A DNA stretch of 64,000 bases, taken from positions 124,001-188,000 of the forward strand of contig JAPJBO010000136.1 in NCBI GenBank assembly GCA_030068145.1. The letters run 5' to 3'. The translations under genes and the position numbers were made by a program. The notes beneath the pieces were generated by a model. That model was not told the DNA's origin, ran no database searches, and saw only the letters and a program-made list of their open reading frames with translations. This stretch comes from Diplonema papillatum (Eukaryota; Euglenozoa; Diplonemea; Diplonemida; Diplonemidae). Shown piece by piece: positions 1-64,000 of this stretch; within the stretch, counting starts at the first letter, position 1; every line of letters starts with the position of its first letter.

Positions 1-356
1 AGGCTTCGCGCAAGGTCATCCCCCCCCGGAGGGGGATTCGGGCAAAGCAAGTCAAAGGGCGTAGATCGAGGTAGGGCTCTTTCCCCGCCCACCACCATGC
101 ATGGCTCTCTAGTTTTCGGAAAGGAAAAAGGGCACGACCACATGGATGTGCGGGTGTGGTACGGACCCGTGGTAACGGGGTGCCTCCCAAGCACTACCAA
201 CCACACGTATGCGTGCGCGTGTGATAAATGGCTTCGCGCAAAGCAAGTCAAAACGGGCGTGTGCAGGGGGGTAGATCGGAGGCGCTGGCTTCCCTGGGAA
301 TGCCCTGGGCTGAGCGCCCGATCAAGCAGCAAAGCCCCGCCCACCCTGACGAATGA
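1..356. other. Left edge, no gene seen
   Basis: I see no gene. A short phrase (cttcgcgcaa, then caagtcaaa, then gtagatcg) occurs twice, near 4-70 and 229-282, so this is probably the remains of a duplicated repeat. The open frame at 97-504 has no recognisable composition and runs into a dispersed repeat. Confidence 0.4.
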
Positions 357-640
357 TAGGTACCAGGGAAAGCCTGCTACACGGGAGCCAAGCTTCACGT
401 GTTCGGCGGTACTGCAGAGCCACGGGCCCACGGGTCAAGTGGCTAGACTTCCCAAACTAAAGCATCAAGGCTCGGCGCACCTTGGGGCTTGGCGCTCGCG
501 CTGAACACAAGCTCGTCGAGACGGTCAGCCGCAGGGCAGAGCGGACGGGGTTGTGGCACTGTGCTGCCTCCGACTCAAGCTTTGCAAGCTGTGGTTGACC
601 GTCACGTTCCTGGACCAGGAGCGGCCTTTTTCTTTTCTTC
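357..640 (+). repeat. Dispersed 280-bp repeat, copy 1
   Basis: This block matches 38368-38648 with few differences over its whole length, from the 'gtaccagggaaagcctgct' start to the 'gagcggcctttttcttttc' end. At the second site it is bracketed by 50-bp direct repeats, which copy 1 lacks. No coding potential is convincing in either copy. It is a dispersed, probably mobile, sequence of unknown class. Confidence 0.8.
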
Positions 641-700
641 GGGGGTTCGCGTACAGGGATTTATATAGCTTTTCCTCCTCTGTAGAAAAGTCCTGTTCGC

Positions 701-1010
701 CCTCGGGCAGGGCTTACGCTCCGTTTTCGGTCTCAGAGAAAATACGTGTGGTCCACATGTAGGCGCTTAAGATTCGAGGGGAAAAAAAAACCTTTCCCCT
801 CAGGAAAAAAAAATAGTGGCTACTGGGCTTGGCGATACCTGGCTGTGGGACCTTGACCACTAGTGGGCCTAGACTCCCCTGCATGTGGACCAATAAATCA
901 AAATCCACATGTGGTACCTGTGGATCCACACGTGGGGGAACAAAATCCAAAAAGAATTAACGTGTGGAAATCCACACGTTCCACACGTGGAGCGTAAGCC
1001 CTGCCCTCGG
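701..1010. mobile_element. MITE with 22-bp terminal inverted repeats
   Basis: The left end (cctcgggcagggcttacgct) is repeated inverted at the right end (agcgtaagccctgccctcgg). Both sides are followed by GTCCTGT (690-696 and 1012-1018), which fits a 7-bp target-site duplication. The interior is built from palindromic ccacatgtgg/ccacacgtgg motifs and has no transposase frame. It is a non-autonomous DNA transposon of about 310 bp, and the superfamily cannot be set from the sequence alone. Confidence 0.75.
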
Positions 1011-1189
1011 GGTCCTGTGGCGGACCCAAAATGAATTAGAATTGGTAGTCAAGAGGCAAGCACTGCTGTGCCAGCCCAACCTCAGTGTTGGTAATAAGAA
1101 TCAGACAAAATGGTTAATTTGTAAGAGAGGGGTCTGGGGGGCAGCGCCCCCCAGCGCACGGTACGGTACAGCGAAGAATTCCCGTGCCA

Positions 1190-3880
1190 GTCAACTTCTA
1201 GTATTGAATCCAAATTTAATTAGAGTTGGTAGTCAACGTCCAATTTCGGATCCAAATTCAATTAGAATTGGTAGTCAACGTTCAATGTCGGATCCAAATT
1301 TAATTAGAATCGGTAGTCAACGTCTGTGCCAAATCCCAAATTTAATTTGTATTGGTAGTCAACGTCCAATTTCGAATTCCAAATTTAATTAGAATTGGTA
1401 GTCAACGTCTAATGTCGGATCCAAATTTGATTAGGATTGGTAGTCAACGTCTGATGCCAAATCCAGAATTTAATTGATAGGCAACGTCCAGTTTAGGATC
1501 CCAAATTTAATTAGAACTGGTAGTCAACGTCCAACTTCGAATTCCAAATTTAATTAGAATTGGTAGTCAACGTCTAATGTCGGATCCAAATTTGATTAGG
1601 ATTGGTAGTCAACGTCTGATGCCAAATCCAGAATTTAATTGATAGGCAACGTCCAGTTTAGGATCCCAAATTTAATTAGAACTGGTAGTCAACGTCCAAC
1701 TTCGAATTCCAAATTTAATTAGAATTGGTAGTCAACGTCTAATGTCGGATCCAAATTTGATTAGGATTGGTAGTCAACGTCTGATGCCAAATCCAGAATT
1801 TAATTGATAGGCAACGTCCAGTTTAGGATCCCAAATCTAATTAGAATTGGTAGTCAACGTCCAACTTCGAATTCCAAATTTAATTAGAATTGGTAGTCAA
1901 CGTCTAATGTCGGATCCAAATTTGATTAGGATTGGTAGTCAACGTCTGATGCCAAATCCAGAATTTAATTGATAGGCAACGTCCAGTTTAGGATCCCAAA
2001 TCTAATTAGAATTGGTAGTCAACGTCTGTGCCAAATCCCAAATCTAATTAGAATTGGTAGTCAACGTCTGTGCCAAATCCCAAATCTAATTAGAATTGGT
2101 AGTCAACGTCTGTGCCAAATCCCAATCTAATTAGAATTGGTAGTCAACGTCCAATTTCCGATTCTGAATATAATTAGAATTGGTAGTCAACGTCTGTGCC
2201 AAATCCCAAATCTAATTAGAATTGGTAGTCAACGTCTGTGCCAAATCCCAAATCTAATTAGAATTGGTAGTCAACGTCCAATTTCCGATTCTGAATATAA
2301 TTAGAATTGGTAGTCAACGTCTGTGCCAAATCCCAAATCTAATTAGAATTGGTAGTCAACGTCTGTGCCAAATCCCAAATCTAATTAGAATTGGTAGTCA
2401 ACGTCCAATTTCCGATTCTGAATATAATTAGAATTGGTAGTCAACGTCTGTGCCAAATCCCAAATCTAATTAGAATTGGTAGTCAACGTCTGTGCCAAAT
2501 CCCAAATCTAATTAGAATTGGTAGTCAACGTCCAATTTCCGATTCTGAATATAATTAGAATTGGTAGTCAACGTCTGTGCCAAATCCCAAATCTAATTAG
2601 AATTGGTAGTCAACGTCTGTGCCAAATCCCAAATCTAATTAGAATTGGTAGTCAACGTCTGTGCCAAATCCCAAATCTAATTAGAATTGGTAGTCAACGT
2701 CTGTGCCAAATCCCAAATCTAATTAGAATTGGTAGTCAACGTCCAATTTCCGATTCTGAATATAATTAGAATTGGTAGTCAACGTCTGTGCCAAATCCCA
2801 AATCTAATTAGAATTGGTAGTCAACGTCCAATTTCCGATTCTGAATATAATTAGAATTGGTAGTCAACGTCTGTGCCAAATCCCAAATCTAATTAGAATT
2901 GGTAGTCAACGTCTGTGCCAAATCCCAAATCTAATTAGAATTGGTAGTCAACGTCTGTGCCAAATCCCAAATCTAATTAGAATTGGTAGTCAACGTCTGT
3001 GCCAAATCCCAAATCTAATTAGAATTGGTAGTCAACGTCTGTGCCAAATCCCAAATCTAATTAGAATTGGTAGTCAACGTCCAATTTCCGATTCTGAATA
3101 TAATTAGAATTGGTAGTCAACGTCTGTGCCAAATCCCAAATCTAATTAGAATTGGTAGTCAACGTCTGTGCCAAATCCCAAATCTAATTAGAATTGGTAG
3201 TCAACGTCTGTGCCAAATCCCAAATCTAATTAGAATTGGTAGTCAACGTCCAATTTCCGATTCTGAATATAATTAGAATTGGTAGTCAACGTCTGTGCCA
3301 AATCCCAAATCTAATTAGAATTGGTAGTCAACGTCTGTGCCAAATCCCAAATCTAATTAGAATTGGTAGTCAACGTCTGTGCCAAATCCCAAATCTAATT
3401 AGAATTGGTAGTCAACGTCTGTGCCAAATCCCAAATCTAATTAGAATTGGTAGTCAACGTCTGTGCCAAATCCCAAATCTAATTAGAATTGGTAGTCAAC
3501 GTCCAATTTCCGATTCTGAATATAATTAGAATTGGTAGTCAACGTCTGTGCCAAATCCCAAATCTAATTAGAATTGGTAGTCAACGTCCAATTTCCGATT
3601 CTGAATATAATTAGAATTGGTAGTCAACGTCTGTGCCAAATCCCAAATCTAATTAGAATTGGTAGTCAACGTCTGTGCCAAATCCCAAATCTAATTAGAA
3701 TTGGTAGTCAACGTCTGTGCCAAATCCCAAATCTAATTAGAATTGGTAGTCAACGTCTGTGCCAAATCCCAAATCTAATTAGAATTGGTAGTCAACGTCT
3801 GTGCCAAATCCCAAATCTAATTAGAATTGGTAGTCAACGTCTGTGCCAAATCCCAAATCTAATTAGAATTGGTAGTCAAC
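1190..3880 (+). repeat. 42/43-bp satellite with 165-bp higher-order block
   Basis: This is a tandem array of a unit containing aattggtagtcaacgt. The main variant is exactly 42 bp (14 codons), so it leaves frames open. A second variant, with ccaatttccgattctg, is 43 bp and shifts frame each time, which is why the apparent ORFs break at regular points. Between about 1366 and 2025 four subunits form a 165-bp higher-order unit repeated four times (matching points near 1366, 1531, 1696 and 1861). From 2026 to 3880 the 42- and 43-bp variants alternate irregularly. The first units (1190-1365) are the most divergent. The frames are satellite artefacts, not genes. Confidence 0.95.
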
Positions 3881-4402
3881 ATCTCGCCTCCACTACCCCC
3901 TTCGGGCCGTCCGCCCCTGGCCCTCCTCCCTCCTCTTCCCCCACCTCCTTTTTACTCATCCTGCCCCCATGGCTTCGCCATGGCTTCGCCCCTTTGCCCT
4001 CCTGCCTCGGCTCCCCCCTTTATTACTCCCCTGCCTTGGCTCACCTTGCCGCCTACCCCAACCCCCAGCCCAAAATCAATTCAATTTTTTGTTTTCACGC
4101 TCGGGGTGGCCCCGAGCCCCAGACCCATATATAAATCACTGTTCGTGTAACTCTTCTTTTCCGGAAGATAACGTTATCTAGTCTATAGTTTTCTTTTCTC
4201 TCTGGCGCTCTTTTTCTCTAGCAAAGCGACTATTGCGACCGACACCACGACCACACCCGTAATGAATGTGATCAAGGGCCCCCCACGTTCTACATGTGTT
4301 GAGCAGGGGTTGCCATGTAGCCCGTACCGGTCTAAGCCTGCAATGTAACTTCCATAAGTACCCGGGTCCGACGGTCCGTTAGTCATCAGCGACATCGGGC
4401 GG
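3881..4402. other. Satellite edge, no gene seen
   Basis: A C/T-rich stretch follows the satellite (3885-4080), then ordinary sequence. The minus-strand frame at 4183-4395 has no family resemblance. Nothing else is supported here. Confidence 0.4.
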
Positions 4403-4619
4403 GGAAGAACATTTCCGGAGTTGGGGCTTGCACTGACAAACGAAGCAACGGACGATCAGCATCGACTGACCAAAGGTGATGAAAATGATAAGGCAAAAGT
4501 TTCTTGTTCTTCGCGAGTACAGGGTATAAACCTCTCTGGGGGGGTTTCCTGTATTAGCACTTTTTCGTTGGCTTCGTTTTCTCTTTCATGTGCAACCGCT
4601 GTTCCGGAAATGTTCCCGT
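4403..4619. mobile_element. MITE with gaacatttccgga termini
   Basis: The left end reads gaacatttccggagttgggg and the right end is its imperfect inverse (ttccggaaatgttc). Similarity continues inward through the ttgcac and cgaagc segments. The same terminus recurs near 25640-25998, 48228-48622, 51819 and 54250, so this is a dispersed family of inverted-repeat elements without a transposase frame. Confidence 0.65.
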
Positions 4620-4624
4620 CAGTA

Positions 4625-4771
4625 CAGTTTGTTGAACGCTTACGCCCGCCACTAAACCCAGATGTACCTGTGTTTCGTGTGGGCTACAGCACATTTACCT
4701 CCTTTGATCTATCGCAACTGGCAGTTTCCTCAAGCATTTCCTACAAAGCAGGTGCTCATACAAAAAAAAAA
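4625..4771 (+). mobile_element. A-tailed retroposon, copy 1
   Basis: The block runs from gttgaacgcttacgcccgcc to caggtgctcatacaaaaaaa. Related copies lie at 18201-18498, 18500-18757 and 36666-36892, all in the same orientation and all ending in tacaaaa-type A tracts. The A-rich 3' end suggests reverse-transcriptase-mediated spread. No open frame is shared by the copies, so it is probably non-autonomous. Confidence 0.65.
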
Positions 4772-4827
4772 TTGAAAGAAAGGGGAAAAAGGTGGGTGTG
4801 TGGGTGGATAAGCTCGTGGTAGGGGGG

Positions 4828-4959
4828 ATTGCAAGAACGTGCTTGGAATGGGTATGTGCTCAACACCGCACTGGTCCCGTCTGCGCCGTGTTTCGGTCTT
4901 TTAACCCACGGACACATAAAGCGGACCATCATCAGCGTGGAACCTGAGTGTCTGCAGTG
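4828..4959 (+). mobile_element. Short element with 23-bp flanking duplication
   Basis: A 132-bp block starting attgcaagaacgtgcttgg is bracketed by two copies of tggataagctcgtggtaggg plus three further G (4805-4827 and 4960-4982), which is what an insertion with target-site duplication leaves. Other copies start after G-runs near 23207, 26630 and 27680. The element contains the in-frame stop codon now used by the antiporter gene. Its class is unknown. It lacks an A tail and has no coding frame. Confidence 0.7.
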
Positions 4960-5860
4960 TGGATAAGCTCGTGGTAGGGGGGGTGGAGTACCTCGAGTTC
5001 TGCCAGTTTGGCGTCTTTGCTCTGGTTCGTAGCGTCTCGGGCCTGCCCGGAGATGAGGATGTGGTAGCAGCCGTGGGCGAGGGATACCCTCTTGTCCTCA
5101 GGGCGGTATTTCGGCAGCTCGAGGAGCCGGCCCTTGTCGACGAACTTCCGCACCTCGCGCGGCTGCCACTTGCTGTACGGCTCGATGCCCCGCAAGACCT
5201 TGTACGCCAAGTCGACTCCCGTCGCCCGCCACAGCGCCTGTGCGAAGTTCTCGTTGCCCTTCTTGCGCATCGTGTTGAGGAAGGTCTCCGCCGAAAAGAG
5301 CATTGCCGTGAGATCCGTCTCAGCATACACGTCACAGTACTTCGTAGTGCCCGTCAGACTGCTGAGAATCCCCGCTGCGTATCCGGGACCCACGTAGTCA
5401 AAGCGCCTTGAGACGTGCACGCGCGCGCTGCCTGATGTGATGAGGACGATGTTGTCGTGTTCGTTTCCCTTTTCGATCAGCAGCTGGCCTCTGGCAAACT
5501 TCTTCGTCCGCCTCCTCGTCTTGAGGAGGTCTTTGATCTCGGACGACGCGTTCTCGTACCACTCCATTTGCTGGAGGATGTAGTCCGGGTTGCACGACTG
5601 CATCTTCACCTCGACGCGGGTCAGCTCCTTCATTTTCTGCTCCACCAGGCCGACCAGGACGTCGGCCTCCTTGTCTTCGATCAGCCCCTCTTTCTGCCAG
5701 ATCCACACCTTCCGGCGGGCGTGATTCAGCACTGTTCTGGCGGCGAGGGTCGTCTTCATCGCAATACTAGTGTGAGGAGCCCGCTGCGCGAAGGTGACCA
5801 GCTGCTGGAGCACCTCCCTCTTGACTTGCTTCGCGTGCGTTTTGAGCTTGTTCGCCTCGC
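4932..5860 (-). CDS. SOS1-like: Antiporter exon 6: helical region and cyclic-nucleotide-binding-like domain
   Basis: It begins GEANKLKTHAKQVKREVLQQ and includes TVLNHARRKVWIWQKEGLIE, matching SOS1's 'VLNHLIEYIQNLEKVGLLEE'. A cyclic-nucleotide-binding fold follows (FARGQLLIEKGNEHDNIVLI and next strands). The phosphate-binding cassette is atypical: GYAAGIL replaces the usual FGE-x-AL, and TTKYCDV lacks the arginine. Canonical cAMP binding is therefore doubtful, as it also is for plant SOS1. The final eight residues and the stop lie in the element at 4828-4959. Confidence 0.85.
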
Positions 5861-8800
5861 CTGTGCGGGTTCGAGTCGCGTTAGCAGAAAAAGAATCATA
5901 CAGAGCAAGCATCGCAGACGTTCGCTTTCGGCCAAAGAAAGCAAATTGTTCGCGTGCCCGCGGGCCTTTTTCTCCCGGGAAGACGACAAACACAACACAC
6001 GCGACAGACGAAAATTTACTCGCAATGCAATACAAACACATTCTGATTTGGTCTTCGCTTACACCACCGTGTGTTGTTTTGACCTGTCGTGTAGGAGTCT
6101 ACCCGCATGACCTCACGTCCGTTCAACACGTGGTTCGGTAGTTGCAGCACTTGGGATTTCTTCGGTTCTCTGTCTGGTAGCTTCGTCGAGCATTTCCTTC
6201 CAAGCTGGCGCTTATGTAAAAGAATACCGGGGTCAGCGATGTTGTCAATCTTCGCGAGGACAGCGTCGTGTGCCGTCACTAAAGCCATGGCGACGTTGAA
6301 GCCGTACGTCCACTTCTGCTCCCGGTAGCTGCTCTTGCCCAGGCGGTACACCTTGTCGAGGAACTCCTCGAACTTGCCGTAGAGGCCCGCTTCGAACCGC
6401 CAGAACTCCTCCAATATCGACGCGTTCAGCTGCGGTTGGGTGTGGGTAAGGCAGACTTTAAGAAAAAAGGGCGCGGAATACGGGCTTCGCTCGACACTCC
6501 GGAGACGAGCGGGATGCTCTCTGGGTCTGCTGCCCTGTACAGGGTTTTCCGAACCCGAAACAACCAGGTAGCCAACACAATGGGCCAGTCTGCCACATCG
6601 CCGGTCTACAAACACCAGTCTCGGACCTCACGCCAGTCTTGGTACCTCTGGAACAAAGACGGATTGTGCGTGGTAATGATGTGGAAGGTTCCCTGTTTTG
6701 ACCGTCCCACCTCTCGCACTGCAACGATCCTGGCTTCTTTGCTGTGACAAGCTCCTCGAGACAATCTCCTTTTTCATCTCATAATCTACTTGATGAAACA
6801 AATCAATTGTTCGCATGCGAACACTTCGAGGGGACACTGGACACAACCGACTGGCCACCATGTGGGTCAAGAACTTGCATACCAGAATGTCTTCATCGGG
6901 GTTGAGCCGTTCGAGGTGAATTTCCGGGATCTTCTGTGTGCATTGTGTCCGCATTTGAGCTCTTTTCTAAACGCAAAAAGTCGGAACACCAACCTCTGGA
7001 TAAACAACGCCCTATCCACCCCAATTAACTGGCACGTTCCGAACGGTCTAGGTGCAGGTCATGGTCGGCCACACAGGCCACCTACCCAGCACGAGCACAG
7101 TAATGGGGACAACTGATCTCCCAGCGGTGATGTGCAGGGCGACGGGAGACATACATTGTGAGAGGAGAGCGAAGCTATGTTTTCGTCGTTGCCGAGCACA
7201 CGCCCCGTCTCGGGCTGGATCAGCTTCTGCTGCGCGACCGGCATGTTTTCCTCGTTGTAGATCTTCTTTTTGAGCCGCAGGACGTTTCCGGTGCCGTCCA
7301 TCTTGATGTGCAGCGTCCGGCCGAGCGACACGTGTTTGATGGCAACAGTCACGGCGTCAAACGACGAAAGCTCCTTCAACAGCGCCGGAGACGCCGGCAG
7401 CTCGGGAGACCCGGGCATCACAGCGTAGCTGTCGCCGGCGATCGAGTAGTCGGCCTGCGATAGCTGCTCGGCTTCCTTCTTCTTCGCGAGCTTCTCGCGT
7501 GCGTTGATCTCGGCCAGCAAGAACCGCACGGCGTCGCCGTCGAGGAGGCCCTCCTCGTTCTGGTCCCAGACCGACGCGTGCATGATCTTGAAGTAGTGCA
7601 TGACCGCCTCAGCGTGCTGGTCGCCTTCGCCGAGGAACTCGTCTTCGTTGTTGTACGGGTCCTTCATGTCCTCGAAGACCCACTTCTTCGCAACGAGCCA
7701 GTTCACGTCGTACAGCGCGGACTCGATTTTGAGGTCCTCCAGCTGGTCCATCCCGCCGGCCTTCAGCCGCTTGAAGTTGTCGCGCATCATCCTCTTCTTC
7801 GTGTCAGACACCTGAGCGTTGTTGGAACGAGCTTTCTTGTCCTGATACCAATTGACATTACCAGTTCCCGGCCGCAAGCACTGTGCAACGCAGCCAGTTA
7901 CAGCGCGGTGGACGTGTGCCTTCGCGGTTTTAATGTGGCTAGCCTCTCTCTCCTTCAAGTAAGGCACCCCGATCAACCACTGAAACACACTGTGTACGAC
8001 GTCTTTTTAGCCTTCGCAGCGCATGGTCGATTGTTAGTGCTGGAGAAATGAAATGCGGCGGATACCTGATCGAGTTTGAAGTGCTGCACCAGGTTGCGGG
8101 TCGTGACGCCGTTGACGAGAAGCGTCAAGACGACAATCCCCGCGAGGAAGAAGACCAGCTTGTTCTGCAGGATGGTCCTCGGGTCGTTTTCGTCGCGCAT
8201 CGTCAGGCGGTGGTCGCCGGCGATGATCAGCGCGAGCGCGAGGCCGACAGCGCCGCGAAGCCCGCCCCAAGCGACGAGAGCCATGTTCCCCGTGTTCAAT
8301 CGGTAGTCGAAGAAGTTGTTGTACACCACAGAGAACACCTTCACGACGAAGAACCGCACGACGTTGATCACAACGTACACCACCACGAGGTACAAGAAGT
8401 CGATGAACGTGACGTGCGCGAAAGCCCTCCCCGCGACGATCATGCCCGCCATGGTGAAGATCAGCGTGTTGCCGAGGTAAACGGACATCTCCCAGAACTC
8501 GTGCAGCGTGTGGTGCACTTCGGGAGATATGCACTGCTTCCGGTGCGAGAGGTAAATGCCGCAGACCACGACGGCGAGCACGCCGGACACGTGGAAGTAC
8601 GCTTCCGCGAAGAAGAACGTCACGTAGGCAGTCACCAGCGACGTCGTGATCTCGATCAGAGGGTCGTTGAAGACCTTCGACAAGCAGAACGCGGAAACCG
8701 CGCCGCAGACGTATCCAAGCAAGGGGCCGCCCAAGGATACCTTGATGAGCTCCAGAACCAACGAGCCGGCGGATTCTTCGATGTGCCCCGAGCACCCGGC

Positions 8801-11800
8801 AACGGCGGTTTGGAGGATGGTGAAGAACACGATCGCGGTTCCGTCGTTCAGCAGACTCTCGCCTTCGATCAGCGTGCTGATCTGGGGGCTCGCGCCCAGC
8901 TCCTTCAGCAGCGCCACCACTGCGACCGGGTCCGTCGCACTCAGCGTGACGCCGAACAGAAGCGACGCCTCCCAGCTCCAGTCGTACCTGTTCAGAGGGG
9001 GTGCAGTTTCACCACCTGGTCTACTTATTGCGAAAGCCGGCAGGAACTGTTGACTGCACGGTGCAGTAGTAAAGGCTTTCACTAGTAAATTTACTAGTGG
9101 TTTTACAAGTGAAAATGGTTTACAAGTGCCGCTAGTAAATTTTACAAGTGCACTTGTTAAATTTACAAGTGCACTTGTAAAATTTACAAGTGCACTAGTA
9201 AAATTTACAAGTGCACTAGTAAAATTTACGAGTGATTTCAGGTGTTTTGGCAGGTGTTTTGGGGTGAAACAAGAAGAAACTGTGGCAAGTGAAGCACACA
9301 TTCAGAAGAACCGGCTTCTGCAGAGCAAAGTGTCAACCCAGTGCTTGAGAGCCCCGCGCGTAGGCAGACCGCGTCAATCCAGATTTCCCCCACTCCAAGG
9401 CAAACGTGAACACTCGAACACGACCCCCCTGTGGCTCGATGCGGTGGGAACACGGGACAATAACATCGGAAAAGACGGAGCGCGAGGGAGGAGGCGTTCT
9501 TGTCCTCTCAGAGCAGAGTCGTGCACAGGTACGTCCTGGTACCAGAAATAGAGTTGCACGGCAAAAGACGCTCTGGTATCTTGCTTTTTGCCCAGCTTGG
9601 CATCCATTTTTTGGACTGAGTCGTGGGCAACAGTGCGGTCAGCTCTGAAGGGCAATACCGTAAACGGAAATAAGTTGGACCGGACAAAATGGTCCAACTC
9701 ACCTATTTTGGGCTCTGGTGGTCCAACTTTTGTCCGGCCAACTTTTTTCGGGGGGTTCTGTGTACTTGGTGCAGTTTTGCGGCTGGCCAGCACTCGCTCC
9801 ACTCCGTAATCGCGCATGGGTCCGCCGCCAGGAGTTCCCGAACACTGCGCGGTGCTGCGTAACCCGCTGAGTTCCCTCGAGCAACTCGCAACGAAGCTCC
9901 CTGGCCATGGTCCAGCCATTGGTCGCCATGGCCCTGTGGTGGAATCACAAGATCATCCTTGCGTGGAAGGATGTTTGATCGCGACCGGTTGCGGCTGGTC
10001 AGTGCCGAGGGTGGACCAAGATGCGTCCACCGTCTGTCCCATTGCTTTGGTAGAGTGCAAACGCAAAAATGCAGAGTGCAAACGAGGTGGCTCGAGGTTG
10101 GCTGACAGTGAAGGAAAAAGTATGAGCCGCCAATAAACGACGATCTTGGTACGCTCAAGAAGAAACCCAACGCATCTCTCGCGTCGCTACCCATTTGTCA
10201 TGGGACATTTTTTTACCTCATGCCCATCGACCCAACCCCGCCTAAGTGGATACGTGCCTGGGCGGAAATATGTTGGACCGGACAAAATGGTCCAATTGTT
10301 TTGGTCGTCCGCGGTCCAACCTTTGTCCGGTCCAACATATTTTCGGTCCAACATATTTCCGGTCCAACTTTCTTCTGCTTATGGTATGGAAGATCCACGG
10401 GGGGTTTCGAGGGCTGAAGGATTCTTGTCACGAGGGTGCTAGGGGAAGTTGTTTGGGCTGTTGCCGGAAGATTAGTACTTCTTGGGGCTTGGCGGTTGCT
10501 TGGTCGGGTGTTGGGAACGAACGCGGTGTGCCTACTGCTTCATTTTATTGTATCGTTGATTCTTGGGGTGTTGCTGCCGCTGCCGTGCTTGCGTTCTCAC
10601 CTTCTTCTGATGATGCTTGTAAGGCCCATGTTGCCCATTCAGCGCACTTGTCTCCCGGGCAGCTGGCACGCGTAGAGCCACACTCCGGATTACCGCGTGG
10701 TTCCCTTCGCATAGGCGTCCAGGGCCTGCATTCGGGTGGGTGCCCGAACACCGGCCTTTGGTCCGCCTCCGGCTGAAACCATCTAAGGTGCGCTGTGTCG
10801 CCCACTGTCAGAATGTGTTGAGAGGTGGCCTTTTCGTTGCACCCTCCTAAACCACATATCTCCGTTGTGCCGTTTTGTAGAATCGATTGCCCGATCACTA
10901 GCGCACTGCTCCGCTGGACCTCCGGAGTTGGTGCAGCGTCTTGCCGTTGATGCTGCTCTGTGGCGCGTTTAGTCGCTCTCGGAGTCTGCGGTTCCTCTGA
11001 TGCTCGAGGGTCCCCCGTGCAAACCTGCCGATCTCTTCCATCTGCACTAGGCCGGCGGCATCTTGGGCGCATACATATTGATCCACATCAAAGACGCTTC
11101 GTCCGTTCAGCACTCTTCCTGCTGCCTCGTCCGCTTTTTCATGTTTACGAAACCTCACAAATTTCTGACTATTATGGTCGAGCCCGAGTGTTACATTGAT
11201 GGGCTGTGTGGAACTCCTCACTGCGGCAACAACAATGTCAAGATCCCTGCTTGGGCAAAGCCTCCGTGCCGAAGCGTGTCGGGAAGTGGCAGGCATGCTC
11301 GGACCGACTGGAAGTATTCGCAACAGTCAGGTGGCCGCTTCTGCCCAGGGTTCCCCGCTCCCCGCTCACGTCGCCATTGTAGAGTGTGTTTCACTGTTGT
11401 GAATTTGGCACGACACCACTCATAGTGCGTCTCTCTTGCCTCCGTTTCTTCTCATTTTGTAGACGCTTTTCCTCGGCAGCTGTCAGCTAGCTCAACAAAA
11501 GTCTCAGGGTAAAGGGGCTGGACAGTGCGTACAGTTCCAGTTGGGTGCGCGCTGCTCCTCTCATCCTTTTTCAACGGCGCGGCTGTATATCAGGGGAGAT
11601 GATTCCCATCAAGGCTCCCAACAACCCTACCCAACTCAGTCCGAGGGGTAGTGCACATCGACCAAACCTCCCCATTTTTCGATCTCGCAATTTTTCACGC
11701 AAAACCCCCTATAAATCACTGTTTTGGACTGAAAAACACCTGAATTCACTTGTAATTTTTACTAGTAAATTTACTAGTAAAAGGGTCATTTTACAAGTTT

Positions 11801-13974
11801 ACTACTGCACCGTGTGAACTCCATTTGTGCCCCCCCCCCCGCGGATGCCGGAGTCGACTACGGATAAGCAAACCGGTGGCTCCGTTCGGATACATAGATC
11901 TTGTTTCTCCAACGCAGGGCGAGCCGAAAAAAGCCGGTCTACCCTCCCTTGCATGATGTTGTCTGTCACGGTGCAGCTACGTGCAGACTATTGCTGCAGC
12001 TTTTTGCATTCTATCCTATCCTCAGACTATCACAGTGCAGTACGGTGCACCGCGGTCTGTCAGGCCCATCGTTGTCACCGGGATAGTACTGCTTGATGCT
12101 GCAAAAGGGTCGATTGCAAACTCCGCCCCCTGGCACTTCTAAGCTCCTTGGGCCACCCCTAATAGGATTCCCATCCTTCGATGATTTCTTCGCTTTCGTG
12201 CACAACATATATATGGCTTGTAAGCGCTCTCAACAACCGTTTCTGGCGCACATTTGGGCTGGGGAATGCCCAGGATAGGCAGGATAGGTGGAAGAATACT
12301 CTCCCTCTCGCTAGTCTTCCTCGAAAGAGAAAGGGGTGGTGAAGCAAGACCGAAGGTCAGGGGGTCGTTGTTATTGGTGCTGGTTTTGAGGGATAAGGAA
12401 ACATTAGAAATCTTTTTGCGGAGGTCTCGAAGGTCAGGGGGGCGGTAGAATCGGGATGGGGTGGCATACTTGAAGTACTTTGCTGGCAGCGCAGTGAGCG
12501 CGGTGGCGACACAGATACCCGGGCCTGCAAGCAAGATGCAGTGCCCGAGAACTTGTTTGAAGATGAACCAGTCGACCGCGTAGGCGGACTCGAAGATGAG
12601 AACAGGAAGGAAGATGTAGAAGAGGAGATGCGGGTCGATGTGCGCGAGTCCCACGTACTTCTTTAGCTCGCTGAAGGCGTCTATTTGGCTGAGCCCGTCG
12701 AAGGCTGCGCCGGAGACGAAGAGAATGACAGTGTACGGCAGCCGCGAGTCGCTGAAATTGTGCCTGAAGAAGGCCCCCAACGCGCCGATCACGAAGATGA
12801 CGAGGATGTTGTACGGCGGCTCGTGGCCCTCGTGCTCGTGGTGCTCTTCTTCAGACTCGGACACGCACTTGTCCTCGGCCCAGACGCACTCCTCCTTGGC
12901 GTCGCACTCCCACTCGTTGTACTTCTTGCACTCGGTCTCCTCGCAGCGCGTCTGCTCCCACACGCACCCGTCGACAGCGGTGCACGCGCCGTCCACCAGG
13001 TTCGTGCACTCGCTGAGGTACTCCTCGTGCTTTTGATGGCACCCGACTTCCTTCCAGAGGCAGCCGACCAGCGGGTCCACCAGGCAGGTCAGCCGGTCGA
13101 GCGCCGTACAGTCGGTCGCCGTGGCGTTCCGCTCGCAGCGGGTGCCCATCCACTCACACCCGCGCACGGTTCCGGTGGACCCCGAGCAGACCTTCTCGCT
13201 GACGATGCTTTCGCAATGCGGCGCGACGCACTTCGCGGCGTCGATCCACTCGCAGTCCGCGGGGAACAACGCGCACGAGCCTTCCGAATCGTGGGCTTCG
13301 CAGGTCAGCTCACCTGTATGGCAAGTACCTTCCCGCCAGCGACACGCGGGCTCGGCCACGCACGTCGGGTCGGTCACAACCGCCTCGCAATCCACCACCT
13401 CGCACAATCCAGACGTCGCGTTGAACTCGCAGTTTGGCTCCGCGTTGCACGGTGCCGCTGCCAGAGCAACGTCGCACTCGACGCCTTCCTCGACAACGCA
13501 CTCCGCTTTGACGACCCATTCGCACTCGCCCAGGGTTGCATCGCACGCGGTCTCGTTCTTTTTAGAGCACTGGCTGCACCCGTTGTTTACCCAGACGCAC
13601 CCCTGCTTCAGCGCCTTGACGCACGTGTCTTCGATCTTCAGTTCGCACTCCGGCGGTGCGGGTTCTAAGACACAGGCGGATGCTGCCGCTTCCCATTCGC
13701 ACACGGCGATCGCACGGCACGAGGCTTCGTCCTTCCGCGTGACGCAGCCGACGTCGACGCACTTCTTGTCGGCGGTGACCCACGTGCACGCGTGGGTGCA
13801 TTCCGCCTCTTCGAGGTCTTTGCAGTAGTCGGCATACGGCCGCGTCGACGGCTCCCACACGTTGTTCTTCCGGCAGTAATCCGGCCACGAGCCGACCTGC
13901 GGCTGCGGCGCGGGCGCCGGCGGCGCGTTCGTCGCCGCCAGGCAAACAGCGGCTAGCAGCACCGCCGGCCGCAT
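4932..13974 (-). CDS. SOS1-like: SOS1/NHX7-type Na+/H+ antiporter with Cys-rich ectodomain and ubiquitin-like insert
   Basis: The model has six exons: 13974-12470, 8987-8066, 7811-7155, 6933-6883, 6429-6228 and 5860-4932. All junctions are GT-AG, phases agree, and the total is 1,422 codons. The predicted order is signal peptide (1-16), Cys-rich ectodomain (about 30-370), acidic/His-rich linker, and an exchanger domain from about 388 with SATDPVAVVALLKELGAS (518-535), EGESLLND (543-550) and GGLRGAVGLALAL. These closely match plant SOS1 and keep the ion-site Asp521 and Asn549-Asp550. A linker helix region follows (810-925), then a ubiquitin-like fold (about 963-1040), the SOS1 helical region, and a cyclic-nucleotide-binding-like domain (about 1215-1310). 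The likely role is proton-coupled Na+ export across the plasma membrane or a vacuole. The ectodomain and the ubiquitin-like insert are not part of plant SOS1. The C-terminus is uncertain because the stop codon lies in an inserted element. A further 3' exon spliced at GAG/GTACTC (near 4990) is possible. Confidence 0.92.
5861..6227 (-). other. Antiporter intron 5 with introner-like repeat
   Basis: This is a 367-bp GT-AG intron. Its 5' half (6036-6225) is a copy of a dispersed repeat also present at 59140-59395 and, inverted, at 41484-41742. The repeat's terminal motif (ttttacataagcgccagc) begins two to four bases inside the 5' splice site, so intron start and repeat end nearly coincide. Confidence 0.75.
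6228..6429 (-). CDS. SOS1-like: Antiporter exon 5: SOS1-type helical region
   Basis: The acceptor CAACCGCAG/CTGAAC and donor CCCCG/GTATTC give phase 0 in and phase 1 out. The text LNASILEEFWRFEAGLYGKF and following helix (WTYGFNVAMALVTAHDAVLA) corresponds to the helices that in SOS1 follow the 'NYYKFL' segment. The phase-1 end fits exon 6 exactly. Confidence 0.85.
6883..6933 (-). CDS. SOS1-like: Antiporter exon 4: 51-bp microexon completing the ubiquitin-like fold
   Basis: It is bounded by CACACAG/AAG and CTG/GTATGC and encodes 17 residues, KIPEIHLERLNPDEDIL, phase 0 on both sides. KIPEIHLERL sits where ubiquitin has 'KESTLHLVLRL', its last strand, which supports both the exon and the fold. 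Leaving the exon out would keep the frame, so it could be alternatively spliced. The polypyrimidine tract before it is weak. Confidence 0.65.
7155..7811 (-). CDS. SOS1-like: Antiporter exon 3: cytoplasmic linker and most of the ubiquitin-like fold
   Basis: The exon starts VSDTKKRMMRDNFKRLKAGG, the usual position where the exchanger's last helix meets the tail. Residues 877-912 (MHYFKIMHASVWDQNEEG on) match the SOS1 tail motif that ends in its 'SVDEALD' helix. A Ser/Pro-rich spacer (930-957) leads to the ubiquitin-like part. TLHIKMDGTGNVLRLKKKI aligns with the first strands and helix of ubiquitin, and MPVAQQKLI with its 'IPPDQQRLI'. The donor AAT/GTATGT at 7154 is strong, phase 0. Confidence 0.88.
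7812..8065 (-). other. Antiporter intron 2 with dispersed repeat
   Basis: This is a 254-bp GT-AG intron. Plus-strand positions about 7948-8038 match 29134-29230 and, with more change, 15650-15740 (ctacgtctttttagcctgca core and a gattgttagtact end). On the gene strand the dispersed copies carry tactaacaatc followed by ttgtgcag, which resembles a branch site plus a 3' splice site. Confidence 0.75.
8066..8987 (-). CDS. SOS1-like: Antiporter exon 2: core of the exchanger domain
   Basis: The exon carries the most conserved part of the transporter: the Asp-Pro of SATDPVAVV (residues 521-522), Asn549-Asp550 of EGESLLND, the HVSGVLAVVVCGIYLSHR helix, and the GGLRGAVGLALAL helix. It ends at NGVTTRNLVQHFKLDQ. 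The acceptor AACAG/GTACGAC supplies the last base of Lys502. The donor is CAG/GTATCC, phase 0. About seven further membrane segments can be read by eye. Confidence 0.95.
9665..9755. repeat. Foldback block, copy 1
   Basis: The left arm gttggaccggacaaaatgg is followed after a short loop by its inverse (cttttgtccggccaac). The same structure occurs at 10263-10375, so it is a small palindromic repeat nested in the intron element. Confidence 0.7.
10263..10375. repeat. Foldback block, copy 2
   Basis: The arm atatgttggaccggacaaa is inverted as tttgtccggtccaacatat, and the end motif 'ggtccaacatatt' is then repeated once more. It is related to 9665-9755. A longer hairpin than copy 1 is expected. Confidence 0.7.
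12470..13974 (-). CDS. SOS1-like: Antiporter exon 1: signal peptide, Cys-rich repeats, first membrane segments
   Basis: The start is the first ATG of the frame and is followed by a hydrophobic leader (PAVLLAAVCLAA). Residues 34-370 hold 45 cysteines in eleven units of about 30 residues with the pattern C-x(3-9)-C-x-W-x(4-8)-C plus one linking Cys. Examples are the Cys sets 59/63/72, 86/92/101 and 357/363/370. The aromatic is Trp in ten units and Phe184 in one. NAT/NFS sites suggest glycosylation. A His/Glu-rich linker (372-386) leads to the first exchanger helices, ending in ALPAKYF. The donor is AA/GTATGC at 12470/12469, phase 2. Confidence 0.93.
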
Positions 13975-14446
13975 GCTCGCTGGACTGTTTCTCTTATTTC
14001 TTTGTGTTTCCGGCGATACTCACTCAGTCGGTTGCCTGTGACGGCGTTCTATTTTGGTGGTGTGGTGGTATATTAATGTATCAGAGTATTGTTGCTCACG
14101 GTGCCTGCTGATCCGCTGATCTGCTGACTATTTTGTTGCCAAGCAATATCGTTCTTTTGTTCGCTCAGCTTGTACGTTCCGTCCCGTTGTTTCTCGTCAA
14201 GTCAGTAACATCGTTCTTTGCCCGCTGTGTTCCTATGTTCCCTCAGTCTTTCTTATCCGCTTTGATCGTCAAGCAGGTTCCCTGCATTGCCTGTCGGTGC
14301 CGGTGGTATGCGTTACAGACGATCCTTTGTGTTTCCGCCAGTTCCGTCGTTCAACATTTGGTTTGCGAGCTTCGCGCTATGTGGTCGGTTTGAGTTTGTC
14401 ACAAGTAATACATGGAATCGCTCGCCCCACAAGAAAACAAGGGGCG

Positions 14447-14483
<37 letters not shown>

Positions 14484-15017
14484 AGAGCGTTGCTAAAGAA
14501 AGCTACGCAAAACGCTCACACACAGGCTCGAAATGTAATGAAGTTTGGATTCGCTTCTTCACTTACTTAAGTGTACCTCTCGAGGCCCTCTCCGAGACGC
14601 GCCTTTCGTCATAGCGGCATACACTTGAACGCGTTCCACGGGCCCAGTTGCTGCGTTTTGGGCAGAAATTTCGGATGGTGCGTACTTATTTTAAAAGGAG
14701 GCTAGGGTAAAAATGTTCAGTGCATTTGGCAGAACACTGCCTCTCGTGCACATTTGATGCCCGCATCAAGTCGTCGGAAGAGAACGAAAAGGGAGTGCAA
14801 GACTCCGTGAGACCAATGATAGGATGCCGCATCGTGGCCTCTGCTAACGCCTTGTAGCCCCCACCGATCCACTTGTCTGGGCTGAACTTCACTTGTGTTG
14901 CCGCAACGTATTTCAGTTCGTTCTCGACAAAGAAAGGTGTCAGGTACTCAATTGCAGCCTCAGTCGAGCTGTTGGATACAACAATAGAACCATCTGAGGG
15001 ACTGGGGCCCTGCGTAT
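13975..15017. other. Upstream of antiporter gene: no gene, repeats
   Basis: This is the 5' flank of the antiporter. It contains a (GA)n microsatellite at about 14450-14480 and a tRNA-derived SINE copy at 14700-14790. No core promoter motif can be assigned with confidence. Confidence 0.5.
14700..14790 (+). mobile_element. tRNA-Glu-derived SINE, copy 1
   Basis: It contains ggcagaacactgcctctcgtgc, in which a D-arm remnant is followed by an anticodon-arm-like hairpin with a CTC loop. It ends gatgcccgcatcaagtc, the position of the B box. It is more diverged than the copies at 33134, 43172 and 44634. Confidence 0.6.
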
Positions 15018-15902
15018 CCCCCTGTGTGCAGACAACTTTCCCACCATGTGGTCAGAATAGCCCGCAACGTATGTACCCACAATACGTTGTGGCTATTGTG
15101 GCTAGAATAAAGTTCTCCCGTGGCCCAGGGAAATTTGGGGGTCCGATGTCGCATGACTGTGTGATTCGTCCGTGCGTGGCGGTTGATCGTTTTCCCAGGA
15201 CTTGCTTACCCTGGATCTGGCGCATGGCCGCTGCTCGTAGACTGCATGCACCTGCTCGTAGACTTGCACCTGCTCGTAGGCTGCATGCACCTAATCGTAG
15301 GCTGCATGCACCTGCTCGTAGACTGCATGCACCTGCTCGTAGACTTGCACCTGCTCGTAGGCTGCATGCACCTGCTCGTAGACTTGCACCTGCTCGTAGG
15401 CTGCATGCACCTGCTCGTAGACGTGCACCTGCTCGTAGGCTGCATGCACCTGCTCGTAGGCTGCATGCACCTGCTCGTAGACTTGCACCTGCTCGTACTC
15501 ATCAAAGAGCGCCCCTAGCCGCAGGAGCTACATGAGCTTTGGGGAGCCTAACTCTCTCGCGCAATAGGACCAGATCAGGTCCGAACCTTCTTCGTGATGC
15601 CGCCCCTCCGGTCCTGCAACGCCTCGTTGCCCCTTGAACCGGTAGGAACTCTGATCAACCACCAAAACACGCTTGCCTACGTCTCTTCAGCCTGCACAAT
15701 ACATTGAAGGGCAACCCGCGAGATTGCTCGTACTAAAGAAAGTTCGTATCGACGGAATTGATCAACCCAGGGCATCGACTTTGCCCATTTGAAGAGGCCA
15801 CAAAGGAAAAAGATGCTAGCCCCAATGGCCGCAATACATTGGGTAAATGTTGCGGCTACTCTGACCACATTGTGGGAATGTTGTAGGTGCACACAGTACT
15901 GC
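15018..15902. mobile_element. 0.9-kb element with 85-bp inverted ends around a minisatellite
   Basis: The left arm (15018-15105, ctgtgtgcag to gtggctattgtggc) is found inverted and diverged at 15820-15902. The interior has a minisatellite (15232-15500), then a stretch (15650-15740) related to antiporter intron 2 and to 29134-29230. It looks like a composite or foldback element. No transposase frame is recognisable. Confidence 0.55.
15232..15500 (+). repeat. 18/21-bp minisatellite
   Basis: Two related units alternate: ctcgtagactgcatgcacctg (21 bp) and ctcgtagacttgcacctg (18 bp). Because both are multiples of three, frames stay open on both strands, and the long apparent proteins (MHLLVG.., SRCMQPT..) are artefacts of the repeat. 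Confidence 0.93.
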
Positions 15903-16702
15903 CCAGAGGTGGTCCGTTCCAGGCATGGGGTCTCTACCGTTTAGGAGTTGCATGGGTTTAGAAATGATAGGCTTTTCTTTTTTCTTTTCTTTTCACCGCT
16001 GTGTCGTGGGGACCTCACCGTAGCCGTCCTTTTCGGTCTCGCTTGTCGGACCATTCCCAATCGCAGCTCGTCGGCTGCTTTGAATGGTCCTGTGCGGGTG
16101 TAATGCAGCATTCGGTTCCATTGAGAGGAAAGCCCTAGTTTAAAAGTGTGGGCAGAACACTGCCTCTCAAGCCTGGGGGGAAGGACCGGCCCGAGTGATT
16201 GCTCATCAGAATATTTCACGCGGATGGGCGGGTTTGCTGGCAGACTTTTGCATTTAAGTTTCTTGTTCGTTTTTTTTCTTTTTTTTTTTTTTTTTTTTTT
16301 TTTTCTTTCTTGTTCAGGGATTATTCTAATCCCCGAAATTCGGGGAAATCATGGTTAAAAAGTCTGTAGCATGGCCGGAAAGATTTTTCTTTTTTTCCAT
16401 TGTTGAGCGAGGTCTTTTTAATGACCTGTAATCCTGGTATGCGACCTTCGTGGGAGTGCTGCTGCTTCGCCACTTTGTTGTAGACCCCACTTGTGGGTCT
16501 TGTGGGTCCTCTAGCCTCCGTGTCACTGGCCTTGCAAGCACAAAAAAGTTCTCACCAGAAACTCCTGTGGTTAAAAAACCTTTTTAACTGGCCTGTTTTC
16601 ACGGATTGGAAACGATAGTTGTATAAAACGATCATTTTCGAAAGTGAAATATCATCGTTTTTTATCGTTTTCAAAAAAACCGATCGTTTTTTTTCTTCTC
16701 AG
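15903..16702. other. Repeat-filled gap
   Basis: It contains a diverged tRNA-Glu SINE (16134-16178), a 26-base T tract (16279-16304) and, at 16313-16603, a 290-bp dispersed repeat shared with 35853-36140. No gene is supported. Confidence 0.6.
16313..16603 (+). repeat. 290-bp dispersed repeat, copy 1
   Basis: It runs from cagggattattctaatcccc to the ttaactggcctgtttt end. The second copy at 35853-36140 is close throughout. A part (ccttcgtgggtgtgctgctg) recurs near 52817. The ends atctttttt.. and gttaaaaa suggest a mobile origin. No coding frame. Confidence 0.75.
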
Positions 16703-16892
16703 ATTTTCCTGTTGTAATTATGAGCCAACCGATGTTTGGCGCGTCTATTTCTTGTGAAAAATTGACTTCGGTGGCCAGATTCAGCTGTTCCATGGCCTTT
16801 CATGTCGGAAAGGGAAGCCAGCCCCGCAATGTCAGTAATCTCTGATGTTGACACTTGATCGTCACCACCGCAGCTGCGGCCGACGCCTTCTC
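16703..16892 (+). repeat. 190-bp direct repeat, left copy
   Basis: It is nearly identical to 17199-17388 (one difference noticed, gagcc versus gaacc), at a spacing of 496 bp. On the minus strand it encodes a basic stretch (FFTRNRRAKHRLVHNYNRK in the right-hand copy). This marks a recent local duplication. Confidence 0.88.
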
Positions 16893-17910
16893 GTTTTCCT
16901 GCCGCTTATCCATTCGTTCACGTTTTGTGTGCATGGGCCTGTTTGGTGTTGTGGACAGTCGGTGTACTTGCGTATTTGATTTGACAAGTGTGTCGCTGCT
17001 ATGAGGTTTAGCGACGCTTGCAGGAAGCAAGAGTTTCTTGTCGTGTATTTGCGAAGTTGCTGTGGGTGTTTCCGCTTCGTTTTGGCTGCTACTGCTGCGG
17101 CGATGGTGATGGTTGCAACGAGGCTGGCTACTCGTTCCGTGACGGTTAATTCGGGTGTGGGTTGTGATGGAGAGTCAACGGAGGATGGTGATTCGCTCAT
17201 TTTCCTGTTGTAATTATGAACCAACCGATGTTTGGCGCGTCTATTTCTTGTGAAAAATTGACTTCGGTGGCCAGATTCAGCTGTTCCATGGCCTTTCATG
17301 TCGGAAAGGGAAGCCAGCCCCGCAATGTCAGTAATCTCTGATGTTGACACTTGATCGTCACCACCGCAGCTGCGGCCGACGCCTTCTCCCTCTTTTGCAC
17401 GATGCTGTTGACGTCGCCTGCGGAATTCTCATTCTCAGAAACTGCAAAAAGGTCAAGTGTTGCGCTCCTCAAAAAGGCTGTTCGCAGGGATGGTGAGTCC
17501 CATGCTCTTTTTCTCGTCCTTTTCCGAAATCATGCGCTTTCTATGCCCACTCAACGATTATCGACATGTATCCTTTCCAACTCAACTCTGAGGCTGGCGG
17601 CGTAGACTGAAGCATCGAAGTGCTTTTCTACTTACTTGTGGACTCACCCTCGAACCGACGAACACCAGCTGCAGTTGCGCTTCCCAGCTGGTGCTTCTCC
17701 TGCCGGATGCCCTCGGCCGCACTCCTGTGCTGTGGCGGCTTGTGGCACTCTTGACCAAGCCAACAAATTTCTGCTATTCCCAGCTTCTTGTCCAGCTCGT
17801 CCGTCCAGGTTTTAGGTGAATGTTCGTACTGACACCTTCCCCCCTGGTCTCGCACTTTCTTCTTCGTCAATTTTGATATACTTCTTCATGTCTGTTCGTT
17901 CCAGTGCCAT
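16862..17910 (-). CDS. Possible broken or spliced gene of unknown function
   Basis: An ATG at 17910 opens MALERTDMKKYIKIDEEES, which stops after about 32 codons. A second frame (to about 17648) continues with a plausible composition (TWTDELDKKLGIAEICWLGQ) and meets a donor, AGG/GTGAGT. A third piece lies at 17430-16862 (ITDIAGLASLSDMKGHGTAE then a basic segment), after possible acceptors. I recognise no family. It could be a multi-exon gene disturbed by the 190-bp duplication, or chance. Support is weak. Confidence 0.22.
17199..17388 (+). repeat. 190-bp direct repeat, right copy
   Basis: It is the partner of 16703-16892. The minus-strand frame 17350-16862 starts here and reads into the DNA between the two copies, so it is a chimera created by the duplication. 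Confidence 0.88.
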
Positions 17911-18200
17911 AGCGCTGTCGTGGCAATAACGTGATACACAAACCCTTACTCGAACTACTCGTCACTCTACACACCGAAGCAAACCCCTATGGAACAAACG
18001 ATCGTTTTTTTTTTTTTCACGATCGTTTTTTCAGGCCAAAATAACGAATTCTCGTAAACGATCGTTTCCAATCCGTGTGTTTTGAAAATATTTTTGTTTT
18101 TGGTGAAGAAAATATTTTTTAACCATGCAGGATATTCCCAGTTCTTGTTCTCCTTTTCTTTCTCAGAATTTATCGTCAACGAAATGGCCGGTGGGGGGGG
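17911..18200. other. Short gap with A/T tracts
   Basis: Mirror-like ttcgttt/aaacgatcg blocks around 17996-18066 form an inverted repeat (acgatcgttttt on both sides). It is probably a small palindromic element. No gene. Confidence 0.4.
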
Positions 18201-18757
18201 AATACTCGAGGGGCTGCCTTGTGTTTACTTCGAAGGAGGGGGAGAAACAATACTACTACAAACACCGCGCCCGACCTGTCGAGTTGCTTTGGCATTTTGT
18301 TGAACGCTTTACGCCTGCCACTACCAGTGCAGCACCCTACCTGTGCCTCGTGTGGGCTACAGCACATTTACCTCCTTTGATATTGGAATATTGTTGTGAT
18401 AGTGGGGAGCCATCGGCATGCCGATGGCTCCCCACTTTGACATTTCGCAACTGGAAGCCGCCTCAAGTATTTCCTACAAAGCAGGTGCTTATACAAAAAC
18501 ACTCGAGGGGCTGCCTTGTGCTTACTTCGAAGGAGGCTAGAGGGGGAGAAACAATACACCTACAAAGTGGGTCCTTTTTGTTGAACGCTTACGCCCGCCA
18601 CTGAGCCCAGGTTCACCTGTGTTTCGTGTGGACATTTACCTCCTTTGATCTTTTGCAGCTGGCAGCCTCCTCAAGTATTTCCTACATTGATCTTTTGCAG
18701 CTGGCAGCCTCCTCAAGTATTTCCTACAAAGCAGGTGCTTAAACAAAAAAAAAAAGA
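18201..18757 (+). mobile_element. Two tandem copies of the A-tailed retroposon
   Basis: Copy A (18201-18498) and copy B (18500-18757) both begin actcgaggggctgccttgtg and end caggtgctta followed by an A tract. Copy A contains an insertion with a 36-bp perfect palindrome. Copy B has an internal duplication of the segment gatcttttgcagctggcagc. The family also occurs at 4625-4771 and 36666-36892. Confidence 0.7.
18401..18436. repeat. 36-bp perfect palindrome
   Basis: The arm agtggggagccatcggca is followed at once by its exact inverse (tgccgatggctccccact). It interrupts the retroposon consensus between cctttgat and the gcaactgg segment. A cruciform or hairpin is expected. Confidence 0.9.
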
Positions 18758-18819
18758 ACAGCTGGCAACCCAGGAGTTCTTCAGGCGGCTGCACCTGAGC
18801 CGGTCCACCCCCTAATATC

Positions 18820-19026
18820 ATGCGTTGGCAGCGATCGTTTTCCACCTTCTCCGCCGATGGGCGGTGTGAAGCACGGCAACCGCACTCTGTCGACAGCGAG
18901 CTGGGGAAATCCGTGGAACGGCGCTCCGGACTTTTTGCCGCCGCCGCCCCCGTGGTGGAACTGTTCACCAGATGTTGAGGTCCACGTGCACGTTCTCGTA
19001 CTCGGAGAGCTCCTTGCGCACGATGT
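18820..19026 (-). pseudogene. Extra copy of the SLC30A9 3' end (outer)
   Basis: The block has the same minus-strand text as the end of the transporter gene (KELSEYENVHVDLNIW and stop) plus the following 3' flank, but nothing upstream of it. It is a truncated tandem duplicate. The join to the next copy falls inside the codons for DIVRKE. Confidence 0.85.
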
Positions 19027-19298
19027 CGATGGGTGGTGCAAAGCACGGAAATCCGTGGAACGGCGCTCTGGACTTTTTGCCGCCGCCGCCCCTGGTGGAA
19101 CTGTTCACCAGATGTTGAGGTGCACGTGCACGTTCTCGTGCTCGGAGAGCTCCTTGCGCACGATGTCGCGCAGACGCGCGGTTTCCCGGACGAAGGCCAG
19201 GAGGAACTCAGCGTCGTTCCGCATGAGCCAGTCTTCGGCGGCCGTCTCGCAGCCGACTTGGCTGATTTCGTTGAAGAGCGTCGTGGCCTCTCCTAAGA
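19027..19298 (-). pseudogene. Extra copy of the SLC30A9 3' end (inner)
   Basis: It matches about the last 64 codons of the transporter (from ATTLFNEISQVGCETAAEDW to HVHLNIW and stop), with small changes (YENVHVDLNIW has become HENVHVHLNIW). It is truncated at 19298, where the flank of the functional copy begins (gcgttggcagcgatcg). Confidence 0.85.
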
Positions 19299-19441
19299 AC
19301 ATGCGTTGGCAGCGATCGTTTTCCACCTTCTCCGCCGATGGGTGGTGTGAAGCACGGCGACCGAACTCTGTCGACAGAGAGCTGGGGAAATCCGTGGAAC
19401 GGCGCAATGGATTTTTTGCCGCCGCCCCGTGGTGGAACTGT

Positions 19442-21028
19442 TCACCAGATGTTGAGGTCCACGTGCACGTTCTCGTACTCGGAGAGCTCCTTGCGCACGA
19501 TGTCGCGCAAACGCGCGGTTTCCCGGGCGAAGGCCAGGAGGAACTCAGCGTCGTTCCGCATGAGCCAGTCCTCGGCGGCCGTCTCGCAGCCGACTTGGCT
19601 GATTTCGTTGAAGAGCGTCGTGGCCTCGAGGGACGGGACCCTGTGCAGCCCGAGCCGCCGCTTCGTGATGGCCTCCGCGTTGTAGTGGATCTCGGCCTTG
19701 AACCGCACTGTGTCGAAGCTGATGACCTGCGTTTTGACGTCATACACCTCGACGACGATGTCGTCCGCATGCAGCTTCTCGATCACCGTCGTCACCCTCT
19801 CGACGGGCAACGTCGCACCGAGAAGCATAGTGCCCGAACGAGACAAGAGCCCGATAGCCACGGCGCTTACTATCGACCCCATGAGTATCGAGGCGCAGAC
19901 CTCGACGATAGCGGATCCCAGCACGTACGTCGCTATCACGCCAGACATGCCCACCAGCACCCCGTAGACGCCGGCCCGGGCTTCGAGGAATGTGGCCTCG
20001 GACATGATGTCCTTCGGCTTGTGCCGGATCGAGCGCTCCTGCATCTCGTTCCGGGCGGTCCTCATCGCGAGACCTTCCATCGCGAGCGAGAGCAGCAGGA
20101 CGCTCCCCGACAGCATCGAGAGATACGGGTCCATCGGCGTCGTGATGCACAGGTCGACCAGCTCAAGCAGCTCGTAGGCCCCCACGCACACGGGGATCAC
20201 GCCGCCCACCAGCAGCAGCCCGACGAACGACCGGTCCGCGCAGATGTGCCGCAGCGGGGCGTAGCCGTACGGGTGGTTGCTGTCGGCCTTCTTCTGCGAC
20301 GACGTGATGCTGTAGTACCTGTAGAGGTAGTTCGACACGTCGGCCAGGGAGTGCATCGCATCCGCGAATAGGGCGAAGGACCCTGTGTACTTCGACGCGA
20401 GGAGCTTCCCGCCGAAGATGACTAGGTTCGAGCGGAGGCCCTGCACGATGCTTTTCTTGCCCTCGACGGTTTCCGACGACGGGTTGGTGTACCAGCGGTC
20501 GGTTCCCGTGAAATTCATGCCGTAGATCCTGCGCGCCGCCTCTTCTCCGGGCCTTCCCTTGAGGAGCAGCGCCTTGTACCGCTCGATCAGTTCTTTCTCC
20601 GTTTTCGTCTCAAGAGCGAGGGTGACGACGTCGGACAGCCAGTATAGCTCGTACGCAGTGGTGTCATCGCGGTATGGGTTCGGCGCCTCGATGGTCTCGA
20701 GTGTCTCCAGCTGCTCCTTCGTGAGGCCGAAGTGGCGCCGGGCGCGGTTGCCTGACACGGTGATGTAATCGGGCTTTCGGAGCTGCGATATGAACTCGTG
20801 CACCTGCTCCTGCTTCGTCATCCCCTTCTGCGGCGACGTGCTCACGTGCTGCACGGGCTTCGCCTGGCTGCCGCACCGCCGCCGCTGCGCGACGCACGCC
20901 CGCCCCCTCCAGCGGCCCGGGGCCAGCAGCAGGCCCCGCCGGGGGCCGCATGAAAAAGCCGTCGCGGCCGCCCGCCGAAGCATCGCGCGCCGGCACTGGT
21001 GCACCCCCCTTCCCGCTGCTGCCGGCAA
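19442..21028 (-). CDS. SLC30A9: SLC30A9 (ZnT9)-like mitochondrial zinc transporter
   Basis: A single 528-codon frame. The first about 60 residues are Arg/Ala-rich without acidic residues, as in a mitochondrial presequence. Residues 71-170 (FGLTKEQLETLETIEAPNPY and on) match the N-terminal domain that is specific to SLC30A9 proteins. A cation-diffusion-facilitator domain follows with TGSFALFADAMHSLAD, including the metal-site His226 and Asp230, then HPYG (252-255). The C-terminal segment VRFKAEIHYNAEAITKRRL and the end RKELSEYENVHVDLNIW match the SLC30A9 tail closely. The family exports Zn2+ from mitochondria. The TM5 site reads LEARAG where animal ZnT9 has LEDTAA, so the second metal site may differ. 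Start: first ATG in frame, in a GC-rich context. Partial duplicates flank it on both sides. Confidence 0.93.
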   Translation of the reverse strand: MPAAAGRGVHQCRRAMLRRAAATAFSCGPRRGLLLAPGRWRGRACVAQRRRCGSQAKPVQHVSTSPQKGMTKQEQVHEFISQLRKPDYITVSGNRARRHFGLTKEQLETLETIEAPNPYRDDTTAYELYWLSDVVTLALETKTEKELIERYKALLLKGRPGEEAARRIYGMNFTGTDRWYTNPSSETVEGKKSIVQGLRSNLVIFGGKLLASKYTGSFALFADAMHSLADVSNYLYRYYSITSSQKKADSNHPYGYAPLRHICADRSFVGLLLVGGVIPVCVGAYELLELVDLCITTPMDPYLSMLSGSVLLLSLAMEGLAMRTARNEMQERSIRHKPKDIMSEATFLEARAGVYGVLVGMSGVIATYVLGSAIVEVCASILMGSIVSAVAIGLLSRSGTMLLGATLPVERVTTVIEKLHADDIVVEVYDVKTQVISFDTVRFKAEIHYNAEAITKRRLGLHRVPSLEATTLFNEISQVGCETAAEDWLMRNDAEFLLAFARETARLRDIVRKELSEYENVHVDLNIW

Positions 21029-21302
21029 ATCGTCGCCACCGCTCCCCCGCTCCCCCCGCCTTTTAGAGTTCTAGTTCGCTTGAGAAAACTTGTGTTGGAC
21101 TGTTTTCTGGTGTTACGAAAATCTAAGTCTCTGATCGACTGCAACTGGTAAAGGTCTAAATCGCCGATATGACATGCCCCAGGATCCTTTTTTTGGTTTG
21201 GGTCTTTTCCGCCCCATTGTTCAGCCTAAACCAATATATTTGGGCAAGATGTGGTTTGGGACCTAGGTGCTAGTCTGGTACCGCTTGGGTCAATTCAGGG
21301 TC

Positions 21303-22001
21303 CAACAAAACTCAGGGCAGGGTGACAACGTCGGGCAACCAGTGCAGTTCGTACGCCGTGGTATCATTGCGGTATGGATGGTCTCGAGCGTCTCCAGCTG
21401 TTCTTTGTGAGGCAGAAGTGGCGCCGGGCAAGCTCTCGCGACAGTGGTGACCAGCGCAGCCGGGATTGTCGGAGAATGGGTGTTCAAGCCACCTGAGCAT
21501 GTTCGCAAACTTCTGCGATGCATGACAGCACGATGCACACGAAGCTCTGGTAGCGATCCTCGACGCGACCAGTACGACGCTGGGGCCGGACGAAACGGGG
21601 ACCCCCTGCCCGGGCTACCAAGCATGCTTGGAGAACGCAACTCAGTACGATGTAGTGCATGTGGACGCTCTCTTCCAACAGTCAGGCGGTACAATGTCTG
21701 CAAATCCCTTGCGGGAGGAAGCTGGAAGATTCTCTCTGCACGAGTTTGTAAATCCGGAGAGAGTATGCGACTGCCTGACACAGTGATAATCGGGCTTTCA
21801 TAGCTGCGAGATGAACACGCGCACCTGCTCCTGCTTCGTCATCCCCTTCTGCGGCGACTTACTCACGTGCTGCACGGGCTTCGCCTGGCTGCCGCGCCGC
21901 CGCCGCTGCCCGACGCACTCCTGCCTCCTCCAGCGGCCTCGCCACCCCCCTTCCCGCTGCCGGGTGCTGCACGGGCTTCGACTGGCTGCCCCACGCACCA
22001 A
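21303..22001 (-). pseudogene. Broken copy of the SLC30A9 5' end
   Basis: The right part (22001-21798) repeats residues about 40-83 of the transporter (GSQAKPVQHVSKSPQKGMTK), then a stop follows SQL. The left part (about 21420-21303) repeats KEQLETLETI and DDTTAYELYWLSDVV with one deletion (IEAPN missing) and frame changes. About 330 bp of unrelated DNA separates them. No membrane domain is present. It is a truncated, interrupted pseudogene. Confidence 0.85.
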
Positions 22002-23064
22002 CGGCAGGTCATTTCCAGGTCTGTTGTTCCAGCCCTTTCTTCAGCCTACACCGATTTCAGGCTTGGTTTCGGGACTTTGGGGATGTTTTAGTGTGAGCAC
22101 TGGCGGTTGGGTGCTGTTTACCGTCGGAAACGAGGGGACGGAGGGACGCGAGTTGTTGTTTGCTTCGTCTACAAAACAGAAAGGAGAACAGAAAATGTGG
22201 AGGGCGAAGTTCGCTGCAGTGCCGGTGCTCGGCCCACGCCTGCCAGTGTAGTTGTTTCTACGATGCTGGGCCCTCGGAAGGTTGGAACTTTGTCGCGGGT
22301 GCGACTTTGTTCAGTGACACGCGGCATGGAACCGTGGATACGTTTCTTCGGAGTGCTTCGTTGAAGTAAGCACAAAAAGTAGGCAAGGTAATCACAAAAC
22401 ACGTACACATCGCATCCAGCACCCAACCTGGTCCTCAACGGGTATCTAGCCTCATCCTGAGGGTACTTTGGATGTACTACACCTACACAACGCTCGGATC
22501 CTGTACGGATACTACCAATCGTATCCCGCACCTTAGGCACTGATGTACCACCTGCTGTGCACGATAGGTGGGTGTGACTCACCACCAGCTGCCGCAGGCG
22601 ACCCTGCAGCTTCTTCATCAAGCGGACGCGTACATTGAACCCAAGGCGTCACGAGGCATACACACGAGAATCTCTGCATGACCTTTCTACCTTTGTTACG
22701 CACCATCAATCTGGCATCACGCAGCAGCAAGGGCGAGAGCAGCGAGACGGGCGAAGAGAGTATTACGTCGGCTGCAACAACTGTGCACTCTACGGAGGCA
22801 GTTCCCTCGTTCACAGTACCCCAACTCCCGGGGTGGGTGTGTACGCACGCCCCCGTCGTTCGTACAGAAGCGACGAAGCGTGGATCGGATGCACAACGGA
22901 GGTGGCGGGAAACGTGTATGAACAACCCGCGCAAATTAATCAAAAAAAAGAAGAACGACTGAGAACGCGACGAATCAGCGACGCATGCATATACAAACAC
23001 GGAGAGGCGGCGAAACTGGCCGCCGTATTGTACAACATTAGTCCGACTTTTTGAGCCCGATGTT
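22002..23064. other. Intergenic, one inverted-dispersed repeat
   Basis: Positions 22655-22765 recur inverted at 26262-26400 (gagaatctctgcatgacctt and a cgagacgggcgaagagag phrase). The minus-strand frame 23000-22533 has no recognisable domain. Otherwise I see nothing. Confidence 0.45.
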
Positions 23065-23506
23065 CACTTTTCGAACTTTTTTAGCTCGACGAGTAGTTCA
23101 GCTGGCACAGAAGAGGGGGGACAAGCTCTCTCGGAGTTGAGTTCGGATGTCAGCTTCGCGACCGTGTTGAGCTGACGGTTCGGGGTTGGGGACCGGGCAG
23201 GGGGAATTGCAAGAACGTGCTTGGAATGGATATGCGCTCAACACCGCACTGGTCCCGTCTGCGCCGTGTTTCGGTCCTTTAAGCCCTACGGACACATCAG
23301 GAGGACCATCATCAGCGCGGAACCTGAGTGTCTGCAGACAGGACAGCGGTGTGAGCCTGGTTGCTCACTTTTCGAGCTTTTTTAGCTCGACGAGTTGTTC
23401 AGCTGGCACAGAAGAGGGGGGACAAGCTCTCCCGGAGTTGAGTTCGGATGTCAGCTTCGCGACCGTGATGGGCTGACGGTTCGGGGCTGGGGATCGGGCA
23501 AGGGGA
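23065..23506. repeat. 140-bp direct repeats flanking a short element
   Basis: The segment cacttttcgaacttttttag to gggcaggggg (23065-23206) recurs at 23367-23506 with few changes. Between them is a copy of the ttgcaagaacgtgcttgg element (about 23207-23366). Compare 4828-4959, where the flanking duplication is 23 bp. Either the element inserts with long duplications, or local duplication followed the insertion. Confidence 0.75.
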
Positions 23507-24070
23507 AGAGGCGGACAGCATTGGCGTCGCTGCCGACGGAGTTTGGAAGGTTCGCGGTGGAGTTGCGGAGGATGGGCGATGCCACGGTCAGGGTGAAGTC
23601 CAAGTAGTCCTCTCGCGGCTTTTCGACGAAGCGGAGATCAGGTCCGTCTCGTTGCAGCTTCTTGCACAGCAGCTTCGCAGCCGGGAGGTGCAGCTTGAAG
23701 AGGTCCAGCTTCATCGTGATCTCCTTCTTCGAATGCTCCCGTTGCACCTTCATCATCTTCAGCTGCTTCTGCGCGCCCGCCCAATGCGGACCGTACCGTT
23801 TGGTAAGCTCTTTAAGGTACACGAGATCTTTCGTGATCTCTTTGATCTGTGGGAGTGGAAAAACTTACCAGAAGAGAAGAGAGGGTACAACAACATACTA
23901 CGCGACGTCGTGATTTTTCAACGAATTCGAGCAAGGACGTGGAGTCAGTGTGTGGAACAATCTCAGCACCTAAACGTGTGGAGCAATCTCGGCGCCTAAA
24001 AGGGTCACACCTCTTCGTCCATGATCAGGTAGTACGAATCGAGCGTCGCGATCGTGCTCATGAGCTCCAT
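23451..24070 (-). CDS. Small two-exon gene, unknown function
   Basis: Exon 1 (24070-24011, 20 codons: MELMSTIATLDSYYLIMDEE) ends at GAG/GTGTGA. Exon 2 (23846-23451) starts after CCCACAG and continues IKEITKDLVYLKELTKRYGP. The join is phase 0 and the product is 151 residues. Residues about 18-95 are highly charged, with Lys and Leu spacing typical of a helical or coiled-coil segment. The last about 15 residues (PQPRTVSPSRSRS) come from the 140-bp repeat, so the present stop may be recent. An in-frame stop lies upstream of the ATG. No family recognised. Further exons are possible. Confidence 0.5.
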
Positions 24071-25634
24071 TCTGTGGCGACTCTTCGCGGGCTGGCGCTG
24101 CGGCTGCCCACGCCGCCGCTCGCAGCCCTTTCCTCTCCCTCCCCGCGGTCCCTAATTATGATGAACCTGTGCCATGTTTACACCTGCGTACTTCATGTGC
24201 GCACCGGTGGCTTCATACTTCAGACACACACCCGTGACTCCATAAGTGCACCTACTCCGTGTTCGCGGCTCCATACGCAAACTGGTGGCTCTATATGTTC
24301 GCCATGCTCACACCTATTACTCCTGTTTTTGACGATTCCGAGCCGAGCCTGTTGAGATTATTCCGATCTTTATAAGTCCCTGTTCTTGACTCTCCTGCGA
24401 ATCTGTTCCTCTAAGCAAACTTGTTTGAGCACCTTCGGTGCGTCTTGGGGGGTCGAGCTGAGGACCTATGGAACAATGGATGTTCCTTACAAGTCGCGCG
24501 CAGTCCCCTTAAGAAGTACGGGTAAGCAGCAAGCCGCCGATGCCAAAAGACACCCCCTACAACGACACGCCCACCTATTCAATGGTCGAGATCTCGTTCG
24601 TTAACGGCATCAACCTGACTAATCACTCCACCAACCAGGAGCGACCACACAATTCATCGAGAGAGAGCTCTCAATCTGTCAATCCTTGAGATCGTCCTGA
24701 CCTAGTAACCTAGTAAAATTCCCCGTGTTGAGTCAAATTAAGCCGCATACTCCACGCCTGGTGGTACTGATTTCATCGATTTCAAGCACCCTGCTTGGGA
24801 GTCGTAACGCCTACGCGGTTCTGGCCCATCTGTCTTGTAATCTGGGTTCAGTTCCGAGTTTGGTTTCCTATCCGAGGCTATCGAGCACTGGTTCGGTTTC
24901 GGGTTGAGGTTCGGTTTCGGGTTCGGTTCTGCCACCATCTCCTCACCAACCGAACCCTTGGGTTCGGGTTCGATTTCGGGTTTGGCTCGCGTGGCCCGTC
25001 GTGGGCGTCAACTCGCGACACGTGATGTCTCCATGTCACTGCCAATGTCAGCGTGGAGCATGGCAGTGCACTCAAACGCCCTTAACTTTATGCGGGTTGC
25101 GCGCATTGCGACTGCTTGGTTTTTATGAACACGTTCTCATGACTTTTGCTCCTGATGTTTAGCCACATGCAATGTGTGGGGAAACAGAACCGACCTTCTG
25201 ATCATGATCGCTTGTCAATTTGCCATACGTCCAGGATTTGGGCTCAGGGTAGTGCGGTCAACGAAAAACAGTGTCGTTCGAACGAACGGATGCGGAAGTT
25301 CCGTTTTCTTCTTGCACGACATTTTCACGCCCGTGGGGGCCCCCGTAGGTCATCTCGCCCGCGCCGCAGAAGTGTCCACCCGTGATAGAAAGGGCGTGAG
25401 ACGCGATTCGCGTTCCTATTTTAATTTTTTTTCCTGAATTCGGAATAAAGAGAAGAAATAAAAGAAAAGGATCGGACTGGAGCGTGGTATCGAACGCAGT
25501 CACGATCTGGTGAAGGAAATGTTCCGAGAGTGGAGAGGAAAGCGAGAGAAGGGCGAGAGAAGGTGAGGGGGCAAAACGAAAGAGGAAGGGGGGTGGGGGG
25601 GACGAGGCCCCCTTTTTCTTAATAGTACAGTTGT

Positions 25635-25998
25635 ACTGAAGGGAACATTTCCGGAGCAACGGGCCAAACGAACTCTCCGAACAGTAGTAATGCTCTGTAC
25701 ACGCGAAGAACAGAAACAGTATACAAGAACGTTGCATGGTTTAAGATACAACAGTGGTGTCACCTGAGGGGGGTAAACATGATAAAGCCGTTAAGCACTA
25801 CGGAACTATTTAGTACATGGACCACATGAATCAGCGTGGACAGCCGCTAAGCAGCGGCTGCCGGCATATCCCGCGACACCTTTTATTTGGAGCTGGTTAC
25901 TATGAATTAGCTACTGTGTGTGACCTTCCTATAAACCTTCCCATAAAACTACGGTCATCAGTTGATGCTATTCGTCCGTTTACTCCGGAAATGTTCGT
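25635..25998. mobile_element. Possible MITE, gaacatttccgga family
   Basis: The left terminus gggaacatttccggagcaac and right terminus tactccggaaatgttc are inverted to each other, about 360 bp apart, and belong to the same family as 4403-4619. The interior is unrelated to it. Confidence 0.5.
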
Positions 25999-26629
25999 TC
26001 ATTTGTTCACTTCTTTCTTTCTTTTTCGTTTCCCTCTCCTCATTTCGGGTTTCGTTCTTCGTTGTTGGTGTCTTGCTTTCCATTAGTTATAATTCAAGTT
26101 GCATCCACCGTATAGCCGTATAAGCCTAGGCTTTTGATTGGCACAGGCACAGGCCTTCAAATCGTTGGTTTGCAGACACACGCGTGCCTGCTGGAAACCG
26201 CTACGATATCGAAGAGAGGTCAAGGCCGGGGTTGGTTCAGGCTACGGATTCTGCCGTACTTCGTAGCACGATAATACTCTCTCCTCGCCCGTCTCGCTGC
26301 TCCGTACTCGCTGCTCTCGTCCTTGCTGCTGCGTGATGCCAGATTGATGCTGCGTAACAAACGTAGGAAGGTCATGCAGAGATTCTCGTGTGTATGCCAC
26401 GAACTTCTTCTTCTTCATTTCTCGGGAGCGACGGGGTGATAACCTTTGTATAATGTTACTTCTCGTCGGAATAGTATTAATCTTCTAAGATCTTCGATCT
26501 TCTACGTCGTATAATACGACAAAAGAAAAAGGACTCGCTACGATATCAAGTGTCGCGCAGCGAATCGTCGACCCCCCGGTGGATTCAACTCAAACGGGCG
26601 GGCACGAGGGCGGCGGGAGGGGGGGGGGG

Positions 26630-26725
26630 GGGGGTTGCAAGAACGTGCTTGGAATGGGTATGTGCTCAACACCGCACTGGTCCCGTCTGCGCCGTGTTTC
26701 GGTCATAAGGCGGACCCATCATCAG
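26630..26725 (+). mobile_element. Copy of the ttgcaagaacgtgc element
   Basis: It begins after a run of 17 or more G with gttgcaagaacgtgcttgg and continues to ccgtgtttcggtc. It is truncated compared with the copies at 23207 and 27680. Confidence 0.65.
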
Positions 26726-27022
26726 GGTGGGGGGGGGGAGGGCTTGAAGGCAGGTATTGGCATAGAATGCGCCGCGAAGCGAATACCCCGGACGCTTGCT
26801 ATCCAACTCCCAATCTTTGATAGCGACGGTGGATTGTGTCAGAGTTAAGAATTGCTTGAAACTCCGGGTTGTTAACAGAAGAACGGAGGATTCGCTTGCA
26901 CGTTTGCGTTCCACATGTTGAGTAGAGGGCGGCGCTTCGGAGGTGACGCCAGGGTTTGCGGGGGGTGGTGATGGTGAAAACCTCCTTGCGCATCAGCGGA
27001 GCTCACCTGCTTTTGTAAGTTT

Positions 27023-27063
27023 CATGTACGCTGCCAACTAATTCTTAGTTGGCAGCGTACATG
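27023..27063. repeat. Perfect 19-bp hairpin
   Basis: catgtacgctgccaactaa (27023-27041) is followed, after ttc, by its exact inverse (27045-27063). It belongs to the dispersed repeat that carries ctcacctgctttggtaagt, but here the arm is present twice in inverted order. Confidence 0.9.
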
Positions 27064-27679
27064 TTGTTAGTCCTAACGCTGCATTCTTAACTGAGCCAAT
27101 TCACCTACTTCCCCTGAAGGCGACCCGAGCTCGATTACGCAGCGATTACACAGATGCAGATTATCGCCAACTCAAAGTACTGAACTCGATTACGTTTTAC
27201 AAGGCTGCATGCAGATTATCGCCACAGACGATTTGCATTCTAACCCAAAACTACAAGGTTCGGGAATGTTTCGACCGGGCAGGGGGTGAAGCAGCTCATT
27301 AACGCAAAAAAGAAGGACGCGCGCCCATTGTGTTCCGCAAGTGGGACATCGATTATCCTCGGCTTGCGGGCACGGTATGGCTTTTCGGAATCAGAAGAAG
27401 AAAAAAGAAGAAGAAAAAAAACAGGAGAGAAGAAAGAGTAAACAATATTGAAAAACGGGAAGTTACGCCATTTTACCACAAGGGGCAGCGCTGCGGAAAA
27501 TGATCCTTCCCCTTCCCCTTCCCCCCACTGGTGGTTGAATCCTCTAGGCAGGGGGTTACACTACCGACAGGAGTTGCTTGAAGTCAGTCTCAAGGTGTTG
27601 CGTTTGTGTTTTTTTCTTGCTTGGGGGCGAACGAGGGACAGCAATACTGGATGTGTGTGAAGGCTCGGGAATGGGGGGG

Positions 27680-27900
27680 GATTGCAAGAACGTGCTTGGA
27701 ATGGGTATGTGCTCAACACCGCACTGGTCCCGTCTGCGCCGTGTTTGGGTCCTTTACGCCACCGACACATGAGGCGGACCATCATCAGCGCGGAACCTGA
27801 GTGTCTGACAGGACAGCGGTGTGAGTCTGATTCGCCCGGCGGCTGTTCGTAGCTTGTCCCAGCCAGGACCACCCGTGCTACTAGAGCACAGGCAAATCCG
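27680..27900 (+). mobile_element. Longest copy of the ttgcaagaacgtgc element
   Basis: It begins after a G run with attgcaagaacgtgcttgg and continues through gaacctgagtgtctg and cggctgttcgtagcttgtc to ccaggaccacccgtgctac. The later segments recur alone at 32887-32985 and 48318-48350, so full-length elements are at least 200 bp and most copies are truncated. Confidence 0.65.
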
Positions 27901-27990
27901 TTACGGGAGAGGCCCTGAGCAATCAGTTTAAGGGAAAGGTTTGGCAGATTCCGGCACAGATACTTTGCGTGTGGGGCTTACGACACCTAC

Positions 27991-28231
27991 CTCCAGAGCC
28001 CGGGAAGCCTCTCAAGCAGGATTGCCTTCAGAGCATGGAACCCCCGACTTTTCTGAAGCTGATGTTGGTCCCACAAGGTCACATCAGCATCAATTTGCCA
28101 GAATCTTTCTTCTACCCACCCCGTTTTGGCATCGTCCCACATGAACGGGATCAGTTCCTTTCTCGCAGGTTCGGCAGCCTTGTCCATAACCCTCATGCAA
28201 GCTGGAACGCACCAACTCGTTCTGCTCGAAC
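27991..28231 (-). CDS. Candidate internal exon, unknown gene
   Basis: An open segment of 241 bp is bounded by TTGCTCTCAG on its 5' side and by a strong donor, GGAG/GTAGGT, on its 3' side. The translation has a natural composition (ELIPFMWDDAKTGWVEERFW and GFHALKAILLERLPGLW). No family recognised and no partner exons identified. It could equally belong to an old mobile element. Confidence 0.35.
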
Positions 28232-28994
28232 CTGAGAGCAAACCCAAGTCAGTGATTTGCTTTTGCTTGGCGGGAGGGGGGGGTCGTTGTCAGTGGACAA
28301 GCGAGCAAAAGCAAATAAGTGATGATTTTGCTTGGTGGGAGGTCGTTGGTAATGGTGCTGGTTTGAGGAATAAGGAGAAGGGAAGACAATTTGCGGTGGT
28401 CTCCGTTGGTCTGGTAGTTTGTGCTGCCGTTCTTTTTACTTGCTTGGCGGGGGGAGTGGCGTTCATCGTGTTTTGAGGGTTTGGTAAGTCGTCTCCGATG
28501 CGAGACAGCATTTGAGTTTGAGAGTTTTTTGAGGTCTTGTCAGGCCGCAAGTGAAGCCTGGCCCTGCCAAAAAAAATTCCGGGGAGCGGGGAATCTTAGT
28601 CTATTTGTTTAGGCAGGGAGAGAGGGTGAAGTTTGTGTCAGGCAAGTAGGTTACTTGCTTGCTCTGAGGGGGAGAAGGTCAGTTGTTTTGCACAGCTCCT
28701 TGATAGCGGTATCAGACCCGGTCTTGCAGCCGGCCCCAGTTTTGACAGAGCTCTGACACGGTGAGTGGTTTTGATTGGCGCTGATGGACACGCAATAAAG
28801 AGTGGTAGCAGTTCGGCTTGAGATTCGATTTACCCTTTGTATGTATATTTCTGTCGAAAAGTCAGAAGGTCAGCTGGAGTTCGGGCGCTGCGCCTTCAGG
28901 GTGACGTCATGAGTAGTCATAAAGTGAAAGTTCGCTTGAGGATACGGGGGTTAGGGTCTGTGCGACCATCGTCGGAAAACTCCTTTTAAGGATT

Positions 28995-29260
28995 CTGGTG
29001 TCCAAGTGCTGTAACTACCGAACACGTGTGAACGGACGTGAGGTGACACAAACACAACAGGGGAAAACAGTCCTGATTGTTTGTGCGTGCCAGGTGATCG
29101 TTTTCCCACTTGTATTTACCCTGTGGAAATTCAGGTAAGGAATTCTGATCAGCCACCAAAACACGCTGTCTACGTCTTTTTAGCCTGCACAATACATTGA
29201 AGGGCAACCCGCAAGATTGTTAGTACTAAAAAACAACACACACGGTGTGGTGCAAGCGAA
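28995..29260 (-). repeat. Composite of two introner-like repeats
   Basis: The outer parts (accgaacacgtg to ggggaaaac, and acggtgtggtg to gcgaagaac) belong to the repeat of antiporter intron 5. The inner part (gtgccaggtgatcg to ttagtactaaa) is the repeat of intron 2. One family has inserted into the other. Confidence 0.6.
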
Positions 29261-32200
29261 GAACAAAAACGCCAATGGTTGCTGTTGTAGACAGATCTGT
29301 CACGACACCCTTCCAAGGAGCACCAGGTCCCCCCGTTTAGAGTAACGTCTTGAGTTTGTCCCCGCAGTTTTTCCAAAAGGCTTTCTGTACTTTCGGCAGC
29401 CCCCCATACCTCTCCGTTCGTAAGGGGTTAAGACTCGCGGCTTGCCCGTTACTCTGAAGAAGTGCTTGCCCAGCTTCTGGGGTTTGCCAAAGAGCGGGAC
29501 CGCGTTTTCCTGTGGCAGGATTCGTTCTTTTTTTGCAGGTTTCGGGTTGTCTCCTTTGCAGGGATGGGCACAGTTGTGCGCATCACACGACTATCCGCCA
29601 GTCAAGCAGCATCGGGCAAAGCAGGCGAAGAGCCTTTTGTAACACTGTGTCTCGTGTTACGACGACGATCAACCGGGGCTGACGTCCTGTGCGGTGTCTT
29701 TCAACGTTTCTTTCTTCTGCTCTTTTTTTTTCAACGACACCCCGAGGTGATCCTCTGGTGGGTTTAGTTATCAGCACCATATCAACACGTTTATTCATGC
29801 AGCGCTTTGCATGCGCAGATCTCAAATATCAAGTGTCGCGTGGAAACCTTCGTATCCAGCAGAGACGGACAGTGGGATCTCTTTTTCGAAAAGTGAGAGG
29901 GGCTCACAACTCGAAGAGCAGCCAATGGGATTAGCAGGTGAAAGACATAGCATTAAAACGGTCTATGCCGGGTCCGTATTAGGTCTATTTTGGGTCCACA
30001 ATGGGCTCACAAAGGATCGACAACGAATCCATGATGTGTTCACAATGGACTGCCCGGTAATGAATGTAGCTCGGCATCGTTCGCGACGTAGTATTTAGTT
30101 CTGCTAGCGCGCGCAAAACAAAAACAAAAGTGCCGTGCACTGTCTCCCACAAAGGTGGGTATTGTTGTGTGCTCAAGAACGTCACCACTTAAACACGGCT
30201 TTATTGGCATCTTCGGACAAAGCTGGTTAAGAAATCCTTGTTGTTTGCGCCGGACTGGCGCAGGACAAGAGTTGTTAGTTGTTTGTTGCCGTTTCGGCGT
30301 CAGCTTTCGTGTTTCCGTCGATATTCCTTTTTCGTGTTCCACTTTGCGTGTGGGTGTGTGTGTATGTGTGCCGTCATCTTTCTCTTTCTCAAAGAGGGAC
30401 GGGTGACCTCCATCTTGGATCTTCGATGTAGAACAGAAGAGAGGACCCCTTCCCCGGATGAGTGAGAAACAAGAAGGAATCACTTCAGCCGTGCGAAAAA
30501 AGCGCTTGCGTACTACGACAATCCACAAGGCCGTTTGGGCAGGGCGGCTTGTTGCACTTGAGAAATACTGCAGTCCCTTCAAGAAAAAGCCCATCACACT
30601 GCAGAAATACCGCATTTTGCAGGCCGCGAGGGGACGGGGGTGTTCTTTCTTTACCCAGAGGGAAAAGGTCTCCGAGGAGACCCATCCTTTGGCGATTGAA
30701 ACATCTCTCATTTCATTGTGGGACGTGATCGGTGAATGCGCTGTTGTTGTCGTTCATGTTGTTATTCTATCACACGTCACACACATAATAACGGAGGCTT
30801 CATCTTCGACTGAAGCGAGAGATCGCTTCCTCCCCAACGAAGGCAAGTGTCAAACTAGCTCACCCGAAGGCGGTTGGTTCCTTTCGGCAGCTTTTCTTTA
30901 CCGGCGGAAGGTTGTTTGGGTTGGCTTCAATTTTTTTTTTTGTGGTGTCGGCCTTAATCCACGTTTACCCCTACATACGACTTTTTTTGATTGTTGATCG
31001 GGTCTCTCTTGATTGGGCCTCTCTCGTCTGTTTTTTCTCAGAGCATTTCGATCGTCCGATTCTGAGCGAAAAATGGAGATACAAACGGTCAAACGGCGGG
31101 GGGAGGGCGACTGTGGAAGGTTTCGTCGTGATGGCTCTTCGCGTGAAGGTCAACCGTGGGGCTGATCAGGGTTGCGAAGGGGGGTCGGCATGTAAAGAGC
31201 GACGATCGCCAGTGCACCTCACGATATCACCCCACCCACTCATGCCACGGGGAACTGCGTCAACTTACCCATTCGCTGCAGATAACGTTTCACCTAATTT
31301 TCCGGTCATGCGCGGTCGATTACGGTCATCCCCGGCAGTTTCAAACAGGCCCCATCAGTACGCGGCCAATGGGTCAACCTAGCCACGGTGTCCGCTTTTT
31401 TTTTTTTTTTTTTTTTTTTTGAGCTAAGATTCGCTTAAAATTCCGGGGGTTTAGGGTGACCGTTACTAAATGAGTTCTCTTCTAGAGCAAGTAAGGGCTA
31501 TATGGTTACGGGTCGGATATTTGGTGGACACTTATGGCTAGCCATGTCCGGGACTGTTTGTGACCGAACACCAAGTACATTCCTTCGAGGAGTGGAGTCT
31601 TTTAATATCATGTCATGTCGCGAATGCTGAAGCCTTCTGCGCGATTCGAAATAATCGTGGAGGCCGTGAGATGACGGAAGAAAGGTATGAGCGGAGTTTG
31701 CGCGAACTGTGGGTGTGCGGTCAACATCATATCGCGTCTCCGTATTTCGGTCCGAAGACGGATGCGGAGAGGCGGTTGGGGGATGGGGAGAACGCAACCG
31801 ACACAGTGAACCGGTCATGATCACACCTTCGACATTGACCCGCAAGACTGCGGTTTTTGACTGGCCAGCGTTTTAGAGTGAAGGACAGACTTCGGGTACT
31901 CGTGCGAAAACTTTGAACCTCGAGGTGACTTTTCTCCTCCGTTATTGCACGGTAATACAAGGCTATTAGCAGTCGAAGCGTGCGGTCGATGGCAACGCGC
32001 ACTGCATGCTGCAACGCGCGTCAGCACAGTTTTACCGGCCTGAAGAAGTGCCCGGTCAATGACGACAACCTTGCGGTCATTCACGGCACACCGCGTAGCG
32101 GGGTCGTTGTCGTGGGTGAAGTGGGATGCGTAGCTTGTCCGGTAGCAGACAGATCGTTGGAAGGTGTGGTTGAATGCTATTTGTTTGACTACTTGTTTTC

Positions 32201-32554
32201 TTCTTTTTGTTGTGTCGCTGTTGAAAATACGGGAAAGAGGATATAACTATATAAGTATCGCTGAAACCTCTTTGCGGGTGGAAGAGAAAGAACTTCAGTG
32301 ATGTAACTTCTTCTTTTGGAAAGAGATCGTTGCCGGTGGAGACTTGGACGATGGGTTGGCTGCGGATTGGGGGAGGAGTTCATAGCGTGATGCTTGGGGA
32401 GAACTTTGCTTCGTAATGCATGTTTGAGGCCAGCATCGGTCTTTGAAGAAAAAGAGAGAAGAAAGTAAGGGAACAAGAAATGAGGGACAGGGGGGCCCTC
32501 CAGCGCTCTTGTTAAGGATCAGTCACTTTGGCCGGATGGCCGGATAAACCAGAC

Positions 32555-32780
32555 CCTCCCTTGTACAGTGCAGTTGCCTTGGAGGCTGGGTGGTCAAATT
32601 CTCCAAGGTGAAATGGTCAAAATTCCCTGCCAAAAGTGGGCCCACAAAAACTTTCCAAAGTGTGGTATTTGGGGTATTTGGGCCCAAAAAAAAAAGTTTT
32701 TCTTTCTGACCGCCCACCGTGGTGAGTGTGACAGGTACCCCCCTCCACAGTGAAAATAGCCTATGGGGGGGTCAGCCGGC
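32555..32780 (+). repeat. 230-bp dispersed repeat
   Basis: It runs from acagtgcagttgccttggag to cacagtgaaaatagcctat. The copy at 47370-47600 is close. Both contain an A8-10 tract at the same place. No coding function seen. Confidence 0.75.
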
Positions 32781-33030
32781 TGATGGATGGATGGATGGTT
32801 CTTAACAAGATGCCTGGGGCCCTCTTGAGGGGGCGGGGCAGAATAAGATGTTGGTTTAATGTTTAGGCAGTATGTACTGTCCTTGCAGAACCTGAGTGTC
32901 TGCAGACACAAGACAGCTTGCCAGGCGGCTGTTCGTAGCTCGCGACAGCCTGGACCATTCGTGCGCAGAAGTCCGTTTCGGATAGGAGGAGCGGGGGCAT
33001 GGATGTATGATACAGAAGGTAAGTCGGTCC

Positions 33031-33112
33031 ATCCCTATCTCCTGGAACTGCATCGAATTGCCCGGAGCTGCACTCTTCTGTCCATCACAGTCTATCAGGA
33101 GGGGATGGACCG
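33031..33112. mobile_element. Tiny inverted-repeat element
   Basis: The left end ggtccatccctatct and right end aggaggggatggacc are inverted to each other. Related but expanded copies lie at 43552-43793 (with an internal tandem duplication of about 84 bp) and at 45430-45606. Confidence 0.6.
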
Positions 33113-33133
33113 GCTTAACAGAAGGAGGGTTGG

Positions 33134-33204
33134 TGGGGGGATGTCTTTAATGGTTAGGCAGAACACTGCCTTTCAGGCTGTTCGATGCTCGCATCAAGTC
33201 TTCG
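33134..33204 (+). mobile_element. tRNA-Glu-derived SINE copy
   Basis: The text ctttaatggttaggcagaac keeps the A-box and D-arm. The anticodon-arm region ctgcctttcaggctg and the B-box region gttcgatgctc follow. This is one of the copies closest to a tRNA. Confidence 0.75.
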
Positions 33205-33761
33205 TAAAAGAGAAAAGAAGTCAAGGAGGGCAAGACTGCGTAGTTCGTTCCGACGACCCCGCAGGGCGGGCGTACAGATTGATGAGTTTCGACCCTTTTT
33301 TTGTTGTCGTTTGTTGAAGTTTTTTGTGCGGTCGACGATTTCTTTTTTTTTTTTTTTTTTTGGCGAAAGAGCATGAGTATCAGAGGGATTTCCCGTAGAT
33401 CCGGCCCGGACCGAAAAAGCCAAGCAAAATCCGGAACACAAAGGTGCCAACAACCGTCCGGCTTTTTAACCGAGCGAGGTCAAAAAAGATTCCGGCTGTA
33501 CGCTGCGGTAGTAGTACTAGTTGGAACTTGATATGCAGCAACAATCTGTGACGATAGACTGCACAAGCCGCTACAGTAGAAATAGTACTTTCAGCGTAGT
33601 GTGAGTTTGATCAAAGTAACATCAAGGCAGCCCTTACAAAGACCAGCCACAGCCAACGCCGCGTGGGTGCGGCCTTTTTATAGTAACTACATCCAGAGGG
33701 TGTCGGTGGTACAAAGGTGAAGTTGCCCGCATCCATCCGGCAGTAGTAGTAGTATGTCATC

Positions 33762-33974
33762 CTAATCCGGGAACAAGTCAGGGAGAAGAACGGAGCAATC
33801 TTTACACACAAACGAGTGACTTAAGGTGGCCGCTTGAGCGGCGCCAATCCGAGCGCACACAGCAGCAGTGACGCGTCGGCAGTATTTGCACTTCAGGATG
33901 GGGCTACCGTCATGAGCGTCGACGGCTAGCGAGTGTCGGCAGACAGTGCAGTGGTCGGAGCAAGCTTGAACGTG
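33762..33974 (-). CDS. Candidate last exon with a Cys cluster (zinc-finger-like)
   Basis: After the acceptor-like ATTTGTTCAG an open segment of 70 codons ends in TAG. It contains CSDHCTVCRHS, then KCKYC, a single Cys, a His, and FVCKDC, giving Cys pairs spaced as in a PHD or treble-clef zinc finger. The usual His before the sixth ligand is replaced by Ala. No ATG lies in this frame, so it would need upstream exons. The minus-strand text just upstream (ITQAALRMRKVNALKYIDQL) is in another frame and may be one. The cluster could belong to a gene or to an old retroelement. Confidence 0.4.
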   Translation of the reverse strand, partial: HVQACSDHCTVCRHSLAVDAHDGSPILKCKYCRRVTAAVCARIGAAQAATLSHSFVCKDCSVLLPDLFPD

Positions 33975-34476
33975 CTGAACAAATGAGCTGGTCGATGTAC
34001 TTCAGTGCGTTGACCTTCCGCATGCGTAGCGCAGCCTGCGTGATCACATGATTCCGGGGTCTTACGGATCCGGTCCCTCGCGCCTTCATGACGCTGCGGA
34101 AAAAAAAGTTTTTTCCCGCAGTGGGACCCACTGGAGGAACATTCCTGTGGCGGTGTGAAAAGGATTTTGCACGGCGGGAGGAGCCTTCCTGGGACCCGCA
34201 TGACGAACATCCGGTGAAAAACTCCCGGCACCGAAGCAACTTTTCTTCTCGGCAGCCATGAAAGCTGTCACTGCTGCTTCAAACCGGCGGTACCGGGGTT
34301 GTGTTCTACCACATGCTCGAGATGCTTGGCCACGAATCCAAAAGATTGCTTCGCTGCACCCGCTGCTGCCGCGTTCATCGTTTTCTCCGGCGTTGCAGCA
34401 GGTTTTTTGAACCCGAAACTGACGTTGCGCTGCGGAACCACACATGGCTGAGTCCCAGCCTTCGTAGTACGCGTAG

Positions 34477-34612
34477 TAGCTATGACTCTCTTAAGGTAGC
34501 CAAATGCTTCTCGTCTTTTAATTAAAGACGCACCATGGAGAATTCTTCTGTCCCTGCCTACTATCTGGCGAAACAGCAGTCAAGGGAACGGACTTGAAAC
34601 TGTCAGCGGGGG
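34477..34612 (+). rRNA. Fragment of large-subunit (28S-type) rRNA
   Basis: The text tatgactctcttaaggtagc and caaatgc is the nearly invariant eukaryotic 28S segment that holds the R2 retrotransposon target. It continues with ctgtccctgcctactatctg and caagggaacggacttg, which match the next conserved 28S stretch with several changes. Sequence on both sides is unrelated. It is therefore a dispersed rRNA fragment or pseudogene, not an rDNA unit. The same region is represented at 56480-56599. Confidence 0.85.
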
Positions 34613-35852
34613 TCAGTTTTCCTCGCGCATTGCGCGTGGCCGGCAGTCGTGCACGCGGGGCATGCCCAGACCGGTCGCAATGGGCGGAGAAGCGTCTTAC
34701 GCCAGGACTTGCAGATTCGCGGGACGACACCTTCGAATTCGGGAGGAGGCAAGGAGGGTGTGCTCGAGTCAGGGGGAAACAGAGTGAAAAGTGGACACCG
34801 TGTCTAATGCAAAGGTTTTCTGCTTCAGTCGCAAGGGGGAGGAGTGGGTTAGAAATCTATCCGGCATCGGAAGGTAGGTGCAAGATCAAGCTTTGTGCGC
34901 TAGCTCCGCGAATCTCTCTATTTTTGGGCTCGCCCCCCCCGGATACTCGCATTTCATCAACTCTGTGTAGCGATTGTCATCTTCACCGGTTCTGCCAACG
35001 CGACCTTTTCCGAGAGGACTTCGAAGCCACTGGATACACGGAAGGGATCTCCAAACTAGCGCGACAGCCATTTCGACACACGTACAAGACGATGCCAGAG
35101 GCTTAGGGGGGACAGAAAAATATTACGGATGTGCACGTGGGAGAGTGCGAGACCTGTGCAACCAACAGGGACATCTGAACCCAGAGGAATCGGGCTCTAC
35201 TGAAAGCTTGCCGGGTGGATTTGGGTCCGAATGCGGCCTCAGAATACGACCCCTGAACCCTAATACCAGCAAAATGTTTTTTTTTTTTTCATTTTTGCTT
35301 CGTTTGCAACTGCGGGGAGGGGGCGCTGGGCGACAAGACGACTTGCTGACGCGCATTCAGGAAGGAGGGACAAGCGGGGGGGGGACGGTGGGGGCACAGC
35401 TTCGAAGTCGGCGTGTGCGCGCGGCGTCGGCGATGCTGAAAAGGAGAGCCAGAACGAGGAACGCCCTCGCCGCAACGGTGGCCTGTACTGCCCTGTACAG
35501 GCTCGTCGTCAGATGCACTTGTCTCTCGCGATGCCGGGCTGTTTTACAGGAAGGCTGCAAAAGGATGCCGAGTCAGCCCAAGAACCCCCGCACGAGTTGC
35601 AATGCCACACGATCTCCCAAGGATCCGGCGAAGACGAGAGGAAAACAACACATACAGACAACAAGCCACAACAAGCAAAAGGGTGCGGGCCTCCACCGTC
35701 AGCTGGGCCGGACTAGATCCAGGGCGGCTTACCTGGGGGGGAGAGACGGGGGCGGAGGTTCTCCCCGCCTGGGTGCATGCGTTTTTCTCTGTTTTTTTCT
35801 AGCGTTATTTGTGGATTAGATTTTTCTTTTCTTCTTTTTCACGGGCAATCGT

Positions 35853-36140
35853 CAGGGATTATTCTAATCCCCGAAATTCGGGAAAAACATGGCTAAAATG
35901 TCTGTAGCATGGCCGGAAAGATTTTTTTTTTTTTCCCCCACGTTGAGAGGTTTTTTCAATGGCCTGTAAGCCTGGTATGCGACCTTCGTGGGCGTGTTGC
36001 TGCTTCGCCACTTTGTTGTAGACCCACTTGCGGGTCTTGCGGGTTCTCTCGCCTCCGTGTCACTGGCCTTGCAAGCACAAAAAAGTTCTCACCGGAAACT
36101 CCTGTGGTTAAAAAAACCTTTTTTTAACCGGCCTGTTTTG
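35853..36140 (+). repeat. 290-bp dispersed repeat, copy 2
   Basis: It is the partner of 16313-16603, with the same ends and order (attattctaatccccgaaat, then gcatggccggaaagat, then ctcctgtggttaaaaa). Confidence 0.75.
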
Positions 36141-36665
36141 AGAATACTTTTTATTTCTTCTTTTTTTCCTGTTGACAACTCTGTGTCAGACTAGCCCACC
36201 CGGGGGTGGTTGGTTCCTTCAGGCAGGGTCACCCCCGTCCAGAGATTGCTTGGGTCCAAGATGACGGGCGGCCTTCGGCTATTTTCTCTTCCGCTCTCTT
36301 TTTTTTTTTTTTTGGTGAAGAAATCTTTTTTTAACCATGCAAGATAATCCCTGGGCATCGCTACCGTGCTGACCTTTCTCGAGAGCGAGAGAGGCGGAGA
36401 AGCGGAGAGGCGCTCAGTTATGCCGTTTCGAGAAGGAGACCACGAGCAGGCAGCTTTTTTACGATACGGTTATCCTCCGTTGTCACGCGCAGGTGTGAAC
36501 TCCGAACTGTTTCATGTGTTCATGTGACAGACACGCCCCTATCCCCTCGAATTATGCAAATTCGAGGCACAAGAGGCAATACATGGCTGGTGTTCAACGG
36601 GCGGCCGAGTCCCTCGTTCACGGTGTAGGGGTCATGAGTTCAAGAGAGTCTCGAACCCAGAGGGG

Positions 36666-36892
36666 AAATACTCGAGGGACTGCCTTGTGCTATTTTCGAC
36701 GGAGGCTAGAGGGGGAGAAAACGATACAGCTACGAAGTGGGTCTTCTTAGTTGAACGCTTACGCCCGCCAATAAACCCAGATTTGCCCGCTTCGTGTGGG
36801 CTACAGCACATTTACCTCCTTTGGGATTTCACACTGACAGCCTCCTCAAGTATTTCCTGCAAAGCAGGTGCTTATACAAAAAAGAAAACGCA
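36666..36892 (+). mobile_element. A-tailed retroposon copy
   Basis: It starts aatactcgagggactgcctt and ends caggtgcttatacaaaaaag. It lacks the insertions seen in the 18.2-kb copies and so is close to the consensus length. Confidence 0.65.
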
Positions 36893-37830
36893 GCCTGAAA
36901 AGGTCCTTGTTCTAGAGTGGGGGGGGGGGAGGGGGGGTTGCTGGTTTTGGTTCTGGAATTGGGTGAAAAGAGGTTGCCGTGATCACCGTCGGGTTGGGTG
37001 GTTCTTGCTTTTCTGGCGGTACTTGTGGCTTAGAAGGTCGGTACGTTAACGTCTTCTGTTGACGGCAGAGGCTCAGGGTGGGATGGGAGCTTCGGGTGGT
37101 ATGAAAAAAAGAATGGAGGGTGGTTTTCTGTCATTTCCTTCTGAAAAGTGCAACTTGCTGACCCTTGACCCGTCAACTGGGTGTTCACACGTTCAGAAAC
37201 TGAAGTGGGGGCCTCTATAGCACATTACGTTTTCCACCTGTCCTTGGGGTCGGTGGGGTGGTTGAGAAGTACGGCACAACACGAGTGTGTGGTATTCGGC
37301 AAACTTATACACGTTCAGCAAACCCGTTAATGGTAGAAGGTTTATTTCCACGTTAAGCTTAGTTTTCTTTCCCCAGGACATTTCTTCCCTTTTTTTTGGC
37401 GGCATTAGGAAGAAAGAGAGAGAAAGAGAACACGCCAAAACATGTCGTGTGGGTGGTCACGCCATAGCAGTCCCAGGGCCTCTTCCTGACCTACCTTGTA
37501 CGTGTTCTGGCAGCGCTGACCTTTTCCGAGGGAAAGGGGAAGCGGGAGCAGAGAGAAGGAGGCATTTTGGGGTGGTGGCTCTGCATGCTCGAAAACGGTC
37601 AACAACAAAAAGAGAGAATAATAGCGCGGGCAGCCAGAATAGAGTGTTCCGTGCGGCCTCACGAAGAGAAGAAGAATGCAAACTTGGAAGAAGGGGTGTG
37701 CATGTCATGCGTGTGGGTGTGCACGCGGCGCGCGTGAGTGCGTCTGCGTTCTAGACCGCGCACTTGTCCACGGTGCGGTGCAATAGAGGAGGGGGGGAGG
37801 AGGCCGCAGGGTCCGTCGTCCAGGGAGTTA

Positions 37831-37990
37831 GTCCAGCCTCAAGTGGCTGGAGTTAAAGCTGGAGTTAAAAAAGCGGGTGTCACACCCGCTTTTCGGGTGT
37901 GGATTTACACGCGTTTTGGTTGTAGCACACCCGCTTTTTTCGGGTGTGACTCGGGCACTCCCTCTTTAACTCCAGCTTCTGAGGCTGGAC
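37831..37990. mobile_element. Foldback element, 160 bp
   Basis: The left end gtccagcctcaagtggctgg and right end ccagcttctgaggctggac are inverted. Inside, agcgggtgtcacacccgctt is a second palindrome. A relative without the full ends lies at 58845-58933. Confidence 0.75.
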
Positions 37991-38317
37991 CTCACCGTGC
38001 AATGCTGGTGACTGCTGCCTTCCTGTCTGGGTGTGTGCGTGGGTGCGGTGAGATGGGGAACAATGGGTCACAGCGCGTTCGAAACCGGAAAGAGCGTCGG
38101 ATAAGGGGCGGGGAAAAAAAATGAAGGCGCCCCGTCATCTTCGTTTGGAGAACTGCGGCCCTTCGATGTTCCCCCCAGTCGGGAACACGGCATAAATCTG
38201 GCATACTCCTAACCCCCTCGACAGCATCGGTCAGACCAGCCCACCCCGGTATGCGCCTTCTTGGCAAGTTCTCGGCTGGTCTGGACGCTGCTTGGTTCTC
38301 TGCTTCCGCTTTTTTTT

Positions 38318-38716
38318 GTGTCGACGGCAGTGAGCTCGCGATCAGCCGGCTTGCCGGCTGATAAAATGGGTACCAGGGAAAGCCTGCTGCACGGAAGCCA
38401 AGCTTCACGTGTTCGGCGGTACTGCAGAGCCACGGGCCTACGGGTCAAGTGGCTACCGATTTCCCAAACTAAAGCATCAAGGCTTGGCGCACCTTTGGGC
38501 TTGGCGCTCGCGCTGAACACAAGCTCGTCGAGACGGTCAGCCGCAGGGCAGAGCGGACGGGGTTGTGGCACTGTGCTGCCTCCGACTCAAGCTTTGCAAG
38601 CTGTGGTTGACCGTCACGTCACCTGGACAGGAGCGGCCTTTTTCTTTTCCTTCTTCTCTTCTTCTGTGTCGACGGCAGTGAGCGCGCGATCAGCCGGCTT
38701 TCCGGCTGATAAAATT
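38318..38716. repeat. 280-bp repeat bracketed by 50-bp direct repeats
   Basis: The segment tgtgtcgacggcagtgagc plus gatcagccggct to gctgataaaat occurs at 38318-38368 and again at 38664-38716. Between them lies the 280-bp block shared with 357-640. The brackets may be short terminal repeats of an element or duplicated target. Confidence 0.75.
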
Positions 38717-39732
38717 TCGAGCCTTTTTTTTTACCAGCAGACTCGCGCAAAATCAGCCGATTTTTACCAGTGTAAGCTTTGGCTACGCCGCCCATCGAGC
38801 GGAATCAGCTTGACGCACAAACCGGGCAAGATGTGAATCAAGATGTTGTCGCGAAGCCCGTCTGATCGCAGACCTTAGCCGGCTGATTATCAGCCGGTCA
38901 GTTTTTCAAGAACTTTTTTTCCGGCTGAAATCAGCCGCTTTTTCCCTTAGCGCGAGCACTGGTTGACGGACGATGAACCCTTGTCGGTTGTACCGGTTTT
39001 TTTTTTTTTTTTTTTTCCACCTTTTGTTTTCGCATTTCTTTCTGCAATCTTTTAGGCATGTCAGGGGGTTATGTCAGGACCTTTAACAGCCCCGGGCTTC
39101 CCGGTGGGTTTGCCATCCACGAGCTCTGTGGAGTTCAGGTTGGTAGTGCACTGGACCAGTGCAGTGTACGGCACTGGACCAGTGCAGTGTACTTTGTCCG
39201 GGGCGAATCCCGTATATGTGGATTGCCTTCTCCAAACTGAACCGCCCGAGTAGGACCCCAGTATCCGTCACCTGAAACCAAGTCCAGGATTTGGGTTCTG
39301 GGTTCAGAGGCTGCAGTCGTGCTCTTCTTGTTCTCGTTTTCTCATACGTGCATGTGAAGTACGGTCCTACCCCTCTCCTTGTTCTTCTCAATGGAGTGGA
39401 GAACCATTCAATGTGCTAAGATTTGCTTACGTTTGTTTTTATTTACTTGTGATCTGACAAGCAAGGTCGAGAGAAGAATTTAAGTAAAGTTGACCTTGCT
39501 TACCAACTATGAAGTTACTTGCTCGTAATCTGAAGCAAGGAAAGTCTAGAAGCCAATTTAAGTAAAGCTGAACTATGAATTAGTATGATGCCTATATAGA
39601 AACTACGTTTTGTTTGTGCCATCCCAGATCCATGAAATTATGTTGATTCCGGGCTGGCGACTATAGAACGGATGTGACGCGTGTGTGGCGGTGCTGTGCT
39701 TCACAACACACTTTTGGACCGAGCTTCGACTC

Positions 39733-40251
39733 CTAATCGAGACGCCGCACGCCAGTTCGAGCAGCGTGACTTCGAAATGAAACAGAACGGCTCCAACGCG
39801 GAGATACCCACTCAAGTCGAACAGGGCTATGACTCCGAATAGAGCACACCCAACAGCGAACGACCCTCCCTCGACCTCGACGCCCAAACGGCTTCAAAAC
39901 CGGTGGGCGAGTGCAGAGAATGACTACTGCCCGAGTCCATATTACCGAGCCGCCAAAGTCGAGTTCGAAGGCGGCATCCTTACCATCAAAGATGGCAGTG
40001 GCCATGGTTCCATCGCTTGCGATCTGCGAAGGTCGCGTAGCGCCAGAATACAAGCAAACCCCGCTACCCGGTGGATTTGTGTCGTTTGTGTTACCGACGA
40101 TGAACCAGGTTCCCGTGATGTCTGTTGCATTTCGACTTACCTTCGGTTCTCCATGGACGGGATCATTTTTGATTCGCTGCATACAACGACCACACTGGGC
40201 GTCCTTTTCCTTTTGTGTCACGACCTTCTTTGAATCGCTTTTTGTTCATTT
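39733..40251 (-). CDS. Doubtful coding segment with a Cys-pair motif
   Basis: The minus-strand frame reads KEKDAQCGRCMQRIKNDP then GTWFIVGNTNDTNPPGSGVC. Possible donors GAACCGAAG/GTAAGT and TTTGATG/GTAAGG lie inside, so the gene could be two short exons. The overlapping frame at 39887-39603 has one hydrophobic stretch (FAVGCALFGVIALF). No family recognised. Confidence 0.25.
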
Positions 40252-40434
40252 TGACTGTTTTCCGTGTTACCCTTTTTTTCCCCCGGAGGGAGGGAGGAAT
40301 CTTGAGGTTTGAAAGAACCTTTTCTTTTTTTTTTTTGAAGAAGGTCTTTGGTGTTATTTATTCATTTTCATCTTGTTTGGTTGTGTTGCCGTCGATCACG
40401 AGAGACGGTTGTTTTTCCCTGCTCTTTTTTTTCC

Positions 40435-41120
40435 TCGACGACTGGGGGGAGCCACCTATTTTGTAGCAGAAATCTTTCATCACAGGATTTCAGACCATTA
40501 CTGGTCTGCCACATAGGGCCCATTTCCGAAGTGATTCCGAAGTGATTCCACTCTCCAAAACACAAGGGGTGCAGACAGTCGCTTTTCGGTGGGCTGGGAT
40601 GTGCACCCCGGACCCCCTGCACGTATTACCCCACTTCCGAAGTGATTCCGAAGTGATTCCGAAGTGATTCCGAAGTGATTCCACCCCTTTTGTGGCAGAC
40701 CAATAACACAACCTTGTACAACTTGTTGCAACTGTTCACAACTTTGCGTTTTCTTGTTGCGTGGAGTCATTTGCATGAAATGAGTACCACACTGTGCAGA
40801 ACTCTGCAGAACTATGGGTCAACACTGGTTGTGAAATTGTGAAGTTGCAAATGACACCCCACTAACGCAACAAGAAGACATCTGCGGCGGTGAAGTAACG
40901 AAGCTCATCCGAGTGTCCGATGAAACCCCTTGTCAATACCACCCAACGACTGCGACGCGCGTGCGAAATGTCAAACGCTAGCGTCTGTCAAGAGCATGCG
41001 TGACTCAGCCGTGTTTTAAAGGTGAGATGAGAGGCATCGGCTCGCTCTGCCAAAGGACCATACCACTAACGCAACAAGAAGACAAAAGGTTTCTGCTACA
41101 AAATAGGTGCCCCCGAGTCG
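40435..41120. mobile_element. 680-bp inverted-repeat element with nested MITE
   Basis: acctattttgtagcagaaa on the left (40453 on) is inverted on the right (tttctgctacaaaataggt, to about 41111), and the similarity extends outward through cgactgggggg/cccccgagtcg. Inside, a second inverted pair, attactggtctgccaca (40498) and tgtggcagaccaataa (to 40707), delimits a roughly 210-bp element. Confidence 0.6.
40496..40707. mobile_element. Nested MITE with 11-bp tandem repeats
   Basis: The termini are inverted (attactggtctgccaca / tgtggcagaccaataa). The unit cgaagtgattc is repeated twice near 40531 and about four times at 40637-40682, next to the inner side of each end. Confidence 0.7.
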
Positions 41121-41483
41121 TGGTGTTATTTATTTGGTTTTCCCCCAGATGGTTCAGTTTTGTTTTCCTGCATATTTGTTACCCCCACCCCCCTTTTTCC
41201 CCCGCCGACATCAAAGGGGAGCCCTCGCCACGCGCTGGAAAGCGCGCGGCTGGAGAGCGCAATCGCATCGCAAGAGCACCGGCGCGTGTAGTAGTTAAAG
41301 GGTTTTAACTCGGTATGCGGCAACGATCGGTGACGATAGACTGCACAGTAAAGGTGTCGAGCTGGGCTGCGTACGGTTACGTTTGGAACCGAACCGCGCA
41401 GGGGGGAGCTAGCGCAGCGCCACCCCAGGCAATGGGTGGGCTGCTGGTAGGTGTTTCGAGGCGGATGGGATGAAGACGCCGCT

Positions 41484-41742
41484 TTTTTTACACAAGCGCC
41501 AGCGTGGAAGGAAATGCTCGACGATGCTGCTAGACAAAGAACCGAAGGAATCCCAAGTGCTGCAGCTACCGAACCACGTGTTGAACGGACGTGGGGTCAT
41601 GCGGGTCTACCCCTACACGACAAATCACATAAAAGACAACAGGTTAAAGTCCTGAGTGAGAAAACAACACGCGGTGGTGTAAGCGAAAAACAAATCAGAT
41701 TGTGTTTGTATTGTCCTACCTCTATATTTCCTCCCCCTTCCA
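41484..41742 (-). repeat. Introner-like repeat, inverted copy
   Basis: It is the same family as antiporter intron 5 and 59140-59395: acacaagcgccagcgtgg, then gtgctgcagctaccgaacca, then gcggtggtgtaagcg. It is outside any gene I can support. Confidence 0.75.
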
Positions 41743-42639
41743 TGCGGAGTCAAGGCAGCGAGTCGAGTATTTCCTTTTTCTCACTTTTTCCTCCTGCGTT
41801 TGGATCGCACAACAACCGAGCCCCGGCGCGCAGATCTTTCTAACGGCTTCGGTCGGGCAAGGGGTTCCCCCTTTCAGGCTATTTTCTCTCCTTTTTCTTC
41901 CTTTTTATTTTGGGCAACTCGGGGGGTTTCCTGCAGTATCAGGTCTGATTTTGGAGGCAATGTTTCGGGGGCGAGGGAGGGGGCCAATAGCACGATCAGC
42001 GTCAGGGTTTATTCTAGGGGGGTCACGAATCCAGCAGGGCCCGGTAACAACTTCTCCCGGATTTTAGCTCTCAGAAAAACCTGTGACCCACTGCGGAATG
42101 CGACGTATCACAGAAGTATCCGCAGAATACCACCAGGGGCTTTTTGTTTGTGCGCACTAGCCAGTGGTTTTCCGCATAGCCTACACAATGAATTTTTTTT
42201 CACCCGGCGGAGGTCAACTGACCGGAGCTACCGGAGAGAGTGTGCTTGTGTGGTAACCTGATACGTTCGTGCGGTATGTAGATGAGATTGTGTATCGATT
42301 GTCAGATGAGCTTGAGGCCCGCATGGGCGCTTGGTTCCGTGTGCGCGCCGCCCGATGCACACGGGGATTCGTTTGCGACAATAAAACCGGAGGGAAACAG
42401 ACTGCGTGTTTATCCCACTGAATAAAAAAATTCACGGTGCACAGTCGAAAAAAATTCTAGCGTTATTTGTGGATTAGAAGGTTTTCTCTCGACCGATCTT
42501 TTGCATGGTGTTAGGAGGGTCGGCAGGTTGTGGCTTCCGGCTTGGTGTAGAACTGGGTTTGGGTTTGTGAGCTTGCTGTAGATAGAATTCCTGTGGCGAA
42601 AAAAAGTTTTTTAGCCAACCACAGGAAAAACACTGGCAC

Positions 42640-42725
42640 TAGCGGAACTCACCTGCTTTGGTAAGTTTCATGTAGTACGCTGCCAACTACTGATTTTTGG
42701 TACCAACAATGTGTTGCTGACACAA
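42640..42725 (+). repeat. Back-to-back donor repeat, copy
   Basis: ggaactcacctgctttggta followed by agtttc holds GTAAGT on the plus strand and CAG/GTGAGT on the minus strand. gtacgctgccaactactga follows. Other copies: 26996, 45848, 46441, 51712 and 58979. Confidence 0.7.
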
Positions 42726-43171
42726 AACACATAAACCCCAGGCAACTCTAGAGTTTGCCCAAGACTGCGGGGGGGGGAAAGATCTTTGGCCCAGTGAACA
42801 GAGGACCCCCCAAAACCAAAAATCCAAAACCCCTGGAACAAACCCTGGCGCTGGAGAAGAAGAACAAACGCGTCGCGAAGCCAGCTCCGGCAAAAAGCAC
42901 TGAAACGGGATCGAAACGACACGGGGTTTCACTCGAAAAAACAGACGAACACATTTTCACCTCCTTTACCTGCTCATACCGTTTGTCGTGCAGACTGCGC
43001 AAACCCAAGAGGTCTGGTCAACGATTCCGTGCATGTTGCGTGTGTATGCAAGGGATGTGTCCTCTCGTTTTGCTTGCTGTTCATGTCAGATAAAAAAGAC
43101 AGGCGCTTCATTTTGTTTGTGCGCGTCTGGGCAGAAGGGCCTCTTGACTGCTTTCTCCGGTGCACTTTTGC

Positions 43172-43259
43172 TGGGGGAAAATCTTAGTTTAATGATTAGG
43201 CAGGACACTGCCTCTCATGCATGTTTGATGCTAGCAACAAGTCTTCTTCGAAGAAAGTG
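43172..43259 (+). mobile_element. tRNA-Glu-derived SINE copy
   Basis: gggggaaaatcttagtttaa, then gattaggcaggacactgcct, then ctcatgcatgtttgatgcta. The A-box-like tagtttaatgattagg and the CTC anticodon-like loop are kept. The B box is degraded. Confidence 0.75.
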
Positions 43260-43551
43260 TAAAATAGAAAAGGGAAAAGGGTAAAGGGGTAGGGTATGAA
43301 ACCTTGAGGGACCAGTCCTCTTTATTATTTTTCACCGCGGTGTTGTGTGCGCCTCGTTCTTCGTCTCGGGTCCAGAGTTAGAGCTCATCAGTGGGGGAGG
43401 CGGTGTCGCTGCTCCGTCTGCCACGACAAAAGAAGAAGCGGCAAACGCAGCGGAACGGTGGGGCATGCAAAGCTCAATTCGACGTTCGCAACGGTGCCAC
43501 AATCCCCGTCCTGCTCTGCCGATGTGTGTGTATGGCTGTAAGCCGGTCCAT

Positions 43552-43793
43552 CCCTATCTTCTGGAACTGCATCGAAAAGCCTGCCGCTGTTCATTGTAGC
43601 GAATCGAGGTCCACCACAGTCTATCAGGTCCATCTCTATCCCTTTTTTTAGAGCTGCATAGAATTACTTGGAGCTGCATTCTTCTGTCACAGTCTATCAG
43701 GTCCATCTCTATCCCCTTTTCTTAGAGCTGCATAGAATTACTTGGAGCTGCATTCTTCTGTCACAGTCTATCAGGAGGGGATGGACTGGCTTA
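43552..43793. repeat. Expanded ggtccatccct element with tandem duplication
   Basis: Between ggtccatccct and gggatgga the unit tctatcaggtccatctct to tgcattcttctgtcacag (about 84 bp) is present twice. Compare the 82-bp form at 33031-33112. Confidence 0.65.
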
Positions 43794-44633
43794 GTGGCTG
43801 GCCGGGTTGATTTGGTTGGACTTGCTCCCTGGCTTGCCATTTCTTGACTGGTTGCAGACTGTTTGCGAGTGAGGAGCCTCCAGGTGTTGGGAGGAAAATA
43901 AGACGGTTTGTAACTACCACGTCTACGGCAGTGATGAGGACCTTCTAATTAGTGGACTTCTAATTTGTGGATCCCCCAAGAATCGCGAACAAATAATTAA
44001 TTGCTCCACTAATTAGAAATCCACTAATTGGATGACCACGAATTGCTGACCTCTCAAATCAAAGAATTGCGACGGTGGTGAAGGAGGAGGCTAGCTGGCT
44101 TGAATGTCTGAGCTTGATGGGCTTTACTGTTTGTACCGGCGGAGAATGAAGTATTGCAATTAGAACACTGCGGTTCTGCTTTTAGCGTTATTTGTGGATT
44201 AGAAGGTCGGTATTTTAAAGTCTCCGGTTGACCGTAGAGGCTTGGGTGTGGAGGGGGTTGAGAAAAGTGAGAGGGTGTCGTTTTTAGGTTGCGTTAGGTT
44301 CTCCGGCCCCGCAATCGTGGTTAGCAAACTTAAGAGATTTTTCCTGCATGATTAGCATTCGTTCAAAAACCCGTACACCGCGAGAGTAGGAGAAAGTAGA
44401 AAGGGAAACTAGAGTTTTCGTTGACCGCACTACCCTGAGCCCAAATCCTGGACGTGGTTTCAGGTGGCAAATTTGGCAAATGATCATGATCAGAAGGTCC
44501 TACTTGGGCGGTTCAGTTTCCTCACACATTGCATGTGGCTAAAACAAAAAGGAGGATGGAGGGATTTTTCTCCCTGCCGGAACAATGAATGTTCATGTCC
44601 TGTGTGCAGGCCGGGGGGGGGGGAAACTTAGTT

Positions 44634-44720
44634 GGGGGGAAAATCTTAGCTTAATGTTTAGGCAGAGCACTGCCTCTCATGCATGGTTGAAGCTAGCATC
44701 AAGTCTTCTTCGAGGAAGAT
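44634..44720 (+). mobile_element. tRNA-Glu-derived SINE copy
   Basis: gggggaaaatcttagcttaa, then tgtttaggcagagcactgcc, then tctcatgcatggttgaagct. It is close to the 43172 copy. A truncated relative follows at 44850-44930. Confidence 0.75.
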
Positions 44721-45211
44721 GTCGTCTAGGAAAGGGATGCAAAATAGAAAGTGGTAAAAAGGGGAGTGTACGGCTCCCAAAGTGGGGTATGAAACCTTGA
44801 GGGACTAGCCCCCTGTGTTTTTTTCACCGCGGTGTTGTGTGCACCTCGTTCTTCGGGGGGGAAATCTTAGTTTCGTGTTCAGGGGGGGGGGGTTATAGTA
44901 ATGTTGAGACAGAACACTGAAGGGGCACCCGTTACATCTGCCTAACTTGCGGCCGCGCGACTGCGGGACTCTGCGGGACTATCCGGGGCTGCGCGAGGGG
45001 AGGTTGACCCTTCTTGTCACCGACCAAGTGCTTGGGCTTGCGCGCTGTAGGGCAGCTGGTCGACGACCAAACATCCGTTTCCGGGAAGCGGCGGGATCCT
45101 GCTGTGCAGGCCTCTGTTCAAATTGCGGCGTGTCGAAGCTGCCCTCGTGCGAGAGCGAAGAAGCCACGCCGCCCCTTTTCCGATCCACCCTCAGCCGGTT
45201 GTTTCCTGTTG

Positions 45212-45440
45212 GAGCTGCATTGAAGTTCACGTTGTACCTCGGTAACGCCACAAGTTAAGAGGCCCCTATCCCCTGGAGCTGCATCAGGTTGTACCTCGGT
45301 AACGCCACAGGATAAGAGGTCCCTATCCCCTGGAGCTGCACCAGGTTGTACGTCGGTAACGCCACAGGTTTAGAGGTCCCTATCCCCTGGAGCTGCATCA
45401 GGTTGTACCTCGGGAACGCCACAGGATAAGAGGTCCATTC
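45212..45440 (+). repeat. 57-bp tandem repeat, four units
   Basis: The unit ctggagctgcatcaggttgt, then acctcggtaacgccacaggat, then aagaggtccctatcc is repeated four times with small changes. It adjoins an incomplete ggtccatccct element (45430-45606). Confidence 0.85.
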
Positions 45441-48227
45441 CTATCCCTTGGCGCTGCACAAAATTGCTTGGAGCTGTCTATCACAGAGGCACGACGCAGT
45501 ACGATCGAAGAGATAGTCACTTGGTGACTAATAGGCCACCGCTACGGGCAACTACAAACGATCACGCGGTATGCACGTCACGGTCTATCGCAGGAGGGGA
45601 TGGACCGTTGCACCCTCCCCCGGATACTTCACCGGAGAAATCCATGCAGCAAAGAGAGAGCGGCGCTGCGGCAGATGTGTGGAACGGCCCGCCGCGCTGG
45701 CTGCGCGGTTTGTTTGTGCGTACGTGTGTAAACCCTGTTTTGAGTGATTTAACACAGCACGCTGCCATCCGACACTTTTTGATATAGACAAGCAAGCTTG
45801 TTACCATAAAAAATTAGTCGGGGGCGCGTTCTTTTGTTTGCGGCGCACGAGCGGAACTCACCCGCTTTTGGTAAGTTTTCGTGTAGTAACGCTGCCCAAC
45901 TACTGATTATTAGTACCGACAACGCATTGTTAACACGAGAAAAAGGACGGTTGAGTAGCGTGGCCGCGCAGTCAATCGAGGTTGATGTGCAGTCTGGGAC
46001 CTTTTTCTCGTCATCCTTCCTTTGGGTGATGGTTCTGTTGTCAATCCGTTCTCAGCTTTCGTTTGTTTTTTAGAGTGAAAGTTCGCTTGAAACTCCGGGG
46101 TTTGAAAGTCTCCGGGTGACCTTCGTCGTTAAGGGAAGATATCCTTTGTGCGCTGAGAGTCGTAAGAGTGGTAGTTACACGACGTAAGAGGATCGGTGGG
46201 TACCTTGGTTGTTGGTCATTGGTGGTTTCGGCCATTGTCCACATACCTTACTTACGGTAGGCCCTCCTCAGTATGGTGCCGCAGTAGGTGACTGTCTGTC
46301 TTCTTGGTACTGTCTGACCGTCTCTTTTCGTGTATTTGTGGTGCTGCTTATGGTTTGCGCAGGTTGAATATCCGTAACTATTTTTAGTGTGCTGCCGACG
46401 CGGTGCGTCGGTCTGCTGTCTTGGTGTTGTTTTGCACACCAAAGGAACTCACCTGTTTTTGGTAAGTTGCGAAGCGGCACGCTGCCCAACTAGTTTTTTT
46501 TTTTTGGAGTGAATTTTTGCTTGCTTTTTTTTTTTTTTTTTTTGGGTTCAACAAAAGCAATTGCCAACGCAATAGAAGAAAGCCGGAATGAACTTGGTCA
46601 ACTTCGCTTTTTTTTTTTTTTTCCTACCCGATGCAGGAGAGTTCGGTCAGCGCAGCTTCGGGTGGCCCCCCGTTCCCAGGGGCCTCGGTCGGCTGGCGCA
46701 CTCCACCGGCGAAGCGCCCTTCCTTTTTCCTCGCTGTGCAGTAGCTTTGTGGCACCTCTTCTGCCTGCGTGTGTGTCGCGGACTCATTTTAACGTGGCGC
46801 CCCCCTTAGCGAGAGAGTGCCCACGCATGGTTCCCTTCTAGGTTACGGCTGTTGCCCCCCCCGGCTGCTGGTGGGGGCCCGTCTCCTGCGAGCCTGGGTG
46901 GCGCCTGAGGCCGCACGACCCTTCGTTTTGACTCTCTCGGCGCTTCTCCTGTTCATGGAGTCGGCAGTGTTCGGCTTTTGGTAGCGGGCTCCGTTCGCTG
47001 CGTCGCTGTGTGTGTGTGAGTGTGTGGTGCGCACGCCTTTTCGGCGCGCAAAACACTCGGAAGCCGCTGGTGCATTCTTTTTTTCCGCACTGCCATTGTC
47101 GCAGCGCCGGCGAGCGAGTGACAAACAGCCGTCGGGCTCTTCTATGGACACACAAAGATTTCTTGCGACCACGGTTCTTTGGGGGTTGACTGTTTTCTTG
47201 TTTAAAAAATGCCGGCGGCTCTAGAGTCCGGGGCGTGGGGGGTGAAATTCTTAGTTCAGTGTGTGGGCGGGCAATCCTGCCTCTTGGGAGGAGGAGGGGG
47301 GGGGGGGGCAGTGCTGACACTACCCTGAGAGCCCCCAACGACTTTGCAAGGGACCCCCCCCCCCCCCCCCTTCTACAGTGCAGTTGCCTTGGAGGCTGGG
47401 TGGTCGAATTCTCTAAGGTGAAATGGTCAAAATTCCCTGGCAAAAGTGGGCCCACAAAAAATTTTCAAAGTGTGGTTTTTGGGGTATTTGGGCCAAAAAA
47501 AAAATTTTTTTTTTCTGACCAGCCACCGTGGTGACCACCTTAGAGAGTGACAGGTAGCGTCCCCCCTCCACAGTGAAAATAGCCTGTATATAGGGGGGGG
47601 GGGGGGTCAGGTCAGATTCTGCCAACGACTCCGCAATCTGGCCGCTTAGGGCCACCCCTGGGGGGGGGGGGTGGTAAAGGTAGGCCCGGATGGTCTTTCC
47701 TTCGACCGATTAGTTCTCTCTCTTTCATTCCCTTCTCGATCCTGCTCTCCTGCCCTCCGTGCTGCCCTGTGTGAATACCCCTGCGCGTACGCGTAAGCGC
47801 TTTCATCCCGGATGAAGACATTCCTTGCGAGGCACCATTTTCACCGTCATAGAGCGCAGGTCTTGGTGCGAGGGGTTTGTCCCTGCCGTCTGAATACCAG
47901 CGGTACGCTGATGCCCAGCAAACTGGGCCACCTTGCAACCTGAGCTCTGGATCCAACAGCAGCAGCATTAATATACGCTTGGCCCCCCCGTCTTCGGCAT
48001 GCGGGGGGCAAGCTCTCGAGGTGGTATTCAAATCGCAAACAAGACCCTCTGGTAGGTGTCGCACTTCTTTTTTGAGGGCGCGGTGCGACACCGGAATGGA
48101 AATATTGTACTTCTGTAGGACTTGGGTATCGGCACGTTGGATAACGCCGCAGTGTGTTGTTCTCATGTGACGCATGCAAAAAAAAAGAACAAAATAGCAA
48201 GTTTTCAGTCTCAGGAAAGAAGGGGGC
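45441..48227. other. Repeat region, no gene seen
   Basis: Seen here: the 'gtgcgtacgtgtgtaaaccct' repeat (45708-45800, also 49895 and 50265), back-to-back donor repeats (45848-45940, 46441-46495), an agttcgcttgaaa repeat (46069-46135), the 230-bp repeat (47370-47600), and T tracts at 46525 and 46608. The minus frames 47455-46838 and 48289-47612 lack recognisable domains. Confidence 0.5.
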
Positions 48228-48622
48228 GGAACTTTTGCGGAGTTGGGGCTTGCACTGATAAACAGCAAAAAGCAACGGACGAACACCATTCTTGATCTTC
48301 GCGTGGAAAGGGGCCGCCAGGACCACCCATGCTACGGGAGCACAGCAAAATCCGTCGCAGAGAGAATCCCCTTCGGGGGGGAAATCTTAGTTTAAAGTTT
48401 AGGCAGGACACACTGCCTCTCATGCATTTTTGATGCTAGCATTATTCTTCGAAGAAATGCGTAGCTTTGTTTTATTATTGACGAAAGTGTAACATCGAAA
48501 AGGGGAATGGGTTTCAGAGAGTGTAAGACTCCGCAGGTAGGGTATGAAACCTGGACCAAGGTGTTTTCCGTCGCCTTCGTTTAACTGTTCATGTGTGCAC
48601 CGTTGTTCCGCAAACGTTTTCA
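48228..48622. mobile_element. Inverted-repeat element with nested SINE
   Basis: The left end gaacttttgcggagttgggg and right end ttgttccgcaaacgtttt are inverted and belong to the gaacatttccgga family. A tRNA-Glu SINE (48375-48457) sits inside, so it inserted later. Confidence 0.55.
48375..48457 (+). mobile_element. tRNA-Glu-derived SINE copy
   Basis: gggggaaatcttagtttaaa, then aggcaggacacactgcctct, then catgcatttttgatgctagc. It is nested within an inverted-repeat element. Confidence 0.72.
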
Positions 48623-48639
48623 GCACAACCCATGCTGAA

Positions 48640-51600
48640 GAAATGAGTATTTTTTGGGTTTTGCTTTTCGTTGTCGACAACATTATTTACTTTCAGCGTC
48701 TTTTCATGCCATTTAGTGACGGTATTTTCGCTTTTCTTTCTTTACCACGGATTTTCTGGACTTTTTACGGTGCCGTAGAGTTGTCGTACTCTCTCTATGC
48801 CGCCCACGAAAAACGCGAGATCCCAGGTGAGTGCAGCATTTGCATTTTTTTTTTTTTTTTGCACCTCAACTTGGCGGGGGAGGAACGAAGTGCGGGCCCA
48901 GTTACAACGCCGGGCATCTTCTCGTTCTCTTCACTTTGGTTGGAAAAGGGGTGAGGCAATCAGTGAGCGATCGATCCTCCATTATCGGAAAGGGAAGGAA
49001 GAGAGAGAAGTCAGACAGAAACCGAGACCCGCTTCAGCCCAGTCGAATTCTCCTGTTGTAGGTTCGGGTGGTGTGCTCATCCTACCATGCGCTTTGCTCC
49101 AGTTACTGCCGTGTACTAAAGGAGTGCATCGACAGGAAGACGCGTAAAAGTGGGCGGGCCTCTTATGGTACGCGGAATCGGTGACACTGGGAGATCCGAG
49201 AGTTGGCTAAAGATACCTGACTGACCGCTCTTCAGATCCCACAAGAAGTAGAAGCCCACAGCGCAGTTGTAGAAGAGATCCGTCGCGTCTTCTCGCCGCT
49301 GGAGCGGAACACATCGTCTCCTAGTCTGAATTGATTTTTCTTTGGGCAACGCGCCTCCGCAAACTAGTTCGGAAACTGTGCTCAACGCCGGGTCATCCCT
49401 GAGGACTAATTTTTTTTGTTGTTGTGAAAGAAAGACGCGTGGTGAGAAGCAGAAGGACGGCATCACTCGCATCTTGGCGCACGGTTTTTGCTCCCATTCG
49501 CTCCCCTACCTTTCGTCGTCTTGTTGCGCTAGTGGGGAGTCATTTGCATGCAAATGAGTACCACACTATGCCAGCTTTTCGCTACGTGACTCCAGAAGGG
49601 GCGCTTTCGGCGCGGCGCAACTCTAGTCGGTTGCAGCTGTTGTTGGCAGTTGCTCACGAGTTCGTAATCCGAAAAGGAATCGGAATATTCGCTTTCTCGC
49701 TTGCGCCGATAGGCACGCCGCGATGCGGAGGACGCGAGAAGCCGGGAAGAGCCGGCGGGAGGGCGCGATCGTTACCTCCGGGCGACGTATACACGTTTGG
49801 CAACAAGCTGCCGAGCATCGCAGGGACCAAACAAGCCCAATATTTGCCAGCCCGATTCGATCTTTCTTGCAAACCAATGGACAAGTTTGCAAGGTTGTTT
49901 GTGCGCACGTGTGTAGTTCCTATTTGGTGGGTACGTATAAACACGGTGCGCTGCCGACCGTCTCTTTTTAGAGTACAAGTTCACTTAGAGATCCGCGGGT
50001 ATATCGTCTCCGGGTGACCGTTGTTCCTTTAAGGTATCGTATGTTAGTGTGCGTATCGTATCTGCGGTAGTGGCAAGTTTTTAATGGCAAACACACTTGT
50101 TTTCGGTGTCGTCATGGGCGGTGTCGCATTATGGGGCAAAAACGCATTGTCTTCGTTCCACAGCAGACGGGTTGCTCGCCGGATGTAGTACGACTGGGAT
50201 GGTATCCTAATCTACGTTCGGTCCATTTGTTCCAGGGTAGGAACAGCCGAGTTCGCTTAGGGCTTTTTGTGCGTACGTGTGTAAACCCTATGCTGCGATC
50301 CGACACTTTTTGATACATACAAGCAAACTTGCTACCATAAAAAGCCCCTGATCAACAACGTGCATCACCATCGTTGGTCGGCTGATGTCATCGCTCGCTG
50401 CGCAGTTCGTCCGTGCAAGCGCCAAGACCCAAGCTGCGAAAAAAGATGTCCCGCAGGGGTTTGGCGAGGGTAGCCACCGTACGCAGATAACGTGATGCGC
50501 TTCTTGCTTCTCGACACAGGCGCAAAAGATCATTCATTTTTTTTTCCCCGACGCCTACCCACAGGGTGTTGGGTAGGCCGCCACCGTGCGGTGGTTGCTT
50601 GGGGTTCAGAATTGACGGGCATTGTTGTAGTTGTATACTTTCCTGTTTTTGTACTGAGGGCGAGGTGGGAACGGCGGGGTGTCAGGAGGAGTGTGCGCTG
50701 TTGCAGGATCATTTCTTTTCTGTTTTTTTTTTTTTTTTTTTTTTTTGGTGATTAAACGGGCGTATCGGCGCACCTTTTGCTTCGTTGACACCCCTACCCT
50801 CCCAACCCCGTGTTAGATTTGATTTTCTTCTCGCATTACATTTTGTGAATGGAAATATTGATCCGGAAGAATATAGAACACTCGAGACAAGAACGGGGCT
50901 CATTTTTGATGAGCGAGTGGGAACACCTCTTTTCACCAAGCCCAGATTCACCTTGTTTGTGTGGTTTACTCCCCGTTTCCCTTCGCAATTCGAGCTCGTC
51001 GCGGCTGAGACGCTAGTGCCGGGTTTTAGAGTTAAAGTTCGCTTGAAATTCCGGGGTTTTAGGGTCTCCGTGTGACCGTTCATGAATGGGTTCTCTTAGA
51101 GCAAGAAAGGGCTATGTGGTTACGGGTTGTATATTTAGTGCACGCTTTCGTTATGGGTTATGGCTAGCCATGTCCGGGACTGTTTGTGACCGACACCAAG
51201 TACTTTCCTTCGTGGAGTGAAGTCTTGGGCCCCCCACGTTCTACAAGTTGAGCAGGGGGTTTTATGCGATGCTTGGACTCCTTCTCGGATTTCGGCTCTC
51301 ATTGCGTTTGTTGCTTGGTTCTTTGACAGAGTGGACTGGCACCTCTCAGATCCGGTTAAGTCATGCTTGCTCTTGCGGATGCTAGAACCCGTCATTGTGC
51401 AATGCATGCTACAGTCGTTGGGTGGAATTGACGCGTGGCTTCACCAGACACTCAAGCTCGTGTCGCGTGACTCTCACCGAGTGGTGGGGAGCTGCCGGCA
51501 TGGCTAATGAGCGCCACAGTCTCCTTCGAAACTCTCTTCGAGTTCAAAGTGCCGAGGCGGGGATGAATTTTCGCTGCGTTCGGGAAGTAGCAACCGGGTG

Positions 51601-53183
51601 CGACAACCTTTTTACAAGTACTCATTCGGACATGTACATAATATTATTATAATAATAGATATTATCAATCTTTTTCAAAAATTAGTATGGCGCTTTCTTT
51701 TGTTTGTGCGCACTAGCGGAACTCACCTGCTTTGGTAAGTTTCGTGTAGTACGCTGCCAACTACTAATTTTTAACAATGCATTGTTAACACAAAAAAAAC
51801 TGCGACCTTCGCAATTTACGAAACGTTTCCGGAGTTCGACCTTGCGCTGATAAACAAAACGATGGACGAGATGGTCGAATGAACCGACAGTGAATCGGTT
51901 CGTCGTCTTTCCGTGTACAGAGTACAATTAGTGTAAGTACACCCCAAAGAGGGTAAAATGGCAATTTCTGGCGATTTTTTTAGAGTTAAAGTTCGCTTGA
52001 AATTCCGGGGCTTAAGGGTCTCCTCTCTCGTGTGACCGTTCATGAATGGGTTCTCTTGGAGCAAGAAAGTTTTTGCATTTAGTACTCCCTGTGAACTTCC
52101 CAAGTACTTCCTAAGTATTCCCCGAGTACACCCTTGTACACCCAAGTAAGGCCACCGGATCACCACCAATAAAAGTCGCTTTTTTTTTTTCCCGACGACA
52201 ACTAGTGTCAGACTAGCCTACCAAGAAGCCAGTTGATTCCTTTAGGCAAGATTCCTCTACCGGCGGAAGTTGTTTGGGTTAACGTCTTTTTTTTTTTTTT
52301 TTTTACGGGCACCAGTGCAGTCAGGCTCGACCGCTCGACCGGTCAAGTCACTTTCCGAAAAACCCCTTTTTTTTTGGGATTTTTTTTGGCAGGAATTTGC
52401 CACAACTTTTTTTTGCACTTGCGAATACAGGTCAAAATCCATCCTATACCAGAAAGTTTTTTCCCACGCTATGCGTGGGAAAGCAACATACCGGTAATAT
52501 ATTATGGTGTTTTAGAGTAAAAATTCGCTTGAAAGTCTGGGGGTTTTAGCTGAAACGGGCAGTCTCACAAAGTTAGTACACTGTCGTGCTTCAGTAGTAG
52601 GACGGCTTAATACAATTTTTCCAGTAGCTTCGCTTGTGAATCATTAGTGCCATGAACAGGTCGACAACCCAGGTTCACTGTCACATCGTCCATCATACAA
52701 AAGATGGGCCCAGAGTGACGAGTTTCGGGGTTGCAGTGGAGTCTTCAGATGCCTGAGGCAATGGAACACTGTTTGAAGGTGGGCCTCATTATGACTGCTG
52801 TGACCTTGGCATGTGCCTTCGTGGGTGTGCTGCTGCTTCACCACCTTCTTGTAGACCCCAGTAGTCTCTGTATTCTGGCTGCAGCCGAACATACTGCAAA
52901 CATTTCAGGAGTTGGTGAGTGGATTTGGGAATCCAAAAGCTTGCCCTTGCCCCCGTGACCTTGGCTTTGTCAAAGCTTTCCGTTTTACCACCATTTTCGA
53001 CTACTGTGTAGCACTACCCATGGCAGACTTTTCTAATTTTTCGAGACTGGAGGTCCTATGAACATGCAATGTGAATAGCCTCTATTCGAGCCAACCCCAC
53101 TTTTCTCCACACTAAAAAAGTGTATTGTTTTTGAACTAGATAATAGCGCGGAGCTGGCTTTTTCTCCCCCTGGGAAAATGTAT
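48640..53183. other. Repeat region, no gene seen
   Basis: It contains T tracts (48845, 50723-50746, 52287-52304), the cgtacgtgtgtaaacc repeat (49895, 50265), long copies of the agttcgcttgaaa repeat (49970, 51023-51230, 51978, 52510), and a back-to-back donor repeat with the palindrome ttaacaatgcattgttaa (51712-51795). Frames at 49424-50017 and 50709-51083 are repeat-derived. Confidence 0.5.
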
Positions 53184-53248
53184 ATGGGTGGCAGAGTGAG
53201 CGGGTGTCGGCCTTCAGGCCGGTGTGTCCGGGTTCAAACCCCGCCCAT
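53184..53248 (+). tRNA. tRNA-like sequence (A and B boxes), probably not functional
   Basis: The 5' atgggtg can pair with 3' cgcccat. tggcagagtgag fits an A box and ggttcaaaccc a B box. Length is only 65 nt, the T stem has a mismatch, and the middle arm (cggccttcaggccg) closes a loop too small for a standard anticodon. It may be a decayed tRNA or the head of a SINE. Confidence 0.45.
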
Positions 53249-53429
53249 GACACTTTTCCGGTCGAAGATTATTTCGAGGTTTGCTGTCGTTTCGGGGCCT
53301 GATGTGCCCGAAATTTGCGTTTTTTGCGGAGTTTCTCAGCCCCCCGGAGATATACCGGAGGGGGGGGCGGCGGGAAAAGGCTGCCCCAGGGCGGCCCCCC
53401 CCCGTGCTGGGCCCCGGGTACGAGGCCAA

Positions 53430-53990
53430 ACTTTACACCCGAACTTAGCTTCGCCCGGACTTTGTTTCGCCCGAACTTAGCTTCACCCGAGCTTTGCTTC
53501 GCCCGAACTTTGCTTCACCTAACTTTGCTCACCCGAACTTAGCTTCGCCGAACTTTGTTTCGCCCGAACTTTGTTTCGCCCGAACTTTGTTTCGCCCGAA
53601 CTTAGCTTCACCAGAACTTTGCTTCACCCGAACTTAGCTTCGCCCGAACTTTGCTTCACCAGAACTTAGCTTCGCCCGAACTTTGCTTCACCCGAACTTA
53701 GCTTCGCCGAACTTTGTTTCGCCCGATCTTAGCTTCACCAGAACGTCCGAACTTTGCTTCACCCAGAACTTAGCTTCGCCCGGACTTTGTTTCGCCCGAA
53801 CTTAGCTTCACCTTCGCCCGAACTTTGCTTCACCAGAACTTTGCTCACCCGAACTTAGCTTCGCCCGAACTTTGCTTCGCCCGAACTTTGTTTCGCCCGA
53901 GCTTAGCTTCACCCGAACTTTGCTTCACCAGAACTTAGCATTGCCCGAACTTAGCTTCGCCCGAACTTTGCTGTTGCCCGAACTTTAACT
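53430..53990 (+). repeat. 16-bp satellite
   Basis: About 33 units of cgaactttgcttcgcc, with ttag/tttg and tcgcc/tcacc variants. It starts just after the tRNA-like sequence. No unit-length frame is kept over the array. Confidence 0.93.
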
Positions 53991-56479
53991 GCTGCCTCCA
54001 GTCTCGCCACGCGCCGGCTTTAGCCGAGCGCACGTACTTTTTTTTTGCCCGGTCGAATCGACACGGGCGCCGGTCGAATTCGACCGGTGTCCACGTTCGA
54101 CCGCCTTGACCGGTCGAATGTCAATCCGAGAGCAATAATTTTTTTTTTGTCAATTCGACCGGCCGGTGACTGCACTGACGGGCACCACCTTTGTTCGTTG
54201 GCATCGTTTAACGTTTCGTGCGCAACCTTTTGTTCCGGAAACGTTCCTTTCGGAAAATAAAACTACTTCTTCTAACAGGCTTCTCCACTACGATCACATG
54301 GCGTTTGCAAGTGTCGCAGGCGGGAGAATGCGTGAACCGCCTGACTGTAGGCGGCGTGAAATTTGCTTGCCGAAGCAGTTGAAACCTTCTCCGTACAGTG
54401 CTTTCGAGGGAAAACAACGAATTTGGTGAAGGGAGGATGAAGTAGACTAAAAGAAAGAAGAGGCGCTTTTGTTGGAAAAAGCAGTGTGAGTATTTGAAAA
54501 AAGACCATTTGTTTGTTGCTTGGTTTGCGTCTGGCGCCAACACGTCGCTGCTCTCCAGGACATTCAGGTGGAGCGAGGGTTGTCCAGGCGTTGTTGTGGT
54601 TTGCGAGGGTCAGCCGTACACGCCGCGGATTTCTAGCGTTATTTGTGGAGAAGGTCGGTATTTTAAAGTCTCTGGTTGACCGTAGAGGCTTGAGTATGGA
54701 GGGGGGTTGAGAAAAGTAAGAGAGTGCAGCTCGTTTCGGTGATGTGTCACTCCGTTGTGAAACCTTGTGAAGTCCCCTAACGCGTTTAGAGGGTGTTTGG
54801 GATTGGGTAGGGTGTGGTCGTTCTGCTACGGCGTGAAAAGCCAGGAAGTTTCGACGCTATTCACCGGGTTGCGTGCTCGTCAGGAAGATCCCGGTGCCTG
54901 GCTTTTCTTCTGGGTGGATTCGTGTTGCTCGGCGGCTTTGTGTTACGAGGCACGGAATACTGGAGGGAAACAGTATTTCGCAAGTCCACGGGTTGCTGTT
55001 CCTAGCGCGTCGTCGTGGTGCAGTCGCCCGGTATCCCGTTTCAGACCGTACTTGGGGAAAAATTAGTTTGATGTTTACGCGGAACACTGCCTCTCATGCA
55101 AGAATTGATGCTAGCATCAAGTCTTCTTAAAAAAAGACTTGATGAAGAAAAGTGTAATACGGCTCCCAAAAGTGGGGTAGGAGGGGACTAAAATCACTCG
55201 AGTCATAAGTCGTATAGTGTATAAACATTCATTTAAACCACTTTTCTTCTTCACGCCAGCCCCGGGCTGCACGGCTACCTCACGATCTATTTGACCTGAG
55301 CCTCCTGAGGCCCAAAAAAAAGGGGGAAAAAAAGAGGAAGGAGTCGCAAAGTTGTTGTTGCAGCATTGTTGTGTGAAACCCCCAAGAAACACAGTTTCTG
55401 CGCAATGCTTTCGCATTTTAAGCGGGAAAGAAAAAAAAAAAAAAAGAAAACCTTCCGTGTTCGGGGCGTGTGGGTGCGGTACAGAAGACGGGGTTTGGAG
55501 GTCTTCATTTGGTTTGCATATCCGTTCGTAGTAGCACTGGTCTTCCGTGTACCCTTAGGTAGTGCTATAAGGTACATGTGGATGGTATCAGTAGCACTGT
55601 GGTATGCTATACAGCAACCGCGTAGCTAGCTAGTACCTAGACACCGCCCTGCACAGGATGACAGGTGCAGAGATGCTCTACAGCATACTCCTGCTCCTCG
55701 TACACCGTATGTACCACCTCGTGGTGTAGGTATGCGCAGCAGGATGCACGTAGCATCCATCTAGCATGTCATACTACGAGTGCATGTGCTGGTATGCACT
55801 TGGAACAGTTGTTCAGGTGGGCTACTTCACTTTTTCAGGCGTCCTAGTATTGGGATCCGTTGGAGAAAAGTTGAGCTTGAGCCCTTTGGTAAGTGATAGC
55901 ATCTTCTTATTCGTCAGTTGTTCCTCACGAAACGATGGAGAAAGCCTGCAGCAAACTGTTTTCGAGACATGGTTCGCTTGCTGTTTTAGGCAGAGCACCG
56001 CTTCTCATGTATGTTGGATGCCAGCAGGAAGGTGGGGTCGATGTCGGATTTCGCTCACTTCCGACTCCCGCGTTTTCGTGGACCGCGCAAGCTCAAGTGG
56101 TCTGGTCAACTAGCTCCCCGCAAGAGATACTAGAGATACCGTACAATGAAGATCATCCTTCGGGCGGCTGCCGGGATTATTGCGGGCCGCAGGTGCTGGC
56201 ATGCCGGCCGAAATGAGGGGAATGCAAGAACTGGCTTTTCGCTTGCTGTGTACTCAATATACCGATCCGTGCCGTGGTTCAGTCTTGTGGTCTTACGCGA
56301 CCCTGAATGTCAACGCTGGGCGATCAGGTCTAAAGTGGACAAACGGTCGTGTAAATATGACGCATTTCAGGTAGCAAACGCCTCGTATTCTAAGTGGAGA
56401 CGCGCATTACGCGCTTAGTGCGTTGCTCAGGGTAGTCGAAGGTCTGACAATCACATTAATGCAACAAATTTATCAAGTG
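53991..56479. other. Repeat region, no gene seen
   Basis: It contains cgaccggtcgaa-rich palindromic DNA (54050-54170), an inverted copy of the gaacatttccgga terminus (near 54250), the tagcgttatttgtgg repeat (54632), two SINE copies, and an A15 tract (55431-55445). Confidence 0.5.
55054..55140 (+). mobile_element. tRNA-Glu-derived SINE copy
   Basis: ggggaaaaattagtttgatg, then tttacgcggaacactgcctc, then tcatgcaagaattgatgcta. It is followed by cttcttaaaaaaagacttg, a short inverted repeat. A more diverged copy is at 55987-56035. Confidence 0.68.
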
Positions 56480-56599
56480 GAGACGCGCATTACGTGAATC
56501 GATGCGATTCCTTCTTCCCTGCCTGCTACTCTGACGAATCAGCGGGTCAAGGGAAGCAGACTTGAACCGTCAGTGGAGAAAGAAGACCCTGTTGAATTC
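56480..56599 (+). rRNA. Second fragment of large-subunit rRNA
   Basis: agacgcgcattacgtgaatc, then gatgcgattccttcttccct, then the tcagcgggtcaagggaagc and gaaagaagaccctgttgaat segments follow the 28S order just downstream of the R2 target. It overlaps the region at 34477-34612 and extends further 3'. Flanks are unrelated and several conserved bases differ, so it is a fragment or pseudogene. A piece of its start is duplicated near 56396-56415. Confidence 0.8.
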
Positions 56600-57572
56600 A
56601 GCTTCCAAACCTCTCTTCGGCCACGCAGCTTCGGGTCGGAAGGACGCACAGGGGCGTCTGTTCCGAGACGTCCCGCTGGTAGTTTGCATGTTCTTTCCCG
56701 ACTACAGCTTGTGCCAGACCAACTCACTTACTACGACTAGAGGTAGTTGGCTCTCGTGGAGCCCTTTGTCAAATTCGGCAAGCGAGTTTACAGTGTGGGG
56801 GGGGGGGGGGGGGGGGGGGGGCAGCAGCGATTATGAGCCAATTCCCGCTGCCCGATTGCATGTTGTCGAGTTGTAGAACGTAATCGAGGTTCGTAGAGCG
56901 CAAAGATCGAGGCGTAATCGAGCTCAGGTCGTTTAGGAGGGGTAGGTGAATTGGCTCATGATTGTAGTAAACGCTTAAAAAACGCATTTAGTGCAAAACG
57001 AGGAAACGGAGACGTTTATAAACGGCAAACGTGTTCATCTGCCGCCGTTCGTCTAGGCTTTCTGACTTCGACTTTGCAGCATTCTGTTTCTGCAGTGCCC
57101 TTCACCTTCCGAAGAAAAGCCACATACGTCCCTCCTCGTCTTCCGTCCCCTGGAACAGCCATTGATGGCCCGAACTGACGAGGTGGAAAACACGTCGATT
57201 TGTCAGGGTGGACGCTTATGAGGCTGTGTGTTGAGGGCCGCATTTTATGCTCCACCTCCAACGCTTACTTTCCACGCGCTTACTACAATGTTTACTACAA
57301 CTTGAGTAAACGTACGATAAACGGTACGCGCCGTTAACCGCTATCGCTGCAACAGGAGGGGAAGAAGTGGAAGTAGAAGATGACTGATGCCAGCCATGTG
57401 CAAGCTTTGTTTCCACATTGCACGGTTGTTTTGCTTGCTGAAAAATTTGTTGTTGCAGCTCGGGAAAAATAAGGGGGAGAAAAAAAAATCGGTTCAGGCC
57501 GGGGTTTCCCAGAAGCCCGCTCCTTGATTATTGCGGGTGGTTTGCTTTTAAACTGTTTTCTTGTTGCTTTTT

Positions 57573-57609
<37 letters not shown>

Positions 57610-59139
57610 TCGGTTTGCCTCACGGCTTTCTTGCATTTTTTTTTTTTTTGTTTTCTTTCTTGCTTACCTATATTTCGGTTGTTTCCCCCCAACGAAACCA
57701 AGTGCCAGGGTACTCCACCGGAGGTGGTTGGTTCCTGAAGGCAGGTTTTCTGTACCCGTCGGTTGATTGAGCTCCCGTCGATCCCGAGGGACGAACAGCT
57801 TGGTGCCTTGCGACCTGTGTTTGGGCAGCGTTATTGTGAAAGCCGGCCTTCCGGATTCCCTTGGGTGGCTGGCCGTAGAGGGCATGGGAGTATGGGGGCG
57901 GAGAGGCATGCTTTTACTTGCGAAGGCAATTCTGGTGGAAGCGCTCAACTGAGGGCGAATATGTGTTTTCCTTTTTTTTTCTATCATTTTTTTTTCTTTT
58001 TGCTGTCTCCAGGGGTTATTCTAGGATTCTGGCCTTTCGATTTTGAGGGGTCCGGCTGTATTCACTGAGCCGGAAATCTCTTTTCAGCCGCATGACCACA
58101 TTGCAGCAGTGGGACACAGGCTTTCTGAGAGCTACGATCTATAAAAATGTTGGACCCCACATAGTTGACTCTCAATCTTTTCTTGAGGGGCCCGCTGGAC
58201 CCCCCTAGAGTAAACCCTAGTCTCCCCACGACGACAGCTTGTGCCAAAGCTTTGCCCACCAAGGCAGCTTACTCCTTTTCGGCAGGCTTCCCACCGTTCT
58301 GGAAAGGGTGGAACTGCTGCAGATTTTCTCTTTTTTCCCCCCGGCGATATTCGCTCAGATATGCCGCCTTGCTTTATTTCGTGTTTTGTTTTTCCAAGTT
58401 TTTTGTTTATTTCATATTATCTGTTCAGACCGAAAAGTGTGCTTGCTCTTTTTTTTTTTTTTTTTTTTTGTTGTTTTTCACCTTCCCGAAGCAGGAAGCA
58501 GGGCCGAACCCTGAGAGGTCACCAGGTATTAGTGTGTACGGGGGTCCGATTTAAAAAATGCTGCCAGGTACGGGCTTCGGTGGCAAAGTATCGAGGACCC
58601 GTCGGTTGTATGCAACTTCTCGACGCCCCCCAACGTGTACAGCACTGGGATCGTTAGAGTACATGGACCATGTGAATCGGCATGCAACTTTTTCCACACG
58701 TAGGTTATTTCACGTTACTGTGTTTACAGCAGTGGTGACCACGTGACGCGAGCAGACGCGTTGAAAATCAGCTGACCCTGGCTCTGCTTCGGGGGCAGCA
58801 CACCCTAAAAAGATTTCTCGCGCGGTGGAGCCCAGACCTCAGACGCTGGAGTTAAAGCCGGCGTTTAAAAAAGCGGAGGTGTCACACCCGCTTTTCGGGT
58901 TTGCGCTTCTGCGGATGGGACCCTCACCGGCTGCGGGGCAAAGAAAATTGGCATTTGGCGCTTTCTTTTGTTTGTGCGCACTAGCGGAACTCGCCTGATT
59001 TGGCAAATTGCATGTGGTACGCTGCCAACTAATTTTTTGCACCAACAAATGCATTGTTAACGCGAAAGGAAAAAGGGGGGCGGAGAACAATTACTCGACG
59101 TAGCTGCTTCGACTCGAATGGAAGGGAGGAAATATAGAA
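56600..59139. other. Intergenic, no gene seen
   Basis: It contains two of the longest T tracts (57575-57608 and 58449-58469), a relative of the 160-bp foldback element (58845-58933), and a back-to-back donor repeat (58954-59062). Confidence 0.5.
56798..56821 (+). repeat. Poly-G tract of 24 bases
   Basis: This is an uninterrupted G run, which could form quadruplex structures. No gene is near. Confidence 0.9.
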
Positions 59140-59395
59140 GTTGAGGAGCAAAGACAATACAAAGACAATCTGATTCCTTCTTCGCTTACACCACCGTGTG
59201 TTGTTTTCTCACTCAGGACTTTGACCTGTTGTGTTTGTGTGATGTGTCGTGTAGGGGTAGACCCGCATGACCTCACGTCCGTTCAACACGTGGTTCGGTA
59301 GTTACAGCACTTGGGATCCCTTCTGTTCTTTGTCGGGCAGCATCGTCGAGCATTTCCTTTCAAGCTGGCGCTTATGTAAAAAGAAAAAGGGGGGA
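59140..59395 (+). repeat. Introner-like repeat, plus copy
   Basis: It is the same family as antiporter intron 5: cttacaccaccgtgtgttgt, then ctcacgtccgttcaacacgt, ending agctggcgcttatgtaaaaa. It lies directly beyond the stop codon of the cyclin gene. Confidence 0.78.
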
Positions 59396-59416
59396 GTGAA
59401 GAGAAAACAGTCGCCG

Positions 59417-60559
59417 CTAGCATGCGACGGACGTCCTGTGGGCGCGCGTGTGGTGGAGCTTGTTGGAGATGACCTCCTTGAAGCGCCGGTACTGCGTTTT
59501 GACCAAAAGCTGCACCGGCGACCGGTTGAAGTCGGCGGGAGGCGACGACGGCTTCATGATGGGGGACAGCGGCGGGTTGGGCGGGGACGACGGAGGCGAG
59601 GAGATGAGGTTGTCGTCCGGGATGGGCGCCTGCAGGAGGTTGAAGGTGTTCGGGAGCGTCGTCAGCCACGACGGCACCGAAGGGGCGACCGTCAGGTCGG
59701 CCGGCGTATCGTACGCCGTGTTCGCGGAAATACGCCTCGTGGCGGCGTTCGACGCAACCGTCGGTGCAGCACACCCGCTCTCCGCCGACGAGCGGCGTTC
59801 TCCAACGGCCAGCAGCATCGCGGAGAACTTCAGCTCCTCTGTCGGCACCGCCGCGCTCGCCAGCAGCGACGCAGCCAGGTCTTCGGTCCCGCAGCTGAAG
59901 TTAAAGTCGATCGCCTGCGCGAACGTCCGCACCATCGTCGACAAATCATCGACCTCTACACCCCCCGGAAACGCAACCGCACTCACGCTGATGCTCGCGG
60001 GCGACGCCTTGTGGGCAGCGATGGCCAAGGCCGACAGAACGACGCGGTGCGCCGTGTACGGCGTGATGTGCAGCGCCGTTTTCTGCTCGAAGCGGTCGAG
60101 GTACACCATGGTCATCGCCCACGTCTTCAAGTCGGTGAAGTAGAGCCACAACCGCATGACGTACTCGGCTATAGACACGTCGGGGGGCGTGACGCTCTCG
60201 AAGCAGCTGAAGGGGGACTCATTGTCTTCGTCGTCGACGGGCGACTGGGCCGTTGGGGAGTTTGACGTGAGGACGAATTCCAGCCGCTCTGCAAACGGCC
60301 GAAGCCAGCCGGGGAGGTGGGCAACTGGGTCTGTAGCGTCGCGCTCGGTCTCCGGCGTCGGCGCCGCGTCCGGCAGCGTGAGCCCGTCCGAGAACACGCG
60401 GACCGCGGCCGTCGGGCTGCCGCCGCGGCGCGCGGCACCCGCCGTCGTCGTCGGCGACGTCACTTCGGCGCCGCACGCGTCGCCCCACAGCGCGTCGACC
60501 TTCCGCAGCACCTCCGCCGGCGCGCCCTCCCGCATCGTCACGGCATCGCCGATGCACAT
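59417..60559 (-). CDS. PHO80/P-type cyclin with Ser/Pro-rich tail
   Basis: An intronless frame of 380 codons. Residues about 84-230 match the PHO80-like cyclin box: VSIAEYVMRLWLYF, then MVYLDRFEQKTALHI, then YTAHRVVLSALAIAAHK. The family's GG element follows (FPGGVEVDDLSTMV, then AIDFNFSCGTEDL). Such cyclins bind PHO85/CDK5-like kinases and act in phosphate sensing or cell-cycle control. The partner here is unknown. Residues 100-120 form an acidic insert before the first helix, and the C-terminal 150 residues are Ser/Pro-rich with several SP sites (LISSPPSSPPNPPLSPI), likely kinase targets. Start: first ATG, MCIGDAV. A DIRS element ends 284 bp upstream. Confidence 0.87.
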   Translation of the reverse strand: MCIGDAVTMREGAPAEVLRKVDALWGDACGAEVTSPTTTAGAARRGGSPTAAVRVFSDGLTLPDAAPTPETERDATDPVAHLPGWLRPFAERLEFVLTSNSPTAQSPVDDEDNESPFSCFESVTPPDVSIAEYVMRLWLYFTDLKTWAMTMVYLDRFEQKTALHITPYTAHRVVLSALAIAAHKASPASISVSAVAFPGGVEVDDLSTMVRTFAQAIDFNFSCGTEDLAASLLASAAVPTEELKFSAMLLAVGERRSSAESGCAAPTVASNAATRRISANTAYDTPADLTVAPSVPSWLTTLPNTFNLLQAPIPDDNLISSPPSSPPNPPLSPIMKPSSPPADFNRSPVQLLVKTQYRRFKEVISNKLHHTRAHRTSVAC

Positions 60560-60842
60560 TTTCCCTTCGGCGCTCGAAACGCTCTTTTTCTACGAACTCG
60601 AAAACCGACCGGTTTCCTGAAGCGGGTGCAACAGGGCTTCGATCAAAGAAGGTGCCTCTTTTTGTAGGGTGGGCGTATTCTTTTGTTTGTGGGGGTGTGT
60701 TTTCGTCGAGATTCTTCGATGGTGTGCGGGTTTTTTATTTCTCCTTTTTTGCTTCCTTTTGTCGCTTCTGTTTGCTTGTTGTTAATTTTTTAAGAGTGCA
60801 AGTTCACTTAGAGATCCGGAGTTTGTATAGTGTTTTAGTGCA
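60560..60842. other. Cyclin 5' flank
   Basis: The short space between the cyclin start and the end of the DIRS element should contain the promoter. It is T-rich on the plus strand and has a copy of the agttcacttagagatccgga repeat (60789-60822). No promoter motif can be named. Confidence 0.45.
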
Positions 60843-61166
60843 ATTAAATTACCTCCCTCGAGATGGGTCACTCGGAGCCGTGGTTCCCTTCTCATTCCGC
60901 TAATTTAACGTATGTTTAATGCGCTCTTCCGACAAACAGTTCTCTAACGGTTACGGCCCTTAACTGGCCCACCAAGCTATGGGACAGAGCCGACCGGCGA
61001 AGTCTCCCTGCGAGGCTGCGCGTGCGAGCCGTGGCCAAACGGTGGCGGCTTGCGCGGCGGCAACAACCACGACAGTTGTCCGACACTCTAAGCACTGGCG
61101 GGCGCAACAGCTTGCGAATGCTGGCCGTCGGGGCCGCTCACCTCGCATGTCTAGTGGGATTCACCC
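60843..61166 (+). repeat. 324-bp direct repeat of the DIRS element, terminal copy
   Basis: It begins attaaattacctccctcgag and ends tagtgggattcaccc. All frames read through it are identical to those of 62589-62912, so I find no difference between the copies. Offset 1,746 bp. Confidence 0.93.
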
Positions 61167-61265
61167 TTCACCGCGTCGGCCCCGGCAGGCCAGGGACCGC
61201 AACCAAAACAAAAAGAAAAACAAAACTTCTGACGACGAGGGGAGCCGGAGCAAGGAAGATACCGG

Positions 61266-62162
61266 TCATCCCACTCGGGTCCGAGCGGTGTAAAAGTGGG
61301 CGAGCGAGACCGGGTTGTAGAAACGAACCGCCTCAACACACCCCGGGTCCCTTAGGACTTTCTCACCGTAGTGGGTCACCATATCTCCCGACGCCCAATC
61401 ACCCATCTTCTGAACCTGCATGGGGTCCATACCCGACTTCAGAAGGGTGCAACAACCACCTATCCGGGCACTGTGGGTTAGAAAACGCGCCCTCGTCCGT
61501 CCCGAGCCGTCGCCGTCATTCAGCGGCTGCAGGATGCCTCGCTTCCCCGCGGTCCCGCGAAGGGCATCCCTAAACGAGGCATAGACGGGAAACGGGCACA
61601 AGAGGCGTCTCCCCTTGGCCATGAGTTTCAGAAGGGAAAAGACCTCGACAGGGCAGTACCGAATGGACTCTGGCACGCCGTCGGGTCCGTTAGGCAGGAG
61701 CAAAGGGGGCAACAGATTGATGCTTTCAAAGGTGAGGTATCTACTGCACGTCCCTTTTGCCTTGGACATAGTCCATTCAACCCTCACGCCGCCCTCGCCG
61801 ACGCGGACATCCTCCGTCAGGATCGACTGCATGCTGGATGCCCTTAGGAGAGTAAAGTGCTCACCCAGCAGCTGCAGCGCCGCGCCGTACTCGCCAACGG
61901 TCCGCACGAAGCCGAAGATCTGACGGAACTGTGCGGCGCCTAGGGGCTCGCCACTCTCAGGGTCAGGCGCCGCTCTCTTCAACGCTCTGATCATCCTGCG
62001 GATGTCGTCGGCAGGATCCTCGAGAACCCAACCGTCAGCCGTGTTCTCGGCTAAGATGGCGTTGATGATGTTGTGGGGCGCCTTGTACGCCTCATCCTCC
62101 ATGCCGGACAGGTATCCGCCGAAGGTCTCAAGCCTCCGGACCGTTGCCGGGTATGGCTGCAC
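61266..62162 (-). CDS. Tyrosine recombinase of the DIRS element
   Basis: The catalytic set is present: Arg107 (LLRASSMQSILTEDV), Lys136, His230-x-x-Arg233 (THSARIGG), Trp256 (GDWASGD) and Tyr265 (VTHYGEKV), numbered from the GTG that opens the frame after a stop. The protein would insert circular cDNA. The N-terminal part is probably in a different frame upstream (RRALKRALEEFPRCG, 62308-62200, and the MNAESF frame from 62528), which indicates a frameshift near 62170-62200 or programmed shifting. Confidence 0.85.
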   Translation of the reverse strand: MQPYPATVRRLETFGGYLSGMEDEAYKAPHNIINAILAENTADGWVLEDPADDIRRMIRALKRAAPDPESGEPLGAAQFRQIFGFVRTVGEYGAALQLLGEHFTLLRASSMQSILTEDVRVGEGGVRVEWTMSKAKGTCSRYLTFESINLLPPLLLPNGPDGVPESIRYCPVEVFSLLKLMAKGRRLLCPFPVYASFRDALRGTAGKRGILQPLNDGDGSGRTRARFLTHSARIGGCCTLLKSGMDPMQVQKMGDWASGDMVTHYGEKVLRDPGCVEAVRFYNPVSLAHFYTARTRVG

Positions 62163-62588
62163 GCCACAGGCTCCTCATGCGAGCGCGGGCCGCATCGGGG
62201 GAATTCCTCGAGGGCACGTTTCAGCGCCCGCCGCTGGGACGTCGACCTCTTCTCGGCTGGTGGTACGGGACTGCCCAGCACAGGAGAGCTTTGATCGCGC
62301 GCTCTCACCAGGTCCTGTACCCGGCGGTACAGCTCTGGGCATAGGCACCGGCACTGCCCACATCGGAAGCTTCTCCAGTGTCAGAAGGGTCGTATCGTCC
62401 GGGAGGCTTCGGAGGCTTCTACACACGTCCCTCCACGCTTCCTCATTGAACGAGGTCCGCAGAAACGCGACCCGCCCAATCATCTTTTCTGGGGCAGGGT
62501 GGGCGGGAAGAAAAGATTCAGCGTTCATGTTTGGTAACTTTCGTTCCCTGCCGGGGCTTTACACGAAATTAGCTGACATTAAACTACC

Positions 62589-62912
62589 ATTAAATTACCT
62601 CCCTCGAGATGGGTCACTCGGAGCCGTGGTTCCCTTCTCATTCCGCTAATTTAACGTATGTTTAATGCGCTCTTCCGACAAACAGTTCTCTAACGGTTAC
62701 GGCCCTTAACTGGCCCACCAAGCTATGGGACAGAGCCGACCGGCGAAGTCTCCCTGCGAGGCTGCGCGTGCGAGCCGTGGCCAAACGGTGGCGGCTTGCG
62801 CGGCGGCAACAACCACGACAGTTGTCCGACACTCTAAGCACTGGCGGGCGCAACAGCTTGCGAATGCTGGCCGTCGGGGCCGCTCACCTCGCATGTCTAG
62901 TGGGATTCACCC
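62589..62912 (+). repeat. 324-bp direct repeat of the DIRS element, internal copy
   Basis: It is identical to 60843-61166 as far as I can compare. It lies between RNase H and recombinase, an unusual place: in known Ngaro/PAT elements the split direct repeats lie at the ends and beyond the recombinase. Confidence 0.93.
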
Positions 62913-62995
62913 AATGGCACGTATCCCAATGGACCTTGGCGTGAGAACGAACGAAAGGAGCGCCGCAGATGCCCTGCGTCTTCTCTTTCCTCCTC

Positions 62996-63805
62996 TCACG
63001 GCTCAGGCGACGCGGAAGAGCCTACCAGGCCGGACAGACTGCCCCCGAGCACATCCGCGATCGCTTCGTCGACGATCCGTTGTTCTACGTCCCTTCTCTT
63101 GGGTCGTAGACCCTTAAATGGAATATCCGCCCAGGCATGGTTGAGCCGGCTGGGAAGGTCAGAGAGGTTGTCCTCCCCCGGTACCCTCTCGAACCACGCA
63201 TCGCCTCTGGACCTAGCTAGACGCTCCCAGAACGCATGAACCGGAAGAAGAAGCTCTTTAGCCTTTGTCCGCCCTTGTATCAGGCTGCCCAGCACGATGC
63301 TGTTGTCAACCCAGACTGAGACGGTGAAGTCGAATCTGTCATTGAACCACAGGGAGAACGCAACCGAGACCGCAGCAAACTCGAGGTGGTGGATCTGCAG
63401 CTCTGAGCCCGCCGGGGGGACAGGATGCGCGAAGTATTCGACCGCGGTAGGAAAGCCATCTACGACCGTAGCTAAGACCGCGCCAAGACCGAAGAGGCAG
63501 ACATCGGTGAAGAGGACATATCTGGTGCCTACGCCGGGCTGCACTAGACGAAGGGGCACAGATCTTCTGAAACACAACTCTCCTGCGGCCAGCGTGCTTG
63601 CCCACCATCTCACGGATGCTCGAAGATCGACACCTAACTTGAACCCTGCAAAAGTCGATGACGCATTGGAGCGCCTGTAGATCGGCTGGAGTGGCACGCG
63701 GCCAATCCTGCCGAAGAGCGCCGAAGTCGCGAAGGCGAGCTTACCTGCCAACGACGCAGCCTCCCCCGGCGACAAGGAATCGCGGCTCAGGATTCCCTCC
63801 AGCAT
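62996..63805 (-). CDS. RNase H domain of the DIRS element
   Basis: It starts MLEGILSRDSLSPGEAASLA, the connection segment typical of DIRS proteins ('GKLAFATSALFGRIGR' follows). RNase H acidic residues are visible: Asp101 (LFTDVCLFGLGAVL), Glu142 (HHLEFAAVSVAF), Asp167 (VWVDNSIVLGS) and Asp216 (LSDLPSR). The upstream RT end (NNYFRHLGLMFTIKAEAV) is in a different frame, so one base is gained or lost near 63830-63845. Confidence 0.85.
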   Translation of the reverse strand: MLEGILSRDSLSPGEAASLAGKLAFATSALFGRIGRVPLQPIYRRSNASSTFAGFKLGVDLRASVRWWASTLAAGELCFRRSVPLRLVQPGVGTRYVLFTDVCLFGLGAVLATVVDGFPTAVEYFAHPVPPAGSELQIHHLEFAAVSVAFSLWFNDRFDFTVSVWVDNSIVLGSLIQGRTKAKELLLPVHAFWERLARSRGDAWFERVPGEDNLSDLPSRLNHAWADIPFKGLRPKRRDVEQRIVDEAIADVLGGSLSGLVGSSASPEP

Positions 63806-63829
63806 GTGAATGAGACCCTGCCTCCTGGG

Positions 63830-64000
63830 CCCTGAGATTCCGACCTCACTGCTTCCGCTTTGATGGTAAACATCAAGCCGAGATGGCGAAAGTAGTTGTT
63901 TGCCGACGTCTTCTCCTCGTTGAATGACGTCCGAAGAATGTCCTGGAGAAGTTCCAGGACGTCAGTCAGCGCCCGATCGTCCGAGGCCAGGGTCGGGGCG
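63830..64000 (-). CDS. C-terminal part of DIRS reverse transcriptase, cut by window end
   Basis: An open frame reads DRALTDVLELLQDILRTSF then NNYFRHLGLMFTIKAEAV, the usual 'FLG..' palm/thumb text before the RNase H connection. The catalytic Asp-Asp motif lies beyond 64000. The frame does not continue into the RNase H frame. Confidence 0.65.

Follow-up and report, generated by a model that had tools for sequence, protein, structure and literature searches.

A putative ubiquitin-like domain inserted in the tail of a predicted SLC9C/SOS1-class Na+/H+ exchanger of Diplonema papillatum

Can the tail of a Na+/H+ exchanger harbor a ubiquitin-like domain (Ubl), and if it does, what might such a domain do there? 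The question is raised by a gene within a 64,000-nucleotide stretch of the Diplonema papillatum genome (hereafter the window), in which a sequence-only reading had recognized a ubiquitin-like fold inside an SOS1-type antiporter. The gene is located on the minus strand and was modelled from the sequence as six exons (Table 1) that have consistent phases and five of whose six donors start with GTAT. No stop is encountered in the 1402 residues of the spliced product, which is incomplete at its 3' end, and a putative further exon lies beyond the window (C136:123641 downwards, i.e. L023 from 7641), where it is preceded by CAG and is similar to the tails of paralogs (E 1.7e-6 and 1.9e-5). The region between exon 6 and this exon contains a tandem array (1210-3884) of 42-bp units, which can also be read as units of 127 or 338 bp.

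The identity of the encoded protein follows from several domains and motifs. Exon 1 matches the Pfam family PF00999 over aa 399-500 (29.2 bits, E 5.4e-7) and exon 2 contains the motifs ATDP (from 518), LLND (547) and GGLRGAVG (743), so that the characteristics of a CPA1 Na+/H+ exchanger, namely PF00999, an ND motif in TM6 and an Asp in TM5, are all found. Exon 6 matches the Pfam family cNMP_binding (E 3e-8). Judged by its sequence, the gene encodes a CPA1-type Na+/H+ exchanger that belongs to the SLC9C/SOS1 class and has a cyclic nucleotide-binding domain (CNBD) in its tail. The N-terminus is rich in cysteine: aa 30-370 include 45 Cys, and in each module the second Cys is followed by Trp or Phe. 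No Pfam family was matched by the region of the modules (aa 59-370). The Cys-rich region of the two paralogs at C141 appeared by eye to be of another kind.

Table 1. Positions in the window of the exons, domains and residues discussed (aa, residues of the spliced product)
Feature	Position	Strand	Description
Exon 1	12470..13974	-	ATG at 13974; Cys-rich N-terminus and first exchanger helices, aa 1-501; gene model
Cys-rich region	12865..13800	-	aa 59-370, 11 modules C-C-W/F-C; regex count
Exon 2	8066..8987	-	exchanger core, to aa 809; PF00999 1.5e-46
F608 to E614	8651..8671	-	at SLC9C1 F294 and E300, linker helix TM7; ungapped alignment to 8xq7
Exon 3	7155..7811	-	aa 810-1028: tail helix region, 46-aa linker, ubiquitin-like core, single open frame
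Ubiquitin-like domain	7155..7355	-	aa 962-1028; Pfam match 7173-7322
Putative microexon KIPEIHLERLNPDEDIL	6883..6933	-	51 bp, weakly supported candidate for strand 5; acceptor acacag, donor gtatgc; phase-preserving length
Exon 5	6228..6429	-	aa 1046-1112; gene model
Exon 6	4992..5860	-	coupling helices, CNBD, start of second beta domain, to aa 1402
K1190	5628..5630	-	at SLC9C1 K939, ICH7 lock lysine; ungapped, 1184-1190 vs 8xq7 906-912

The remainder of the window holds genes and repeats of diverse kinds. On the minus strand we found a cation efflux family protein (19445-21070; PF01545, 6.6e-21), a cyclin with a proline/serine-rich tail (59420-60589; PF08613, 5.9e-11), a tyrosine recombinase match (61269-63961; PF00589, 1.6e-7) near a sub-cut-off RNase H-like match (PF17919), and a lone fragment of the eukaryotic SSU rRNA (24396-24743; model positions 1188-1491 of 1831, 84.2 bits), the latter being the only sequence of the window that reaches a gathering score in Rfam. 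The recombinase region presumably resembles a DIRS-type retroelement. A 140-bp repeat is present in 1.9 copies at 18905-19168, and a short sequence with a translation of about KYLRRLPAAKDQRR recurs at four places (4690-4760 on the minus strand, 18645-18728, the end of L022 and L023 7249-7330), perhaps as part of a mobile element.

The case for ubiquitin homology is built on exon 3, whose 219 codons are flanked by AG and GT with phase 0 at both ends and whose one frame is shared by the exchanger tail and the Ubl; the exon matches the tails of the paralogs at C40 (2.0e-10) and C141 (1.3e-9). Compared with PF00240, for which the curated gathering cut-off is 25.4 bits, exon 3 alone scored 25.5 bits, i.e. 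0.1 bit above that cut-off (E 1.1e-5; residues 164-213, window 7322-7173), and the Ubl region together with the downstream exons scored 28.4 bits (E 1.4e-6). The ubiquitin-like motifs that the sequence-only reading had quoted are encoded by this exon, and a splicing artefact is unlikely in the case of the Ubl core because the exon alone already exceeds the cut-off, be it by so little. A six-frame scan of the genome recovered the same domain (C136:131170-131322; 27.4 bits, E 7.1e-4). The match spans model positions 8-62 of 72 and therefore leaves strands 1 and 5 outside; in the strand numbering that we assume for the ubiquitin model it covers strands 2 to 4 and the helix. The proposed likeness to ubiquitin 'strand by strand' consequently holds for these elements, which have profile matches, but for strands 1 and 5 it is a matter of inspection by eye.

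Comparisons within the genome point in the same direction. The Ubl scored 17.5 bits against the ubiquitin of the same genome (top of 20,000 shuffles: 12.3) and 21.3 bits over 35 residues against a profile built from 19 Ubl loci of that genome and ubiquitin (top of 20,000 shuffles: 8.7), and hhalign against the same-genome Ubl domains gave 89% over 50 columns with 28% identity, a value that 20 shuffles approached to at most 7.5%. The hhalign pairing places QKLIQPETGRVL opposite QRLIF--AGKQL, and by these alignments Ile44 is retained. The C-terminal GG of conjugatable modifiers is absent after the Ubl, where the reading continues; as far as can be read from the sequence, the domain is internal and non-conjugatable. 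We consider homology of the Ubl to the ubiquitin family highly probable, and on that basis it would adopt a beta-grasp fold; that the exchanger tail and the Ubl form one real protein we hold with nearly the same confidence.

Whether the Ubl was inserted can be read from the paralogs in the same genome. PF00999 was found at 18 places, two of which are exons of the window gene. The comparison comprised two paralogs at C141 and one at C40 across the site and those at C79 and C122 on its left side only; C93, C26, C139 and the two places each at C980 and C174 stood outside it, and C29, C399, C14 and C6 appeared by eye to be other exchanger types. Homology to the paralogs stops after aa 907-926 and clearly returns at aa 1079-1082, within exon 5, and between the two blocks the window protein has 155 residues vs 23 in C141a. 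BLASTP aligns five paralog segments on the left, at most over aa 804-941, and C141a and C141b again from aa 1082. The right-hand block of C40 is secure from aa 1079 in a global alignment; just before that residue the programs disagree, since C40 MITVSLLDKYW is placed opposite the start of the Ubl in the global alignment and opposite exon 5 by tblastn. The possibility that the paralogs contain a degenerate Ubl was rejected: the same-genome Ubl profile gave -1.0 bits for C40 and -2.0 to -2.8 bits for the four other segments, and as all five are below zero no Ubl is seen there. The domain is therefore absent from the three paralogs that could be read across the site (C141 twice and C40).

In the entire genome 72 matches to PF00240 were found, and by-eye comparison indicated that the one in the window gene is the sole match at an exchanger, within genome scans for PF00240 and PF00999 that scored only the best candidates and that intron-split domains can escape. 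Both families also occur on C14 and on C40, more than 30 kb apart, and within the reach of these scans a second Ubl-bearing exchanger was rejected. The combination has been seen in one genome; no viral relative was found among 26 pattern stretches in one viral contig scan, and no report of a Ubl in such exchangers was present among the literature matches listed. Taken together, the curated profile, the shuffles, the profile-profile comparison and the paralogs back the proposal that a Ubl has been inserted into a SOS1/SLC9C-class exchanger.

The comparison with solved structures shows which exchangers are closest. Eight sequences that bear the name 'sperm-specific sodium proton exchanger' score highest (402-406 bits; 8otq, 8pcz and 8u6z are among the SLC9C1 structures), and some of them are sea urchin SLC9C1 according to two Nature papers (PMC10620092, PMC10620091). 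The next matches are OsSOS1 (8iwo; 294-295 bits) and exchanger 7 (7y3e), i.e. AtSOS1 (274-277 bits). The remaining sperm-specific entries we take to be sea urchin SLC9C1 as well. A tail profile made from the window gene without its Ubl and three paralogs likewise scored SLC9C1 at 157-158 bits, OsSOS1 at 73 and AtSOS1 at 61. The term 'SOS1-type' in the sequence-only reading is right about the class but incomplete, as SLC9C1 is closer (405 bits vs 294 for OsSOS1).

In SLC9C1 the corresponding part of the tail contains a voltage sensor. In the numbering of 8otq, aa 382-863 of the window protein pair with SLC9C1 65-537 and aa 1085-1276 with 833-1025; a phmmer block between aa 864-915 and 568-621 is at chance level (0.4 bits). 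With the tail profile, a further block is aligned at 8xq7 547-635 (16.4 bits, E 0.022), which ends at about native residue 662 (the offset between 8xq7 and native SLC9C1 is 27), and the profile match restarts at 8xq7 803-804, i.e. native 830-831. The intervening stretch is described as comprising S1 (E698), S2 (Y743), S3 (D777) and the S4 charges (K800-K815), with ICH3-ICH4 preceding S1 and ICH5-ICH6 directly following S4 (PMC10620092). The Ubl would thus lie in the interval where SLC9C1 has its voltage sensor, the left boundary of this interval being weakly placed; beside the Ubl, the window protein has a linker of 46 residues and a further region there. A voltage-sensing domain S1-S4 was not found in this interval, which the alignments skip in the urchin protein, and the alternative that a voltage sensor occupies the site of the Ubl was rejected because no 19-residue segment within aa 864-1112 rises above 1.22 on the Kyte-Doolittle scale. 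In the case of plant SOS1, the match of OsSOS1 to the tail profile without the Ubl runs through as a single stretch (415 residues over 390 positions), which implies a tail without an insert of this size and agrees with the earlier suggestion that the Ubl separates two helices that are adjacent in SOS1. Plant SOS1 is further characterized by a C-terminal autoinhibitory tail that phosphorylation activates.

The window protein accordingly shares its exchanger core, coupling helices, CNBD, second beta domain and the positions F294, E300 and K939 with SLC9C1, and differs from it by the Ubl in the interval of the missing voltage sensor and by the large Cys-rich N-terminal region. A further difference, we assume, is the CNBD cassette in exon 6 (GYAAGILSSLTG, aa 1272-1283), from which the usual Glu is missing. 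The cassettes of the two C141 paralogs read GYTAGLMSILTG and GYSAGLISILTG, so that the absence of the Glu is common to these three exchangers; as a consequence, cyclic-nucleotide control may be absent, i.e. the window exchanger may have lost it. With plant SOS1, which is described as having a helical tail, a CNBD-like domain and a beta-CTD (PMC10372031), the protein shares these elements (the end of its beta domain being encoded by the putative exon beyond the window), the exchanger core and the lack of a voltage-sensing domain, all at the level of sequence similarity. A Pfam search of the six sequences scanned, which did not include the exon beyond the window, revealed neither a UBA nor a protease domain. 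Rad23, parkin and USP14, which we take as examples of multidomain proteins with an integral Ubl, likewise contain a ubiquitin-like sequence without GG within a larger protein; in the window protein, by contrast, the Ubl sits in the tail of a membrane exchanger.

What the Ubl might do is suggested by how such tails act. ICH7 of SLC9C1 is reported to keep the transporter inactive via Lys939 with Glu300 near TM7, and S4 movement has been proposed to release this hold (PMC10620092); autoinhibition by the intracellular domain has been described for SOS1 too (PMC10372031). By homology, the tail of the window protein would hold its exchanger back as well, and the Ubl would follow the first tail helices in the chain and precede the coupling helices, which lead on to the autoinhibitory lock. 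A partner that carries a ubiquitin-binding surface, or an intramolecular contact, would bind the Ubl and shift the coupling helices, and the lock K1190-E614 (equivalent to K939-E300) would be strengthened or released, such that exchange is set by protein binding in place of voltage. Our best overall explanation, to which we assign a probability of about 0.45, is that an internal, non-conjugatable Ubl serves as a docking module in this SLC9C/SOS1-class exchanger; the specific mechanism, in which the Ubl acts on the coupling helices, is more tentative. Ubl homology, the single frame with the tail, the insertion relative to the paralogs and the presence of the lock residues are all observed in the sequence; a beta-grasp fold, a partner, the sense in which exchange is affected and a mechanical coupling like that in SLC9C1 are presumed, and roles in recruitment, turnover or autoinhibition are hypothetical.

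The sequence-only reading had assigned strand 5 to the 51-bp microexon, with splicing as a possible switch. This assignment was not confirmed. With equal start, the PF00240 score is 28.3 bits with the microexon, 27.9 bits when it is skipped and 27.5 bits upon read-through, i.e. its contribution is +0.4 bits. Comparable cassettes occur in 10% of the shuffled introns with a GTATG donor and in 53% with the looser GTAT/GTAC donor, the real intron contains two (GTATG) and four (GTAT/GTAC) cassette readings, two of them ending at 6883, and an alternative acceptor at 6966 yields a cassette of 84 bp. The GC content of the microexon (0.51) is that of the introns (0.50-0.54) and below that of the five other exons (0.59-0.64), skipping it also keeps the phase, and the boundary of exon 5 lends it no support, as homology need not return exactly at exon 5. 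On the other side, its acceptor (acacag) and donor (gtatgc) are like the other sites of the gene, and in the alignment of the Ubls its EIHL lies, by eye, close to the columns of strand 5. Usage of the microexon and a splice switch are thus weakly supported, and it is a real though not a probable alternative that the microexon is unused, in which case the insert would be without strand 5 and unable to fold by itself, or would fold in some transcripts only.

Two other readings are unlikely. The Ubl could be a tag for turnover or trafficking that, like the UBL of Rad23, recruits the proteasome or endocytic ubiquitin receptors and thereby sets the amount of exchanger in the membrane. At E up to 1, rad23 is the one NCBIfam family that the Ubl region matches (residues 16-66), with 21.5 bits and E 1.1e-4, far below the cut-off of 207.3; Ile44 is retained with Leu8 replaced by Val (read by eye), and the linker (916-961) carries two SP motifs. 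Nevertheless, the position of Val70 would be a Glu if the register of the microexon is right, the scanned sequences contained no UBA domain as noted above, and a tag would not usually be located inside a helical tail. The Ubl could also be a passive insertion without regulatory role in a variable stretch of the tail, which is about as doubtful: the paralogs differ in length at the site and SLC9C1 accommodates a whole voltage sensor in the interval, from which it follows that the site tolerates inserts, yet the Ubl core still scores above the curated cut-off of its family. Finally, a chance resemblance or a gene-model artefact without any ubiquitin homology would accord with the 0.1-bit margin of the exon alone and with the weak phmmer matches to single ubiquitin chains (E about 0.005-0.02, the best ubiquitin fusion reaching 0.0009, and much lower values belonging to tandem ubiquitins of which each copy is insignificant), but is very improbable given the two sets of 20,000 shuffles, the hhalign result with its 20 shuffles and the frame shared with the exchanger tail.

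The docking module is our preferred reading. SLC9C1 is described as the only known transporter that is regulated by voltage-sensing domains (PMC10620092). If another exchanger of its class has a domain of a different kind in the interval of that sensor, the tail would be a modular control hub. More speculatively, the interval could be a reusable sensor socket in SLC9C/SOS1 exchangers, which holds a voltage sensor in SLC9C1, nothing in SOS1 and here a Ubl that responds to proteins of the ubiquitin system, possibly with a splice-controlled strand 5. The protein would offer a natural domain swap for probing how the tail keeps the transporter inactive, and through it ion exchange would be linked with the ubiquitin system in a non-covalent manner.
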